Assembly: GCA_024637035.1 (NCBI GenBank)
Contig: JAGXFW010000023.1
Location: forward strand, 62,001 to 126,000
Length of the DNA: 64,000 nt
Reading direction: 5' to 3'
Source: Actinomycetes bacterium
Lineage (GTDB): Bacteria; Actinomycetota; Thermoleophilia; RBG-16-64-13
Positions 1 to 64,000 of the stretch are shown here, one piece after another; position 1 is the stretch's first letter; each line of letters begins with the position of its first letter. The notes under the pieces are model-generated. The model did no database searches. It saw only the letters and a list, made by a program, of their open reading frames with translations, and had not been told where the DNA came from. The translations under genes and the position numbers were made by a program.

Positions 1-337
1 CCCGCACACCGCCGCCGGCGATCACGCCGGTACCCGGCGAAGCCGGCCGCAGAAGTACGCGGCCCGCGCCGTAGCGTCCCGTCACGCCGTGCGTGATGGT
101 GGAGCCGTGCTTCGGAACCACGAACAAATTCTTCTTGGCATCGTCGATGGCCTTCTGGATGGCGAGCGGGACTTCCTTCGCCTTGCCATAGCCGACACCC
201 ACGATGCTCACGCCGTCGCCTACCGCCACGAGTGCGGTGAACGAGAACCGGCGGCCGCCCTTGACTACTTTGGCCACGCGGTTGATCTCGATCACGTTCT
301 CTTGCAGGTTCAGCGCCTCAGCTCTGATCTGTGCCAC
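1..337 (-). CDS. rpsE: 30S ribosomal protein S5, partial (C-terminus outside window), GTG start
   Basis: Reverse-strand reading [43 protein letters not shown], the typical S5 N-terminus, directly downstream of rplR. Confidence 0.93.
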
Positions 338-355
338 TGCCGTACCTCTCCCTTT

Positions 356-712
356 CTAGAACTCCAGGCCGCCCTGACGGGCGCCGTCGGCAAGGGCCTT
401 GACCCGGCCATGGTACAGATACGACCCACGGTCGAACACGACGCACTCCACACCGATCGCTTTCGCGCGCTCGGCGATGAGTCCGCCCACTTTGGCCGCC
501 ATCTCCTTCTTTGGCAAAGCGGTCTCTTCGACGTGCCGACTGCAGGCGCTGGCCAAGGTCCGACCACTCTGGTCGTCCACGATCTGGGCCCAGATGCCGC
601 GGTTGGAACGGAACACGGTAAGGCGCGGCCGTTCAGGCGTGCCCCGGACCGCGCCCCGCACACGCTTCGCGCGGCGCTGCTTGGCCTTCTCGATCTTAGC
701 GATACTGGTCAT
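356..712 (-). CDS. rplR: 50S ribosomal protein L18
   Basis: [38 protein letters not shown]; operon position. Confidence 0.97.
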
Positions 713-732
713 CTCTCTCGATTCATCCTTCC

Positions 733-1266
733 CTAGGCCCGCTTGCCGACCTTGCGACGGACGACTTCGCCCTTGTAGCGGATGCCCTTGCCCTTGTACG
801 GCTCCGGCTTCCGAATCGAGCGGATGTCGGCGGCGACCTGACCGACCTGCTGCTTGTCTATGCCTTTCACCACGATCTGCGTGGGAGCCGGCACCTCGAA
901 CTCGACGTGCTCCGGCGGCGTGACTACCACGGGATGCGAGTAGCCCACCTGGATCTCCAGGTCGCTACCCTTCAGCGCGGCGCGGTAGCCCACACCGACG
1001 ATGTCGAGTCGCTTCTCGAAACCTGCCGTGATGCCCGTGACCATGTTGGCGATGAGTGCCCTCGTGAGTCCGTGGAGCGCACGATGGGTGGCGGCGTCGC
1101 TCGGCCGCGTGACCAAGATGACACCGTCGGTGATCGTGACCGTTATCGCGGGGCTCACGTCGCGTGAGACCTCGCCCTTCGGGCCCTTGACAGTCACTCG
1201 CAGGCCATCGACCTTGACATCGACGCCAGCCGGTACCGCTATGGGTTCTCTTCCGATCCTAGACAT
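733..1266 (-). CDS. rplF: 50S ribosomal protein L6
   Basis: [17 protein letters not shown]... ending [27 protein letters not shown]. Confidence 0.98.
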
Positions 1267-1272
1267 GTGCGA

Positions 1273-1671
1273 TCACCACACGAAACAGATGACTTCGCCG
1301 CCGATTCCCTGCCTCTGGGCCTGGCGGGCGGTCATCATGCCGCGGGAAGTCGAGACGATCGCCATCCCGAGGCCGCCGAGGACCTTGGGTAGCTTGTCAT
1401 TCTTGGCATAGATACGACGGCCGGGCTTACTCACACGCTTGAGTTGCGTGATCACCCGACGGCGGTCTTCAGTGTACTTCAGGTCGACGACGAGCGTGTC
1501 GAAACTCTCGCCTTTGACCACGTTGTAGCCTGCGATGTAGCCCTCATCCTTGAGGATGCGCGCCACTTCCACCTTGATCACCGAGGTGGGCATGGCAGCC
1601 TCTGAATGCAGGGCTTTGTTGGCGTTCCGGATGCGGGTGAGCATGTCGGCTATGGGATCTGTATGCGACAT
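1273..1671 (-). CDS. rpsH: 30S ribosomal protein S8
   Basis: MSHTDPIADMLTRIRNAN...STSRGMMTARQAQRQGIGGEVICFVW. Confidence 0.98.
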   Translation of the reverse strand: MSHTDPIADMLTRIRNANKALHSEAAMPTSVIKVEVARILKDEGYIAGYNVVKGESFDTLVVDLKYTEDRRRVITQLKRVSKPGRRIYAKNDKLPKVLGGLGMAIVSTSRGMMTARQAQRQGIGGEVICFVW

Positions 1672-1680
1672 AGTCCCCCC

Positions 1681-1866
1681 TTACCAGCTCGACTTGGTCA
1701 TGCCGGGGATGACTCCCTGGTGGGCCAGTTCGCGTAGACAGATGCGACAGACCCCGAACCGGCGGTAGTAGGCGCGCGGCCGACCGCAGCGAAAACACCG
1801 GCTGTATGCCCGGGTCGCGTACTTGGCTGGACGCCTCGCCTTCACGATGAGCGATTTCTTTGCCAT
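1681..1866 (-). CDS. rpsN: 30S ribosomal protein S14, zinc-binding type
   Basis: 61 aa with CxxC...CxxC ([25 protein letters not shown]). Confidence 0.96.
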
Positions 1867-1885
1867 GCGTCAGGTACTCCTTATC

Positions 1886-2434
1886 CTAATTCTCGCGGAA
1901 AGGCATGCCGAGCTTCTTCAGCAGGGCACGGCCCTCATCGTCAGTTTCCGCCGTGGTGGTTATTGCTAGTTCCAGCCCGCGGACCCGATCGATCTTGTCG
2001 TAGTCGATCTCAGGGAAGATGATCTGCTCCTTGAGACCGAGGTTGTAGTTGCCGCTGCCGTCGAATGCGGTAGCGGAGATACCCCGGAAGTCGCGGATGC
2101 GCGGCATCCCGATGCTCACGAGTCGGTCGAGCATCTCCCACATGCGGTCGCCCCGCAGGGTGACCCGCAGACCGACCGGCATGCCCTCGCGGATCTTGAA
2201 GTTGGCGATGGACTTGCGAGCCCGCCGGACCTGGGGCTTCTGGCCGGTGATCTGACCGAGCTGCTTCGCCGCCTCTTCAAGGATCTTCGCATCCTGCGAG
2301 GCCTCACCGATGCCCATGTTGACGGTGATCTTCGCGACCCGCGGGACCTTCATGACGTTGGGGTAGCCGAACTCCGAGAGGAGCTCGGGCACAACGGTCT
2401 TCATGTATCGCTCTTTGAGCCTCGGCGTCGCCAT
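1886..2434 (-). CDS. rplE: 50S ribosomal protein L5
   Basis: [22 protein letters not shown]... L5 sequence; start placed at [10 protein letters not shown] rather than the longer ORF start. Confidence 0.96.
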
Positions 2435-2436
2435 GG

Positions 2437-2778
2437 CTAACCCTTGTCTACCTGGACGTTGCACTTCTTGCAGTAGCGCACTTTCTCACCCTTCTCAATA
2501 CGCCTGCCCACTCGGACGGCCGCATCGCAGCTGGGGCACACCAACTTCACGTTCGAGATGTGCATGCCGGCCTCACGCTCGATGACGCCGCCTTGCGGAT
2601 TCTTCTGAGACGGCTTGACGTGCCGCTTGATGAAGTTCAACCGCTCGACCACGACGCGATCGTCTTCCGCGAGCACGCGCAGCACTTTGCCCCGTTTGCC
2701 GCTCTCCTTGCCTTGGATCACCTCGACCATGTCGCCCTTGCGGATCTTCTTCGCCCCTCTGATACTGCTCATGGTCAA
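2437..2778 (-). CDS. rplX: 50S ribosomal protein L24 with C-terminal CxxC...CxxC zinc-ribbon-like tail
   Basis: [24 protein letters not shown]...; tail [12 protein letters not shown]...[12 protein letters not shown]. Confidence 0.96.
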
Positions 2779-3143
2779 AGCACCTCCGGGGCGAGCGACA
2801 CGATCTTCGTGAAGCTCTTCTCGCGCAACTCGCGGGCCACAGGACCAAAGATCCTCGTGCCTCGCGGGTTGTTCTGGCGGTCGATCAACACGGCCGCGTT
2901 CTCGTCGAAGCCGATGTACGTGCCGTCGCCGCGCCCGAAGGACTTCTTCACGCGCACGACCACGGCTTGCACGACCTCGCCCTTCTTTACGGACCCGCCC
3001 GGCGTCGCTTCCTTCACCGTGCCCACGATGATGTCACCGACGCTCGCGTAGCGGCGTCGGGACCCACCCTTGATACGGATGCAGAGAAGCTCGCGGGCAC
3101 CCGTGTTGTCGGCGACCTTGAGTCTTGTCTCTACTTGGATCAT
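2775..3143 (-). CDS. rplN: 50S ribosomal protein L14
   Basis: [28 protein letters not shown]. Confidence 0.98.
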
Positions 3144-3174
3144 CGCTGGTTACCTGTCTCTCTCGGTGGCGGGG

Positions 3175-3438
3175 CTACTCGGCCCGCTCCAGTATTCCCA
3201 CGAGGCGCCAGCTCTTCGATTTCGAGAGCGGCCGGCACTCCCGCACCAGCACTTTGTCGCCGATCCGAGCCTCGTTGTTCTCATCGTGCGCCTTCAGCCG
3301 GCTCGAGCGGCGCACGACCTTCTGGTATAGCGGGTGCGGCTTCGCGGCCGTGACCTCCACGACGATGGTCTTGTCCATCTTGTCGGAGACCACCGTGCCG
3401 CGGCGCTCCCGTTGCGCGCTTACACGCTCCGCAGCCAT
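3175..3438 (-). CDS. rpsQ: 30S ribosomal protein S17
   Basis: [16 protein letters not shown]...[30 protein letters not shown]. Confidence 0.97.
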
Positions 3439-3636
3439 CTACGACTCCTTCGACTTGCGTGAGTTCTGCACCGTCATGAGGCGGGCGATATCGCGCCGTA
3501 CCTCGTTCAGCCGGCTGGTGTTCTCCAGCTGCCCTGTCGCCTGCTGAAAGCGGAGGTTGAACAGCTCCTCCCGCGACTGCTTGAGGCGCTGCTCCAACTC
3601 CTGCTCGGCGAGCTCGACCATGTCCTTAGCCTTCAA
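3439..3636 (-). CDS. rpmC: 50S ribosomal protein L29
   Basis: [44 protein letters not shown]. Confidence 0.97.
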
Positions 3637-4051
3637 GGCCGCCGCCCTCCCTCATCACGAACCTGCATTTGACCGGGAGCTTGTGCGCCGCGAGCCGGAT
3701 CGCCTCTTTCGCCAGATCTTCAGGCACCCCGGCGAGCTCGAACATGACGCGGCCCGGTTTGACCACGGCCACCCACTGATCGGGCGAGCCCTTACCGGAG
3801 CCCATACGCGTCTCGGCCGGCTTCTTGGTGATCGGCTTGTGGGGGAAGATGTTGATCCACACCTTCCCGCCCCGCTTGATGCGACGGGTCATCGCGATAC
3901 GGGCAGATTCGATCTGCCTGCTCGTGACCCAGCCGCATTCGGTGGCTTGAAGACCGAATTCACCGAATTGCACCGAGGTTTGGCCCTTGGACTGCCCGGC
4001 CATACGCCCGCGGTGCTGCTTCCTATGCTTGACTCTCTTTGGTAGTAGCAT
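3626..4051 (-). CDS. rplP: 50S ribosomal protein L16
   Basis: [25 protein letters not shown]. Confidence 0.98.
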
Positions 4052-4149
4052 CGTTCCCTTGTCTCCCTACGACTGGTGCACGCTGGTCCGCTGCGGTGCG
4101 GATGGGCCGGCGCCTTGAAGACACCTTCCACCCCTCCGGCGGATTCGGC

Positions 4150-4893
4150 TCACCTGCCGGAATCCGAGCCTCCACGGCCTCCGCGACTTCCGCGACTCCC
4201 GCGGCTCCCGCGACGCTCGTCGGGGACGCCCAGTACGGGCTCCTTCTTCACGTCGTTGTCGAAGCCCTCGGGCATGACCTCGCCCTTGTTGATCCAGACC
4301 TTCACGCCGATCTTGCCGAACGTGGTATTCGATTCCCAGAAGCCGTAATCGATGTCCGCGCGCAGCGTGTGGAGCGGTACCCGCCCCTCGCTGTAGCCTT
4401 CGGTGCGAGCCATCTCGGCGCCGCCCAACCTGCCGCCCGACCTGACCTTGATGCCTTCCGCACCCGACCGCATGGCGGAGGTGATGGCGCGCTTCATGGC
4501 CCGGCGGAAGTTGACCCGGTTGGCCAACTGCTCGGCGATCGACTGGGCGACGAGACAGGCGTCGAGTTCCGGCCGCTTGATCTCGGCGATGTTCACGTGT
4601 ACTGCCTTGCCCGTGAAGTCGTGTATCTGACGCCGAAGGGCGTCGACTTCCGAACCGGACTTGCCGATGACGATACCCGGCCGCGCCGTGTGGATGTCGA
4701 TGACCAACTTGTTCCGATCCTTGCGGATCACGATCTCCGACAGACCGGCATGACCCATACGCTGGCGAATGTACTTGCGTACCGCGATGTCCTCTTCGAG
4801 GAAACCGGCGAAATCTTTCTCGGTGAACCAGTGCGCTCGCCAATCATGGATGATGCCCAAACGCATTCCACCTGGGTGGACCTTATGACCCAC
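4150..4893 (-). CDS. rpsC: 30S ribosomal protein S3 with Gly/Ser/Arg-rich C-terminal tail
   Basis: [23 protein letters not shown]...; tail [21 protein letters not shown]. Confidence 0.98.
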
Positions 4894-4896
4894 GGA

Positions 4897-5271
4897 TCAC
4901 GACTCCCTTCTCTCGTCGACGGCCACCGTAATGTGACTGGTCCGCTTACGGATCCTGGTGGCCCGACCCATGGCCCGCGGCTTGAACCGCTTGAGCGTGG
5001 GGCCCTCGTTCACGTACGCGGCGGACACGACGAGGTCGTCGGCCACCATGTCGTTGTTGTTCTCGGCGTTCGCGATGGCCGAAGCCAAGACCTTATGCAC
5101 GATGGGGGCCGCGCCCCGAGGCGTGAGCATGAGGATCGCCCTGGCATCTTGCACGGACTTGCCGCGGATTAGATCCACGACCTGCCGGGCCTTGCGTGGC
5201 GAGAGCCTCACGTACTTTGCTGTCGCGCTGACCACGCCCCTACCTCCTCGACCGCTTCTCTTTGCCGCCAC
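4897..5271 (-). CDS. rplV: 50S ribosomal protein L22
   Basis: [29 protein letters not shown]. Confidence 0.97.
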
Positions 5272-5521
5272 CGTGCCCGCGGTACGTGCGGGTGAGTGCG
5301 AACTCGCCCAACTTGTGACCGACCATACTCTCGGTCACGTAGACAGGTACGTGCTTGCGGCCATCGTGCACCGCGATGGTGTGACCCACCATCTCGGGAA
5401 AGATGGTCGATGCCCTTGACCACGTCTTCAACATGCGCTTGTCGCCGGTCTGGTTCATGCGCTCTACTCGCAACATGAGCTTCGCCTCGACGAAAGGCGC
5501 TTTCTTTGCTGATCTCGTCAC
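5240..5521 (-). CDS. rpsS: 30S ribosomal protein S19
   Basis: [22 protein letters not shown]...[35 protein letters not shown]. Confidence 0.97.
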
Positions 5522-5529
5522 AGCGCCTT

Positions 5530-6360
5530 CTACCTCCCTTTACGGCGTCGTCTGACGATGTACTTGTCCGACGGCTTGGTGCCCCGGGTCTTATGACCAA
5601 GGGTAGGCACGCCCCAAGGCGTGACTGGATGACGGCCTGGTGTCGTAGAGCCCTCGCCACCGCCGTGCGGGTGATCGACCGGGTTCATGGTCGTACCACG
5701 CACAGTGGGACGGATGCCCATCCAACGTGTTCGGCCGGCCTTGCCGGTCGACAGGTTCTCGTGCTCGGCGTTGCCGATCTCGCCCACCGTCGCCCTGCAC
5801 GCGAGGTGGATCATGCGCATCTCGCCCGAAGGGAGCCGCAGTGTCGCATACGTGCCTTCCTTCGCCATGACCTGCGCACTCGTGCCGGCGGCGCGGGCGA
5901 TCTGGCCACCCTTGCCGATGTGCATCTCGATGTTGTGCACCGTGCTACCCACCGGGATGTTCTTCAGGGGCAACGCGTTGCCGACCTTGATATCGGCGCC
6001 CACGCCGGACTCCACCTGATCGCCGACCTTCAACTTGTTGGGGGCCAATATGTAGCGCTTCTCACCGTCGGCATACACGATCAGCGCGATCCGGCAGCTG
6101 CGGTTCGGATCGTACTCGACCGAAGCGACGCGCCCGGGAACGCCGTCCTTGTCGCGCTTGAAGTCGATGATGCGGTACATGCGCTTGTGTCCGCCACCTT
6201 GGTGGCGCGTCGTGATACGGCCGTTGTTGTTCCGGCCGCCCTTGCGCTTCACCGGCACGACGAGCGACTTCTCGGGCTTCGATTTGGTGATCTCCTCGAA
6301 GGCCGGGGTAGTCGTGAAGCGTCGACCCGGAGACGTAGGTTTATAACTCTTTATCGCCAT
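5530..6360 (-). CDS. rplB: 50S ribosomal protein L2
   Basis: [33 protein letters not shown]. Confidence 0.98.
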
Positions 6361-6386
6361 GAGCTCTCTTCCGCTCTCCTAGCCTT

Positions 6387-6671
6387 CTAGTTGCCGCTGA
6401 AGAACTCGATCCGATCACCAGGAGCGAGTTCCACCACGGCCTTCTTCCACTTACGGGTATGACCCCGATGCAGGCCGCGTCGCTTCGGCTTCGGCTTCAC
6501 GTTCAGCGTGTTGACACCGATCACCGTGACTTTGAAGATCTCTTCCACAGCGTCACGGACGTGCTGCTTGGTAGCTTTCGGGTGCACCTCGAAGGAGTAG
6601 CGGCCCTGTTCCACCGCTTCGTAGCTCTTCTCCGAGATCACGGGCCGGATCACTATCTGTCGCGCGTCCAT
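6387..6671 (-). CDS. rplW: 50S ribosomal protein L23
   Basis: [46 protein letters not shown]. Confidence 0.97.
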   Translation of the reverse strand: MDARQIVIRPVISEKSYEAVEQGRYSFEVHPKATKQHVRDAVEEIFKVTVIGVNTLNVKPKPKRRGLHRGHTRKWKKAVVELAPGDRIEFFSGN

Positions 6672-7294
6672 CAGGCCTCGCCGCCTTCCAGGAACGCAAC
6701 GGCCGCTTCAGTGAGCACAGCCGTACGGGCCCATATGTAGTCTTGTACTTCGACCTCGTTCACGGGGAGCACCCGGGTGCGAGGCAGGTTCCGGAAACTG
6801 AGCAGCGTGTTCACCTCGTGCGGAGCGCCCACGACCAGTGTGGGTCCCGCGAGCCCAGAGGACTCGAGGATCGCCGAGGCGCGGCGGGTGGAAGGCACGT
6901 CGAAGTCTCCGCCGGCCAGGACCCTCACGGCTTCGTTCTCGATCAGGTTGCCGAGCGCCATGCGGTACGCCTTGGCCCGCACCTTCTTGTTCACCTTGAA
7001 CGAGTGGTCACGGGAAATGGGGGGGAAGGCCATGCCGCCCCCCGTCCAGTGCGCCACGCGGCTGCTGCCGGCCCGAGCGCGCCCGGTGCCCTTCTGGCGC
7101 CACGGCTTGGCTCCGCCGCCGGATACCTGCCCACGCGTCTTCGCGGCGTGCGTACCCTGCCTGCGAGCCGCCATTTCGCCGCGCACGACCTCATGCAGCA
7201 GGCCGATATTCGCTTCGGCCTCGATCAGGCTGCCGGGGAGTTCATGCTCCCCGACGACTGTGCCCTTCTCGTCGATCTTTTGTATGGATGGCAT
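6671..7294 (-). CDS. rplD: 50S ribosomal protein L4
   Basis: [29 protein letters not shown]...; start trimmed from the longer ORF. Confidence 0.95.
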
Positions 7295-7298
7295 ATCC

Positions 7299-7910
7299 CT
7301 ATCCTCTGACGAACACCAAGGAGCCTTTGCTCCCCGGGACGGAACCCTTGACCAGCAGGAGGTTGCGCTCCCGGTCGATGTCAACCACGGTCAAGCCGGA
7401 CTGGGTGACGCGCGCGTTGCCCATCTGTCCTGGCAGCTTCGTGCCCGGGAAGACCCGAGCCGGATCGGCGCTGGCGCCGATGGAGCCGGGAGCCCGGTGG
7501 AAACGAGAGCCGTGCCCGCCGGGACCACCGCGGAACCCGTGGCGCTTCATGACGCCCTGGAAGCCCTTACCCTTGCTGACCCCGGTCACCTTCACCTCGT
7601 CACCCGCTTCGAAAGCCTCGACGGTGATCTCGTCACCCACGGCGAGATCGTGCTCCGCGCGGACCTCCACAAGATGCTTCTTCGGGTCGGCGCCGGCTTT
7701 CTTCAGGTGACCAAGCTCAGGACGGGTGAGCCTCTTCGGTTTCACATCGCCGTAGGCGATCTGAGTGGCCGCATAGCCCTCGTTGGCCACGGTCTTCTTC
7801 TGGGTGACCACACACGGCCCGGCCTGGATCACAGTCACCGACGTCACGGTGCCGTCCTCACCGAACAGCTGGGTCATCCCGACTTTTTTGCCAAGCAGTG
7901 CTTTCATCAC
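7299..7910 (-). CDS. rplC: 50S ribosomal protein L3
   Basis: [31 protein letters not shown]. Confidence 0.97.
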
Positions 7911-8215
7911 AGTTTGATCTCGATGTCCACGCCCGCGGGCAGGTCCATGCGCATGAGCGAATCCACCGTCTTCGGAGTCGGCTGGTGGATATCGATCAGG
8001 CGCTTGTGCGTACGGATCTCGAAGTGTTCCCGCGAGTCCTTGTCCTTGAAGGGGCCACGGATCACGCAGTACACGTTCTTCTCGGTGGGCAGCGGTACGG
8101 GGCCGGAGATGGTAGCTCCGGTGCGCTCCGCCGTCTCAACGATACTGCGTGCACTCTTGTCCACGAGTTCGTGATCGTAGGCCTTCAGTCGTATACGTAT
8201 CTTTTGTTGAGCCAA
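7907..8215 (-). CDS. rpsJ: 30S ribosomal protein S10, probable TTG start
   Basis: (L)[49 protein letters not shown] upstream of TTG. Confidence 0.95.
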
Positions 8216-8240
8216 GGTCAGCCTCGTCTCTCGCTCTCCT

Positions 8241-8270
8241 GCCACCGGGTCCCGGCTGGGACCCGGTGGC
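8241..8270. terminator. Perfect 13-bp hairpin between tuf and rpsJ
   Basis: GCCACCGGGTCCC-GGCT-GGGACCCGGTGGC. Confidence 0.75.
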
Positions 8271-8291
8271 TCAGAAAGTCCTGTCTATGGT

Positions 8292-9497
8292 CTAGGCGAT
8301 GATCTTCGTGACCAGGCCAGCGCCGACGGTACGGCCGCCTTCGCGGATAGCGAAGCGCAGGCCCTCCTCCATGGCGATGGGAGTGATCAGCTTCACGGTC
8401 AGGTTGGTCCGGTCACCAGGCATGATCATCTCCACGCCCTCGTCCAGGGTCGTGTCGCCGGTGACGTCGGTCGTACGGAAGTAGAACTGCGGGCGGTAGC
8501 CCTGGAAGAACGGGGTGTGACGACCACCCTCCTCGCGGCTCAGCACGTAGACCTCGGCGCGGAACTCGGTGTGCGGCGTGATGCTGCCCGGCTTGGCAAG
8601 AACCATGCCGCGCTGCACGTCGTCGCGCTTGACGCCGCGGAGCAGGACGCCGATGTTGTCGCCGGCGCGGCCTTCATCAAGCAGCTTGCGGAACATCTCG
8701 ACGCCTGTGCAGACCGTCTTGATGATCTCTTCCTGCATCCCGATGATGGAGACTTCCTCGCCCACCTTCACGATGCCACGCTCGACCCGCCCGGTCACGA
8801 CGGTGCCGCGGCCTTGGATGGTGAACACGTCCTCGATCGGCATGAGGAATGGCTTGTCGGTGTCGCGCTCGGGCTGCGGGAGGTAGTCATCGACGGCTGC
8901 CATGAGCTCAAGGATGGGCTTGCAGGCTTCGCACTCGTCCTTGCCACACCCGCACTCCAGCGCCTTCAGGCCCGATCCGATGATCACGGGGATGTCGTCG
9001 CCCGGGAACTCGTAGTCGGAGAGGAGCTCGCGCACTTCCATCTCGACCAGCTCGAGCAGCTCGGGGTCGTCGACCATGTCGGCCTTGTTCAGGAACACGA
9101 TGATGTAGGGAACGCCCACCTGACGGGCAAGCAGGATGTGCTCACGCGTCTGCGGCATGGGGCCGTCAGCGGCGGATACCACGAGGATGGCGCCGTCCAT
9201 CTGGGCCGCACCGGTGATCATGTTCTTGATGTAGTCGGCGTGGCCCGGGCAGTCCACGTGGGCGTAGTGCCGATTATCCGTCTCGTACTCCACGTGAGCG
9301 GTGGCGATCGTGATGCCGCGCTCGCGCTCCTCAGGAGCGTTGTCGATGGAGTCGAACGACCGGATCGTGATATTGGGGTTCCGCGCCGCCAGACAACAGG
9401 TGATGGCAGCCGTCAGCGTGGTCTTGCCGTGATCGACGTGACCGATGGTCCCCACGTTGACGTGCGGCTTGGTCCGCTCGAACTTCTTCTTGGCCAT
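8292..9497 (-). CDS. tuf: Elongation factor Tu with a four-cysteine insertion in the G domain
   Basis: [33 protein letters not shown]...; insertion [16 protein letters not shown]. Confidence 0.98.
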
Positions 9498-9570
9498 CTT
9501 TCCTCCCTTTCCTTACCGTGATGCGCTCGGGCCGGACGACCGGCCGTGGTGCCTGTTCTTTACGTAGTCT

Positions 9571-11688
9571 TTATCGCTCGCCGCGGAATCTCGCGACGAT
9601 CTCGAGTGCTATCGACGCGGGTACTTCTGCGTAGTGGCTGAACTGCATGGTATAGGTGGCCCGGCCTTGGGTCGAAGACCGTAGGTCGGTCGCGTATCCG
9701 AACATCTCAGAGAGCGGGACCCGCGCACGGATAACCTGGGCCCCAGCCCTCGGTTCCATGCCCAAGATGTGACCTCTCCTCGAGTTCAGGTCTCCGATGA
9801 CATCACCCATGTATTCCTCAGGTACGACCACCTCCACGTCTTCGATGGGTTCAAGCAGCACCGGCTTACTCTTCTCGGCGCCGGCCTTGAACGCCATGGA
9901 TCCGGCGATCTTGAAGGCCATCTCAGACGAGTCGACCTCGTGGTACGACCCGTCGTACAGCTCTACTTTGATGTCGACCATCGGGAACCCGGCAAGGACA
10001 CCGGTGCCCATGGCCTCGACGATACCCGCTTGGACTGCGGGTACGTACTCACGGGGCACGACGCCGCCCACGATCTTGTTGGTGAACGAGAAGCCTTCAC
10101 CCGGCTCAGTGGGGATGAGGCGTAGGACCACATGGCCGTACTGGCCGCGGCCACCCGTCTGGCGCACGAAACGCATCTCCGCCTTCTCGGCGATGTTGCG
10201 GATTGTCTCGCGATACGCCACCTGCGGACGTCCCACGTTGGCGTCCACTTTGAACTCACGCAGCAGGCGATCGACGATGATCTCCAGGTGGAGCTCGCCC
10301 ATACCAGCGATGATGGTCTGGCCCGTCTCCTCGTCGTTGTTCACGCGGAACGTGGGATCTTCTTCAGCCAGCTTCATGAGGCTTTCGCCAAGTCGGTCCT
10401 GATCGAGCTTGGTCTTCGGCTCGATGGCCACGGAGATGACCGGCTCGGGGAACTCGATGGACTCCAGGATCAGCGGATGCCCCGGGTCGGTGAGCGTGTC
10501 ACCGGTCGTAGTGAACTTGAGTCCGACCGCAGCAGCGATGTCGCCGGCGAAGATCTCGGTGCGATCCTCACGATGGTTGGCGTGCATCTGGAGGATGCGA
10601 CCCACGCGCTCCTTCTTGCCCTTCGAAGCGTTGTACACGTACGAGCCGGCCTTGAGCACTCCCGAGTACACCCGGAAGAAGGTCAGCTTGCCCACGTACG
10701 GGTCGGTCATGATCTTGAAGGCAAGCGCGGAGAAAGGCTCTTCGTCGGCGGCGTGCCGCAGGACTTCCTCATCCGTGCGCGGGTCGATGCCTGCGATCGG
10801 CGGGATATCCGTCGGAGCCGGCAGGTAGTCGATGACCGCGTCCAGAAGCATCTGTACGCCCTTGTTCTTGAAGGCGCTGCCGCAGAGCACGGGGGTGATC
10901 GAGATATCGAGCGTGCCGCGCCGGATGGCTTCCTTGATGGTGGCCTCATCGACCTCTTCGCCCTCGAGGAACGCATGCATGATGTTCTCGTCGTGGTCGG
11001 CTAGGATCTCCAGAAGCTGCTGACGCCCCTCGGCGGCCTGTTCCTCGAGTTCGGCTGGGATAGCGGTCTCTTCCCACTCGACGCCCATGTCGTCTTGGAA
11101 CAGATACGCCTTCATGCCCACGAGGTCCACCATGCCACGGAACTGGTCCTCGGCACCCACCGGCACGTGCAGGATGAGCGGCCGGGCACGGAGCCGGTCG
11201 ACCATGGTCTGTACCGATTTTGCGAAATCGGCGCCCGTGCGGTCCATCTTGTTGATGAACGCGATACGCGGCACGGAGTACTTGTCCGCCTGACGCCACA
11301 CCGTCTCAGACTGGGGTTCGACGCCGGCCACGGCATCGAACACCGCCACCGCACCGTCGAGTACACGAAGGGAGCGCTCGACCTCCATAGTGAAGTCCAC
11401 GTGCCCGGGTGTGTCTATGATGTTGATCCGATTACGCTTCCACTCGCACGTGGTAGCGGCTGCGGTGATAGTGATGCCGCGCTCCTGCTCCTGCTGCATC
11501 CAATCCATCACTGCGGCGCCGTCGTGCACCTCACCGATCTTGTAGGTGCGACCTGTGTAATACAGGATGCGTTCGGTGGTCGTGGTCTTCCCGGCGTCGA
11601 TGTGCGCCATGATGCCGATATTGCGCACGCGCTCCAGCGGGAACTGGCGCTTGTCGGTATCGACTTTCGATGTAGCTGCTTGTGCCAA
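9571..11688 (-). CDS. fusA: Elongation factor G
   Basis: [59 protein letters not shown]. Confidence 0.98.
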
Positions 11689-11843
11689 CTGTCTCTTCTA
11701 TCCCTTCCATGCTCGGCGCGGACCTTCCGCCCCGAAACGACAGAGAACCGGGCCGAGCGACCGCGTGCGGCCCTCGAACCCGGACCCTGCTTGATGTCGA
11801 CGTGTGCTACTTACCCCAACTAGACCGTTCTACTCGATGGGAC

Positions 11844-12314
11844 TTACCAGCGGTAGTGCGCGAAGGCCTTGTTCGCCTCAGCCATCCGCAGGAGGTCTTC
11901 CTTCTTCTTCATCGTGACGCCGGTGCGGTTGTACCCATCGAGCAACTCGCCCGCCAGGCGTTCCGCCATGCTCTTCTCGCGCCGGTCGCGGCTGTGCGTG
12001 ATCAACCAGCGCACCGCCAACGTGTAGGAGCGACGAGTGCTCACTTCCACTGGTACTTGGTAGTTCGCGCCCCCGACCCTGCGGGACTTGACCTCGAGCG
12101 CGGGCCTGACGTTCTCGACCGCTTCCTTCAGCACCGCGATGGGCTCCTGCCCGGTGCGCTCGCGCATGATGTCGAGGGAGCGGTAGACGATCGTTTCCGC
12201 CGTCGACTTCTTGCCGTCGCGCATGAGCCGGTTGGTCAACTGCGTGACCAGACGATTCCGGTACACCGGGTCGGGCATGATCTCCCGCTTCTGTGACTTG
12301 ATCCTACGAGCCAT
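11844..12314 (-). CDS. rpsG: 30S ribosomal protein S7
   Basis: [40 protein letters not shown]. Confidence 0.98.
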
Positions 12315-12333
12315 CTACAGCCGCCTTCCTGGC

Positions 12334-12705
12334 CTACTTAGGCGCCTTGACGCCGTACTTGGAGCGGCTCTGCTTACGACTAGCCACGCCAGCGGTGTCG
12401 AGGGCCGCACGGATTACCTTGTAACGTACACCCGGAAGGTCTTTCACTCGGCCACCCCGGATGAGCACCACGGAGTGCTCCTGAAGGTTGTGTCCGATAC
12501 CGGGGATGTAGGCTGTGACCTCCATCCCATTGGTGAGGCGGACGCGGGCCACCTTCCTCAGGGCCGAGTTCGGCTTCTTCGGAGTGGTGGTGTACACGCG
12601 GGTGCAAACGCCCCGCTTCTGCGGAGCACCCTTGAGGGCGGGGGTCTTGGTCTTCTTGACCAACTCGACCCGGCCCTTCCTTATCAGCTGATTAATCGTC
12701 GGCAC
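12334..12705 (-). CDS. rpsL: 30S ribosomal protein S12
   Basis: [57 protein letters not shown]. Confidence 0.98.
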
Positions 12706-12835
12706 GAACGCTCCTCGATCACATACTTGTTATTTCCCGCCGGAATACCGCCCAGACCGGAGGGCACAAGACGTGCCGGAACCAGCCGCGGCGGCGAAGT
12801 ATAGCAAAGGCCCTGGTGACCTACAAGCGACTTCA

Positions 12836-17170
<4,335 letters not shown>

Positions 17171-17179
17171 CAGGGCCTC

Positions 17180-20950
<3,771 letters not shown>

Positions 20951-21037
20951 GCTTGCTCACTCCTCACAACAAATAGGCAGGACGAAATGGCTGAAGACGC
21001 AAACTCGAATGCTATCACGCCATCGCAGGCAAGGACA

Positions 21038-21071
21038 ACCCAGGGGGAGCATCCTTCGACGCTCCCCCTGG
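21038..21071 (-). terminator. Rho-independent-like terminator/attenuator between rplL and rpoB
   Basis: CCCAGGGGGAGC (21038-21049) pairs perfectly with GCTCCCCCTGGG (21060-21071). Confidence 0.75.
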
Positions 21072-21104
21072 GTCCAAGACAGTTCCGCCTGCGCGGAAGA
21101 ATGG

Positions 21105-21473
21105 CTACTTGATCTCGACCACGGCGCCGGCTTCTTCAAGCTGACTCTTGAGCGCTTCGGCCTCGTCCTTGGTGATACCTTCTTTGACCGCGTTCGGTGC
21201 GCCGTCGACCAGGTCCTTCGCTTCCTTCAAGCCAAGGCCCGTGACAGCACGTACTACTTTAATCACCTGGATCTTCTTGTCGCCGGTCGCGGAAAGGATG
21301 ACGTCGAACTCGGTCTGCTCTTCCACTTCCTCGGCTGCGGCCATCGGCGCGGCTGCTGCGGCCATCGGCGCGGCGGCGGTGACGCCGAACTCCTCCTCGA
21401 GCGCTTTGACCACTTCGGCCAGCTCGAGAACGGTCATCTTCTTGATCTCTTCGATCAGCTCCTGCGGGGTCAT
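21105..21473 (-). CDS. rplL: 50S ribosomal protein L7/L12
   Basis: [20 protein letters not shown]...[36 protein letters not shown]. Confidence 0.98.
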
Positions 21474-21545
21474 CTCTCTCTTACCTCCATACGTTCAGGT
21501 ACCCGGCGGGCCCAGGCCCGCACTGCTTCCTAGGGACGAGCCGGG

Positions 21546-22067
21546 CTACGCCGCGGCCTTCTGCTCTCTCACTTGATCGAGCGCGATCACCAAGCCACGC
21601 ATCGGCCCGGTGAGAACGTTCGCCAAACCATACAGCGGCGCGGCTATTCCTCCGACCACTTTCGCTATGAGCTCTTCGCGGCTCGGCAGGGCTGCCAACC
21701 TCTCGACGTCCGCGCGATCGAGCAGCTGACTCTGCAGGTAGCCACCCTTGACCGTGAGCTTCTTCTTCTCCTTCATGAAGCCGAGCAGAGCTTTCGCCGG
21801 ACCCACGGCATCCTCGCCACAGTAGGCGATGGCGGTGGGACCTTCGAGCAACGCGTCGAGACCCTCGACGCCCGCGTCGGCGGCCGCGATCTTGGCAAGC
21901 GTGTTCTTCACGACCGCGAGTTCGGCTCCGTTGGCTCTGAGCCGGCTGCGCAACTCGGTAGCTTCGCCCACGGAGAGCCCGCGGAAGTCGACCAGATAAT
22001 AGGCATCGGTGGAGCTAAGCTTCGCGGCGATCTCTTGTACCGCGGCGACCTTCTCCGGTCTGGCCAT
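21546..22067 (-). CDS. rplJ: 50S ribosomal protein L10
   Basis: MARPEKVAAVQEIAAKLSSTDAYYLVDFRGLSVGEATELRSRLRANGAELAVVKNTL. Confidence 0.97.
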   Translation of the reverse strand: MARPEKVAAVQEIAAKLSSTDAYYLVDFRGLSVGEATELRSRLRANGAELAVVKNTLAKIAAADAGVEGLDALLEGPTAIAYCGEDAVGPAKALLGFMKEKKKLTVKGGYLQSQLLDRADVERLAALPSREELIAKVVGGIAAPLYGLANVLTGPMRGLVIALDQVREQKAAA

Positions 22068-22084
22068 ACGTCATCCCTCCTTTC

Positions 22085-22124
22085 CCAAAATAGAAAACGT
22101 CCACCCCCGGAACTGAGGTGGACG
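22085..22124 (-). terminator. Attenuator-like hairpin plus U-rich tract in the rplJ 5' UTR (L10-leader region)
   Basis: Minus strand CGTCCACC(...)GGTGGACG followed by TTTTCTATTTT, just upstream of rplJ. Confidence 0.65.
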
Positions 22125-22343
22125 CCTAAGATACTTCGCACGTGTTGTGACGTACGCTATACCACGGTGTGTCCCGCCTCGGCTGGCCGTCCCACTTTTC
22201 GGTCCGATTACCCCGCTCTGACAAGCGGGACCAGCTGTCTCCGGCATACGACGCGGAAGTATATCCCCAGGGGTCCCGCGCCGACAACCCCCGGGCGGCT
22301 CTCGACTTGCCAGAAGTCGCAGCCGACCGTCCTCGACGTGATC

Positions 22344-23102
22344 CTACTCGACGACCTCCGCCGTCTCGTCTGCCGCCGACACCTCGTCGACCACTTCATC
22401 AGCAACAATGATCTTCGTCTTCGTGGTATCCACCGGAACGCCCGGGCCCATAGTGCTCGCAAAGGTGATGCTGCGCAGGTACTTGCCTTTGGCGGCGGCG
22501 GGCTTGGCGCGCACGAGTTCGTCAAGGAACTCGGCGTAGTTCTCCACGAGTTGCCCCTGCTCGAACGACTTCTTGCCGATAATCACGTGCACGACGCCCA
22601 ACTTGTCGGTGCGGTACTCGATCTTGCCGGCCTTCATGTCGGACACCGCCCTGCCCACATCGAACGTGACCGTTCCGGCCTTCGGGTTCGGCATAAGACC
22701 TCGGGGGCCGAGAACTCGACCGAGCTTGCCGACCACGCCCATCATGTCGGGAGTGGCGATAGCGACATCGAACTCGAGGAAGCCCTTCTCCACACGGGTG
22801 GCGAGGTCTTCGGCGCCCACGACATCGGCGCCGGCGGCTTCGGCTTCGGTGGCCTTGTCGCCCTTGGCGAACACCGCGACGCGGACGCTCTTGCCCGTGC
22901 CGTGCGGGAGCATGATGGTGCCGCGCACCTGCTGATCCGCATGACGGGGATTGACGCCGAGTTTCACGTGCACTTCGACCGTCTCGTCAAACGTGGCTGC
23001 CTGCATGCTCTGGATGAGTCGCACTGCCTCACCCACCGTATACACGCGCCCCACTTCGACGGCACGCTTTGCTTCCTTGTAGCGCTTGGACTGCTTACCC
23101 AC
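22344..23102 (-). CDS. rplA: 50S ribosomal protein L1, GTG start
   Basis: [31 protein letters not shown]; start trimmed from the longer ORF. Confidence 0.96.
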
Positions 23103-23231
23103 TTCGCGTTCCTCCTGTGGTGCATGCGGGTCCGTTCGGGACCCTCCCACTCTCGTGACCCCCGTCCTGCGCTGGGGCCGATATCTGATCCGCTCGACCG
23201 GGCCCCTCGAGGCTTTCCGGCGCGACCGTCA

Positions 23232-23657
23232 CTACCGCTGGACGACGACCCCCATGCTACGCGCGGTGCCGGCCAAGATGTTCATGGCGGCTTCCACGTC
23301 GTTCGCGTTGAGGTCGGGCAGCTTGACTTCGGCGATCTGCCGCAGTTGATCCTGCGTGATGGTGCCCACCTTCTCGCGATTCGGCGAGCCGGAGCCCTTG
23401 GGGACGCCGGCGGCTTGGCGGATGAGCACCGCAGCCGGGGGGGTCTTCAGCAAGAACGTGAACGACCTATCCTCGTAGACGGTGATCTCCACGGGGATGA
23501 TGGTGCCCACCTTGTCCTGCGTCTGAGCGTTGTAGGCCTTGCAGAACTCCATGATGTTGACGCCGTGCTGACCCAGGGCAGGGCCCACAGGAGGCGCCGG
23601 GTTCGCCTGACCCGCGGCGATCTGGAGCTTGATATTCGCTCGAACCTTCTTTGCCAC
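23232..23657 (-). CDS. rplK: 50S ribosomal protein L11
   Basis: [46 protein letters not shown]. Confidence 0.98.
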
Positions 23658-23697
23658 TGTCTCTCTCCGTGTCCTTCTTACGGATCCGCGCGGTGCG

Positions 23698-24222
23698 TCA
23701 GATCCTCTTGACCTGTTCGAAGCCCAACTCGGTCGGCGTATCGCGGCCGAAGATGGACACCATGACCTTGAGTTTGCTCTGCTCCACGTTCACTTCGGCG
23801 ACTTCACCCGTGAAATCAGCCAGAGGCCCGCTGGAGACCTTGACCTGGTCGCCCACCGCGAACTCGGCCTTGGCTTTTGGTTTCTCCACGGTCGAGGTGT
23901 GCAGGATACGATCGACCTCGGCGGCACTCAGTGCGGTGGGTTTGTTCTCCGACCCGACGAAACCGGTGACGCCGGGAGTGTTCTTCACCAGGGACCACGA
24001 GTCATCGGTGAGGACCATCTTCACGAGCACATAGCCCGGGAAGATGCGACGCTCGATTTGGATCTTCTCGCCGCCCTTGGTCTCGACCACCTGCTCGGTG
24101 GGGACCACGATACTCTCGAAGTAGGGCACGAGATCCATGGATTGGATCCGATGCTCCAGGTTCGCGCGAGCTTTGTTCTCGTGCCCTGAATATGTGTTGA
24201 TGACGTACCACTTAGCCAGCAT
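23698..24222 (-). CDS. nusG: Transcription termination/antitermination factor NusG
   Basis: [25 protein letters not shown]...[47 protein letters not shown]. Confidence 0.97.
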
Positions 24223-24267
24223 CGCGGGAATCCAGATCCTTTCGTGGGCGAGGAGCGAGGCGCTCGG

Positions 24268-24594
24268 TCACCCGAGACGTGCCAGTTTCACTAGGGTAGA
24301 CCACACCAGATCAAGAAGCCCGATGTAGGAAGCGGCGATCGCGATCGCCACGAGCACGACCATGGTGGCCTGTATGAGCTCCTGGCGCGGCGGCCATGTG
24401 ACCTTCGTCATCTCGTTGCGCACTTCGCGCAAGAAGCGCCCGGCACTGCGCCCGCCGCCCGCACGCGTCGCGACCTGAGCCGAGGACTTGCTGCCCTTGG
24501 CGGGAACAGCCCGCGCAGAAGCCTTGGCCGGTGTTTTGGCCGACGCCTTGACCGGCGTCTTCGCCGAGGACTTCGGTATTGGTGACCATGCCAT
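24268..24594 (-). CDS. secE: Preprotein translocase subunit SecE
   Basis: FLREVRNEMTKVTWPPRQELIQATMVVLVAIAIAASYIGLLDLVW after a Lys/Ala/Pro-rich N-terminal extension. Confidence 0.93.
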   Translation of the reverse strand: MAWSPIPKSSAKTPVKASAKTPAKASARAVPAKGSKSSAQVATRAGGGRSAGRFLREVRNEMTKVTWPPRQELIQATMVVLVAIAIAASYIGLLDLVWSTLVKLARLG

Positions 24595-24626
24595 CGTGCT
24601 TCGTGTGCCTTTCTTTTGGAGCGGGC

Positions 24627-24702
24627 TGGCAGGGCAGGAGGGATTCGAACCCCCAACATCCGGTTTTGGAGACCGGCGCTCTACCGTTGGAGCTACTGCC
24701 CT
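24627..24702 (-). tRNA. tRNA-Trp(CCA), CCA end encoded
   Basis: AGGGCAGTAGCTCCAACGGTAGAGCGCCGGTCTCCAAAACCGGATGTTGGGGGTTCGAATCCCTCCTGCCCTGCCA cloverleaf. Confidence 0.97.
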
Positions 24703-24756
24703 ACGCTGTTCCTCGGATAGGAGCCTTCACCAGCCCAGCGAAGGACGCCCCTGCCC

Positions 24757-24906
24757 CTACTTCGTTTCCTTGTGAGTGGTGTGCGACCCGCACCACTTGC
24801 AGTACTTCTGGAACTCGATCCGCTCGGGATCGTTCCGCTTGTTCTTCATCGTCGTGTAATTGCGGCGCTTGCATTCCTGGCAAGCCAGCGTGACCCGTAC
24901 GCGCAT
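24757..24906 (-). CDS. rpmG: 50S ribosomal protein L33 (absent from supplied ORF track, 49 aa)
   Basis: Manual translation [49 protein letters not shown] with two CxxC motifs. Confidence 0.96.
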
Positions 24907-25012
24907 CGCTTCATACCATCCTAGCTAGAGAGCAATCGTGGATGCTACCACAGCGCATGTTTCAACCCAAGGGCGCGGCCCCACGGTAGGGACACGCCCT
25001 TGGGCGAAGAAT

Positions 25013-25089
25013 TGGTAGCGGCGCAGGGACTCGAACCCCGGACTCGCGGATTATGATTCCGCTGCTCTGACCAACTGAGCTACGCCGCC
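25013..25089 (-). tRNA. tRNA-Met(CAT), elongator-like, CCA encoded
   Basis: GGCGGCGTAGCTCAGTTGGTCAGAGCAGCGGAATCATAATCCGCGAGTCCGGGGTTCGAGTCCCTGCGCCGCTACCA. Confidence 0.95.
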
Positions 25090-25105
25090 GTACTCCACAT
25101 GCTGA

Positions 25106-25181
25106 TGGAGCCTCCAATCGGATTCGAACCGATGACCCCTTCCTTACCATGGAAGTGCTCTGCCAGCTGAGCTATGGAGGC
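25106..25181 (-). tRNA. tRNA-Thr(GGT), CCA encoded
   Basis: GCCTCCATAGCTCAGCTGGCAGAGCACTTCCATGGTAAGGAAGGGGTCATCGGTTCGAATCCGATTGGAGGCTCCA. Confidence 0.97.
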
Positions 25182-25230
25182 CCTAGGACCGCGAGCGCCA
25201 AGCGCTCCTCTCGCCTCAGGACATGGTGGG

Positions 25231-25315
<85 letters not shown>

Positions 25316-25425
25316 ACGGCCTATCGGCCCTGAAGCGAACCCGGATGATACCCGAGGGGTCAGGCCATTTCAAGCAAACGGGAGCCACCCGGGGAGGCGC
25401 GCAGGACCGCCCCGGGCCGGGCACG

Positions 25426-25457
25426 AAAAAGGGCCCCGCTGTCGGACGCGGGGCCCC
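25426..25457 (-). terminator. Rho-independent terminator downstream of the small secreted protein gene
   Basis: Minus strand GGGGCCCCGCGTCCGACAGCGGGGCCCTTTTT. Confidence 0.85.
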
Positions 25458-25517
25458 TTGGGGAGAGAGACCTGCTCGGGCGTCGGCGAGGTCGTCGGCA
25501 ACCCTTCGCGGCTCAGG

Positions 25518-25736
25518 CTACTTCGCGCGCTCCATGCCCATGCAGGCTTCATGCGACATGGTGCAGGTGAAGGGTACGTTGTCGTGACCATTGGTGCCCA
25601 TGGTCTCCATGTGGGCGTTGTGCAGCCCGGAATCGGCTGCGGCGGGCGGCGAGGGGGCCGCGAAGGCAGGAGCAGCCATCAGCAGCAGCGCCAACACCAT
25701 CAGTCCCACTATCAGGATCATCGACCTACGTTTCAT
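25518..25736 (-). CDS. Small secreted Met/His/Cys-rich protein
   Basis: 72 aa: KRR + hydrophobic signal peptide + AFA cleavage-like site, then HNAHMETMGTNGHDNVPFTCTMSHEACMGMERAK. Confidence 0.7.
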   Translation of the reverse strand: MKRRSMILIVGLMVLALLLMAAPAFAAPSPPAAADSGLHNAHMETMGTNGHDNVPFTCTMSHEACMGMERAK

Positions 25737-25824
25737 CCGGACTTCTCCTTGGTTTCGCCGGGATCACCGGCGTGCTTGCGGCCGGTGGGGCCGCGCCTTC
25801 GCGCAGCCGCACTGTCCGACCACT

Positions 25825-25841
25825 CTACTACATCGTGTAGT
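25825..25841. promoter_or_regulatory. Inverted-repeat operator TACTACA-TCG-TGTAGTA
   Basis: Perfect 7-bp dyad about 90 bp upstream of the small secreted protein start codon. Confidence 0.5.
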
Positions 25842-25928
25842 ACAAGCTAGAGCTACCGCCTGGTCTTTACGGAGTCTTTACGGAGGGGCGGCCGACAAGG
25901 AGCTAACCGCGGGGGCCGGAACGACTAC

Positions 25929-26285
25929 TCAGTCCCCGTCCAGGACGGCACGTACTCTGGCTGCGAGCGCGTCCGGAGAGAAGGGCTTCTGGAGGAACCG
26001 CACCCCCTCGCCGAGAACGCCCCGCGAAGCGATCACGTCGGCGGTGTACCCGGACATGAAGAGCGCCTTGATACCCGGCCTTTGTGCTCGTATCCGGCCC
26101 TCGAGTTCTCGTCCGTTCATGCCGGGCATCACGACATCGGTGAGCAGAAGGTGGATCTCGTGGTCGCCTCGGCTCAACTCGAGGGCAGCCTCCGATCCCT
26201 CGGCTTCGAGCACGGTGTACCCGGACCGCTCCAGAACGGTGCGCACCAGACGTCGCACCTGTCCTTCGTCCTCGACGAGCAGCAC
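25929..26285 (-). CDS. Orphan response-regulator receiver domain, likely remnant of a hybrid histidine kinase
   Basis: LLVEDEGQVRRLVRTVLERSGYTVLEA...LLLTDVVMPGMNGRELEGRI...ALFMSGYTADVI...FLQKPFSPDALAARVRAVL; upstream frame VLAQPPKTDLTPTSPGGDETVLLVEDE preceded by TAG. Confidence 0.8.
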   Translation of the reverse strand: MLLVEDEGQVRRLVRTVLERSGYTVLEAEGSEAALELSRGDHEIHLLLTDVVMPGMNGRELEGRIRAQRPGIKALFMSGYTADVIASRGVLGEGVRFLQKPFSPDALAARVRAVLDGD

Positions 26286-26570
26286 CGTCTCGTCGCCGCC
26301 GGGGGAAGTCGGGGTCAGGTCGGTCTTGGGGGGCTGGGCGAGTACCCCTGCATTCTAACAGTGGGCGCAGCGGGGACCTTGCGGGCCGACGCGAAAAGCC
26401 GGAGACTGTTCCCGTATCTCTCCGCACCACAACCGAAGGTATCGGCCGGTGTCGGCGTCTAATCAAGAGACGAGCCAGGACCGCCGGCCGGCCGATCGAC
26501 CGGCCCCAGCAGGCCGACGGGGCTCCAACGGACGGATCGACCCGATCACAGGTGGAAGAGGGGAGAGACG

Positions 26571-27194
26571 ATGGAATTATCCACCATGCGAGCGCCCACG
26601 CGGCAGGCGGTGACGCGCGACCTCATGAATGGCACGAGAGCCCAGCCAACCGACCAGGCAGCGCGGAGGCGCGACGAGTTCACCGGGCTCGTGCACGCCC
26701 ACGACCGCTCGATACGGATGCTGGCCTACCGGCTCCTCGGCGACGGAGACCTGGTCGACGACGCTCTGCAGGAAGCATACCTCCGTGCCTACCGCGCGCT
26801 GCCGTCGTTCCGCGACGAGGCGGCGGCTTCGACCTGGCTCTACCGCATCACCTATAACGTGTGCCTCGACCGCCTGCGCGCCGGCAAGCGAGCGGCGCAG
26901 GGCCTCGGAGTGGTGCGATCGCTCGAGCACTTGGCCGAAGAAGGGGCCGAGCCGGCGACGGACCTCGATCTCGCCGATGTCGTCGCCAAGCACGGCGACC
27001 TGGAGGCGGCTCTGGCCACCCTGCCCGTGGACCAGCGGGCGGCGGTGATGCTGGTGGACGCCATCGGATACGACTACTGGACCGCCGCGAACATCCTGGG
27101 AGTGAAGGAGGGGACGGTCGCTTCGCGACTGAGCACCGCCCGGGCGCAGCTCCGCGGCGCCCTCTCCCCCCAGAGAAGAGGAGACCTGCGATGA
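26571..27194 (+). CDS. RNA polymerase ECF-type sigma factor
   Basis: Sigma-70 region 2 (LGDGDLVDDALQEAYLRAYRALPSFRDEAAASTWLYRITYNVCLD) and region 4 (LPVDQRAAVMLVDAIGYDYWTAANILGVKEGTVASRLSTARAQLR). Confidence 0.92.
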   Translation: MELSTMRAPTRQAVTRDLMNGTRAQPTDQAARRRDEFTGLVHAHDRSIRMLAYRLLGDGDLVDDALQEAYLRAYRALPSFRDEAAASTWLYRITYNVCLDRLRAGKRAAQGLGVVRSLEHLAEEGAEPATDLDLADVVAKHGDLEAALATLPVDQRAAVMLVDAIGYDYWTAANILGVKEGTVASRLSTARAQLRGALSPQRRGDLR

Positions 27195-28645
27195 CCCGCC
27201 GCGACCAACAACTCGGAGATGCACTCAGCCGGCTCGACGTGCCCGAACACCAGGAGGACTTCTTCCTTCGACTCGACCACAAGCTGGACGCCGTCGACGA
27301 CGAAGTGGAGCGAGAGTCCGCATACGGCACGGCGCGCGCCGAAGAAACGTCCGAAGGTCAGGCCGACCGTCCCCAGGCGCGCCGCTCGGGGCCCGAGTCA
27401 CGATCGGCATGGTTCCGGCGGCCCCTCGCTTGGAGTTTCGCCGCCGCGGCCGTGGCGGCGGTCGTGCTGCTGGGGATGATGCTGGCCCCCCGGGAACTGC
27501 TGCCCGACCAGGTGGTCGATAGACTCGGGCCGCAGCCAGCCACCGCGGCCGAGATCAAGGCGAAGGTGCAGGCCACCATGGAGAAGCTCAAGAGCCTGCG
27601 CGGCGTGTTGGTGGTCGTGAGCGCGGACCCCGCCGACCAGGTCCCTAGTGAGATGAGGTGGGAGTTCTTGACCACGTCTCAGGGAGACTTCCGCTACTGG
27701 GGCACGAACACGCTGGCCGACGGCTCCAGCCGGGTGGACGACCTCGCGTTCGACTCGAAGACAGGCGTCGAGCGCAGCCTCTCCACTGAGGCCGGCGAGA
27801 CCTGGGCGGGCGAGCGGGTGGGCGTAGCCCCCTCCGCGCCCGACCAGGGGCCGAGCGAATGGATCCTGCAACGACGACTCGGCTCGGTGGTGCGAGCCCT
27901 TCTGGCCGCGGAAGCCCCCGGGATCACCGAGGTGGTGCACGAGGGGCGCGAAGCCTGGGTACTCGACATCGCCGTGGACCCGAATCGAATCGCATCGTAC
28001 TCGGGTGACCACCTCGAAGTCACCGTGGACCAAGCGACCGGCTTCCCCGTGCGGGTTGTGGAGTCCGTCGATGGGAAGCTGATCCAAGAGATCCGTCTGG
28101 AGCAGCTTGAGATCGACCCGGTCCTGCCGCCCGATGCCTTCACCCTCGAGTTCCCACCCGACGCCGACGTGTATCCCGCGGACGACGGGTTCCGGCGGGT
28201 CGACCTCGAGACCGCCGCCCAGACGGTGGGCTACCAGCCGCCCGTGCCGGGTTGGGTGCCCGAAGGGTTCTCCCTATCCGTCATCTCGGCGGCGGAAGAA
28301 GCCATGTCCACGGGCAAGGAGGGCACGAACCCTGCCGCCGGTGATGTGGTCTCGATCGTCTACCGTCGCGGGTTCGACCAGATCACCGTGACCACCCGGC
28401 CGATAGGAGAGGACCCGACTCTATGGAGCGACCCGCTCGCCGGCGGCGAGGGCTTCGTCGACGAACCCCAAGCCGTCGACCTGAGGGAGGGAGCTCTGAC
28501 CGGTGCCTCCGCCTGGCTTCAGATAGACCCGCGCACGACACCTCACCTGTGGGCGCTGAGCGACCTGCTTGTGGTCACAGTGGCCGGAGACCTGACGAGA
28601 GATGAACTCGTAGCGGTGGCCGAGTCACTCGGGGTCGGCGACTGA
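27191..28645 (+). CDS. Single-pass membrane protein, putative anti-sigma factor with LolA-like extracytoplasmic domain
   Basis: Starts by ATGA overlap with the sigma stop; N-terminal cytoplasmic segment, TM PLAWSFAAAAVAAVVLLGMML, then a LolA/outer-membrane-lipoprotein-sorting-like region. Confidence 0.75.
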   Translation: MTRRDQQLGDALSRLDVPEHQEDFFLRLDHKLDAVDDEVERESAYGTARAEETSEGQADRPQARRSGPESRSAWFRRPLAWSFAAAAVAAVVLLGMMLAPRELLPDQVVDRLGPQPATAAEIKAKVQATMEKLKSLRGVLVVVSADPADQVPSEMRWEFLTTSQGDFRYWGTNTLADGSSRVDDLAFDSKTGVERSLSTEAGETWAGERVGVAPSAPDQGPSEWILQRRLGSVVRALLAAEAPGITEVVHEGREAWVLDIAVDPNRIASYSGDHLEVTVDQATGFPVRVVESVDGKLIQEIRLEQLEIDPVLPPDAFTLEFPPDADVYPADDGFRRVDLETAAQTVGYQPPVPGWVPEGFSLSVISAAEEAMSTGKEGTNPAAGDVVSIVYRRGFDQITVTTRPIGEDPTLWSDPLAGGEGFVDEPQAVDLREGALTGASAWLQIDPRTTPHLWALSDLLVVTVAGDLTRDELVAVAESLGVGD

Positions 28646-28732
28646 ACATGCACGCGAAGCCCGACTGAGCACGCACGTGAGCATTCACACGTGGCCCGAC
28701 TGAGCACGCGTAGTCCGACTGAACACGCACGC
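28638..28732 (+). repeat. Four imperfect copies of CGACTGA(G/A)CA(C/T)GC in the 3' UTR of the anti-sigma-like gene
   Basis: cgactgaacatgcacg / cgactgagcacgcacg / cgactgagcacgcgta / cgactgaacacgcacg. Confidence 0.7.
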
Positions 28733-28750
28733 CGGGCGACGTAGCGCTCG

Positions 28751-28785
28751 GCCCGCCCGACCGCCTCTTCGACGGTCGGGCGGGC
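28751..28785 (+). terminator. Perfect 13-bp stem terminator after the sigma/anti-sigma pair
   Basis: GCCCGCCCGACCG-CCTCTTCGA-CGGTCGGGCGGGC. Confidence 0.8.
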
Positions 28786-28799
28786 ACGTTGCTCCAAAG

Positions 28800-28833
28800 T
28801 TCACCTTGTACTGAACACGGTGAATGCTATACT
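28800..28833 (+). promoter_or_regulatory. Promoter with overlapping palindromic operator for the regulator-RND operon
   Basis: TTCACC...GGTGAA dyad at 28800-28824; -35 TTGTAC (28806-28811), 16-bp spacer, -10 TATACT (28828-28833). Confidence 0.6.
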
Positions 28834-29480
28834 CCCGCGGGCCCCGGAGCATGCCGCGACAGGGCGCCTCCCATCGGAAGGAGTCACCTCTGAACGCGGA
28901 AGGACCATCAGCGCAGCAACTCAACGTGATCGAAGAGTTCGGTCATATCTTCGAGGCCCACGGCATACCACGCATGGCCGGCCGCATCCTGGGCCGTCTG
29001 ATGATGTGCGACCCACCTCACCAGTCCCTCGCCCAACTCGGCGAGCATCTACAGGCCAGCAAGGGCTCCGTCAGCACCATGACGCGGCTGCTGATCCAGA
29101 GGAGCATGGCCGAGCGCATCACGTTCCCCGGCGACCGCCAGGACTACGTGCGGGTGCGCTCGGGGTCCGCAGGTGAGCTCTTCCGCGACCTCGCGCGCCA
29201 CGCCGAGCTGCAGTCCCGGCTCCTCGAACGCGCGCTCGAGGTGGTCGACAGCACTTCGGAGGGGGGCGACGCGCGAGTCCGCGAAGCCCTCGACTTCTTC
29301 TGCTTCATGCGTGAGGAAGTGCCCACCCTGCTCGAACGCTGGGAGGCCCGCGACTCGACCCGCCACTCGGCAACCGCGCACCCGTCGGAAGCCACCGCTT
29401 CCCATCATCCCTTGCCCACCGGAGCGAACACAGACGCCCCCGCTCCCCCCATATCGACCGAACCGAAAGAGGATCGATGA
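28824..29480 (+). CDS. MarR/GbsR-type HTH transcriptional regulator (true start probably downstream, at or after 28851)
   Basis: QQLNVIEEFGHIFEAHGIPRMAGRILGRLMMCDPPHQSLAQLGEHLQASKGSVSTMTRLLIQRSMAER winged-helix pattern. Confidence 0.85.
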   Translation: MLYSRGPRSMPRQGASHRKESPLNAEGPSAQQLNVIEEFGHIFEAHGIPRMAGRILGRLMMCDPPHQSLAQLGEHLQASKGSVSTMTRLLIQRSMAERITFPGDRQDYVRVRSGSAGELFRDLARHAELQSRLLERALEVVDSTSEGGDARVREALDFFCFMREEVPTLLERWEARDSTRHSATAHPSEATASHHPLPTGANTDAPAPPISTEPKEDR

Positions 29481-32400
29481 GCCTGCTGACCCGCATCTCG
29501 CTTAGGAACCGCTCCGTGGTGGCTTTGGCCGTGGCGGCCATAGTGCTGATAGGAGCCTACGCCGTCACCTCGTTGCGGCAGGAACTCATCCCTAGTATCG
29601 AGTTCCCGGCGGTCACCGTCTTCACGGTGCAGCCGGGAGCATCCCCAGCCGACGTCGAACGCAGCGTGACCACCCCGATCGAAACTGCCCTGAAGAGCCT
29701 TCCCGGCATCGAAGAGATGACCTCGTACTCCAACGAGGGCATGAGCGTCGTCGTGGTAATGTTCGATTTCGGCGCCGACATGGAGGCCAACCAAGCCGCC
29801 GCCACCCAGGCCGTCGAACGTGTGCGCCCCTTCCTGCCGACCGGACTGCAACCGCAGGTGGGCGCCATCAACCTCGGCGGACTCCCGGTGGTACAGCTGG
29901 CCGTCAGCTCACCTCTGCCCCCCGAGGAGCTCACCGCGCTCATCAGGCAGAAGGTCTTGCCCAGGCTGCAGCAGGTGGAAGGCGTGACCGACGTGTCGTT
30001 GTCTGGCGCCGCCGAATACCAACTCCAGCTCGAACTCAAGCCGATGGCGTTGGCAAGCCTCGGCGTGTCGCCTCAAGCCATCATGGGCGCGTTGCAGACC
30101 GCCAACGTCTCGATGCCGGCGGGCACCCTGGCTGTCGATGGCGCGACCATCCCGGTGCGGGTCACCAGCCGATCGGTCACACTCGATGCTCTGAGGGCGC
30201 TTCCGCTGAACGGCGCCGGTGGCGCCGCGAGCGCTGCCGGAGGCTCCTCCGGCATGGCGGGGCAGGCTCCCACAGGGGCGGGCGATGCGACCGGTTCATC
30301 CCCGATCGCGCCACCCGCTGCCGCGCCCGTGACCCTGGGACAGGTGGCCGATCTCACGATCATTCCGGCGCCCGCGTCGTCGATCACCCGCACGAACGGC
30401 CAACCGACGATAGGCATCTCGGTGACCAAGGCGGCTGACGGCAACGTCGTGGACATCTCCGCGGACGTCGCCGAACTCATCCCGGAGTTCGAGGCGAGCC
30501 TGGGTGAAGGCGCCGCGATCACGACGGTGGTCGACCAGGCACCGTACATCACGCAGAGTATCCGCTCGATGTGGGAAGAAGGTATCCTGGGCGCGTTCTT
30601 CGCCATCTTGGTCATCCTGCTCTTCCTGCGCAACTGGCGTTCGACCATCGTTGCGGGCATCTCCATCCCGCTCAGCGTGATCATCGCGCTGGTGGTCCTC
30701 TGGGGTCGGGACAGCTCGCTCAACATGCTCACGCTGTCGGGACTCACTATCGCCATCGGCCGGGTCATCGACGATTCGATCGTGGTGCTCGAGAACGCCT
30801 ACCGACACCTCCAAGAGGGCGACGATCCTCAGACAGCCGCCTACAAAGGCACCAAAGAGGTGTCCGCGGCGATCACCGCAAGCACGCTCACCACAGTAGC
30901 GGTCTTCCTGCCCCTCGGCTTCGTGAGCGGCATCTCTTCAGAGTTCTTCCGGCCCTTCGCGCTCACGGTGACCTTCGCGTTGCTCGCCAGCCTGCTCGTG
31001 GCCCTCACCGTGGTGCCGGTCGCCGTGACCTGGATGCTCTCCAAGAAACAGGTTGGACACCGCGATCCGGATGAACTCACCTGGATGCAGCGGGTCTACC
31101 TGCCCACGATCAGATTCGCCTCGAAGCACAAGCTGCTGACGGTGCTCGTCGCGTCCGGCCTCTTGGTCGGTTCGCTCGCGCTGACTCCGCTGCTCAAGAC
31201 CAACCTGATGGACCAGTCGGCAGAGACCACCTTCAGCATCACGCAGCAGATGCCCGCGGGCACCCAGAGCGACGTGACCCTGGAAGCGGCCGCCATGATC
31301 GAGACCCTCTTGGCCGAAACTGAAGGCATCGACATCTACCAGGTCACCGTGGGCAGCACCGGAGGCCTCTTCGGCGTCGGAGGCGGCGTGAACGCCTCCG
31401 CATCGCGGGCGCAGTTCCTGGTGACCGCGGACGCCGACCACGACAAGACCGTGCTCATGGACGACTTGCGAGCCCGCATGACGGCCGCGAACGTGCCCGG
31501 CGAGTTGAGCTTGAGCGTCGCCGATGCGTCCGGCGGGGACATGTCGGCGATCGAGGTGCGTATCTCCGCCGATGACCCGGCCGTGCTCGAGGAGGCCAAT
31601 GCGGCGGTCGTCGACCGGCTGAAGGAACTGGGAGGCATCGCCACCGTCACATCGAACCTCTCCGAGCGCATGCCGCAGATCCAGGTGAACGTCGACCCGA
31701 CGAAGGCCGCAGCCGCCGGTCTCGACGCCACCACCGTCGGTGGATACGTGGGGCTCATGCTGAACGGCATGCCCGTGGGCACCGTCATGACCGAGCAAGG
31801 ACCGTTGCCGGCCTACATCCGCCTGCCCGCCATGAACGGCGCATCTCCCGACACCTTCGGGGATATCTTGCTGGCTGGTTCGAGTGGGATCATGCCGCTC
31901 TCTTCGGTGGCGACGGTGACTCAGGTGGAGGAGCCCGTACAGATCACCCACACGGGCGGAGATCGCACCATCACCGTCAACGCGACCAGTGAGGGCAACA
32001 ACGTCGGAGCCACGGCCACCGAGATAGAGACGGCGCTCGCTGATTTGGAGATGCCCGAGGGTTCCAACTGGCGCATGGCAGGCGTGACCGAGATGATGAA
32101 CGACATGTTCACGACACTCGGCATCGCGATGCTCATAGCCATCCTGCTTGTGTACTTGATCATGGTGGGCACGTTCAGGAGTCTGTTGAACCCGCTGATC
32201 CTGCTGGTGAGCATCCCGTTCGCGGCAGTGGGAGCCATCGTGCTCCTGCTGGTGACCGGCACGACCCTGGGCATGCCCAGTCTGATCGGATTGCTGATGC
32301 TGATCGGGATCGTGGTGACCAACGCGATCGTGTTCCTCGACCTGGTAGAGCAGTTCCGCGAGCAGGGCATGGATGCACGCACGGCGGTGATCGAGGGCGG

Positions 32401-32638
32401 GAGGAGGCGACTGCGACCGATCCTCATGACGGCCGTGGCGACCATCTTGGCCCTCACCCCCATGGCGCTCGGACTGGGAGAAGGATCGTTCCTGTCGCGG
32501 CCGCTGGCCGTGGTCGTGATCGGCGGACTGCTCACGTCGACGGTGTTGACCCTGGTGCTGGTGCCGGTGCTCTACCTGACGTTCGACCGGTTCAGGCGGA
32601 GGCGGGCGGACCCGGCCGCAGAGTTGTCGGCAGAATAG
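29477..32638 (+). CDS. RND-family efflux permease
   Basis: 1053 aa, AcrB-like architecture (LRQELIPSIEFPAVTVFTVQPGASPADVERSVTTPIE; two TM blocks; LIGIVVTNAIVFLDLVEQFREQG). Confidence 0.94.
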   Translation: MSLLTRISLRNRSVVALAVAAIVLIGAYAVTSLRQELIPSIEFPAVTVFTVQPGASPADVERSVTTPIETALKSLPGIEEMTSYSNEGMSVVVVMFDFGADMEANQAAATQAVERVRPFLPTGLQPQVGAINLGGLPVVQLAVSSPLPPEELTALIRQKVLPRLQQVEGVTDVSLSGAAEYQLQLELKPMALASLGVSPQAIMGALQTANVSMPAGTLAVDGATIPVRVTSRSVTLDALRALPLNGAGGAASAAGGSSGMAGQAPTGAGDATGSSPIAPPAAAPVTLGQVADLTIIPAPASSITRTNGQPTIGISVTKAADGNVVDISADVAELIPEFEASLGEGAAITTVVDQAPYITQSIRSMWEEGILGAFFAILVILLFLRNWRSTIVAGISIPLSVIIALVVLWGRDSSLNMLTLSGLTIAIGRVIDDSIVVLENAYRHLQEGDDPQTAAYKGTKEVSAAITASTLTTVAVFLPLGFVSGISSEFFRPFALTVTFALLASLLVALTVVPVAVTWMLSKKQVGHRDPDELTWMQRVYLPTIRFASKHKLLTVLVASGLLVGSLALTPLLKTNLMDQSAETTFSITQQMPAGTQSDVTLEAAAMIETLLAETEGIDIYQVTVGSTGGLFGVGGGVNASASRAQFLVTADADHDKTVLMDDLRARMTAANVPGELSLSVADASGGDMSAIEVRISADDPAVLEEANAAVVDRLKELGGIATVTSNLSERMPQIQVNVDPTKAAAAGLDATTVGGYVGLMLNGMPVGTVMTEQGPLPAYIRLPAMNGASPDTFGDILLAGSSGIMPLSSVATVTQVEEPVQITHTGGDRTITVNATSEGNNVGATATEIETALADLEMPEGSNWRMAGVTEMMNDMFTTLGIAMLIAILLVYLIMVGTFRSLLNPLILLVSIPFAAVGAIVLLLVTGTTLGMPSLIGLLMLIGIVVTNAIVFLDLVEQFREQGMDARTAVIEGGRRRLRPILMTAVATILALTPMALGLGEGSFLSRPLAVVVIGGLLTSTVLTLVLVPVLYLTFDRFRRRRADPAAELSAE

Positions 32639-32715
32639 GGGCGACCGCCTCCCGGCGGAGATCCCTCGGCGCCACCGGATCGCCCGCCCCATAGGGCGAG
32701 GGATCACGGGGTGAA

Positions 32716-32748
32716 GGCGGCGGCGGGCGCGATGCGCCCGCCGCCGCC
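32716..32748. terminator. Bidirectional 15-bp stem hairpin between convergent RND and NCS2 genes
   Basis: GGCGGCGGCGGGCGC-GAT-GCGCCCGCCGCCGCC. Confidence 0.75.
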
Positions 32749-32756
32749 AACGCAGA

Positions 32757-34184
32757 CTATTGCACCAACGACTGCAGCCAGGGCAGCACGAAGGTGATGG
32801 CGAACGCCACGCTCACCACGTACATGAACGGGTGCACGTCCTTGGCCTTCCCGTGGAACAACTTGATCAGCGTGTAGCTGATGAAGCCGAAGCCGATGCC
32901 GTAGCTGATGTTGTACGTGAGGGGGATGCCCACGAGCGTCAAGAAGGCGGGGAACGACTCCTCGAAGTCGGTCCACGGGATCTCCCGCACGGTGCGCATC
33001 ATCAGGAAACCTACGACGATCAGGGCTCCCGCGGTGATCGGATAGACGAAGAACGCGCCCTCCGGCACCGAGAATCCGGAACCGGACATCAGGGTGTACT
33101 GCAGGTCGTTCCCGATGATATAACCGCCGCCGATCATGGCCACGATGGGAGCGAAGAACACGCCCACCGCGAACAGCAGACCCGTCACCACGCTGGTGAA
33201 ACCGGTGCGGCCGCCTTCGGCGACGCCCGCCGCACTCTCGATGTAGGTGGTGATCGAACTGGCGCCGAAGAGGCCGCCGGTGATCGCCGCCAATGAGTCG
33301 ACCGCCAGGATGTTCCGGATGCCCGGAACCTTGCCGTCTTTGTCCACGAACCCAGCCTGCTCACCAACCGCCACTACCGTCCCCATGGTGTCGAAGAAGT
33401 CGGTGAGCATGATGGCGAACACCGCCATCAAGAGCACCGGGGTGAAGATCTGGAACAGGGCGAGTCCACCGTCCACTGTGTGGAATGGGGCGAAGAAACC
33501 GCTGAAATCGGGAGCCGCCGTGACGGCCGTCGGCAACTTGGTGATCCCCAAGATCAGAGCGGCCGCCGTGGCCACCAAGATGCCCCACAGGATGTCGCCC
33601 TTCACCTTCAATGCCATGAACATCAGGATGGCGAGCAGCCCGATGATGGACACCCAGACATAGGGCTGCGTGAAGTCGCCGAGGGCGACGAGGGTGATGG
33701 GCGCCGGGCGGATGAAGCCGCCTTCGTTCAAGCCGATCGTGGTGATGAAGAGCCCGATGCCGACGCCGATAGCCCGTTTGAGGTTCAAGGGGATGGCGTT
33801 CATAACGGCTTCGCGGAGCCCGGTAAGGACAAGGACGAGGATGATGATGCCCTCGACGAAGACCACCGACATGCCCACCTGCCAGGGTACGTTCGCCTGC
33901 TGGAATCCGATCACCGAGAAGGTGACCACCGCATTCAGGCCCATGCCCGAGGCCAATGCCAGGGGACGGTTGGCCACGAGACCCATGCAGATAGACATCA
34001 GGGCGGCTCCGAGAGCCGTGGCCGTGGCCGCCGCGGGGAACGGCACGCCGGCGGCAGAGAGGATGCCCGGGTTCACGAAGATGATGTACGCCATGGTCAT
34101 GAAAGTCGTGAACCCTGCGATCACTTCCGTGCGCAGGTTGGTGCCCCGTTCCGTGAACTGGAAGTACTTGTCGAGCGTGTGCAA
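32757..34184 (-). CDS. NCS2/AzgA-type purine permease, probable TTG start
   Basis: LHTLDKYFQFTERGTNLRTEVIAGFTTFMTMAYIIFVNPGILSAAGVPF; AGGAGG followed by TTG CAC ACG. Confidence 0.92.
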   Translation of the reverse strand: MHTLDKYFQFTERGTNLRTEVIAGFTTFMTMAYIIFVNPGILSAAGVPFPAAATATALGAALMSICMGLVANRPLALASGMGLNAVVTFSVIGFQQANVPWQVGMSVVFVEGIIILVLVLTGLREAVMNAIPLNLKRAIGVGIGLFITTIGLNEGGFIRPAPITLVALGDFTQPYVWVSIIGLLAILMFMALKVKGDILWGILVATAAALILGITKLPTAVTAAPDFSGFFAPFHTVDGGLALFQIFTPVLLMAVFAIMLTDFFDTMGTVVAVGEQAGFVDKDGKVPGIRNILAVDSLAAITGGLFGASSITTYIESAAGVAEGGRTGFTSVVTGLLFAVGVFFAPIVAMIGGGYIIGNDLQYTLMSGSGFSVPEGAFFVYPITAGALIVVGFLMMRTVREIPWTDFEESFPAFLTLVGIPLTYNISYGIGFGFISYTLIKLFHGKAKDVHPFMYVVSVAFAITFVLPWLQSLVQ

Positions 34185-34409
34185 GTGGCGCCTCCTATTT
34201 CGGGATCTCTTTCTCACCGCGGATTCTAAGTCACCGGCACCGCACGCGATAGTGCCAACGCGAAAAACCCTGTCTGAGACTCTGGACCTCGCGGGATGGA
34301 TGTCGGATGCCCGAACACGACCCTCGCAGGCTTGACCTCCGATGGGATATTCTGCGAAGGTCGTCCTCCGAGGGTCGTCCTTTGAGGTGTATCAAGCAAG
34401 GAGACCTGT

Positions 34410-35345
34410 GTGACCGCACCCCTTGAGTCGAGATCTAGCGGGTCTCTGCCTCTGCTCGCGATCGCCGGAGCTGTAGTGCTCTGGGGCACCAGCTTCGCCT
34501 CGACGAAAGTCGCCCTCGGCGCGTTCGAACCCATGGTCGTCGTGTGGATGCGCATGGTCATGGGTTCGGTCATCGTAGCCCTCATCTGGCCGCGGATACC
34601 GAAGCCGGAGTACCGGCGCGGCGACTGGCGCTGGCTCGCCGCCCTCAGCCTCTTCCAACCGTGCTTGTACTTCCTGTTCGAGGGCTACGGACTCACGTAC
34701 ACGACAGCGATGCAGGCCGGCGCGCTCTCGGCGATCGTGCCGCTCTTGGTGGCGGTGGGGGCTCGGATCTTCCTCGCCGAGAGACTCTCCCGCGCCACGC
34801 TGATCGCGGTAGTGCTGTCGATGGTGGGCGTGGCCTTGCTTTCCCTCGGCAGCGAGGCCGGCCCTCATGCGACCAACCCCGTCCTGGGCAATATCCTCCA
34901 ATTGGGTGCGTTCACGTGCGCCGCAGGATACATGCTGCTCGTTAGGCACCTGAGCCCTCGATACAACCCCCTCCTGCTCGCGTGTATCCAGATCCTCGCC
35001 GGAGCGGTCTTCTTCTCCCCCGCGGCGTTGACCGCGGACTGGGGATCGGTGTTGCACGCGCCGCTGGGTCCCTGGGCGGCCACCGTGTACCTGGGGGTCC
35101 TGGTGACGCTCGGCGCCAATGCTCTGTACAACTTCGGCATCAGCAAGTTGCCCGCGGCGCGAGCCGCTCTGGCGATCAACATGATCCCGCTCGTGTCGGT
35201 TCTGAGCGGTTGGCTCGCGCTGGGGGAGTCGCTCACAGCCGTGCAGGGCGTGGCCGGTGCGATCATCGGCTACGCGATGCTCCTCGGGATACGAGGTTCC
35301 CGGCGAGGACCGCGCGAAACGCCCCCATTACCCGAAGCCGCCTAA
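34410..35345 (+). CDS. EamA/DMT-family transporter
   Basis: 10-TM pattern; LWGTSFASTKVALGAFEPMVVVWMRMVMGS. Confidence 0.9.
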   Translation: MTAPLESRSSGSLPLLAIAGAVVLWGTSFASTKVALGAFEPMVVVWMRMVMGSVIVALIWPRIPKPEYRRGDWRWLAALSLFQPCLYFLFEGYGLTYTTAMQAGALSAIVPLLVAVGARIFLAERLSRATLIAVVLSMVGVALLSLGSEAGPHATNPVLGNILQLGAFTCAAGYMLLVRHLSPRYNPLLLACIQILAGAVFFSPAALTADWGSVLHAPLGPWAATVYLGVLVTLGANALYNFGISKLPAARAALAINMIPLVSVLSGWLALGESLTAVQGVAGAIIGYAMLLGIRGSRRGPRETPPLPEAA

Positions 35346-35360
35346 CAGGAAGGGACATCC

Positions 35361-36404
35361 GTGCACTCGACTCCCGCGCGGTGGAAGGTGGTCCTGGCCT
35401 TCGGCGCCGTATACATCATCTGGGGCACCACCTACCTGGCGATCCGTTTCGCGATCGAGACCATCCCGCCCTTCCTGATGGGCGGTGTGCGCTTCGCGGT
35501 CGCCGGGGCGCTCCTCTACGTCTGGACCACTCTGCGCGGCGTCCCTCATCCCGCCCTGCGGCAGTGGAAGCCCGCGCTGATCTCGGGGGTTTTTCTGATC
35601 ACGGCGGCCCAGGGAGCGGTGGTGTGGGCCGAGCAGTACATCAATTCGGGTCTCGCCGCCGTGCTCGCGGCCACCATGCCCATCTGGATGCTCATCTTCA
35701 ACTGGGCTCGCCCCGGCGGCGAACGCCCCAACCGAGTGATGATGACCGGCGTCCTTGTGGGCTTTGCCGGGGTCATGGTATTGCTCGCACCCTGGCAGAC
35801 CGGCGACCGCGACATCTACCTGTTCGGTGCGATCGCGGTGCTCTTGGGCGTGATGTCGTGGACGGGGGCCTCCCTCTACACCCGCACCGTCCGGATATCG
35901 AGCTCGCACTTCCAGACCACCGCGATGCAGATGCTGTGCGGCGGCGGAGCGCTCACGCTGGTGGGAAGCCTCACGGGCGAGTGGGGGCGCGTGTCCCTGG
36001 GAGATGTGTCGGCGGTCTCGGCACTGGCTTTCTTCTACCTGGTGATCATCGGCTCGGTGGTGGCACTCACCGCCTACACGTGGCTGCTTGGGGTCGCGCA
36101 GCCGTCGCGCCTCTCGACCTACGCCTACGTGAACCCGGTGGTAGCCGTCTTCCTGGGTTGGTTGTTGGCCGGCGAGACACTGACGCCCCGCATGGCCTTC
36201 GGGGTGGCGGTCATCGTGGGAGCCGTGGTGTTGGTGACCATGGGGAAGACGTCGGCGCGCTCGGCACCCGCGGGCGTGGCATCGGCCGTCCCGGTCGGTT
36301 CGCCTGAGCACGTGCCCGCCCAGGCGTTCGTCGCCGACGGGATCGCGAACGACGTCGTGGTCTTCGAATCGCTCACCGATCCGCAGCCGGTGGAGGACAT
36401 CTGA
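35361..36404 (+). CDS. EamA/DMT-family transporter (second tandem copy)
   Basis: IIWGTTYLAIRFAIETIPPFLMGGVRFAVAGALLY; ends VFLGWLLAGETLTPRMAFGVAVIVGAVVLV. Confidence 0.92.
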   Translation: MHSTPARWKVVLAFGAVYIIWGTTYLAIRFAIETIPPFLMGGVRFAVAGALLYVWTTLRGVPHPALRQWKPALISGVFLITAAQGAVVWAEQYINSGLAAVLAATMPIWMLIFNWARPGGERPNRVMMTGVLVGFAGVMVLLAPWQTGDRDIYLFGAIAVLLGVMSWTGASLYTRTVRISSSHFQTTAMQMLCGGGALTLVGSLTGEWGRVSLGDVSAVSALAFFYLVIIGSVVALTAYTWLLGVAQPSRLSTYAYVNPVVAVFLGWLLAGETLTPRMAFGVAVIVGAVVLVTMGKTSARSAPAGVASAVPVGSPEHVPAQAFVADGIANDVVVFESLTDPQPVEDI

Positions 36405-36794
36405 CCGCCGATCCGCGCACGAAGAACTCGGGTAGACGCGTACGGCGTCGACGTGTTCTATGGAGGGCGACCGACCTCGCCACGGTGGAGTGTGCCGGGC
36501 AGTACATGCGTTTCCGCATACAGCGGAACCGGATGGACCGCTACGCTCGAGACCAGATAGGTCGCGGAGCCCGGTCAGCGCCGCCGGTGCCCCGAAGTCC
36601 CGTCTGACCCCGACGGCCGGACCCTTCGGCAGGCACCCATATGTCTCATGTTAGACTCAAGGAGCTGGCAAAGAGGGGCGGATTGGAGCACAGCCTCGCG
36701 AGAACCCGCTCGCCGGCTGACGGATAAGGCCACGAGACACGCAGGAGGCGCCTGGACCAGGCAGCACGCCGGGCACAGACCGGGAGGTTCGGAC

Positions 36795-37757
36795 ATGGCC
36801 GTCATCTACTGCGGGCACTGCGGCTCCGACATGCCGGAAGACACCGCATTCTGCATGGCATGCGGGGCATCGACGAGCACACAGTCGGAGGGGTCGCAGC
36901 CCAGCGCTCAGCCCCCGCAGACCACTCAGCCGCAGCATCCCCCGCCACAGCCACAATACGGGCAACCTCCGCAGTATCCGCAGTACCCCCAGCAGTATCC
37001 GCAGCAGCCGCAGTATCCGCAGTACCCCCAGCAGTATCCGCAGCAGACCTACTACCAACAGCCCCAGTACCCCCCGCCGCAACCCACTCGTAGCGGCTCC
37101 GGGGCGGGCAGGGTGCTCGCGTACATCGCGCTCGCATGTGTGGGGATCGCCGCCGTCGGCGCCCTCGTCGTCATGGGGTTCACTCTGTTTAAGCCTGAGA
37201 GCCCTAACGGAGGCGGCGGGATCGTCCAGTCAGAACCCGACGGCCCCAGAGGCGGCGGTGTCGTCCAACCGCAACCCAATAGCCCCAGCACCGACGGAGG
37301 CCTCGTCCAGTGGCAGGCGACCTACGACCAGAACCGTGTGCTCGACGAGTTCGGACCGCCGCAGGCCTTCGTCATCGGATACGGCGAGGACCATCTCGAT
37401 CAGGCCACCGGCGACGACCCCCTCGCGGTGCATCGCGTCGAGGCCTGGGACTACTGGGAGATGCAGACCCGGTTCGAGTTCAAGGACGGGATCGCCATCG
37501 GCACCCGAGAGCTCCCCCCCCTGGACGGCCCGGTCTACACCCCCGAGTACTCCCCGCTCGACTTCTCGCTCGGCATGAGCGCGGAGCAGGTCGCCGGGTT
37601 GATGCAGGTGGGGCCGAGTGCAACAGCCACCCTCGACCAGGAGCTCTTCCCCGGCATGTCGATCGACTCCTTCTTCGACGAACTTTGCGTAAGCTATCAG
37701 GAAGGCGGCCTTGTTGGTGTCGAGTCCTCGCTTCTGTCGCTGGAAGGGGGGTCGTGA
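36795..37757 (+). CDS. Zinc-ribbon membrane protein with PQY-rich linker
   Basis: YCGHCGSDMPEDTAFCMACG ribbon, PQYPQYPQQYPQQ repeats, TM VLAYIALACVGIAAVGALVVMGFTLF, extracytoplasmic domain. Confidence 0.8.
   Translation: MAVIYCGHCGSDMPEDTAFCMACGASTSTQSEGSQPSAQPPQTTQPQHPPPQPQYGQPPQYPQYPQQYPQQPQYPQYPQQYPQQTYYQQPQYPPPQPTRSGSGAGRVLAYIALACVGIAAVGALVVMGFTLFKPESPNGGGGIVQSEPDGPRGGGVVQPQPNSPSTDGGLVQWQATYDQNRVLDEFGPPQAFVIGYGEDHLDQATGDDPLAVHRVEAWDYWEMQTRFEFKDGIAIGTRELPPLDGPVYTPEYSPLDFSLGMSAEQVAGLMQVGPSATATLDQELFPGMSIDSFFDELCVSYQEGGLVGVESSLLSLEGGS
36969..37046 (+). repeat. Two tandem identical 39-bp repeats coding PQYPQYPQQYPQQ
   Basis: ccgcagtatccgcagtacccccagcagtatccgcagcag x2. Confidence 0.95.
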
Positions 37758-39691
37758 TGATGAAGGCGACCACCTTCCTCTCGCGCCTTGTCCGCCGGGT
37801 GCGCGCCCGGGCACGCTGCGAGCAGGGTTTCATCTTCACCACGATCATCATGACCCTCGGATATGGCGCCGTCGCCATCGGCTTGGTCGGAACCGGCGTC
37901 GCGGTTGCCAACAAGGTGACCATCAGCGACTCCACGTCTGAGATGCGCCAGCAGGCGCAGGACATCCAGCAGCGCCTCCAGGGCAACGACTCCAAAAAGG
38001 CCCAGGTGCTCAAGCAGAACGCGCAGATCATGCAGCAGGTCGCGGACCGCATGGACTCCGACGCCAACTGGGAACTGGGCACGTCCGTGACCGCCAACGT
38101 ACTCGACGCGGCCACCGCGGGTATCACCTCGAAGTCGAAGGCAGGCTACCAGGCGGTCAAGATCGTCTTGGACGGCTACACTGGCTGGCAACTCGGTCAA
38201 TCCGCCTTCGACGCGGTCGATCCGCCCAAGCCGGAGACGGACGCGGCCATCAAGATGCTGCAGGACGCGCCTCGCTATCAGCCCGGCGACACCACCGGCG
38301 CCACCCCGGACTTCGGATCCGGCTCCAACGTCGACGGCTACATCTTCCAGACGCAGGCGAACGTCATGAACGGCGAGGTCTCGGCACTCTACCCAGAGGC
38401 CGATCCGGCCCTCGTAGCGGACCTCGCGCAGCAACTGGTGATCGACTACACACTCGACCAGATGAGCGCCCCGGCCAGCGCGGCCACGCCCGCCGGCGGC
38501 AACCCGTTCTTGGCCGACGGCGTCCCCTCGATCACGTCCAAAGTCGATCCCAACCAAACGGTGGATGTGGCGATGGGACAGATCGCGCTCTCCCCCGAAG
38601 ACCAGGCGGCGCTCGGCAGCGGCGACAAGGACAGCGTCGTGGGGGTCTACTTCGGACAGAACGGGCTCGAGCCGGTCGTGGTGACGAACGATCCTGACTC
38701 AGGCCTGCAGACAGAGTTCACCCTGTTGCCCGAGCAACCCGTGGTCGATACCGGCGACGACTACAAGCCGGTCGTCGAAGACATGCCCACCTGGTGGGAC
38801 GGCACCGTCGACTCGTGTCCATACCTGTACGTCTGGGATGGCGAACGTTTCTCGCCGGTCAACGACATCATCTCTGTGAGCAGAGATCCCGAGCGCGAGT
38901 ACGACGACTTCATGATGTTCGCGGCAACGCCGAGCGCGGATGGCGCGTACGACGTCCGCATCGTGGAGGTGCGCAACGAGGAGTCCTGGCTCGACCTCGT
39001 GGGGTTCTCAGCCGTCGATGTGCCCGACGGGATGGGAGCGGCAGTCTCACCCGGCGGCGACGCGTACTCCATCGGGGCCGTCCGGACCCCGGACCCCATC
39101 TCCGCCATCTCGCCCATGGCCCTGGATCGGGCCGACCGAGCAATCGGCCTGATCGACGGACGGGGCCTGCGCCTGTACGACGGGCCCGGACCGGAGGCCG
39201 TCTTCTCCGGCGTCGGCGGGGATGCCGTTCTGCTCATCACGATGGACGGCTTCGAGAACAACGGTGCGCCCGGCGCGCCGTTGTTCAAGCGACCCGCGGT
39301 CCACGTCGAGGCGTGGAACGGTTCGGCATGGATCGCCGCGGGCACCGTCCATCCACGCGAGCGGACCGACACCACGGCGCTCGATGTGTCCCGGTTCGTG
39401 GTCGACCAACAGGTGCGCGTAAGGCTGTCCAGCGACTCGTGCAACGTCGGGACGTTCCAGCTACTCGACCGGCTCGCCCTGTCGACCGCCGACCGTTCTC
39501 TCGTGCGTGTGACTCCACTCGCCATAGACAGCGCCTTGCTCGGGACAACCGACGTGAGGAGCACGTTGGCCGCCGCCGATGGCGTGCGGATACACACCGT
39601 GCCGGGGGACTCGATCGACATCCTGTTCGCCGCAGGCGACCCGGACTGCTTCATCGTCGAGAGCCGAGGGTGGTACCGGCCGCTGGAGTAG
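37757..39691 (+). CDS. Membrane/surface protein of unknown function
   Basis: Overlaps upstream stop; N-terminal TM TTIIMTLGYGAVAIGLVGTGVAVA; C-terminal WWDGTVDSCPYLYVWDGERFSPVNDI-type domain. Confidence 0.7.
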   Translation: MMKATTFLSRLVRRVRARARCEQGFIFTTIIMTLGYGAVAIGLVGTGVAVANKVTISDSTSEMRQQAQDIQQRLQGNDSKKAQVLKQNAQIMQQVADRMDSDANWELGTSVTANVLDAATAGITSKSKAGYQAVKIVLDGYTGWQLGQSAFDAVDPPKPETDAAIKMLQDAPRYQPGDTTGATPDFGSGSNVDGYIFQTQANVMNGEVSALYPEADPALVADLAQQLVIDYTLDQMSAPASAATPAGGNPFLADGVPSITSKVDPNQTVDVAMGQIALSPEDQAALGSGDKDSVVGVYFGQNGLEPVVVTNDPDSGLQTEFTLLPEQPVVDTGDDYKPVVEDMPTWWDGTVDSCPYLYVWDGERFSPVNDIISVSRDPEREYDDFMMFAATPSADGAYDVRIVEVRNEESWLDLVGFSAVDVPDGMGAAVSPGGDAYSIGAVRTPDPISAISPMALDRADRAIGLIDGRGLRLYDGPGPEAVFSGVGGDAVLLITMDGFENNGAPGAPLFKRPAVHVEAWNGSAWIAAGTVHPRERTDTTALDVSRFVVDQQVRVRLSSDSCNVGTFQLLDRLALSTADRSLVRVTPLAIDSALLGTTDVRSTLAAADGVRIHTVPGDSIDILFAAGDPDCFIVESRGWYRPLE

Positions 39692-39733
39692 GGGTGCGCG
39701 GGGCGGCCCCCATCGGGCGCGAAGAGCGTCGGC

Positions 39734-40243
39734 CTACGCCTTCCGCGCCCACTTGAGTGCCTCGAACTGGCCGGAGACCTTCTCCATCAGCTCGGGGAGG
39801 CCGCCCTCGTACTCGAGTGACTTGAGTTTGGCGTCTGCGCCTGCGGGGTCGAGCTTCCCTGCATGCACATCCCTGATGACGCTCAAGTCCGCAGCCACCT
39901 TCGGCGGCAGGTCGCTCACTTCGTAGCCCTGCATATCGTAGCCCTTCCGCACGTCGTCGAGCGAGTGGGCCGCCTTGCCCGCCTGGGCGTAGGCGTCGAG
40001 GGTGTTGCCCTGGTTGTGGGAGGCGAGGACCTTGGTCTCGTAGGACGTGCCGTAGCCCTTGGGATCGAGCAAGGTCGATCTGCCGGCCTTGACCATGTCG
40101 GCGTTGGGCGTGATCTGCGTCTTCTCCCATCGACCGGTCTTCTCGTTGTATATCTTCGCCTGATCGACCATGTCGACGGGCGCCTCGGCGTGGTGAGCAT
40201 CGGTGGCGAGCTGCTGGCGGTCGCTGGCCCACTTCTTGGCACC
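39734..40243 (-). pseudogene. Orphan copy of the C-terminal cassette of the 1359-aa protein (5'-truncated)
   Basis: AKKWASDRQQLATDAHHAEAPVDMVDQAKIYNEKTGRWEKTQITPNADMV...GGLPELMEKVSGQFEALKWARKA, closely matching the 41201..45280 C-terminus. Confidence 0.75.
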
Positions 40244-40249
40244 TTCCAG

Positions 40250-41175
40250 TTGGCGGCTCTTCGCGCCGGACCTATGGCGGCTACGACGCCGGCCACGACG
40301 GCGAGGCCGAAGCACGCGGCCATCTGCAGCGCGGGGAAGACGAAAGTACCGAGGCCTTGGTCGGCAAGAGAGACGATCACCGCGTAGCCAAGAGCGGTAC
40401 CCAGGCCGATGCCGAGCACGGTGCCGAAGAGGGAGGTCATGATCGCTTCCCAGCGGACCATCCGCCGCACCTGCCGACGACCCATGCCGACCGCCCGCAG
40501 CAGACCGATCTCGCGCGTGCGCTCGAGGGTGGTGAGGGCCAGGGTATTGGCGATACCGACCACCGCTATCACCACGGCCAGTCCGAGAAGTCCCGAGAAC
40601 AAGGCCAGCATCTGATCGACCTGCCGGATCGCCACCTGGGCCAGTTCGGAGGCTGTGTTGACCGCGATGCTGGGGAAGTCGGCCAAGGCCGCTTCCGCCG
40701 CCGCCTTGCCTTCCTCCAGAGTCACCCCGGGAGCCAGTGTCACGAGTGCCACCGCGGTCTCCGTACTCGTGAAGTGCTCGTCGTAGGCGGCAACGCTGAT
40801 GATGTAGGTGCCGATGCTGTTGTCGTCGATGGTACCGACGACGGTCAGCGACCCCGTGCCCTCAGGGAAGTACACCGCGTCGATGGTGCCGGGGTCCACA
40901 GCCGACAGTCCCACGACCTCTCCGCCCACTTGGGCCTCGCCCCCGTAGATGGGCGAGATGCGCTCGACCTGGGGAAGGGCGGCGATATCGTCGAGCGCCG
41001 CGGCCGGCACGCCTGAGTACATGTTGCTGGAGCGGAGGCTCAGGTCGATCGCCGTGACGCCATCGACAGCATCGACCAGCGAGGCCTTGACAGAGGCCCC
41101 GAAGATCGACACGAAGGCCACCAACGCCACGCCTATCATCAACGCCGACGCGGTCGCGGCGGTGCGCCGGCACCG
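40250..41175 (-). pseudogene. FtsX/MacB-type ABC permease, C-terminal half only, abutted by cassette sequences on both sides
   Basis: RRTAATASALMIGVALVAFVSIFGASVKASL...TLERTREIGLLRAVGMGRRQVRRMVRWEAIMTSLFGTVLGIGLG...AIGPARRAA, then frame runs into cassette DNA. Confidence 0.75.
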
Positions 41176-41200
41176 CGGGAGCGGCCGCAGTCGGCTCGCC

Positions 41201-44200
41201 TTACGCCTTCCTCGCCCACTTGAGACCGGCGAACTGACCGGACACCTTCTCCATGAAGTCCGGCAGGCCGCCGTCGTACTTCAGGTCCTTGAGGCGCGCG
41301 TCGGCCTCGGCCGGGGTGAGTTTGCCGGTCTGCACGTCCTTGATCACCTGCATACCGGCGTTGATCTTGGGCGGCAGCTTTTTGATCTCGTATTGCTGGT
41401 CGCCGTACCCGCGACGCACTTTCTCCAGATAGGTCACCGCCTTGTCCGCCTGTTTGAACGCGTCGAGGTGGTTGCCCTCGTGATAGGCCGCGGCGATCTT
41501 TGTCTCCAATGTCTTCCCGTAGCCGTCGGGATCGAGCAGTGTGGACCTACCCAGCATGACCAGGTCGGCGTTGGGCGTGATCTGGGTCTTCTCCCACGTG
41601 CGAGTCTTCTTGTTGTAGATCATCGCCTGGTCGGCCATGTCCACGCTCGCCTCGCCGTGATGCATGTCCGTGGCGATCTGTTGACGGTCGACCGCCCATT
41701 TCTTCGCACCTGCCGGGTCGGTGGGCCCTCCGGTCTCGCCTGCGAAGATCTCGGCGCTCTTGCCCGCCCACTTCTCCTTCTTGAACTCGATGAAGCGCTC
41801 GCAGTTGGTCTCCGGGTCGACGGTGACGTAGCCGGCGCGGTAGTCGCGATCGATACCGTCGGGCGTGCCGAAGGTGCGCACGTCGATCTTCTTGCCCTCG
41901 GCTTCGGGCACGTTCTTCTTGATCCACTCCTTGAGCTTCTGGTCGTGGCTCTCGTAGATCTTCGCGCGCGTCTCGTGGAGCTTGGCCCAGGCTTCGGGGT
42001 GGTCCGCCTTGAGCTTACGCATGGCGTCAGGGTCGCCCATGATCCGCTCGGTGGTCGCTATGTCGACAGGCTTGCCGCCCTCGGTCGCGGCTGCGATCTC
42101 GGCGGCCATCGCGTCGGCACGCGACTTCGGCGTGCCCTTGCGCGTGTGGGGCGTGGGCTTCTCAGGCGTGTCGGGCTGCTTCTCCGGTGCATCCGGCGCC
42201 TTCTCAGGCGCGTCGGGCTGCTTCTTGGTGTCGGCATCCGGCTGCTTGGGCGCATCCGGAGCGTCGGCTGCTGCCGGCTTCTTCGCCGGGCCGTCGGATG
42301 CCCCTGGCTTCTTGGGAGTCGTGCCCGGATCGGGAGCACCGGGCTTGGCGGCGGGCTTGTTCGGCCCTGGGGCGCCACCCGTTCCACGCACGGCTTTCAG
42401 GTGCGCGATGTGGCTCAGGAACATGATGAGCCCCTCGTCGCGAAGCTGCTTGCCTACGTTCTTTATCGCGTTCGTCACCGACATTTTCGGGTCGTTGTAG
42501 AGCTCCTTGGCGAAGTAGTAGGCGATGAAGAGCGCCCAGCCGATCGCCTTCTTCTCGCCGGAGAGCTTGGAAAGCACGTCCGGGTCGGTCAGGAGTCCCT
42601 CGGCGGTCCCGCTGAACATACTGGTCTGCGAGACGAGCCAGTCCTCGAGCGATCCGCCGGCGAGCCACGTCTCCATGGCCGAGACAAGCATCGGCTTGAG
42701 CATGCTGATCGCGATCGAACCCACGACTCCCAGGTACGTGCCACTGGCCACTCCGAAGGCGATGTCCCCGCACCACGAGACCCAGTCCAGCGTGTCCTCG
42801 ATCTGCTGGATCCACCAGCCCGTGTCCATGTACTCGTGCGCCTTCTGGAGGAGCTGGGTCTCCGCGAAGTCCCCGATTTGCCTGCGCATCTTGTAGAGAC
42901 CCTCGGCGCCCATCGTCAGCGAGCGTTCGTTCACGAGCGTGTACAGGCGCTCCTGGTACTCGAACGGTACGTACTGGTAGATGGTGTCGCGGCAGCGGTC
43001 GAGCTCGATCTGCCACATGTCCGAGAACGGCTCGGTGTTCACACCAAGGAGCCGCAGCGGCACGAGTGCCGAGAACGCGGGCTCGTCGCGACCGGGCACG
43101 CTCGCGAGCAGGGTGGCAGGGAGCACTTCGCCGCCGGTCGGGAGCTTGCGCTCGATCGCCACGGCGAACGTGGCGCTCGGGACGTTGAGTACCCGCACTC
43201 CGGCGGGCGTGATCACGAGGCCGCCCGACTTGAGTCCCGCATACCCCGGCGTTCCCTCCTCGCCGCCGATCTCGAGGAGCGCTTGCTGTGCGAGTCCGAT
43301 GTCGGGTGCGATCTCCCCGGTCGCGGGGTCGCGCACGAACACCCGCAGGTCGATGTCGGCAGGTGTCGCGCTGCCGTCCGCTTTCAGGTTGAACGCGCCG
43401 GTCGACGGGTCGACGTTCGTCCGGTCGACGAAGAGTCCCTCCTGGGTGACGATCACCGTCACCTGCCGACGAAGCGGCTCGAAGCCGTCAGCGGTGGCCA
43501 CGACGACGAGTGTCGAAGAGGTCTCGGGGCGTGTCGGGTCCAGGGTGTCTCTCGCGTTTTCGGTGATGGTGAGCGTGGCGGTAGCCGGGCCGGTCGACAC
43601 GATGTCGGGCACGGCGATCAGGCGCGACCCTTCGCGCCACTCGGTCTCGAACTGCCAGGTGGCGCCGGCCGAGTTGGTGATCCACACGCTGACCTCGGTG
43701 CTGATGCCCGAATCGGCGGCAAGCGTCACGTGGTCCGGCTGTGCGTCAATCTCGGGCATGCGCGCCAGCTCGACGGTGACGACCTCGGTGATGACGCGCT
43801 CGCCGACCTGCGCGCTCACGCGTATAGTCGCGCTCTCGGGAGGCTGCACGATGCTCGTCGGGTCGGGCTGCGAGGCGACGACCGTCACTGCGCGGCCGCC
43901 CTCGTAGTCGGCGGGTGCGGAGATATCGAGCCACTCGGAGTCCTCGGCGAACGTGATCGTGGCCTGTGCAGCGGCGGGGTCGACCACCTCGGCATCCCCG
44001 CCAAGGAGTTCGACCGTCGCGACGAGCGTCAGCGAGTGCTCGCCATGTGTGCGCAGCGGCACGCCGGCCGGCTGGAGGCGCGTCACGATACGGCTCTCAC
44101 CGGCGGTCACCACCGGCACCGAAGCCGACGTGCCGCCGAGGGCGGCGGTGGCCTCGATGGTGATGGCCGCACCGAGCGCGATCGCGTCTGTCTGCCACAC

Positions 44201-45280
44201 GGAGGTCGTGAGTGTGCCGTACGCGGTCGGGGGCTGGGCGGCGACGCCGGCGGGGACGTGCAGGACGATCGCCGCCTCGGAGGCGGGCTCGTAGCTGCGG
44301 TTCGGCAGCACGCGGAACGCAGTCACCGTCAGCGTTGCCGGATTCGTCTCGCTCACGGTGAGCCTGGCCGAGGAGAGCTGGAGCACGTAGCCTACCGGCT
44401 GGTCCGGCGGCGGCTCCTCTTCGCCCTTTTTCGCACGAGCACTAGCCGCGGCTCCGGCCATCGCGATTGCCGCCGCAGCCACGGCGGCGACGCCGCCGAG
44501 GACGGTGCGCCACGGCGAGCTTTCGCCGCCGGTGTCGCCGGGAACGTCCGTGCCAGCGCTCGTCCCATCGAGCGGGTAGAACTTGAGCGATGCGAGGATC
44601 GACTCGACATCGGCGGTGATCGGGTCGAGCTGGTAGCCGTAGTGCTCACCCGACGTTGTGCCCGGATCCTCCGACCAGCTCACGGCGGAGAGCGCGGTGA
44701 CGAGGATCCCGCTGTCGCTTCCTGCAGGGATCCAGTAGATCCAGGTGTTGCCGTACTCCGCTTCCGTGTGCCTATCCACGTACTCGAGTCGGACGGTCGA
44801 ACGGTTCACGTACGCTTCGAGGCCCCCGAGCGTTGTCTTCTGCGCTCCCTCCCAGACGCGCAAGGAGGGGTCGTCCACGGTTCGGAACAGGTAGTCCTCA
44901 CCCGTGTCCACCTCCGATGAGCGTGCGGCGAAGTCCTCGAACGAGGTGAACGGTGTGCAGTACTTGTCGTCCGAGTACCCGCGTCCAACGACCCTAGCTC
45001 TGACCTCGCCCGGCCCGCGCCAATCGAGGCCGTTGTGGCCGTCGGCGCCAAACAGCTGAACTGCGCTGAAGTAGGGATCGTTGAGGAGGTTCTCGTCGAT
45101 GACGTACCAGCCGTCGGACTGGCTGTCACTCCCGTCCGCCTCTTTCGGCACCTTGTAATCGGAGACGAGCAGGCTCCCCCAGGCGAATGCGACCGCCGGA
45201 AGCAGCAGCAGCGACACAAGGGTGATGAGCATTCCCCCCGCTGCGATACGGCGGGCAAGGGTACGTCGGGAACTGCGCAT
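41201..45280 (-). CDS. Large (1359 aa) secreted/membrane modular protein with Ig-like-looking middle region, AP/KP/PD-rich linker and polymorphic-toxin-like C-terminal cassette
   Basis: Signal/TM ML..LVSLLLLPAVAFA; TM AVAAAAIAMAGAAASA; linker PDAPEKAPDAPEKQPDTPEKPTPHTRKG; C-terminal cassette ending GLKWARKA. Confidence 0.75.
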   Translation of the reverse strand: MRSSRRTLARRIAAGGMLITLVSLLLLPAVAFAWGSLLVSDYKVPKEADGSDSQSDGWYVIDENLLNDPYFSAVQLFGADGHNGLDWRGPGEVRARVVGRGYSDDKYCTPFTSFEDFAARSSEVDTGEDYLFRTVDDPSLRVWEGAQKTTLGGLEAYVNRSTVRLEYVDRHTEAEYGNTWIYWIPAGSDSGILVTALSAVSWSEDPGTTSGEHYGYQLDPITADVESILASLKFYPLDGTSAGTDVPGDTGGESSPWRTVLGGVAAVAAAAIAMAGAAASARAKKGEEEPPPDQPVGYVLQLSSARLTVSETNPATLTVTAFRVLPNRSYEPASEAAIVLHVPAGVAAQPPTAYGTLTTSVWQTDAIALGAAITIEATAALGGTSASVPVVTAGESRIVTRLQPAGVPLRTHGEHSLTLVATVELLGGDAEVVDPAAAQATITFAEDSEWLDISAPADYEGGRAVTVVASQPDPTSIVQPPESATIRVSAQVGERVITEVVTVELARMPEIDAQPDHVTLAADSGISTEVSVWITNSAGATWQFETEWREGSRLIAVPDIVSTGPATATLTITENARDTLDPTRPETSSTLVVVATADGFEPLRRQVTVIVTQEGLFVDRTNVDPSTGAFNLKADGSATPADIDLRVFVRDPATGEIAPDIGLAQQALLEIGGEEGTPGYAGLKSGGLVITPAGVRVLNVPSATFAVAIERKLPTGGEVLPATLLASVPGRDEPAFSALVPLRLLGVNTEPFSDMWQIELDRCRDTIYQYVPFEYQERLYTLVNERSLTMGAEGLYKMRRQIGDFAETQLLQKAHEYMDTGWWIQQIEDTLDWVSWCGDIAFGVASGTYLGVVGSIAISMLKPMLVSAMETWLAGGSLEDWLVSQTSMFSGTAEGLLTDPDVLSKLSGEKKAIGWALFIAYYFAKELYNDPKMSVTNAIKNVGKQLRDEGLIMFLSHIAHLKAVRGTGGAPGPNKPAAKPGAPDPGTTPKKPGASDGPAKKPAAADAPDAPKQPDADTKKQPDAPEKAPDAPEKQPDTPEKPTPHTRKGTPKSRADAMAAEIAAATEGGKPVDIATTERIMGDPDAMRKLKADHPEAWAKLHETRAKIYESHDQKLKEWIKKNVPEAEGKKIDVRTFGTPDGIDRDYRAGYVTVDPETNCERFIEFKKEKWAGKSAEIFAGETGGPTDPAGAKKWAVDRQQIATDMHHGEASVDMADQAMIYNKKTRTWEKTQITPNADLVMLGRSTLLDPDGYGKTLETKIAAAYHEGNHLDAFKQADKAVTYLEKVRRGYGDQQYEIKKLPPKINAGMQVIKDVQTGKLTPAEADARLKDLKYDGGLPDFMEKVSGQFAGLKWARKA

Positions 45281-45967
45281 CTAGGACCGCCTCCTCAGGG
45301 CCACTGAGGCCGTCTTGAGTGCCATGATGAGCGCCGAGCCTGTCGCGATCGCCATTGGCAGCAGCGAGAGGAGCGGTGCCCCGTCAGCGAGACCGCCAAC
45401 GAGTATCCCGCCGAGCGAGACCACCTGCACGAGCGCGGTAATGAGCGAGACGGCGCCGGTGATACCGCGCAGGGCGCCGCTCTTGGTGCCAGTGATCAAT
45501 GCGTCGAATCCGCCGATCGTGGTCTGCCGGGCCCCCACCCAGGACTCTCCCGAAGGGCTGCTCTGTTCCTGGGTGTTGTACCAGACCACAGCCGAACGCG
45601 CGGCGAAGTCGTCGTACGAAGTGAAGAGGAGATCCCCGGTAGGGAACAGATGCACGTTGGGGAGCTCTCCAGGCCGCACGGCCATGATGTAGACCTCGCC
45701 GTACGCCGTCCAGCCGAAGACGTTCTCGTCACTCGCCGAATACTGGATCCAGACTGGATCAGGCCCATCTTCTATGACCCTCCAACCGTCGGGAGCGTCA
45801 TACGAGATCGACTCGATGTCGGCAGCGAACGCGGCTCCCGGCGGGGCGAGGAGCGCCGTGAGGCAGACGAGAATCAACGCAGCGGCCAAGAGGCGGGCGA
45901 GAGCAGGGCGGTCGTCCCGGCCGCGATTCGCCAGAGGGCTGGACGCGAGCCGACGGCCCCGCATCAC
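45281..45967 (-). CDS. Secreted/membrane protein sharing N-terminal domain with the 1359-aa protein and C-terminal TM module with the next gene
   Basis: TSYDDFAARSAVVW...VGARQTTIGGFDALITGTKSGALRGITGAVSLITALVQVVSL...MALKTASVALRRRS. Confidence 0.65.
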   Translation of the reverse strand: MMRGRRLASSPLANRGRDDRPALARLLAAALILVCLTALLAPPGAAFAADIESISYDAPDGWRVIEDGPDPVWIQYSASDENVFGWTAYGEVYIMAVRPGELPNVHLFPTGDLLFTSYDDFAARSAVVWYNTQEQSSPSGESWVGARQTTIGGFDALITGTKSGALRGITGAVSLITALVQVVSLGGILVGGLADGAPLLSLLPMAIATGSALIMALKTASVALRRRS

Positions 45968-46623
45968 GACCCCTTCCTCAAGGCCACCGAGGCGGTCTTC
46001 ACGGCCATGACCAGCGCGGAAATCGCCGCGATCGCCATCGGTGCGAGAGCCAGAAGCGACGTGCCGTCAAGTAGCCCCCCGATGAGGGCCACTACGAGCG
46101 AAACCACCTGCACGAGCGCGGTGAGAAGCGAGACCACACCGGTGACACTCCGCAACGCGCCGCTCTTCGAGCCCGTGATCAGCGACAGGAGCGAAGTCAG
46201 CCCGCCCATCAGAAGCCGTGGGATCGCCGCCCCGAGCGCCCCCGACCCTCCGGAGACGGCCGCCACAAAGAGATCGAGCACGGCGGTGGCCGCCAACGAG
46301 AGGCCAGGCTTGCGAAGCGAGGCGCGCTGCACGGCCCGTCGGGCGGTGGGAAGAGCGGAAGTCGATAGGAACGAGCGGACGTCGAGCTGCTCTGCTCCGA
46401 CGATCGTCTTCCAGGGCAGCGCGGTCGCTACGCCGGCCACGCCCGCCGCCGCCTGGTAGCCTGCCGTAGCTTTGGAGATCGCCGCTCCGGCATCCGCGAC
46501 AAACGTGGACGCGGTCGTGGGAGCCCCCACCACCGCACGAGGCCGTCCGCAGTCCTCGCAGAAGGCCTCATCCACCCCCAGGGGCGCGCCGCATCCGATG
46601 CAGTACGAAGCCGTTCCGGCCAT
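45964..46623 (-). CDS. Zinc-ribbon membrane protein
   Basis: MAGTASYCIGCGAPLGVDEAFCEDCGRPR ribbon plus LITGSKSGALRSVTGVVSLLTALVQVVSL...MAVKTASVALRKGS. Confidence 0.7.
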   Translation of the reverse strand: MAGTASYCIGCGAPLGVDEAFCEDCGRPRAVVGAPTTASTFVADAGAAISKATAGYQAAAGVAGVATALPWKTIVGAEQLDVRSFLSTSALPTARRAVQRASLRKPGLSLAATAVLDLFVAAVSGGSGALGAAIPRLLMGGLTSLLSLITGSKSGALRSVTGVVSLLTALVQVVSLVVALIGGLLDGTSLLALAPMAIAAISALVMAVKTASVALRKGS

Positions 46624-46765
46624 GCGTCTCCCGCTGCTCCAACAAGGTTGCAGGTGCGCATAGGGCCTGACGGTCCCGCACTCGAAGTCCCACACGGGTG
46701 GCTCTGCGCGTCGCCACTCTAGAATGCCGCATCGTCTCGCGTCAAGCCCGTGTCGCGCGGGCAGT

Positions 46766-47491
46766 CTACTCCTCGCCCAGATACGCTTTGCGGACCCGCT
46801 CGTTGGTCAGGAGTTCCCTGCCCGATCCCTCGAGTACCACCTTGCCCACCTCGAGCACGTAGCCGCGATTGGCCACTGTCAGCGCCTTGGCGGCGTTCTG
46901 CTCGATCAGCAGGATAGTCATGCCCTCCGAATTGAGCCTCTCGATAGTCTCGAAGATCAGGTCGACTACGACCGGGGCCAAGCCCATCGACGGCTCGTCC
47001 AGCATGAGAAGTCTTGGCTTCGCCATCAGGGCGCGGCCCATCGCCAACATCTGCTGCTCGCCCCCGGAAAGCGTGCCGCCCTTCTGCGAACGCCGTTCCG
47101 CAAGTCGAGGAAAGAGTTCGAACACACGCTTGATGTCCCCGGCGAACTCCGCCTTGTCCTTGCGAAGATAGGCTCCCATCTCGAGGTTCTCGAGCACGGT
47201 CATGCGCGAGAATATCCGCCGTCCCTCCGGCACCTGGACGACGCCCTTGGAGGCGACGATGTTCACGCGCAGGCCTGAGATCGTCTCGCCGAACAGCTTC
47301 ACGGAGCCCATCTTGGGAGTCACCAGGCCTGAGATAGTGTTGATCGTCGTGGACTTGCCCGCCCCGTTAGCGCCGATGAGGGTGACGATCTCTCCTTCAT
47401 CTACGTGCAGGCTTATACCCTTCAAGGCCTCGATCCGGCCGTAGAAGGAGTGGATGCCCTCGACTGACAGTACTGGCTGAGGAGTCGTCAC
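46766..47491 (-). CDS. livF: Branched-chain amino acid-type ABC transporter ATP-binding protein LivF, GTG start
   Basis: LSVEGIHSFYGRIEALKGISLHVDEGEIVTLIGANGAGKSTTINTISGLV; LSGGEQQMLAMGRALM. Confidence 0.94.
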   Translation of the reverse strand: MTTPQPVLSVEGIHSFYGRIEALKGISLHVDEGEIVTLIGANGAGKSTTINTISGLVTPKMGSVKLFGETISGLRVNIVASKGVVQVPEGRRIFSRMTVLENLEMGAYLRKDKAEFAGDIKRVFELFPRLAERRSQKGGTLSGGEQQMLAMGRALMAKPRLLMLDEPSMGLAPVVVDLIFETIERLNSEGMTILLIEQNAAKALTVANRGYVLEVGKVVLEGSGRELLTNERVRKAYLGEE

Positions 47492-48279
47492 GTCGCCCTC
47501 GAAGCGGCCAGCAGCTCTTCGGCACCCTTGCCTAGATACGCCTCGATGACCTTGGGGTCTCGCTGGATCTGCGCCGGAAGGCCCTGAGCGATCAGCACAC
47601 CGAAGTCGAGTACGTAGATGCGGTCGGCTATGTCCATGACCACCTTCATGTCGTGCTCGATGAGGAAGACAGTGATGCCACGTTCGCGGATGCGCCCGAC
47701 CAACTTGGTGAGCTCGTGGCTCTCCTGCGGATTCATGCCGGCCGCCGGCTCGTCGAGCAGGAGCAGCTTCGGCTCCGTGGCCAACGCTCGAGCGATCTCG
47801 AGGCGACGCTGGTCGCCGTAGGGCAGGTTCTTCGCAAGGTCGTTCGCCTTGCCGGCGAGGCCGATGAAGCGCAGCCACTTGAGTGCCTCATCGACGGTGT
47901 GTTGCTCCTCGCGCTTGAAGCGGGGAGTGCGTAGCACCGCCTGCAACGGCCCCGCATTGGTGCGGCCATGACGGCCCACCATCACGTTCTCCAGCGCGGT
48001 CATGTTGCTGAACAAGCGGATGTTCTGGAACGTTCGGGCAACGCCGTACTCACACGCCTTGTGCTGCTTCAGCCCGCCGAGTTCGTGACCGTCGAAGACG
48101 ATCGCCCCGGACGTCGGCTTGTACACGCCCGTCATCATGTTGAAGAACGTCGTCTTGCCCGCGCCGTTGGGACCGATCAAGGCCACGATCTCGCCCGCGT
48201 CGACGTACAACGATAGATCCTCGACGGCCCTGATGCCGCCGAAATGCATCGTAGCGTTCTTGGCTTCAAAAAGTGCCAT
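47488..48279 (-). CDS. livG: Branched-chain amino acid-type ABC transporter ATP-binding protein LivG
   Basis: MALFEAKNATMHFGGIRAVEDLSLYVDAGEIVALIGPNGAGKTTFFNMMTGVY. Confidence 0.94.
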   Translation of the reverse strand: MALFEAKNATMHFGGIRAVEDLSLYVDAGEIVALIGPNGAGKTTFFNMMTGVYKPTSGAIVFDGHELGGLKQHKACEYGVARTFQNIRLFSNMTALENVMVGRHGRTNAGPLQAVLRTPRFKREEQHTVDEALKWLRFIGLAGKANDLAKNLPYGDQRRLEIARALATEPKLLLLDEPAAGMNPQESHELTKLVGRIRERGITVFLIEHDMKVVMDIADRIYVLDFGVLIAQGLPAQIQRDPKVIEAYLGKGAEELLAASRAT

Positions 48280-48301
48280 AGTGCTCGGTACCCTTCGCTC
48301 G

Positions 48302-49498
48302 CTACGAACCGTGGTCGGACGTTCGCCCTGCGTCGTCGACTTCTTCGAGAGCCTGGCTCCCATCGACGAGCAAGACGTCGTCATCGGGATGGAGTTCCCG
48401 CGCCCGCCGCTTGCTCGGGATCATGCCCTCCGGTCTGAAGGCCATCATGATCACCATCAACAGGCCGAATACGAGGAACCGGTAGTTCGTGATGCTGGAC
48501 AACGTCGTGCCGGACAGCTTCACTACCCCGGCCACCGCGAGTCCCTGGATGAGATCGGGTATGCCGCGTATCACCAGCGCACCCACGATCACCCCCGGGA
48601 TGGACCCCATGCCCCCGAGAACGACGATACATACGACGAAGACCGACTCCATGAAGATGAACGATTCGGGGCTGACGAACTGCTGCACATTCGCGAAGGT
48701 CACACCCGCCACGCCGCCGGACAGGGCGCCGATCGAGAAGGCCCAGAGCTTCTGCGTGCGGATATTCACGCCGCAAGCGGCAGCCGCGACCTCGTTCTCG
48801 CGCATGGCCGCCCAGGCCCGCCCCAGACGCGAATCGTCGAGCCGGTTGATGACCACGACCGAGATCACGATCAGTGCGAGCACGACGAAGTACCAGTAGA
48901 GGTTGGGGCTGAAGACGAAATCACCGAGAGGGGTGTCGAAGCGGACGTTCGCCTGCAACCACCTCATACCGAACGGAGCGGCCATCACTTCGACGCCACG
49001 CGGTAGACCGGCCGCGCCGTTCGTCAGGCCGAGGATGTTGTTGCTCAGGGAGATCCGGACGATCTCGCCGAACCCGAGCGTCACGATCGCCAAGTAGTCC
49101 CCCCGCAATCGCAGCACGGGGAAACCGAGCACGAGGCCGGTGACCGCCCCGGCTACCGCGCCGGGTATCAACATCACGTAGTAGGTGGCGCCGCCGAGGA
49201 CGTCGGCCGTCGCCTGCCCCAGAAGGACCCCCGCGTAGGCACCCATCGCGTAGAACGCCACGTACCCAAGATCGAGAAGACCGGCGTACCCAACCACGAT
49301 GTTCAGGCCGAGCGCCAAGAGGATCCAGATGCCTACGATGACCAGGATGCGAACAAGGAACCCCAGACCGGTCGCGGCTTGGAAGATCAACGGGATCAGG
49401 ATGATCAGTACGGCCAATCCCGCGTGAAGGACTCTCTTGTTCGCGAAGATCCCGCCGACCCCTTGCGTCGCGCGTCTGCTTATCGTCGCCCACTCCAT
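48302..49498 (-). CDS. livM: Branched-chain amino acid-type ABC transporter permease LivM
   Basis: LGLNIVVGYAGLLDLGYVAFYAMGAYAGVLL; operon position. Confidence 0.93.
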   Translation of the reverse strand: MEWATISRRATQGVGGIFANKRVLHAGLAVLIILIPLIFQAATGLGFLVRILVIVGIWILLALGLNIVVGYAGLLDLGYVAFYAMGAYAGVLLGQATADVLGGATYYVMLIPGAVAGAVTGLVLGFPVLRLRGDYLAIVTLGFGEIVRISLSNNILGLTNGAAGLPRGVEVMAAPFGMRWLQANVRFDTPLGDFVFSPNLYWYFVVLALIVISVVVINRLDDSRLGRAWAAMRENEVAAAACGVNIRTQKLWAFSIGALSGGVAGVTFANVQQFVSPESFIFMESVFVVCIVVLGGMGSIPGVIVGALVIRGIPDLIQGLAVAGVVKLSGTTLSSITNYRFLVFGLLMVIMMAFRPEGMIPSKRRARELHPDDDVLLVDGSQALEEVDDAGRTSDHGS

Positions 49499-49501
49499 CG
49501 G

Positions 49502-50482
49502 CTACACCTTCTCCGTCACGGATTCGCCGAGAAGCCCCCCCGGGCGGACGATGAGTACGACTATCAGCACGATGAATGCGATGACGTCACGGTATGCATG
49601 GCTGATGAACCCACTAGCCAGCGACTCGATTATGCCGAGCAGGAACCCTCCGAGCATCGCGCCGCGGAGGTTGCCGATGCCACCGATGACCGCTGCGGTG
49701 AACGACTTGACGCCTGGGATGAAGCCCATGTTGTACTTGATCGAGCCGTAGTACATCCCGTTGAAGATCCCGGCCACCGCACCAAGCGCGGGGCCGATGA
49801 AGAAGGCAAGCATTATGACGCGGTTGACGTCGACGCCCATGAGGCCGGCGGCGTCTCGGTCCTGCGCGGTGGCCCTCATAGCGCGACCGACCCGGGTGCG
49901 CGCGATGAAGGTGTCCAGAGCCAGAAGCAGTGTGATCGAGGTGACGATGATGAGCACCTGCATCGTCGAAACCTGCACGCCAAAGAGCGTGAACGCAGTC
50001 TTCACCGGCACGAACGACGAACCGTCCGCCCGCGAGTAGGGGAGCTGCTTGCTGCTGACCCACAGAAGGACGGCGTTCTGCAGGAATATGGAGATGCCGA
50101 TCGCGGAGATCAGCGGGGCCAAGCGGGGCGCGTTTCGCAGAGGCCGGTAGGCGAACCGCTCTGTGATCATGCCGACCACGCCCACAAGCGCCCCCGACAC
50201 GAGGAAGGTCACCACCAGCATGAGGATGAAGCCGATCGTCCCGGAGTTGAAGAAGGCCTGCACCGGCTCAAGAAAGCCGAAGCCGAGATCATCGGCCAGG
50301 CCCGGATCGGAAAGCACTTTGAGCGCGAGCAGACCGATGTACCCGCCCAGCATGAACATCTCGCTGTGGGCGAAGTTGATGAGCAGCAGGATCCCGTAGA
50401 CCAGCGTGTACCCGAGGGCGACGAGCGCGTAGAGACCACCGAGCGTGATGCCGTTGATCGTCTGCTCGATGAGGTAACTCAA
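49502..50482 (-). CDS. livH: Branched-chain amino acid-type ABC transporter permease LivH
   Basis: INGITLGGLYALVALGYTLVYGILLLINFAHSEMFMLGGYIGL. Confidence 0.94.
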   Translation of the reverse strand: MSYLIEQTINGITLGGLYALVALGYTLVYGILLLINFAHSEMFMLGGYIGLLALKVLSDPGLADDLGFGFLEPVQAFFNSGTIGFILMLVVTFLVSGALVGVVGMITERFAYRPLRNAPRLAPLISAIGISIFLQNAVLLWVSSKQLPYSRADGSSFVPVKTAFTLFGVQVSTMQVLIIVTSITLLLALDTFIARTRVGRAMRATAQDRDAAGLMGVDVNRVIMLAFFIGPALGAVAGIFNGMYYGSIKYNMGFIPGVKSFTAAVIGGIGNLRGAMLGGFLLGIIESLASGFISHAYRDVIAFIVLIVVLIVRPGGLLGESVTEKV

Positions 50483-50547
50483 ACCCTGCCCCCGATCCCC
50501 CGAAGGTCTCTAACTAGTCGTGATAGACGCAGCCCTGGTAGTGAGAC

Positions 50548-50578
50548 GCCGGGCGGGTACCCAAGGTACCCGCCCGGC
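50548..50578 (-). terminator. 14-bp perfect hairpin between the solute-binding protein gene and livH
   Basis: GCCGGGCGGGTACC-CAA-GGTACCCGCCCGGC. Confidence 0.75.
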
Positions 50579-50622
50579 GCCGGCAACACGGCTCGGAGAC
50601 CGAGCCCGTGCGGCGGAGAACG

Positions 50623-51834
50623 TTACATCTGTTCCGGCACCCAGACGCCGCCTACGACCTTGTACACGGTGATGGCTTTGTTGTTGGTGTCCCCGTTCTC
50701 ATCGAAGGAGACCGTACCGGTGACGCTCTCGAAGCTGATGCCCTGAGTAGCGGCGATGATGGCCTTCTTGCCCTCAGGAGTGACCACCTTGTCGGCACCC
50801 ATGTCTGTGGCGACCTGGACGATCGCGTTGATGATGACCTTCGCGGCGTCGTACGAGTATGCGTCGTAGGCGGCCATGGGCTCACCAGCGTACATAGCTT
50901 CGTAGGAGGCGATGAATTCCTGGCCCTTGGGCATCTGGTCGGTGGGCAGACCGACGGAGGTGCACAGGTCACCTTCAGCGTTCGCGGCACCCGCAAGCTT
51001 GATGTACTCGGGGTCGAAGACGCCGTCACCGGCCATCATCGGCACGGAGACTCCGCCTTCCTTGAGTTGCTTGGAAAGCAGGGCGCCCGCGTTGTAGATG
51101 CCGCCGTAGTAGACCATCTCGGGGTTCTGCGCCTTGATGGTCGTGACGAGGGCCTTGAAGTCGGTGTCCTTGTCGGCGGTCTTCTCACGACCGAGGACAG
51201 TGCCGCCGTTCGCCTCGAACTGTGCAGCCCAGGCATCGGCCAGGCCCTCTCCGTACGGGGTCGAGTCATCGACGACGTAGGCGGTCTTGAGGCCTGCGTT
51301 GAACGCGTAATCCGCAGCGGCCGGACCTTGAACGCCGTCATTGGCGCACACGCGGAAGTAGTTCGCGTTGCTGCGCGGGATGGTAAGGTCCACGGCGGTA
51401 TTGGCCGGGGAGACCTGGAGGATGTCGTTCTGAGCGTACACCTTGACCGCGACACGAGTGACACCAGAGTTCAGGTGGCCCATGACCGCGACGAGGTTCT
51501 GGTTCGAGGCGAACTGCTCGGCTACGTTGCCGCCGGTGGTCGGGTCGCCTTTGTCATCGCCCTCGACGGTGCTGAGGGTGATCCCGAGGTCCTTCAGCTC
51601 TTGCGACTCGTTCGCCTCTTTGACGGCGAGGTTGGAGCCACGGACCATGCCTTGGCCCAGAGCTACGGCGCCGTCGGTCAGCGGTGCGCCGATGCCGATC
51701 ACGACCTCGACCGACCCCGTCGTACCGGCAGCCGTGGTGGTGGTACTTCCATCGTCCGACCCGCATCCGATCGCCAACAGTGCCAAGGCCAAGGCCAAAG
51801 CGACAGCCAGCACGAGTCTCGTGCTTCTTGCCAT
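50623..51834 (-). CDS. livK: Branched-chain amino acid-type ABC transporter substrate-binding lipoprotein
   Basis: Lipobox LLAIGCGSDDGS; VVIGIGAPLTDGAVALGQGMVRGSNLAVKEANES. Confidence 0.93.
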   Translation of the reverse strand: MARSTRLVLAVALALALALLAIGCGSDDGSTTTTAAGTTGSVEVVIGIGAPLTDGAVALGQGMVRGSNLAVKEANESQELKDLGITLSTVEGDDKGDPTTGGNVAEQFASNQNLVAVMGHLNSGVTRVAVKVYAQNDILQVSPANTAVDLTIPRSNANYFRVCANDGVQGPAAADYAFNAGLKTAYVVDDSTPYGEGLADAWAAQFEANGGTVLGREKTADKDTDFKALVTTIKAQNPEMVYYGGIYNAGALLSKQLKEGGVSVPMMAGDGVFDPEYIKLAGAANAEGDLCTSVGLPTDQMPKGQEFIASYEAMYAGEPMAAYDAYSYDAAKVIINAIVQVATDMGADKVVTPEGKKAIIAATQGISFESVTGTVSFDENGDTNNKAITVYKVVGGVWVPEQM

Positions 51835-52360
51835 CAACACCCCTTTCCCCTTTTTCAGTATTCCCTTCCCGGCGGCGCCGGGTCGGCCGTGATTCATTCA
51901 CTACCGCGCGAATGTACCCAAGAATGTCGGCCAGCGCAATACTAACGATGAATCAAGGATCAACCAGCGTACGGGGAGTGACCGCAACGCGTCTCTCCGG
52001 CGCTCCCCGACCCGAAAGGTCGGTCATTATCGCACAGGCGGGCGCTTCCTTATCGTGGTCCACTGGAGCTACCGCCCCGCTCTCCAACTCCACGACGCGG
52101 GTGTGGGTCGGCCAAAGGAATCGCGCGGAGCCCCAGGGGGTCGCGCGGGAGCCCGGAGGGACGCGGGGACGCACCGTACGTACGGCGTGGACGCACGTCG
52201 GCGCCGGCGTGCGAACCTACGCGGGAGCCCAGCGGCGACCTATGTCGAAGACCGCACGCTCGGCATCCGGCACAGCCGAGCGCCATACGGCGACGAACGA
52301 AGGAGGACGGGCTGAACCGGTCCTTCTGTCCGACCCCCTTGGTACACTTACATCACATCA

Positions 52361-52490
52361 AGAGCGACCCCGAAACGGGGTCCGGCAACCGGGCAGGAGA
52401 CGCCAACGGTGCCTTGAGGGCGAAGGAAGCCTTCGATGTGCGGGACACGGAAGAACGTCCTGAACTACGAGTCTCCACCGCGACGCGGCT
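52361..52490 (+). ncRNA. Candidate structured RNA of unknown class
   Basis: -10-like TACACT at 52343-52348; hairpins GACCCCG-AAA-CGGGGTC, CGAAGG-AAG-CCTTCG, CGGGAC-N10-GTCCTG, CCGC-GAC-GCGG; long-range GGAGAC (52396-52401) with GTCTCC (52471-52476). Confidence 0.5.
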
Positions 52491-52556
52491 TCCTCTGCGT
52501 GGCCCGCCCCTCGCCCGACCCCTCCCCAGGGTCGCACGTACCCCAAGGAGGCGGAC

Positions 52557-53105
52557 ATGGCCGCACCACGACGCAAGCACCCCGGCTGGAACACCATCGA
52601 GGAGAGCCCCCAGGGCAGGCAGTTCATCGCCCTCTGCCAGTCGGTCCTCGGGGAAGGGCCCATCCGCTACCGTCCGCTCGAACGCCTGAAGGACTCGAGC
52701 CACGTCTTCAAGCTCTCCGGCCCTCGGGCCACAGGCATGCTCGTGGAGGCGAGGGGCCGCGAAGTCGGCAGTGAGTGGCGGACCCAGTGGGGCTTCCTCC
52801 TAGAGGTGCACGGGAGCCCGACCACCTTCCAGGTCGACCTGGTGACCTTCCGCTGGGACCCTTGGCTCCACGCCGAGCGGACCGGGGATGCGACCGTGAG
52901 AGACAGCACCCCGGCCAAACGCCGCCGGGTGTCGGACGCCCTTCGGGCCACGGGCGGCTCTCGCAAGGACCGGATGGTCGTGCGCATCCTCCCCTGGGAC
53001 CGGCCTCCGCGCACCGTCGCCGGTGTCGCCCGGGCGACCATCGATGAGATCCGTCTCAAGCACGGGTTCGCCGTAATCGAGTCGTTCGTAGGGGAGGGGT
53101 CCTGA
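52557..53105 (+). CDS. Conserved-looking hypothetical protein, 182 aa
   Basis: AAGGAGG RBS before ATG; MAAPRRKHPGWNTIEESPQGRQFIALCQSVLGEGPIRYRPLERL. Confidence 0.65.
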   Translation: MAAPRRKHPGWNTIEESPQGRQFIALCQSVLGEGPIRYRPLERLKDSSHVFKLSGPRATGMLVEARGREVGSEWRTQWGFLLEVHGSPTTFQVDLVTFRWDPWLHAERTGDATVRDSTPAKRRRVSDALRATGGSRKDRMVVRILPWDRPPRTVAGVARATIDEIRLKHGFAVIESFVGEGS

Positions 53106-53164
53106 GTGGCGGGGACGCCGGGAACAAAGCGCAGGCCGGTCGCTCGTGAATGAACAAGAAAGAA

Positions 53165-53210
53165 AGCCGACGTGGGGAGTCGAACCCCAGACCTGCTCAT
53201 TACGAGTGAG
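53165..53210 (-). other. 3' half of tRNA-Thr(CGT): probable att site
   Basis: Minus strand CTCACTCGTAATGAGCAGGTCTGGGGTTCGACTCCCCACGTCGGCT: anticodon loop, T-arm and 3' acceptor strand present, but no D-arm or 5' acceptor strand (CGTCGGC has no partner upstream). Confidence 0.75.
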
Positions 53211-53248
53211 TGTCTAACTCCTGCAAACCAGAACTATTGCATCACCAC

Positions 53249-53265
53249 GTAAGCGCAGCGTAAGC
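53249..53265. repeat. Pair of GTAAGC boxes, 11-bp spacing (putative left integrase arm sites)
   Basis: cacGTAAGCgcagcGTAAGCggc. Confidence 0.55.
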
Positions 53266-53736
53266 GGCGTGCACGGTTTCGACACGTTTGGAGGCCGCCC
53301 GGTGCTCGCCGGAGCGCTCTCGATTGGCCACGCCCAAGGCACCTGAGCAGGTTGGGGACCAGTGAGCAACTCCGCCCTTCGGTGGGGTCGATACCGTCGG
53401 TGGGGTCTGCCGCGCTCATGATGTGTAGGACCAAGAGCCACGGCTCTCCTGCCGGTATGCGGTTCCGGACGGGGAAGAGCCGTCCCGAGCACCGAGCTAC
53501 GGGCGGGAAAGGGGGTACCCCGTTGCCGCAGACGTGCTTCCGGTGCCTGCCGCGACGGTCCGTACAAAGGGAAGAGGAACCGAACTAGTGGCCGTGACGC
53601 GGCCTGTTGAATGCTGCCCTCTCCGGGGCCGCGACGGCCGCTCATCGATGCTCTCCATCCAAGACTCGAAGGTCACTTGTACGCTACGGTCTGGGCGGTG
53701 GTGCGGCCGGATACGGGCGAAGGCGCGCATAAGGGA

Positions 53737-54084
53737 CTACTGGAGGTCTACGAGAAGCTTCTTGTAGTCAGCTTCGTAGCGGCGAATCTCGTCCGGCTTG
53801 AACCGGCCACCCTCGTATCGAGCCTCCACACTCATTCCATGGAGCTTCTTGAGCAAGGATGCGGCATACGGCTTTCCCTGCTTGCGCACGGCGTTTATGC
53901 GCGGCATGTGTCCGACAATGTCGAGATCTTGCCGGGCAAGGAACGCTTCGGCCCAGTGGCTAGCAGCATAGTACAGGGTGGTGACGGCCCACTCACTGTA
54001 TGTGGTTCTGGGACCATCAAGCACGTCGCGATAGACCTTCTCGTTGCGTGCCGCCTGAGCAGCGTGCTTCAACTCATCCATCAA
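53737..54084 (-). CDS. HEPN-like domain protein
   Basis: 115 aa all-helical-looking AAQAARNEKVYRDVL...TYSEWAVTTLYYAASHWAEAFLA...GHMPRINAVRK...RYEADYKKLL. Confidence 0.5.
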   Translation of the reverse strand: MMDELKHAAQAARNEKVYRDVLDGPRTTYSEWAVTTLYYAASHWAEAFLARQDLDIVGHMPRINAVRKQGKPYAASLLKKLHGMSVEARYEGGRFKPDEIRRYEADYKKLLVDLQ

Positions 54085-54506
54085 ACGAGCCGCACTAGGC
54101 CACTCAGATCATGCGCGCAGCGGTCTTGGAACCAGACGTCGACATCGATGGACACGTCTGCGGCGTCGGCCATTGCGGTCCACATGAGTTCGTATGCCTT
54201 GTCTTCCATGTCGAGATCAACCGCCTGCGCCACGACGAGGACACGCACGGTCTCGGGTTCTCGGGGCGCGCTCACGTAGATCTCGGCCTCAGGCCAGACA
54301 GAGTGAAGCTGCCGGGCGTAATCGTCCGCGACGTTCCGGGGGGAGTAGCGCATTTGTGTTTCGAGTGTGGTCATTTCAGCCCAGCCAGTGTTCGGGAAGT
54401 TGTAGACTCGGCCCCCATCTGCTTCATCGGCCCGGAAGACGGTCTCCTGAACTACAGTATCATTCGCCACGCTCATCGGGATTCCGGCTTCGAGTGTCTC
54501 AGGCAT
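54081..54506 (-). CDS. Hypothetical protein, possible degenerate nucleotidyltransferase-like partner of the HEPN-like gene
   Basis: ATGA overlaps with both neighbours; VRVLVVAQAVDLDMEDKAYELMWTAMADAADVSIDVDVWFQD. Confidence 0.45.
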   Translation of the reverse strand: MPETLEAGIPMSVANDTVVQETVFRADEADGGRVYNFPNTGWAEMTTLETQMRYSPRNVADDYARQLHSVWPEAEIYVSAPREPETVRVLVVAQAVDLDMEDKAYELMWTAMADAADVSIDVDVWFQDRCAHDLSGLVRLV

Positions 54507-54858
54507 TCCACTGCTCCCGGTCTCGGGTCTCCTTCATGCGCCCGAGCAGATCGTAGACGCTGTCCAGAAGGCTCTCCGGCATGGTCACGGCAGCGACGAA
54601 CTTGGGAGTGATGCCTTCCTCGGCCATCCTCTTTGCCACCGCCTCGGACCCTGGCTCCTTGCGGATTGGGAGTCGGACTTGAGCGAATATCAGGGTGAAC
54701 TCTCCGCCAACGCGGTTCGCGAGCACGTGGTTGGAATACAGGGAGGCCGGGATGTCGGCCTCGTCCATGTTCAAGATCTTCACCTCGTACCTCTCGGGAA
54801 CCGCATTGGCCTTCGCCGCAGCCACGGGCTTCTTGCGGCCTTTCGTCTCTGCACTCAT
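54499..54858 (-). CDS. DUF3467-like protein
   Basis: DIPASLYSNHVLANRVGGEFTLIFAQVRLP...TPKFVAAVTMPESLLDSVYDLLGRM. Confidence 0.55.
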   Translation of the reverse strand: MSAETKGRKKPVAAAKANAVPERYEVKILNMDEADIPASLYSNHVLANRVGGEFTLIFAQVRLPIRKEPGSEAVAKRMAEEGITPKFVAAVTMPESLLDSVYDLLGRMKETRDREQWNA

Positions 54859-55016
54859 GCTGTCCCTCCGTTGATATGGCGGTGGTGGGTGGCTACTCGA
54901 AGGCAGTCATCATCGCGTTGGCCTCAAGTATAGCGGCAGTCGACTCCGTTTCTGAATCGGCGGGCCTCCGAACTATCGTCGGTGGGGTCTACCGCTTCGG
55001 TGGGGTCCGACTCTCT

Positions 55017-55208
55017 CTACTCCTCCGACAGTGGCAATTCTAGAGCCTGCCCTCGGTCCTGCTTGGCTCGCGGCGACGCCTTGAACGTCACGTTGCCGAA
55101 CCGTGAAGGGTAGTCGATAGCCGCGCCCCCCAGTAGGTCCGCCACCGTGAGAATCTGCAGGCGCGGGTGCTTGCTGTGCCAGCCCGGCGACTCGTTCTCC
55201 GGGGCCTT
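55017..55208 (-). pseudogene. C-terminal remnant of a large site-specific DNA methyltransferase
   Basis: Manual frame reading KAPENESPGWHSKHPRLQILTVADLLGGAAIDYPSRFGNVTFKASPRAKQDRGQALELPLSEE*, resembling the PRLQILTIEELLxGxxIDYP tail of such methylases; no start, in-frame TGA just upstream. Confidence 0.6.
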
Positions 55209-55390
55209 TCATCTATCAAGGTGGGCCGTGGTTGAGGCGCTTCGAGCGTCGAGCTAGCGTTCTTTGGCTTCACTCGCAGCGAAGCGCTGCCAGGTGGAAG
55301 CCACGGTTGCTACCTCGCGCCGTCGATCCCAGTTCCCGGCGCTGTTTGCGTTCCCGAAGCGCTCCAGGCGCACCCCAGCGCGCCACAAGG

Positions 55391-56518
55391 CTACAGACCG
55401 CTCTTGTCTCGGTTGCAAGGGATACAGAGCATCTGGCAGTTCTCGGCGATGGTCTTGCCGCCTTTGGACCACGGGTTGATGTGGTCGCCCTCCATGTCCT
55501 CAAGCTCGAAGATACGTTGGCCGTCGTCATTGCCGGGGGTACGGCAGCGGGTGCCGTTGGCGCACTTGTGATGCTGGCGCTCGTATGCCGCACGCTTTTC
55601 GCGATCGTCAAACTGGCGGATGTTGAGGCGGCGCTCTTCGCCAGTGAGCAGGAAAGTGTAGATGCCGCTGCGCCTGGTCACGTCCGGGTCCTGCATCAGT
55701 TCAGCCGTGCGCCGCTCCAACTCGTTGGTGTCTAGTGTCTCGTCCTTGAACCGGTCGTACAGCGGCCCCCACTCGACACCCTTCATCTCCTTGCGGTAGG
55801 TCGTGAACGTCTGCTGCACCCACCAGATGACGTTCTGGAAGTGGGTCCACAGCTCGTTCGCATTCTGGTCGTGCTGGTGGTCCGACATGTACTGGTCGAT
55901 CTTCCCGCCCGACCGCCACTTCAGCGCTTTCTCGAGCAGCTCTTGACGGATCGGGGAGCCAGTGACGTACTTGCTGGCCAGACCATACGCTGGGCCGTGG
56001 GTCTTGCTGAAGATTGACTTGGCATGCGTTAGCCACGGTCCGGTGTAGACGGCGTTGCGAAGCTCCTGGTCCGTCAGCTCTACCCCTGCGATGTTGACCG
56101 TACGAAACCAGTCGAGCTTGTCCCGGTCGTTGCCCTCGCAGACGTAGACCATCAGCTCATAGTCGAGAAACTGGTCCTTCTGAGGCTGCGTGAGGTTGTG
56201 GAAGGCCATCGGGTGGCCGTCGATGTTGATCGAGAAGTCACCGGCGACGTATTGGCAGAAGCTGATTGTGCGCTGCTGGCCGTCGAGAACCTCGAAGGTG
56301 CCGTCCTCGTTGACCGCCCAGTACATGACATTCAGCGGGAAGTCCTTGCGGATTGTGCCCAGCACAGCGGCCCTCTTCTCCGCATCGTACACGAACTCAC
56401 GCTGATACTTCGGGCGGATGTTCAGCTTGCCGCCGTAGCCGACGACGCCGTCCTCGTCGTTGTCGCGGTAGTCCTCCGCCACATCGCGGACCGTGACCTT
56501 CTTCAGATCGATCTTCAC
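55391..56518 (-). CDS. DUF262 (GmrS/ParB-like) protein with C-terminal HNH nuclease domain
   Basis: IRPKYQREFVYDAEKRAAVLGTIRKDFPLNVMYW...EVLDGQQRTISFCQY; HNH-type CANGTRCRTPG...DMEGDHINPWSKGGKTIAENCQMLCIPCNRDKSG. Confidence 0.88.
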   Translation of the reverse strand: MKIDLKKVTVRDVAEDYRDNDEDGVVGYGGKLNIRPKYQREFVYDAEKRAAVLGTIRKDFPLNVMYWAVNEDGTFEVLDGQQRTISFCQYVAGDFSINIDGHPMAFHNLTQPQKDQFLDYELMVYVCEGNDRDKLDWFRTVNIAGVELTDQELRNAVYTGPWLTHAKSIFSKTHGPAYGLASKYVTGSPIRQELLEKALKWRSGGKIDQYMSDHQHDQNANELWTHFQNVIWWVQQTFTTYRKEMKGVEWGPLYDRFKDETLDTNELERRTAELMQDPDVTRRSGIYTFLLTGEERRLNIRQFDDREKRAAYERQHHKCANGTRCRTPGNDDGQRIFELEDMEGDHINPWSKGGKTIAENCQMLCIPCNRDKSGL

Positions 56519-57630
56519 GATGCGGCCCCGATCCTCTTGATAACGACACGTTGGTAGACACCCATGTGCTTGCCATTCCCCACAGGAACGAAGAACTTGC
56601 CCGTTCCGCCGACCACCTTGCCGCCGGAGCTCATGTAGTCCTCCTTGGCGGCGTACCGAGACATCGGCTCAGCAAGCTCGAGGCTTTGCCCGATGATCTG
56701 GAACTGGTCAGGATTGTACTTGTCCAGGAACGTGATCGGCACACCCATCTCCCCGTCGTAGTCCATGGGGATTTCGGCAACTCTGCTGACTTCGATCGCC
56801 GGGTAGTTGGTGTACGTAGGGTACTCCTCCGGCGTGTACCGCTTGAAGAGGGTCATGGGCTCATGACGCTTCGTGGTGTCCAGGTTGGTGAACCAGTAGG
56901 CGCGGCCCATCGAGAAGAACTTGACGCCGTCTACGACCTTCTTGCGTGACTCGGTCTTGATCTCATAGTCGCCGGGAACCCGGAACCACTTCGTACCACC
57001 GTTCTCGTAGCCAAACCAGAGATTGTCAGCCATGATCTGCTCGAAGATTTCTCGGTAGGTGATGAAGTTCTGGTCACCAATGACCAGGAAGTGTTTCTTA
57101 TGCGTCGCGAGCAACGGAATGAACTCGCGTATGAGGCTCCACGGGGGGTTGGTCACGACGATGTCGGCTTCGTCGAGCAGCTCCACGCACTCCACGCTGC
57201 GGAAATCGCCACCGCCCTTCAGCGGCGTCATCGCGTTGGCGTCGTTGCGAAGCAGGTACTCAACGTCAGCCAAATCGATTGCGCCATCCTCGTTCAGGTC
57301 GGGCACCTCGCTAATGACGACCTTGTAGGGCTCACGCGGCGGCGGGGTGTCCCGGAGCCCGGCGGTCTCGAATAACGGCAGCTGCTCGCCACTGATCGGC
57401 GAGCCTGCGTAGCAGGTTGTGATGAGCCGCCTCAGGCCAAGGTGGTTGAAGTTCATCGCGAAGTACTTGAAGAAGTTGGACTCATACGGATCGTCGCAGT
57501 TGCAGAACACGACCTTGCCATTGAACTGGTCGCGGTAGTGGCGCAGCTCGGCCTCGATGTCCGTTAGCTGTGTGTACCACTCGTCGAGGGCCGCACGATT
57601 CCGCGCGCTCAGCGTCTCATTACCCGCCAT
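56515..57630 (-). CDS. EcoRI-family adenine-specific DNA methyltransferase
   Basis: VVFCNCDDPYESNFFKYFAMNFNHLGLRRLITTCY; ADIVVTNPPWSLIREFIPLLATHKKHFLVIGDQNFITY. Confidence 0.87.
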   Translation of the reverse strand: MAGNETLSARNRAALDEWYTQLTDIEAELRHYRDQFNGKVVFCNCDDPYESNFFKYFAMNFNHLGLRRLITTCYAGSPISGEQLPLFETAGLRDTPPPREPYKVVISEVPDLNEDGAIDLADVEYLLRNDANAMTPLKGGGDFRSVECVELLDEADIVVTNPPWSLIREFIPLLATHKKHFLVIGDQNFITYREIFEQIMADNLWFGYENGGTKWFRVPGDYEIKTESRKKVVDGVKFFSMGRAYWFTNLDTTKRHEPMTLFKRYTPEEYPTYTNYPAIEVSRVAEIPMDYDGEMGVPITFLDKYNPDQFQIIGQSLELAEPMSRYAAKEDYMSSGGKVVGGTGKFFVPVGNGKHMGVYQRVVIKRIGAAS

Positions 57631-57871
57631 CTGTGTACCGACCTTCCTCGTAATCCAGTTGAAGCAAGTGTATCAAGGGGTTCTGACAACTCGAGGCCAT
57701 CACTCGTAGCGAAGACCCACGTTACCGCCCAGCCCGGCCGTGCATCGAACCGAAGTCGGCCGGGGGGCCCTCCGATGTGGTGCGTGACGGCACCGACAGT
57801 TCTTCTGCAGTCTGTCGAACTCCAGACTGCAGCCACGTTTACCCTCGACAACTACCGGGGCCCTCAGCCGG

Positions 57872-58306
57872 TTAAGCAGGCCGGAGGTAGACGACTTTCC
57901 CTCCGTACTTCGCGATCACCTCGGCCAGATGCTGGTCAGATGTGAGAAGAGTGAACCCATTCTGGAGTGCGACCTCGGCCGTCAGCACATCCTGCGTGTT
58001 GTTGGGCTTCGACTTGTTGCGAGTGTTGAGCTCTTTGCGGAGTGTGTGAAATGATGCACCGTCGCCTAGCCTGCCTTGACCCAGTCGTGAAACGCCCAAC
58101 ACAAACGATTCGGTCGGGACAAGCCGTGGTCTGACTTCCGCGAACTTGAGGAGTAGCCGGGCTCGGCGTTCGGCGTCCTTGGTTGCGTTTATCTCGTCGA
58201 TCTGGACGTGAGTAGCCAGATACTCCCCATCCGAGGGCAGGTCGCCGAGGTCGATAGCGCCATCCACCAGCTTGTTGAAGATGCAGGTATCCAAGACATA
58301 CGCCAT
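57872..58306 (-). CDS. PIN-domain protein (putative toxin)
   Basis: MAYVLDTCIFNKLVDG...NNTQDVLTAEVALQNGFTLLTSDQHLAEVIAKYGGKVVYL. Confidence 0.75.
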   Translation of the reverse strand: MAYVLDTCIFNKLVDGAIDLGDLPSDGEYLATHVQIDEINATKDAERRARLLLKFAEVRPRLVPTESFVLGVSRLGQGRLGDGASFHTLRKELNTRNKSKPNNTQDVLTAEVALQNGFTLLTSDQHLAEVIAKYGGKVVYLRPA

Positions 58307-58337
58307 TGAGAGCGCCTTCCGTCCGCAGCCCTGGTCG

Positions 58338-58439
58338 CTACTGCCCGAACCCCTGGCTCTCAAGCAACGTGAAGAGTTCCTCAAGCTCCCGGTCCACTTC
58401 TTCAGTCGATTGTCTGCGTTCGCTGGCCGCCGGGACCAC
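58338..58439 (-). CDS. Small ORF upstream of the PIN gene, candidate antitoxin (start uncertain, may extend upstream)
   Basis: Manual translation (V)VPAASERRQSTEEVDRELEELFTLLESQGFGQ*; the same frame is open upstream (WKPEKRRNVNAWRNGNTDLLCRVGLYGSNI). Confidence 0.35.
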   Translation of the reverse strand: MVPAASERRQSTEEVDRELEELFTLLESQGFGQ

Positions 58440-58540
58440 GATGTTAGAACCATATAGGCCGACGCGGCAGAGCAAGTCCGTATTCCCGTTGCGCCACGCA
58501 TTGACGTTTCGTCGCTTCTCAGGCTTCCACCGGCAATTCC

Positions 58541-59173
58541 CTACCGCTTGAAGGTCGCGCTCATATCCGGCAGACCCGTGGAGGTCACCACGACTCGGTC
58601 GTCACCCACTTCGATGATAACCATGTCGCGGTCCGATGCGCTAATCATGTCGGCGGTTATCGTGAGGGTGAACCGTATCTCCGTAGAGTTCCGACCACCA
58701 GGGTACACGTACACGTCGACAGCGGAGTTGCGCTTGTAAGGGCCGATAGTTGTGTTATCACCACCGAATTCGAGGTCCGGATACCACGACCCCAGGCCCT
58801 TTGTCCAAACCTCCAGCAGGTCGTTCCGGGATTTCACTGTGTCATCGTAGACGGCCAGCCTAAGTGCCACCGATCCGGCGGTAGTGGTCGTCGGCGCTAC
58901 CGTGGTCGTCGTGGTCGGCGCCACCGTGGTCGTTGTGGGCGCGGCTGTAGTGGTCGTCGTAGTCGGCGCTACCGTGGTCGTCGTCGCGGCTATGGTTGCT
59001 GGTACAGAGACGGTGGCGACGGTAGTCGGTGCTGCCTCACCGCCGCATCCGACTGCTCCGAACAGGACGAGCGCAAACAGGATGCCCAGCAGCAGAAGCC
59101 ATCTACTCCCCCAAGCGGCCCCCCTGTGGCCCGCCTCGGTCTTGCCAAGACGGTCGGTCAGTCCCTCAACCAT
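58541..59173 (-). CDS. Thr-rich lipoprotein/membrane protein
   Basis: Hydrophobic LLLLGILFALVLFGAVGCGGEA lipobox-like, then APTTTTV repeats and a C-terminal beta-rich-looking domain; start assigned at MVEGLTDRL. Confidence 0.6.
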   Translation of the reverse strand: MVEGLTDRLGKTEAGHRGAAWGSRWLLLLGILFALVLFGAVGCGGEAAPTTVATVSVPATIAATTTTVAPTTTTTTAAPTTTTVAPTTTTTVAPTTTTAGSVALRLAVYDDTVKSRNDLLEVWTKGLGSWYPDLEFGGDNTTIGPYKRNSAVDVYVYPGGRNSTEIRFTLTITADMISASDRDMVIIEVGDDRVVVTSTGLPDMSATFKR

Positions 59174-59338
59174 GACCCTTCCTCCAATCCAGAGCCCCGA
59201 CGCGCGGCTCACTACGGCCTCCCAGCCAAGCACGCCCCCAAAGGTAATAGGTTGTGCACAGCTACGGAAGTCAACCTTGTCATCCTACAACTTTGGGTGG
59301 ACGGAACGAAACACGGTCGGAGACGCGTGGAGGTTCCT

Positions 59339-59776
59339 TCAAACACTCCCAGTAAACCCGAACGGACTCTTCATCATCTCCTGCCAGCTCCAGGCCGCCG
59401 CGACCCCCTCGGCTGTCGTATCGCCCTCTGGCTGCAGATTCGAACCGTAGAGACCTACGCCCTTGAGCACATGCACCGCAGCGGCCAGCCGGTCCCGAGG
59501 CTCATCGCTCGCGAGTTCCTCCTCCAGCACCGCTACAGCCAATGGTACGAGGGTGCGGAGCTTCTCGCTGCCGACGCCCCACACCTCAGCACGCTTGGCG
59601 TTCAGCGCTGCCACGAACGCGGCGTTCTGGTTGCGCCAGGACCAGACCGTCTGGCGTGACACACCCACCGCGTCTCCGACCTCTTGGTCGGTCTTACCGG
59701 TCACCAGGATGTCGACCGCGTTCTGCTGCGCCACGCTCAGCTGTCGGGATTTGTCGGCATTTGCCATCAGCTCCAC
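59339..59776 (-). CDS. Phage terminase-small-subunit-like/HTH protein
   Basis: LSVAQQNAVDILVTGKTDQEVGDAVGVSRQTVWSWRNQNAAFVAALNAKRAEVWG. Confidence 0.65.
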   Translation of the reverse strand: MELMANADKSRQLSVAQQNAVDILVTGKTDQEVGDAVGVSRQTVWSWRNQNAAFVAALNAKRAEVWGVGSEKLRTLVPLAVAVLEEELASDEPRDRLAAAVHVLKGVGLYGSNLQPEGDTTAEGVAAAWSWQEMMKSPFGFTGSV

Positions 59777-60027
59777 CCCCCATTGCGTTCACTCGTGAGG
59801 TTGTCGGCAGGGGCGCAGCATGTGCTGGTCTCGTCTTCCTTCATGGTTCACTTCCTCTCTTGGAACACCATCTGGCTTCCGGCTTCTACTCCCTCGTATC
59901 AACATGTGACGAAGCCGCTGCCGAGCATCGAGGCACGGCGTACTCTCTAACGTGTTTCCCTTACCCCGTAGGGCGTACTTCCCGTATTAGTGAACCGGGC
60001 CATTTGCAGGTGAATCCATGCCCGTTT

Positions 60028-60087
60028 GTCACACCGTCGTCACACCTTTGGAGCCCTTCGTCACACTTCTGCACGTCCTTGTCACAC
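60028..60087. repeat. Iteron-like array: four GTCACAC boxes at 60028, 60039, 60060, 60081 (spacing 11, 21, 21)
   Basis: cgttTGTCACACcgtcGTCACACctttggagcccttcGTCACACttctgcacgtccttGTCACACccc. Confidence 0.7.
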
Positions 60088-60855
60088 CCCCCCTTGACCC
60101 GCCGGTTCCGAGCGCTGTGGGTAGGTGACAACCTGCCAGCGACAATCTCGACCAATGGGGATACGGCGCAGCAGGCCGTCCCGGAGTGCGTAGTCTGCCC
60201 ACCTCTTCACCTGCTGACGGTGGACCCCGAACTCACGGGCCAGCTCGGAGACTGACACGATGATTTCACCACGGTTCAAGCGGTATGACCGGCCCCGATA
60301 GTCGACGAAGCTCGACTTCCGGTAACGTGCTCTCAGGTACAGGGTGACGAGGAACACCATCAGCCCGTCTTCAACTTGGGTGGCTTCCTTCGGCATGGGG
60401 ACGTAGCCGGAGCGAGGCTTTGCCATGCGGACGGCGCTCGGCATCCATCCACGGTCGCCGTCATCCTTCCACGGACTCAAGAAGTCGGACAACGGCGGCC
60501 CGTGCGTTTCGGTACAACAGCCTTCGCCGTACGGTCCAAAGGACATGCCCAGGTGGAGGGATTCGAGGAGGTCGCGGCTGGCGAACAACCGAAGGTCGCT
60601 CGTGAGCTGGTCCGGCGATGTCGCAAGGGTCTTCGCGAGTTCGTCGAGGTCGAAAAGGTAGGTGCGCGATGCAATCCACTCGAACGACCAACCACGGTAG
60701 AAGATGGGGTCATCCCCGCCACCATACCTCCAGGAAGCGCGGCTGCACTGGTCCCGGAGGACGAGGTAGAGACGCAGCAGACGGGACTCCCTGAGGAGCT
60801 GGTGGGCCTCACCCCGTCCCACCGGCACCCACACTCCGGACGGCGCGGTGACCAC
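60082..60855 (-). CDS. Phage/plasmid-type DNA-binding (replication or regulatory) protein with C-terminal HTH
   Basis: 257 aa; FDLDELAKTLATSPDQLTSDLRLFASRDLLESL and ELAREFGVHRQQVKRWADYALRDGLLRRI. Confidence 0.5.
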   Translation of the reverse strand: MVTAPSGVWVPVGRGEAHQLLRESRLLRLYLVLRDQCSRASWRYGGGDDPIFYRGWSFEWIASRTYLFDLDELAKTLATSPDQLTSDLRLFASRDLLESLHLGMSFGPYGEGCCTETHGPPLSDFLSPWKDDGDRGWMPSAVRMAKPRSGYVPMPKEATQVEDGLMVFLVTLYLRARYRKSSFVDYRGRSYRLNRGEIIVSVSELAREFGVHRQQVKRWADYALRDGLLRRIPIGRDCRWQVVTYPQRSEPAGQGGV

Positions 60856-60861
60856 CGGCGT

Positions 60862-61128
60862 TCACTCATAGCCAGCAGCGGTTCGAGCGTCGTGTGCGAG
60901 ACGCTCGACCGCTGCCACCGCGAAAAGCAACGCGGGTAGCTCACTGACCAGAACATGCACTGCCGGGCCTTCCGGTTCGCCGTCGACGGCGTACGACTTG
61001 ACGCCGAGCGAGTCCCCGCACCTGCGCCGATGGTAGGCGAACTCGACGCGGCGACCGTCGGCGCGTTCGACGCGGACTATGGCCCGTCCCGCGCCGCCGG
61101 GCACGGTAGGCTCGGTCGCCATCACCAT
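60862..61128 (-). CDS. Hypothetical protein
   Basis: 88-aa ORF in co-directional operon between supported phage-type genes. Confidence 0.4.
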   Translation of the reverse strand: MVMATEPTVPGGAGRAIVRVERADGRRVEFAYHRRRCGDSLGVKSYAVDGEPEGPAVHVLVSELPALLFAVAAVERLAHDARTAAGYE

Positions 61129-61153
61129 GACGTCGCAAGCTTGACGAGGACCG

Positions 61154-61351
61154 TCACGATAGGCCCTTGGAAACGGCAGCTACGTGGGCCTTTGCCATCT
61201 CGCTGGTCGGTCGACGGCCTTTCCGGTAGGGCCAGAGGGAACAGTCCTCGATGTGGCACCTACCTACCTCGTGGCGGCTACCGGCGCAACACTCTACGCA
61301 CTTTGTCCGGATAGCCTTGATCGGGGTCGGGACTCCACCCATCGGACTCAT
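61154..61351 (-). CDS. Small phage-type cysteine-rich protein
   Basis: PIKAIRTKCVECCAGSRHEVGRCHIEDCSLWPYRKGRRP, a recurrent small phage protein pattern. Confidence 0.65.
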   Translation of the reverse strand: MSPMGGVPTPIKAIRTKCVECCAGSRHEVGRCHIEDCSLWPYRKGRRPTSEMAKAHVAAVSKGLS

Positions 61352-61572
61352 GCCGCCACCGGTCCGGGGTCACTGGTGCTCGTGCGGCGGCGGGACTCCC
61401 GCCACTCGTCAAGGTCATGCTGCAAGTAGCGAATCCCGCCCAGCCGGTAGTAGGCCGGACCACCACCGAGCCACCGGAGTTTTTCGAGATACTTCGGGCT
61501 CAGTGAGAGGTACTCGGCTGCTGCTCGCGTGTCAAAGTAGCTTTGCCACCCTTGCCGTTCCTGGTCGCTCAT
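61348..61572 (-). CDS. Excisionase/AlpA-like HTH protein
   Basis: FDTRAAAEYLSLSPKYLEKLRWLGGGPAYYRLGGIRYLQHDLDEWRESRR. Confidence 0.8.
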   Translation of the reverse strand: MSDQERQGWQSYFDTRAAAEYLSLSPKYLEKLRWLGGGPAYYRLGGIRYLQHDLDEWRESRRRTSTSDPGPVAA

Positions 61573-61674
61573 TTGGGCGAACCTCCGTGCGTTGTGATGG
61601 GGCGTGCACGGTGACTTTGGCAGGAGTGGGCGAAGTGAAAAACGAAGTTGGATAGGTGGCGGCCGAACTTTGGA

Positions 61675-62475
61675 TTAGCTGCGGTGGGTGCCCTTCTTGA
61701 CGCCGTTGGCGGCGTAAGATGCATGGCTCGGTCTGCCAGGTCCGCGTCCTTCACGTAGCGTGAGTCCGAGCAGTTTGGCCGTCTTCTTCACCGCGCCTTC
61801 TACTGCCTGTTGCTCCACCGGTTTGCGCCGTCCGTCGGCAAGCTCTCTCGTTGCCGTCGCAGTAATGTCCGACCACTCTTCTTCGAGCGCCTGGTAGCGG
61901 ACCAACCACGAGAGATGCTCTCGCAACGACGGCTTGATGGGCGTGCGTTCAAGGTCCGGCCTGGCCTTCACGTCCGCTTCCATGTCGGCAAGGTAGTCCC
62001 GAAGATAACTCTCGAACGCGTCACGAGCGGCTTCCTTGAAAGCCTTGGGGCTCGTTTCGGTGGGTATCCATCCGGCGTGTTCGAAGACGAGCGGTAGGCC
62101 CCTAGGTCCCTCCCACGCGGCGAAAGCAAGACCACGCCACGCCAGCGGCTCCCTGGCCGCGAAGTGTGGGTACCTGTGCCACGTTCCGAGTAGCCGCAAG
62201 GCTTGCTCGTATATCCATTCTTCGTCCAAGTGCCAGCAGTCGCCCCACGCTTTGAGCGTGGTTATTAGCTCGTCGGGGAATGCGAGCAACCAGTGCGGGC
62301 GGGGCCGGGGTCTCAATTCCGCGGAGTTGGTGGCTTCAAACACCGGAAGGACGTCGTCTCGCAATGACCGCAGTACCTCGGGTGCCAGTTCTGCGACGGT
62401 AATGAGGAACTCGTCCCGCGCCAAGGCTCGGGGCACGTTCTCGCCGCTGTACTCCCCGAAGCCGAGGCGGGTCAT
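61675..62475 (-). CDS. Hypothetical protein adjacent to integrase
   Basis: MTRLGFGEYSGENVPRALARDEFLITVAELAPEVLRSLRDDVLPVFEA...; ends GRGPGRPSHASYAANGVKKGTHRS. Confidence 0.55.
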   Translation of the reverse strand: MTRLGFGEYSGENVPRALARDEFLITVAELAPEVLRSLRDDVLPVFEATNSAELRPRPRPHWLLAFPDELITTLKAWGDCWHLDEEWIYEQALRLLGTWHRYPHFAAREPLAWRGLAFAAWEGPRGLPLVFEHAGWIPTETSPKAFKEAARDAFESYLRDYLADMEADVKARPDLERTPIKPSLREHLSWLVRYQALEEEWSDITATATRELADGRRKPVEQQAVEGAVKKTAKLLGLTLREGRGPGRPSHASYAANGVKKGTHRS

Positions 62476-62476
62476 G

Positions 62477-63736
62477 CTACCGCTTCCCGCGTTGCGACTT
62501 GCCGATCGGCACCACGGTCCCCGGTGGTGCGGCATTCATGGCGGCGGCTATCTGTGTGGCTATCACGTCGGCGGCGGCGCGTTGTGGCGAGTCTCCAAGG
62601 TGCGAGTACCTACTCGTGGTGCTCGCCTGCCGGTGTCCGAGCAGGCCCCCTACCACCTGTAAGCCGATGCCAGCGGCGGCTCCGGTACTCGCGAACGAAT
62701 GCCGCAGGGTGTGCAAGGTCACGTCGGACAGGTCCACGTCCGGCAGGTCCTTCGCCTTCTTGCTCGCGCGGTTGCGGATTAGGTACCAACTCTTCGCCGG
62801 GTTGCTTAGGTGCGTCCACTCTCCGGCGGCGTTGCGACGCCTGCCGGTAATCACCCAAGGAGAGCCTTCTTCACGCGGCGCGCGCCGGAGCAGTTCCACG
62901 GCCACGCTAGAGAGCACCACGTGCCGTTGTCCCACCTTCGAGTCATCCAAGTACAGCAAACCGTTTTCAAGGTCTACGCGCTCCCACGTGGCGGCGAGCC
63001 ATTCGCCGGAGCGGCACCCGGTGGTCAGCAGGAGCCACACGAAGAGCGCGTAGAATCGCGTGATCTTCTCTTCGGCTTCAAGCTCCGAGACGGCGCGACC
63101 GATCCGCGAGACTTCCACAGCGGACAGGTAGCGCTCCCGCTTGCGCTCCGGGTACTTCTTGACGTGCCGCGCCGGGTTTGTGCCTTCGGCCCGCCACCCG
63201 TACACTTCCGCTTCGGTCAGCAGCTTCGAGACGACAGCTAGAAGCTTGTTCGCCTGTGCCGGGTGCGCGGACTGATCGCCGTGGAGCTTCGCCAGGTCAG
63301 CGCGTGACACGTCGGCTACCTTCTTCGTACCGAGCTTCTTCACCACGAAGTCGTCAAGCACCCGCAGGTACTCGCGGCGCGTGGCAGGCTTCAGGCGGCG
63401 CTCTATGTGCTCACGCTTGAAGCGCTCTACCAGGTCTTTGACGGTCGGCGCTTCGCGCTGTGCGGCCTTTTCGGTTGCCGGGTCCGCACCCTTTACAACG
63501 GCCGCGAGCGTCTCGCGTGCGAAGTGCCGTGCTTCTTCGGTGGTGAGCGTCCCGGCCTTAGCGAGCGTCAGTCTGCGGCTCCGGCCACCCGCATCCCGGT
63601 ACTGAACAACGTAGGACTTCGCACCGGTCTTCGTTATCCGCAGGCCAAACCCGCTCAGGTCTTCATCCCACAGCAATACGTCCCGCGCCGGGTCTGGCTT
63701 CGCTGCATCCACTGTACGTTTCGTCAGTCGCGCCAC
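62477..63736 (-). CDS. Tyrosine recombinase/phage integrase
   Basis: N-terminal DUF4102-like [111 protein letters not shown]. Confidence 0.95.
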
Positions 63737-63793
63737 TTCCGTTCTCCCGACTCACCGGTTTCCCGCTGCTAGAGCGGCTTTGCGGCCTTTTCT

Positions 63794-63810
63794 GCTTACG
63801 TAGTGCTTAC
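63794..63810. repeat. Pair of GCTTAC boxes, 11-bp spacing, inverted relative to the outer pairs (putative arm sites)
   Basis: tGCTTACgtagtGCTTACgtgg. Confidence 0.55.
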
Positions 63811-63883
63811 GTGGCGTCGAAGACCGGCCGATTCCGGCCACCGGGACGGAGCCACCTTCGGCCACCGTCGCGGCCCATCCCGT

Positions 63884-63900
63884 GTAAGCACCACGTAAGC
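63884..63900. repeat. Pair of GTAAGC boxes, 11-bp spacing (putative right arm sites)
   Basis: gtGTAAGCaccacGTAAGCagcgtgacgg; surrounding CACCACGTAAGC is shared with the left end. Confidence 0.55.
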
Positions 63901-64000
63901 AGCGTGACGGTGAAACCCAGTATATACGGGTAAAACAGGGTGGCGCAAGGGGAAGACAGAAGGTTAGGGAAAGGTGCCGATTAGCGGCAGAAAGTGAAAG

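What the first reader, a model, noticed from the sequence alone, without database searches (positions are those of the whole stretch)
36795..46623. Convergent modular cluster: two zinc-ribbon membrane proteins flank surface proteins with reshuffled domains
Plus-strand genes (zinc ribbon plus PQY linker plus TM; 644-aa surface protein) converge on minus-strand genes (zinc ribbon plus TM module; 228-aa protein; 1359-aa protein). The 228-aa protein shares its N-terminal domain with the 1359-aa one (TSYDDFAARS..TTIGGFDA vs TSFEDFAARS..TTLGGLEA) and its C-terminal TM module with the zinc-ribbon protein (LITGxKSGALR..TG.VSL.TALVQVVSL...MA.KTASVALR). This domain mixing, with a toxin-like C-terminal cassette, suggests an undescribed surface or contact-dependent system assembled by local recombination.
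Basis: partly seen in the sequence, partly recalled or inferred. Interest (0 to 1): 0.72.

Follow-up and report, generated by a model that had tools for sequence, protein, structure and literature searches.

The report
Membrane protein pair with swappable ectodomains
An unnamed two-gene module (a zinc-ribbon membrane protein followed by a 1,350-residue membrane protein) was broken here by an inserted second copy, which explains the mixed domains; related genomes show that the module keeps its C-terminus and changes its outer N-terminal domain, the opposite of a toxin-swapping system.

Summary
The sequence observation holds. The interpretation mostly does not. Sister genome G001 has, at the same position, one zinc-ribbon gene (ZnR) and one intact 1350-aa gene (SurfA). 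In the window, a 5.26-kb block (C-half of a second ZnR, complete SurfB, fragment of an FtsX permease) replaces about 3.1 kb of the middle of SurfA. ZnR immediately upstream of Surf recurs in all 12 other loci that reach the 5' side. The plus-strand pair does not belong to the module. The "toxin cassette" is the conserved end of the protein, has no immunity-gene partner and matches no known family. What varies is the N-terminal ectodomain: at least four discrete types (66-88% identical within a type, 26-44% between) on a backbone mostly 50-75% identical between types; AU tests reject a shared history (p 0.0002, 0.0005). Two distant relatives are 54% identical over 577 aa but have unrelated ectodomains. 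Best reading: an undescribed envelope receptor-like module, inferred and not shown. No Pfam, NCBIfam, PADLOC, PDB-sequence or fold match was found.

The parts
45964..46623 (-). ZnR-A: zinc ribbon (CxxC..CxxC) plus 3-4 hydrophobic segments, 219 aa from the likely start; overlaps the next gene by a few bases
   Evidence: (only sub-threshold zinc-ribbon hits); 85% nt identical to the G001 orthologue over 46536-45499; Ka/Ks 0.19
45499..45967 (-). N-terminal remnant of SurfA (signal peptide and part of the type-IV ectodomain), first part of the 228-aa chimera
   Evidence: orthologous to G001 SurfA N-terminus, breakpoint at 45499/45498 (sequence); Ka/Ks 0.80
45281..45498 (-). C-terminal half of a second zinc-ribbon protein (ZnR-B, TM hairpin part), fused in frame to the SurfA remnant
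   Evidence: 73.5% nt identical to ZnR-A; 71-75% aa to ZnRs of L013, L014, L017, L025; stop codon directly abuts the SurfB start
41201..45280 (-). SurfB, complete 1359-aa protein: signal peptide 1-33, N-domain about 30-240, weak TM about 261-279, beta-rich Ig-like region 291-745, helical region 746-985, Pro-rich linker 986-1065, C-domain 1066-1359 (domain borders approximate)
   Evidence: homologues
44561..45193 (-). SurfB N-terminal ectodomain (type I; the exchanged part)
   Evidence: 66-73% to L017/L022/L025 but 33-40% to L013, L014, L020, L024 and G001; AU tests
41201..42085 (-). SurfB C-domain ('cassette'), the conserved end of the protein
   Evidence: 48-72% identity across the family; AF2 pLDDT 85, pTM 0.61; no fold match
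40244..41200 (-). Truncated FtsX-type ABC permease (C-terminal part only), tail of the inserted block
   Evidence: PF02687 E 5e-20; no match at E<=1e-30 elsewhere in the own genome or G001
39734..40243 (-). Orphan C-terminal 169 codons of SurfA; out of frame with the FtsX fragment, no start codon of its own in the SurfA-derived part
   Evidence: 92.6% nt to G001 SurfA 3' end
36795..37757 (+). Zinc ribbon, PQY-rich linker, TM, C-terminal domain (320 aa); accessory, not part of the conserved module
   Evidence: PF13240 just above cut-off; one weak relative among 199 genomes of the class; absent at the G001 locus
37757..39691 (+). 644-aa protein with one N-terminal TM; lineage-restricted
   Evidence: no homologue in 80 relatives; only E about 5e-4 partial matches in the phylum

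Best explanation
The minus-strand part is a two-gene envelope module, ZnR followed by Surf, that suffered one insertion. Shown: a 5255-bp block (45498-40244) carrying the 3' half of a foreign ZnR-B, complete SurfB and a fragment of an ABC permease replaced the middle 3.1 kb of the resident SurfA. This left a SurfA-N/ZnR-B-C fusion (the 228-aa ORF) and an orphan SurfA C-terminus, while keeping a contiguous ZnR-A / fusion / SurfB gene order. In effect SurfA was replaced by SurfB with another ectodomain type. Inferred: Surf works like a membrane receptor. Its N-terminal domain is exported by a signal peptide and recognises something outside, a TM follows, and the conserved helical region and C-domain act together with the zinc-ribbon membrane partner, most likely on the cytoplasmic side. 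Recombination exchanges the ectodomain while the output end stays constant. Ligand, output and the catalytic nature of the C-domain are unknown.
For: Insertion: 85% (ZnR-A plus SurfA-N) and 92.6% (SurfA-C) nt identity to G001 up to sharp breakpoints, against 73% for SurfB; junction sequences. Module: ZnR directly upstream of Surf in all 12 other loci that reach that side, mostly with a 4-bp overlap. Ectodomain exchange: identity matrices; N tree and backbone tree conflict, AU p 0.0002 and 0.0005; L029/L030 54% over 577 aa but no N-domain homology; G005 N-domain matches the others only marginally. Constraint on the constant end: C-domain Ka/Ks 0.10-0.17 in three close pairs. Topology: signal peptides in all complete members; TM with 3-5 K/R on its C side against 1-3 before it in the main family; clearer TM in L029/L030.
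Against: The TM at 261-279 is marginal and later helical stretches score similarly, so the side of the C-domain is uncertain. The Ig-like look of 291-745 would normally suggest an extracellular location. No fold or family match identifies a sensor or an output domain. Receptor function is an analogy drawn from the variable-ectodomain, constant-C-terminus pattern. The insertion itself could in principle be an assembly error, though the flanks are unique sequence and no reads were available.
Confidence: 0.5

Rival explanations
1. Surf is a structural surface protein or adhesin: everything after the signal peptide is outside, the conserved C-domain is a wall-binding or assembly domain, and the N-domain diversifies under predation or phage pressure.
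For: Ig-like look of 291-745; weak TM; long Pro-rich linker before the C-domain; ectodomain types.
Against: The predicted TM plus a basic stop-transfer-like stretch recurs in most members and is clearer in the distant relatives; no known wall-anchor domain in Pfam or NCBIfam.
Confidence: 0.27
2. Contact-dependent or polymorphic toxin with a C-terminal toxin cassette; the orphan cassette is a displaced toxin module like the Rhs-CT orphans.
For: Long exported protein, Pro-rich linker and a distinct C-terminal domain; an orphan C-terminal copy lies downstream, which superficially resembles Rhs orphans (PMC3967940).
Against: The C-domain is the same in all members and the N-domain varies; no conserved gene downstream, and in G001 the next gene is convergent and 47 bp away; the orphan is explained by the insertion at its ancestral position and carries no immunity gene; no toxin family or fold match.
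Confidence: 0.08
3. The fragments are kept as silent donors: SurfA-N and orphan SurfA-C can recombine with SurfB to switch ectodomain or C-terminus.
For: Both remnants stay open; the orphan C has Ka/Ks 0.27 and as few unique changes (4) as the intact copy (5); the exchange signal exists in the family.
Against: The SurfA-N remnant shows Ka/Ks 0.80, consistent with decay; SurfA N and C remnants share only 38% and 66% identity with SurfB, poor substrates for homologous exchange; remnants were seen in one genome only.
Confidence: 0.07
4. The exchange signal is not recombination but two speeds of evolution: the N-domain diverges very fast after duplication (paralogy).
For: Paralogues exist (SurfC on contig C8); the N-domain has higher Ka than the C-domain in close pairs.
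Against: For similar backbone distance the N-domain distance is bimodal (for example L022-L025 N 72%, region 241-745 66%; L013-L025 N 38%, region 241-745 65%), and topologies conflict.
Confidence: 0.15

Closest known systems
Polymorphic toxin systems (CDI, Rhs, T7SS toxins; PMC3482391)
   Same: Long exported proteins with a distinct C-terminal domain; domain replacement by recombination; an orphan C-terminal fragment downstream.
   Different: Here the C-terminal domain is constant and the N-terminal domain is replaced; no immunity gene; no toxin domain recognised.
Rhs orphan toxin modules (PMC3967940)
   Same: A C-terminal fragment without its own start lies downstream of a full-length gene.
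   Different: Here the fragment is the 3' end of the resident gene that the insertion interrupted, at its ancestral position, with no immunity gene beside it.
Single-pass bacterial receptors with variable sensor domains (chemoreceptors, sensor kinases, RsgI-type anti-sigma factors; from general knowledge)
   Same: Exchangeable N-terminal ectodomain, TM, constant C-terminal part.
   Different: No known signalling output domain; the C-domain is unrelated to any family tested.
Zinc-ribbon membrane proteins (Zn_Ribbon_1 PF13240 / DZR PF12773)
   Same: N-terminal CxxC..CxxC ribbon followed by TM segments.
   Different: The TM module recurs only as partner of Surf; in the window ZnR-A scores below the Pfam cut-offs.

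Membership tests
Polymorphic toxin / contact-dependent inhibition system | Variable C-terminal toxin domain on a conserved N-terminal delivery part | tested here: not met
   C-domain 48-72% to SurfB in all members, N-domain 21-73% in discrete types
[quoted passage not shown]
   No downstream gene conserved over the loci; in G001 the next gene is a convergent EamA transporter 47 bp away
Polymorphic toxin / contact-dependent inhibition system | C-terminal domain belongs to a known toxin family or fold | tested here: not met
   Pfam, NCBIfam, PADLOC, PDB sequences, Foldseek PDB and BFVD all negative; an undescribed toxin is not excluded
Polymorphic toxin / contact-dependent inhibition system | Standalone cassette reservoirs near the main gene | tested here: inconclusive
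   One orphan C-terminus exists but is explained as the 3' end of interrupted SurfA
Polymorphic toxin / contact-dependent inhibition system | Toxic to the producing cell without immunity | not testable with these tools
   needs expression experiment
Nucleotidyltransferase (Pol beta-like) superfamily for the C-domain | Sequence-profile similarity to NTP_transf_2 and its GS..DxD motif | tested here: not met
   Motif-like G84-T..D90-x-D92..E111 on predicted strands, but hhalign against 21 related-genome NTP_transf_2 proteins gives probability about 0.1%
Zinc-ribbon protein (PF13240/PF12773) | Four zinc-ligand cysteines CxxC..CxxC and score above cut-off | tested here: inconclusive
   Cysteines present in all ZnR rows that reach the N-terminus (G015 partner seen only by tblastn); ZnR-A scores 13.7 bits against cut-off 25, the plus-strand protein 25.7
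Variable-ectodomain membrane receptor | Signal peptide, exchangeable N-domain, TM, constant C-terminal part | tested here: met
   the TM is weak in some members
Variable-ectodomain membrane receptor | C-terminal part in the cytoplasm with a signalling output | not testable with these tools
   needs topology fusions and a phenotype

The most novel reading that the evidence does not exclude
ZnR-Surf is a previously unrecognised bacterial recognition system in which discrete ectodomain alleles are exchanged onto a constant membrane/output chassis: the mirror image of polymorphic toxins, perhaps used for kin or phage recognition, with the zinc-ribbon membrane protein as obligate partner.
Probability: 0.2. 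Interest if true: 0.75.

Novelty: new variant of a known kind. Interest (0 to 1): 0.5.

Why it matters
If right, it adds an undescribed two-gene envelope module, found patchily in uncultured Actinomycetota, whose ectodomain is replaced by recombination while the rest stays constant. That pattern points to recognition of something variable outside the cell and gives direct tests (what the ectodomain types bind; which side the C-domain is on). It also shows how a single insertion can look like designed domain shuffling, and that a conserved C-terminal domain after a Pro-rich linker is not by itself a toxin cassette.

Tried and rejected
Toxin cassette: rejected (constant C-domain, no immunity gene, no family match). 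Nucleotidyltransferase reading of the C-domain: motif only, hhalign negative. PD-(D/E)xK nuclease reading: the lysine of E-x-K is not conserved in alignment A2. PsbP/Mog1-like fold of the N-domain: suspected from sequence pattern, no Pfam or PDB-sequence support. Foldseek with the C-domain and the low-confidence helical-region model (pLDDT 65): no usable match. Spread by phages or plasmids: no match in plasmid, phage or viral-contig collections. Functional link with the neighbouring branched-chain amino-acid ABC operon or EamA genes: not conserved in other loci. Intact source of the FtsX fragment: no match at E<=1e-30 in own genome or G001. Literature searches found no description of such a module.

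Full report
OBSERVATION. All ORFs of the finding exist at the stated coordinates. The similarities it lists are real: the C-part of the 228-aa protein and the C-part of the zinc-ribbon protein are a 223-bp direct repeat at 73.5%, and the N-parts of the 228-aa and 1359-aa proteins are homologous (38% aa).

WHAT HAPPENED AT THE LOCUS. The window is G000:C6:62001-126000. The sister genome G001 (same genus) has the same flanks, EamA transporters on one side and a branched-chain amino-acid-type ABC operon on the other, but between them only one zinc-ribbon gene and one intact 1350-aa gene, SurfA. Nucleotide alignment: window 46536-45499 matches G001 at 85% (ZnR plus the SurfA N-terminus), window 40243-39732 matches at 92.6% (SurfA 3' end), while the complete 1359-aa gene (SurfB) matches SurfA at only 73%. 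So a 5255-bp block, 45498-40244, stands where G001 has 3.1 kb of SurfA. It contains the C-half of a second zinc-ribbon gene (ZnR-B), SurfB starting directly at the ZnR-B stop codon, and part of an FtsX permease. The junctions show little homology. The FtsX fragment has no other match at E<=1e-30 in the own genome or in G001, so the block is probably foreign. The 228-aa protein is thus a fusion created by the insertion, and the downstream cassette is the stranded 3' end of SurfA. Neighbouring genes differ from G001 with Ks 0.25-0.44 and the SurfA remnants with Ks 0.19-0.21, so the insertion is no older than the split of the two species. The N-remnant has Ka/Ks 0.80 (intact N-domains in other pairs 0.16-0.25), compatible with relaxed constraint; the orphan C has 0.27 and is not clearly decayed.

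THE MODULE. Relatives of SurfB were found in 15 loci of genome contigs (Coriobacteriia-like and other Actinomycetota MAGs, one Thermoleophilia MAG, one MAG labelled Propionibacterium), in 4 of 41 near genomes, as a paralogue on contig C8 of the own genome, and more distantly in two genomes of another family, G153 and G213. It is rare and patchy (4 of 399 genomes of the class). In all 12 other loci that reach the 5' side, a ZnR gene lies immediately upstream, mostly with a 4-bp overlap. In the distant relatives the gene after Surf carries two or three zinc ribbons, although it is otherwise a different protein. A third, unnamed membrane protein lies nearby in 5 loci. No gene downstream is conserved. 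Neither the plus-strand 320-aa nor the 644-aa protein belongs to the module: both are missing from the G001 locus and practically without relatives.

WHAT VARIES AND WHAT DOES NOT. Per-domain identity: the C-domain is 48-72% identical to SurfB in every member. The N-terminal domain falls into discrete types: I (SurfB, L017, L022, L025: 66-80%), II (L013, L014: 70%), III (L020, L024: 88%), IV (G001 SurfA and the window remnant: 74%). Between types it is 26-44%, although the region 241-745 is 50-74% identical between the same proteins. For equal backbone distance the N-distance is bimodal: L022-L025 N 72%, region 241-745 66%; L013-L025 N 38%, region 241-745 65%. The backbone rejects the type-I group (delta lnL 43.8, p-AU 0.0002) and the N-domain rejects the backbone group SurfB+L013+L014 (delta lnL 31.1, p-AU 0.0005). 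Independently, L029 and L030 are 54% identical over 577 aa after the N-domain but their N-domains show no detectable relationship, and G005 has an N-domain with only marginal similarity to the others. The ZnR partner does not follow the N-type in its identity pattern. This is replacement of an exported N-terminal domain on a constant chassis, opposite in direction to polymorphic toxins, where the C-terminus varies and an immunity gene follows (PMC3482391).

HOW IT MAY WORK. The members with complete N-termini start with a signal peptide. An Ala-rich segment near residue 261 with more K/R after it than before is the best TM candidate, but it is weak; it is clearer in L029/L030. If it is a TM, the beta-rich region, helical region and C-domain are cytoplasmic and the N-domain is outside: a receptor-like layout with the zinc-ribbon membrane protein as partner. 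This is inference. The rival, a wholly extracellular adhesin, is not excluded. The C-domain model is confident locally (pLDDT 85, pTM 0.61) but has no fold match in PDB or BFVD. A nucleotidyltransferase-like motif was noticed and failed the profile test.

KNOWN OR NEW. No part of Surf reaches a Pfam or NCBIfam cut-off or a PADLOC family, none matches a solved structure by sequence, and the paper searches found nothing. The family looks undescribed; the kind of thing (membrane protein with exchangeable ectodomain) is known. The insertion is a single-genome accident; the ectodomain exchange is the general finding.

LIMITS. MAG contigs may contain errors; G000 junctions were not checked on reads. 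The G005 N-domain is separated from the rest by a frameshift that may be a sequencing error. Some homologues contain masked stretches. Only 13 full-length or nearly full-length members support the exchange analysis, and no other genome with an inserted copy was seen. The AU tests compare groups named from the other half of the protein, so they are not circular, but long branches are present in the N tree.

Noticed in passing
window 53737-63736: Likely integrative element: tyrosine integrase with Arm-DNA-binding domain (62477-63736, -), HTH_17 excisionase-like protein (61348-61572), and an EcoRI-type adenine methyltransferase (56515-57630, E 8e-125) next to a GmrSD_N-HNH endonuclease (55391-56518), an unusual restriction-modification pairing.
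   Followed up: partly
window 54858-53737: Three small genes between the restriction pair and the next region (119, 141, 115 aa) without Pfam match.
   Followed up: no
window 52350-52465: SAM-I/IV riboswitch on the + strand, upstream of an ORF at 52557-53105 without Pfam match.
   Followed up: no
L013:3609-4301, L017:3482-4222, L020:3260-3766, L025:3510-4133, L026:8861-9898: Conserved membrane protein of about 200 aa (..EWTYDVPLLTSRFMLWDF..) beside the ZnR-Surf pair in 5 loci; no Pfam family in the three copies scanned. Possible third partner.
   Followed up: partly
L010:8716-12754: In G005 the signal-peptide/ectodomain part and the TM-to-C-domain part lie in different frames, overlapping near PWRT; real split, frameshift or sequencing error.
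   Followed up: partly
window 38128-38156 and 46449-46477: 29-nt inverted repeat (83%) between the 644-aa gene (SKSKAGYQA) and ZnR-A (SKATAGYQA); may be a shared short motif or chance.
   Followed up: no
L029:1-3758, L030:1-3876: Distant relatives pair the Surf-like protein with a 438-469-aa protein that has 2-3 C-terminal zinc ribbons and an unknown N-terminal domain.
   Followed up: partly
L020/L024: Region 241-745 is only 68% identical while the N-domain is 88% and the C-domain 95%, suggesting further recombination inside the beta-rich region.
   Followed up: no
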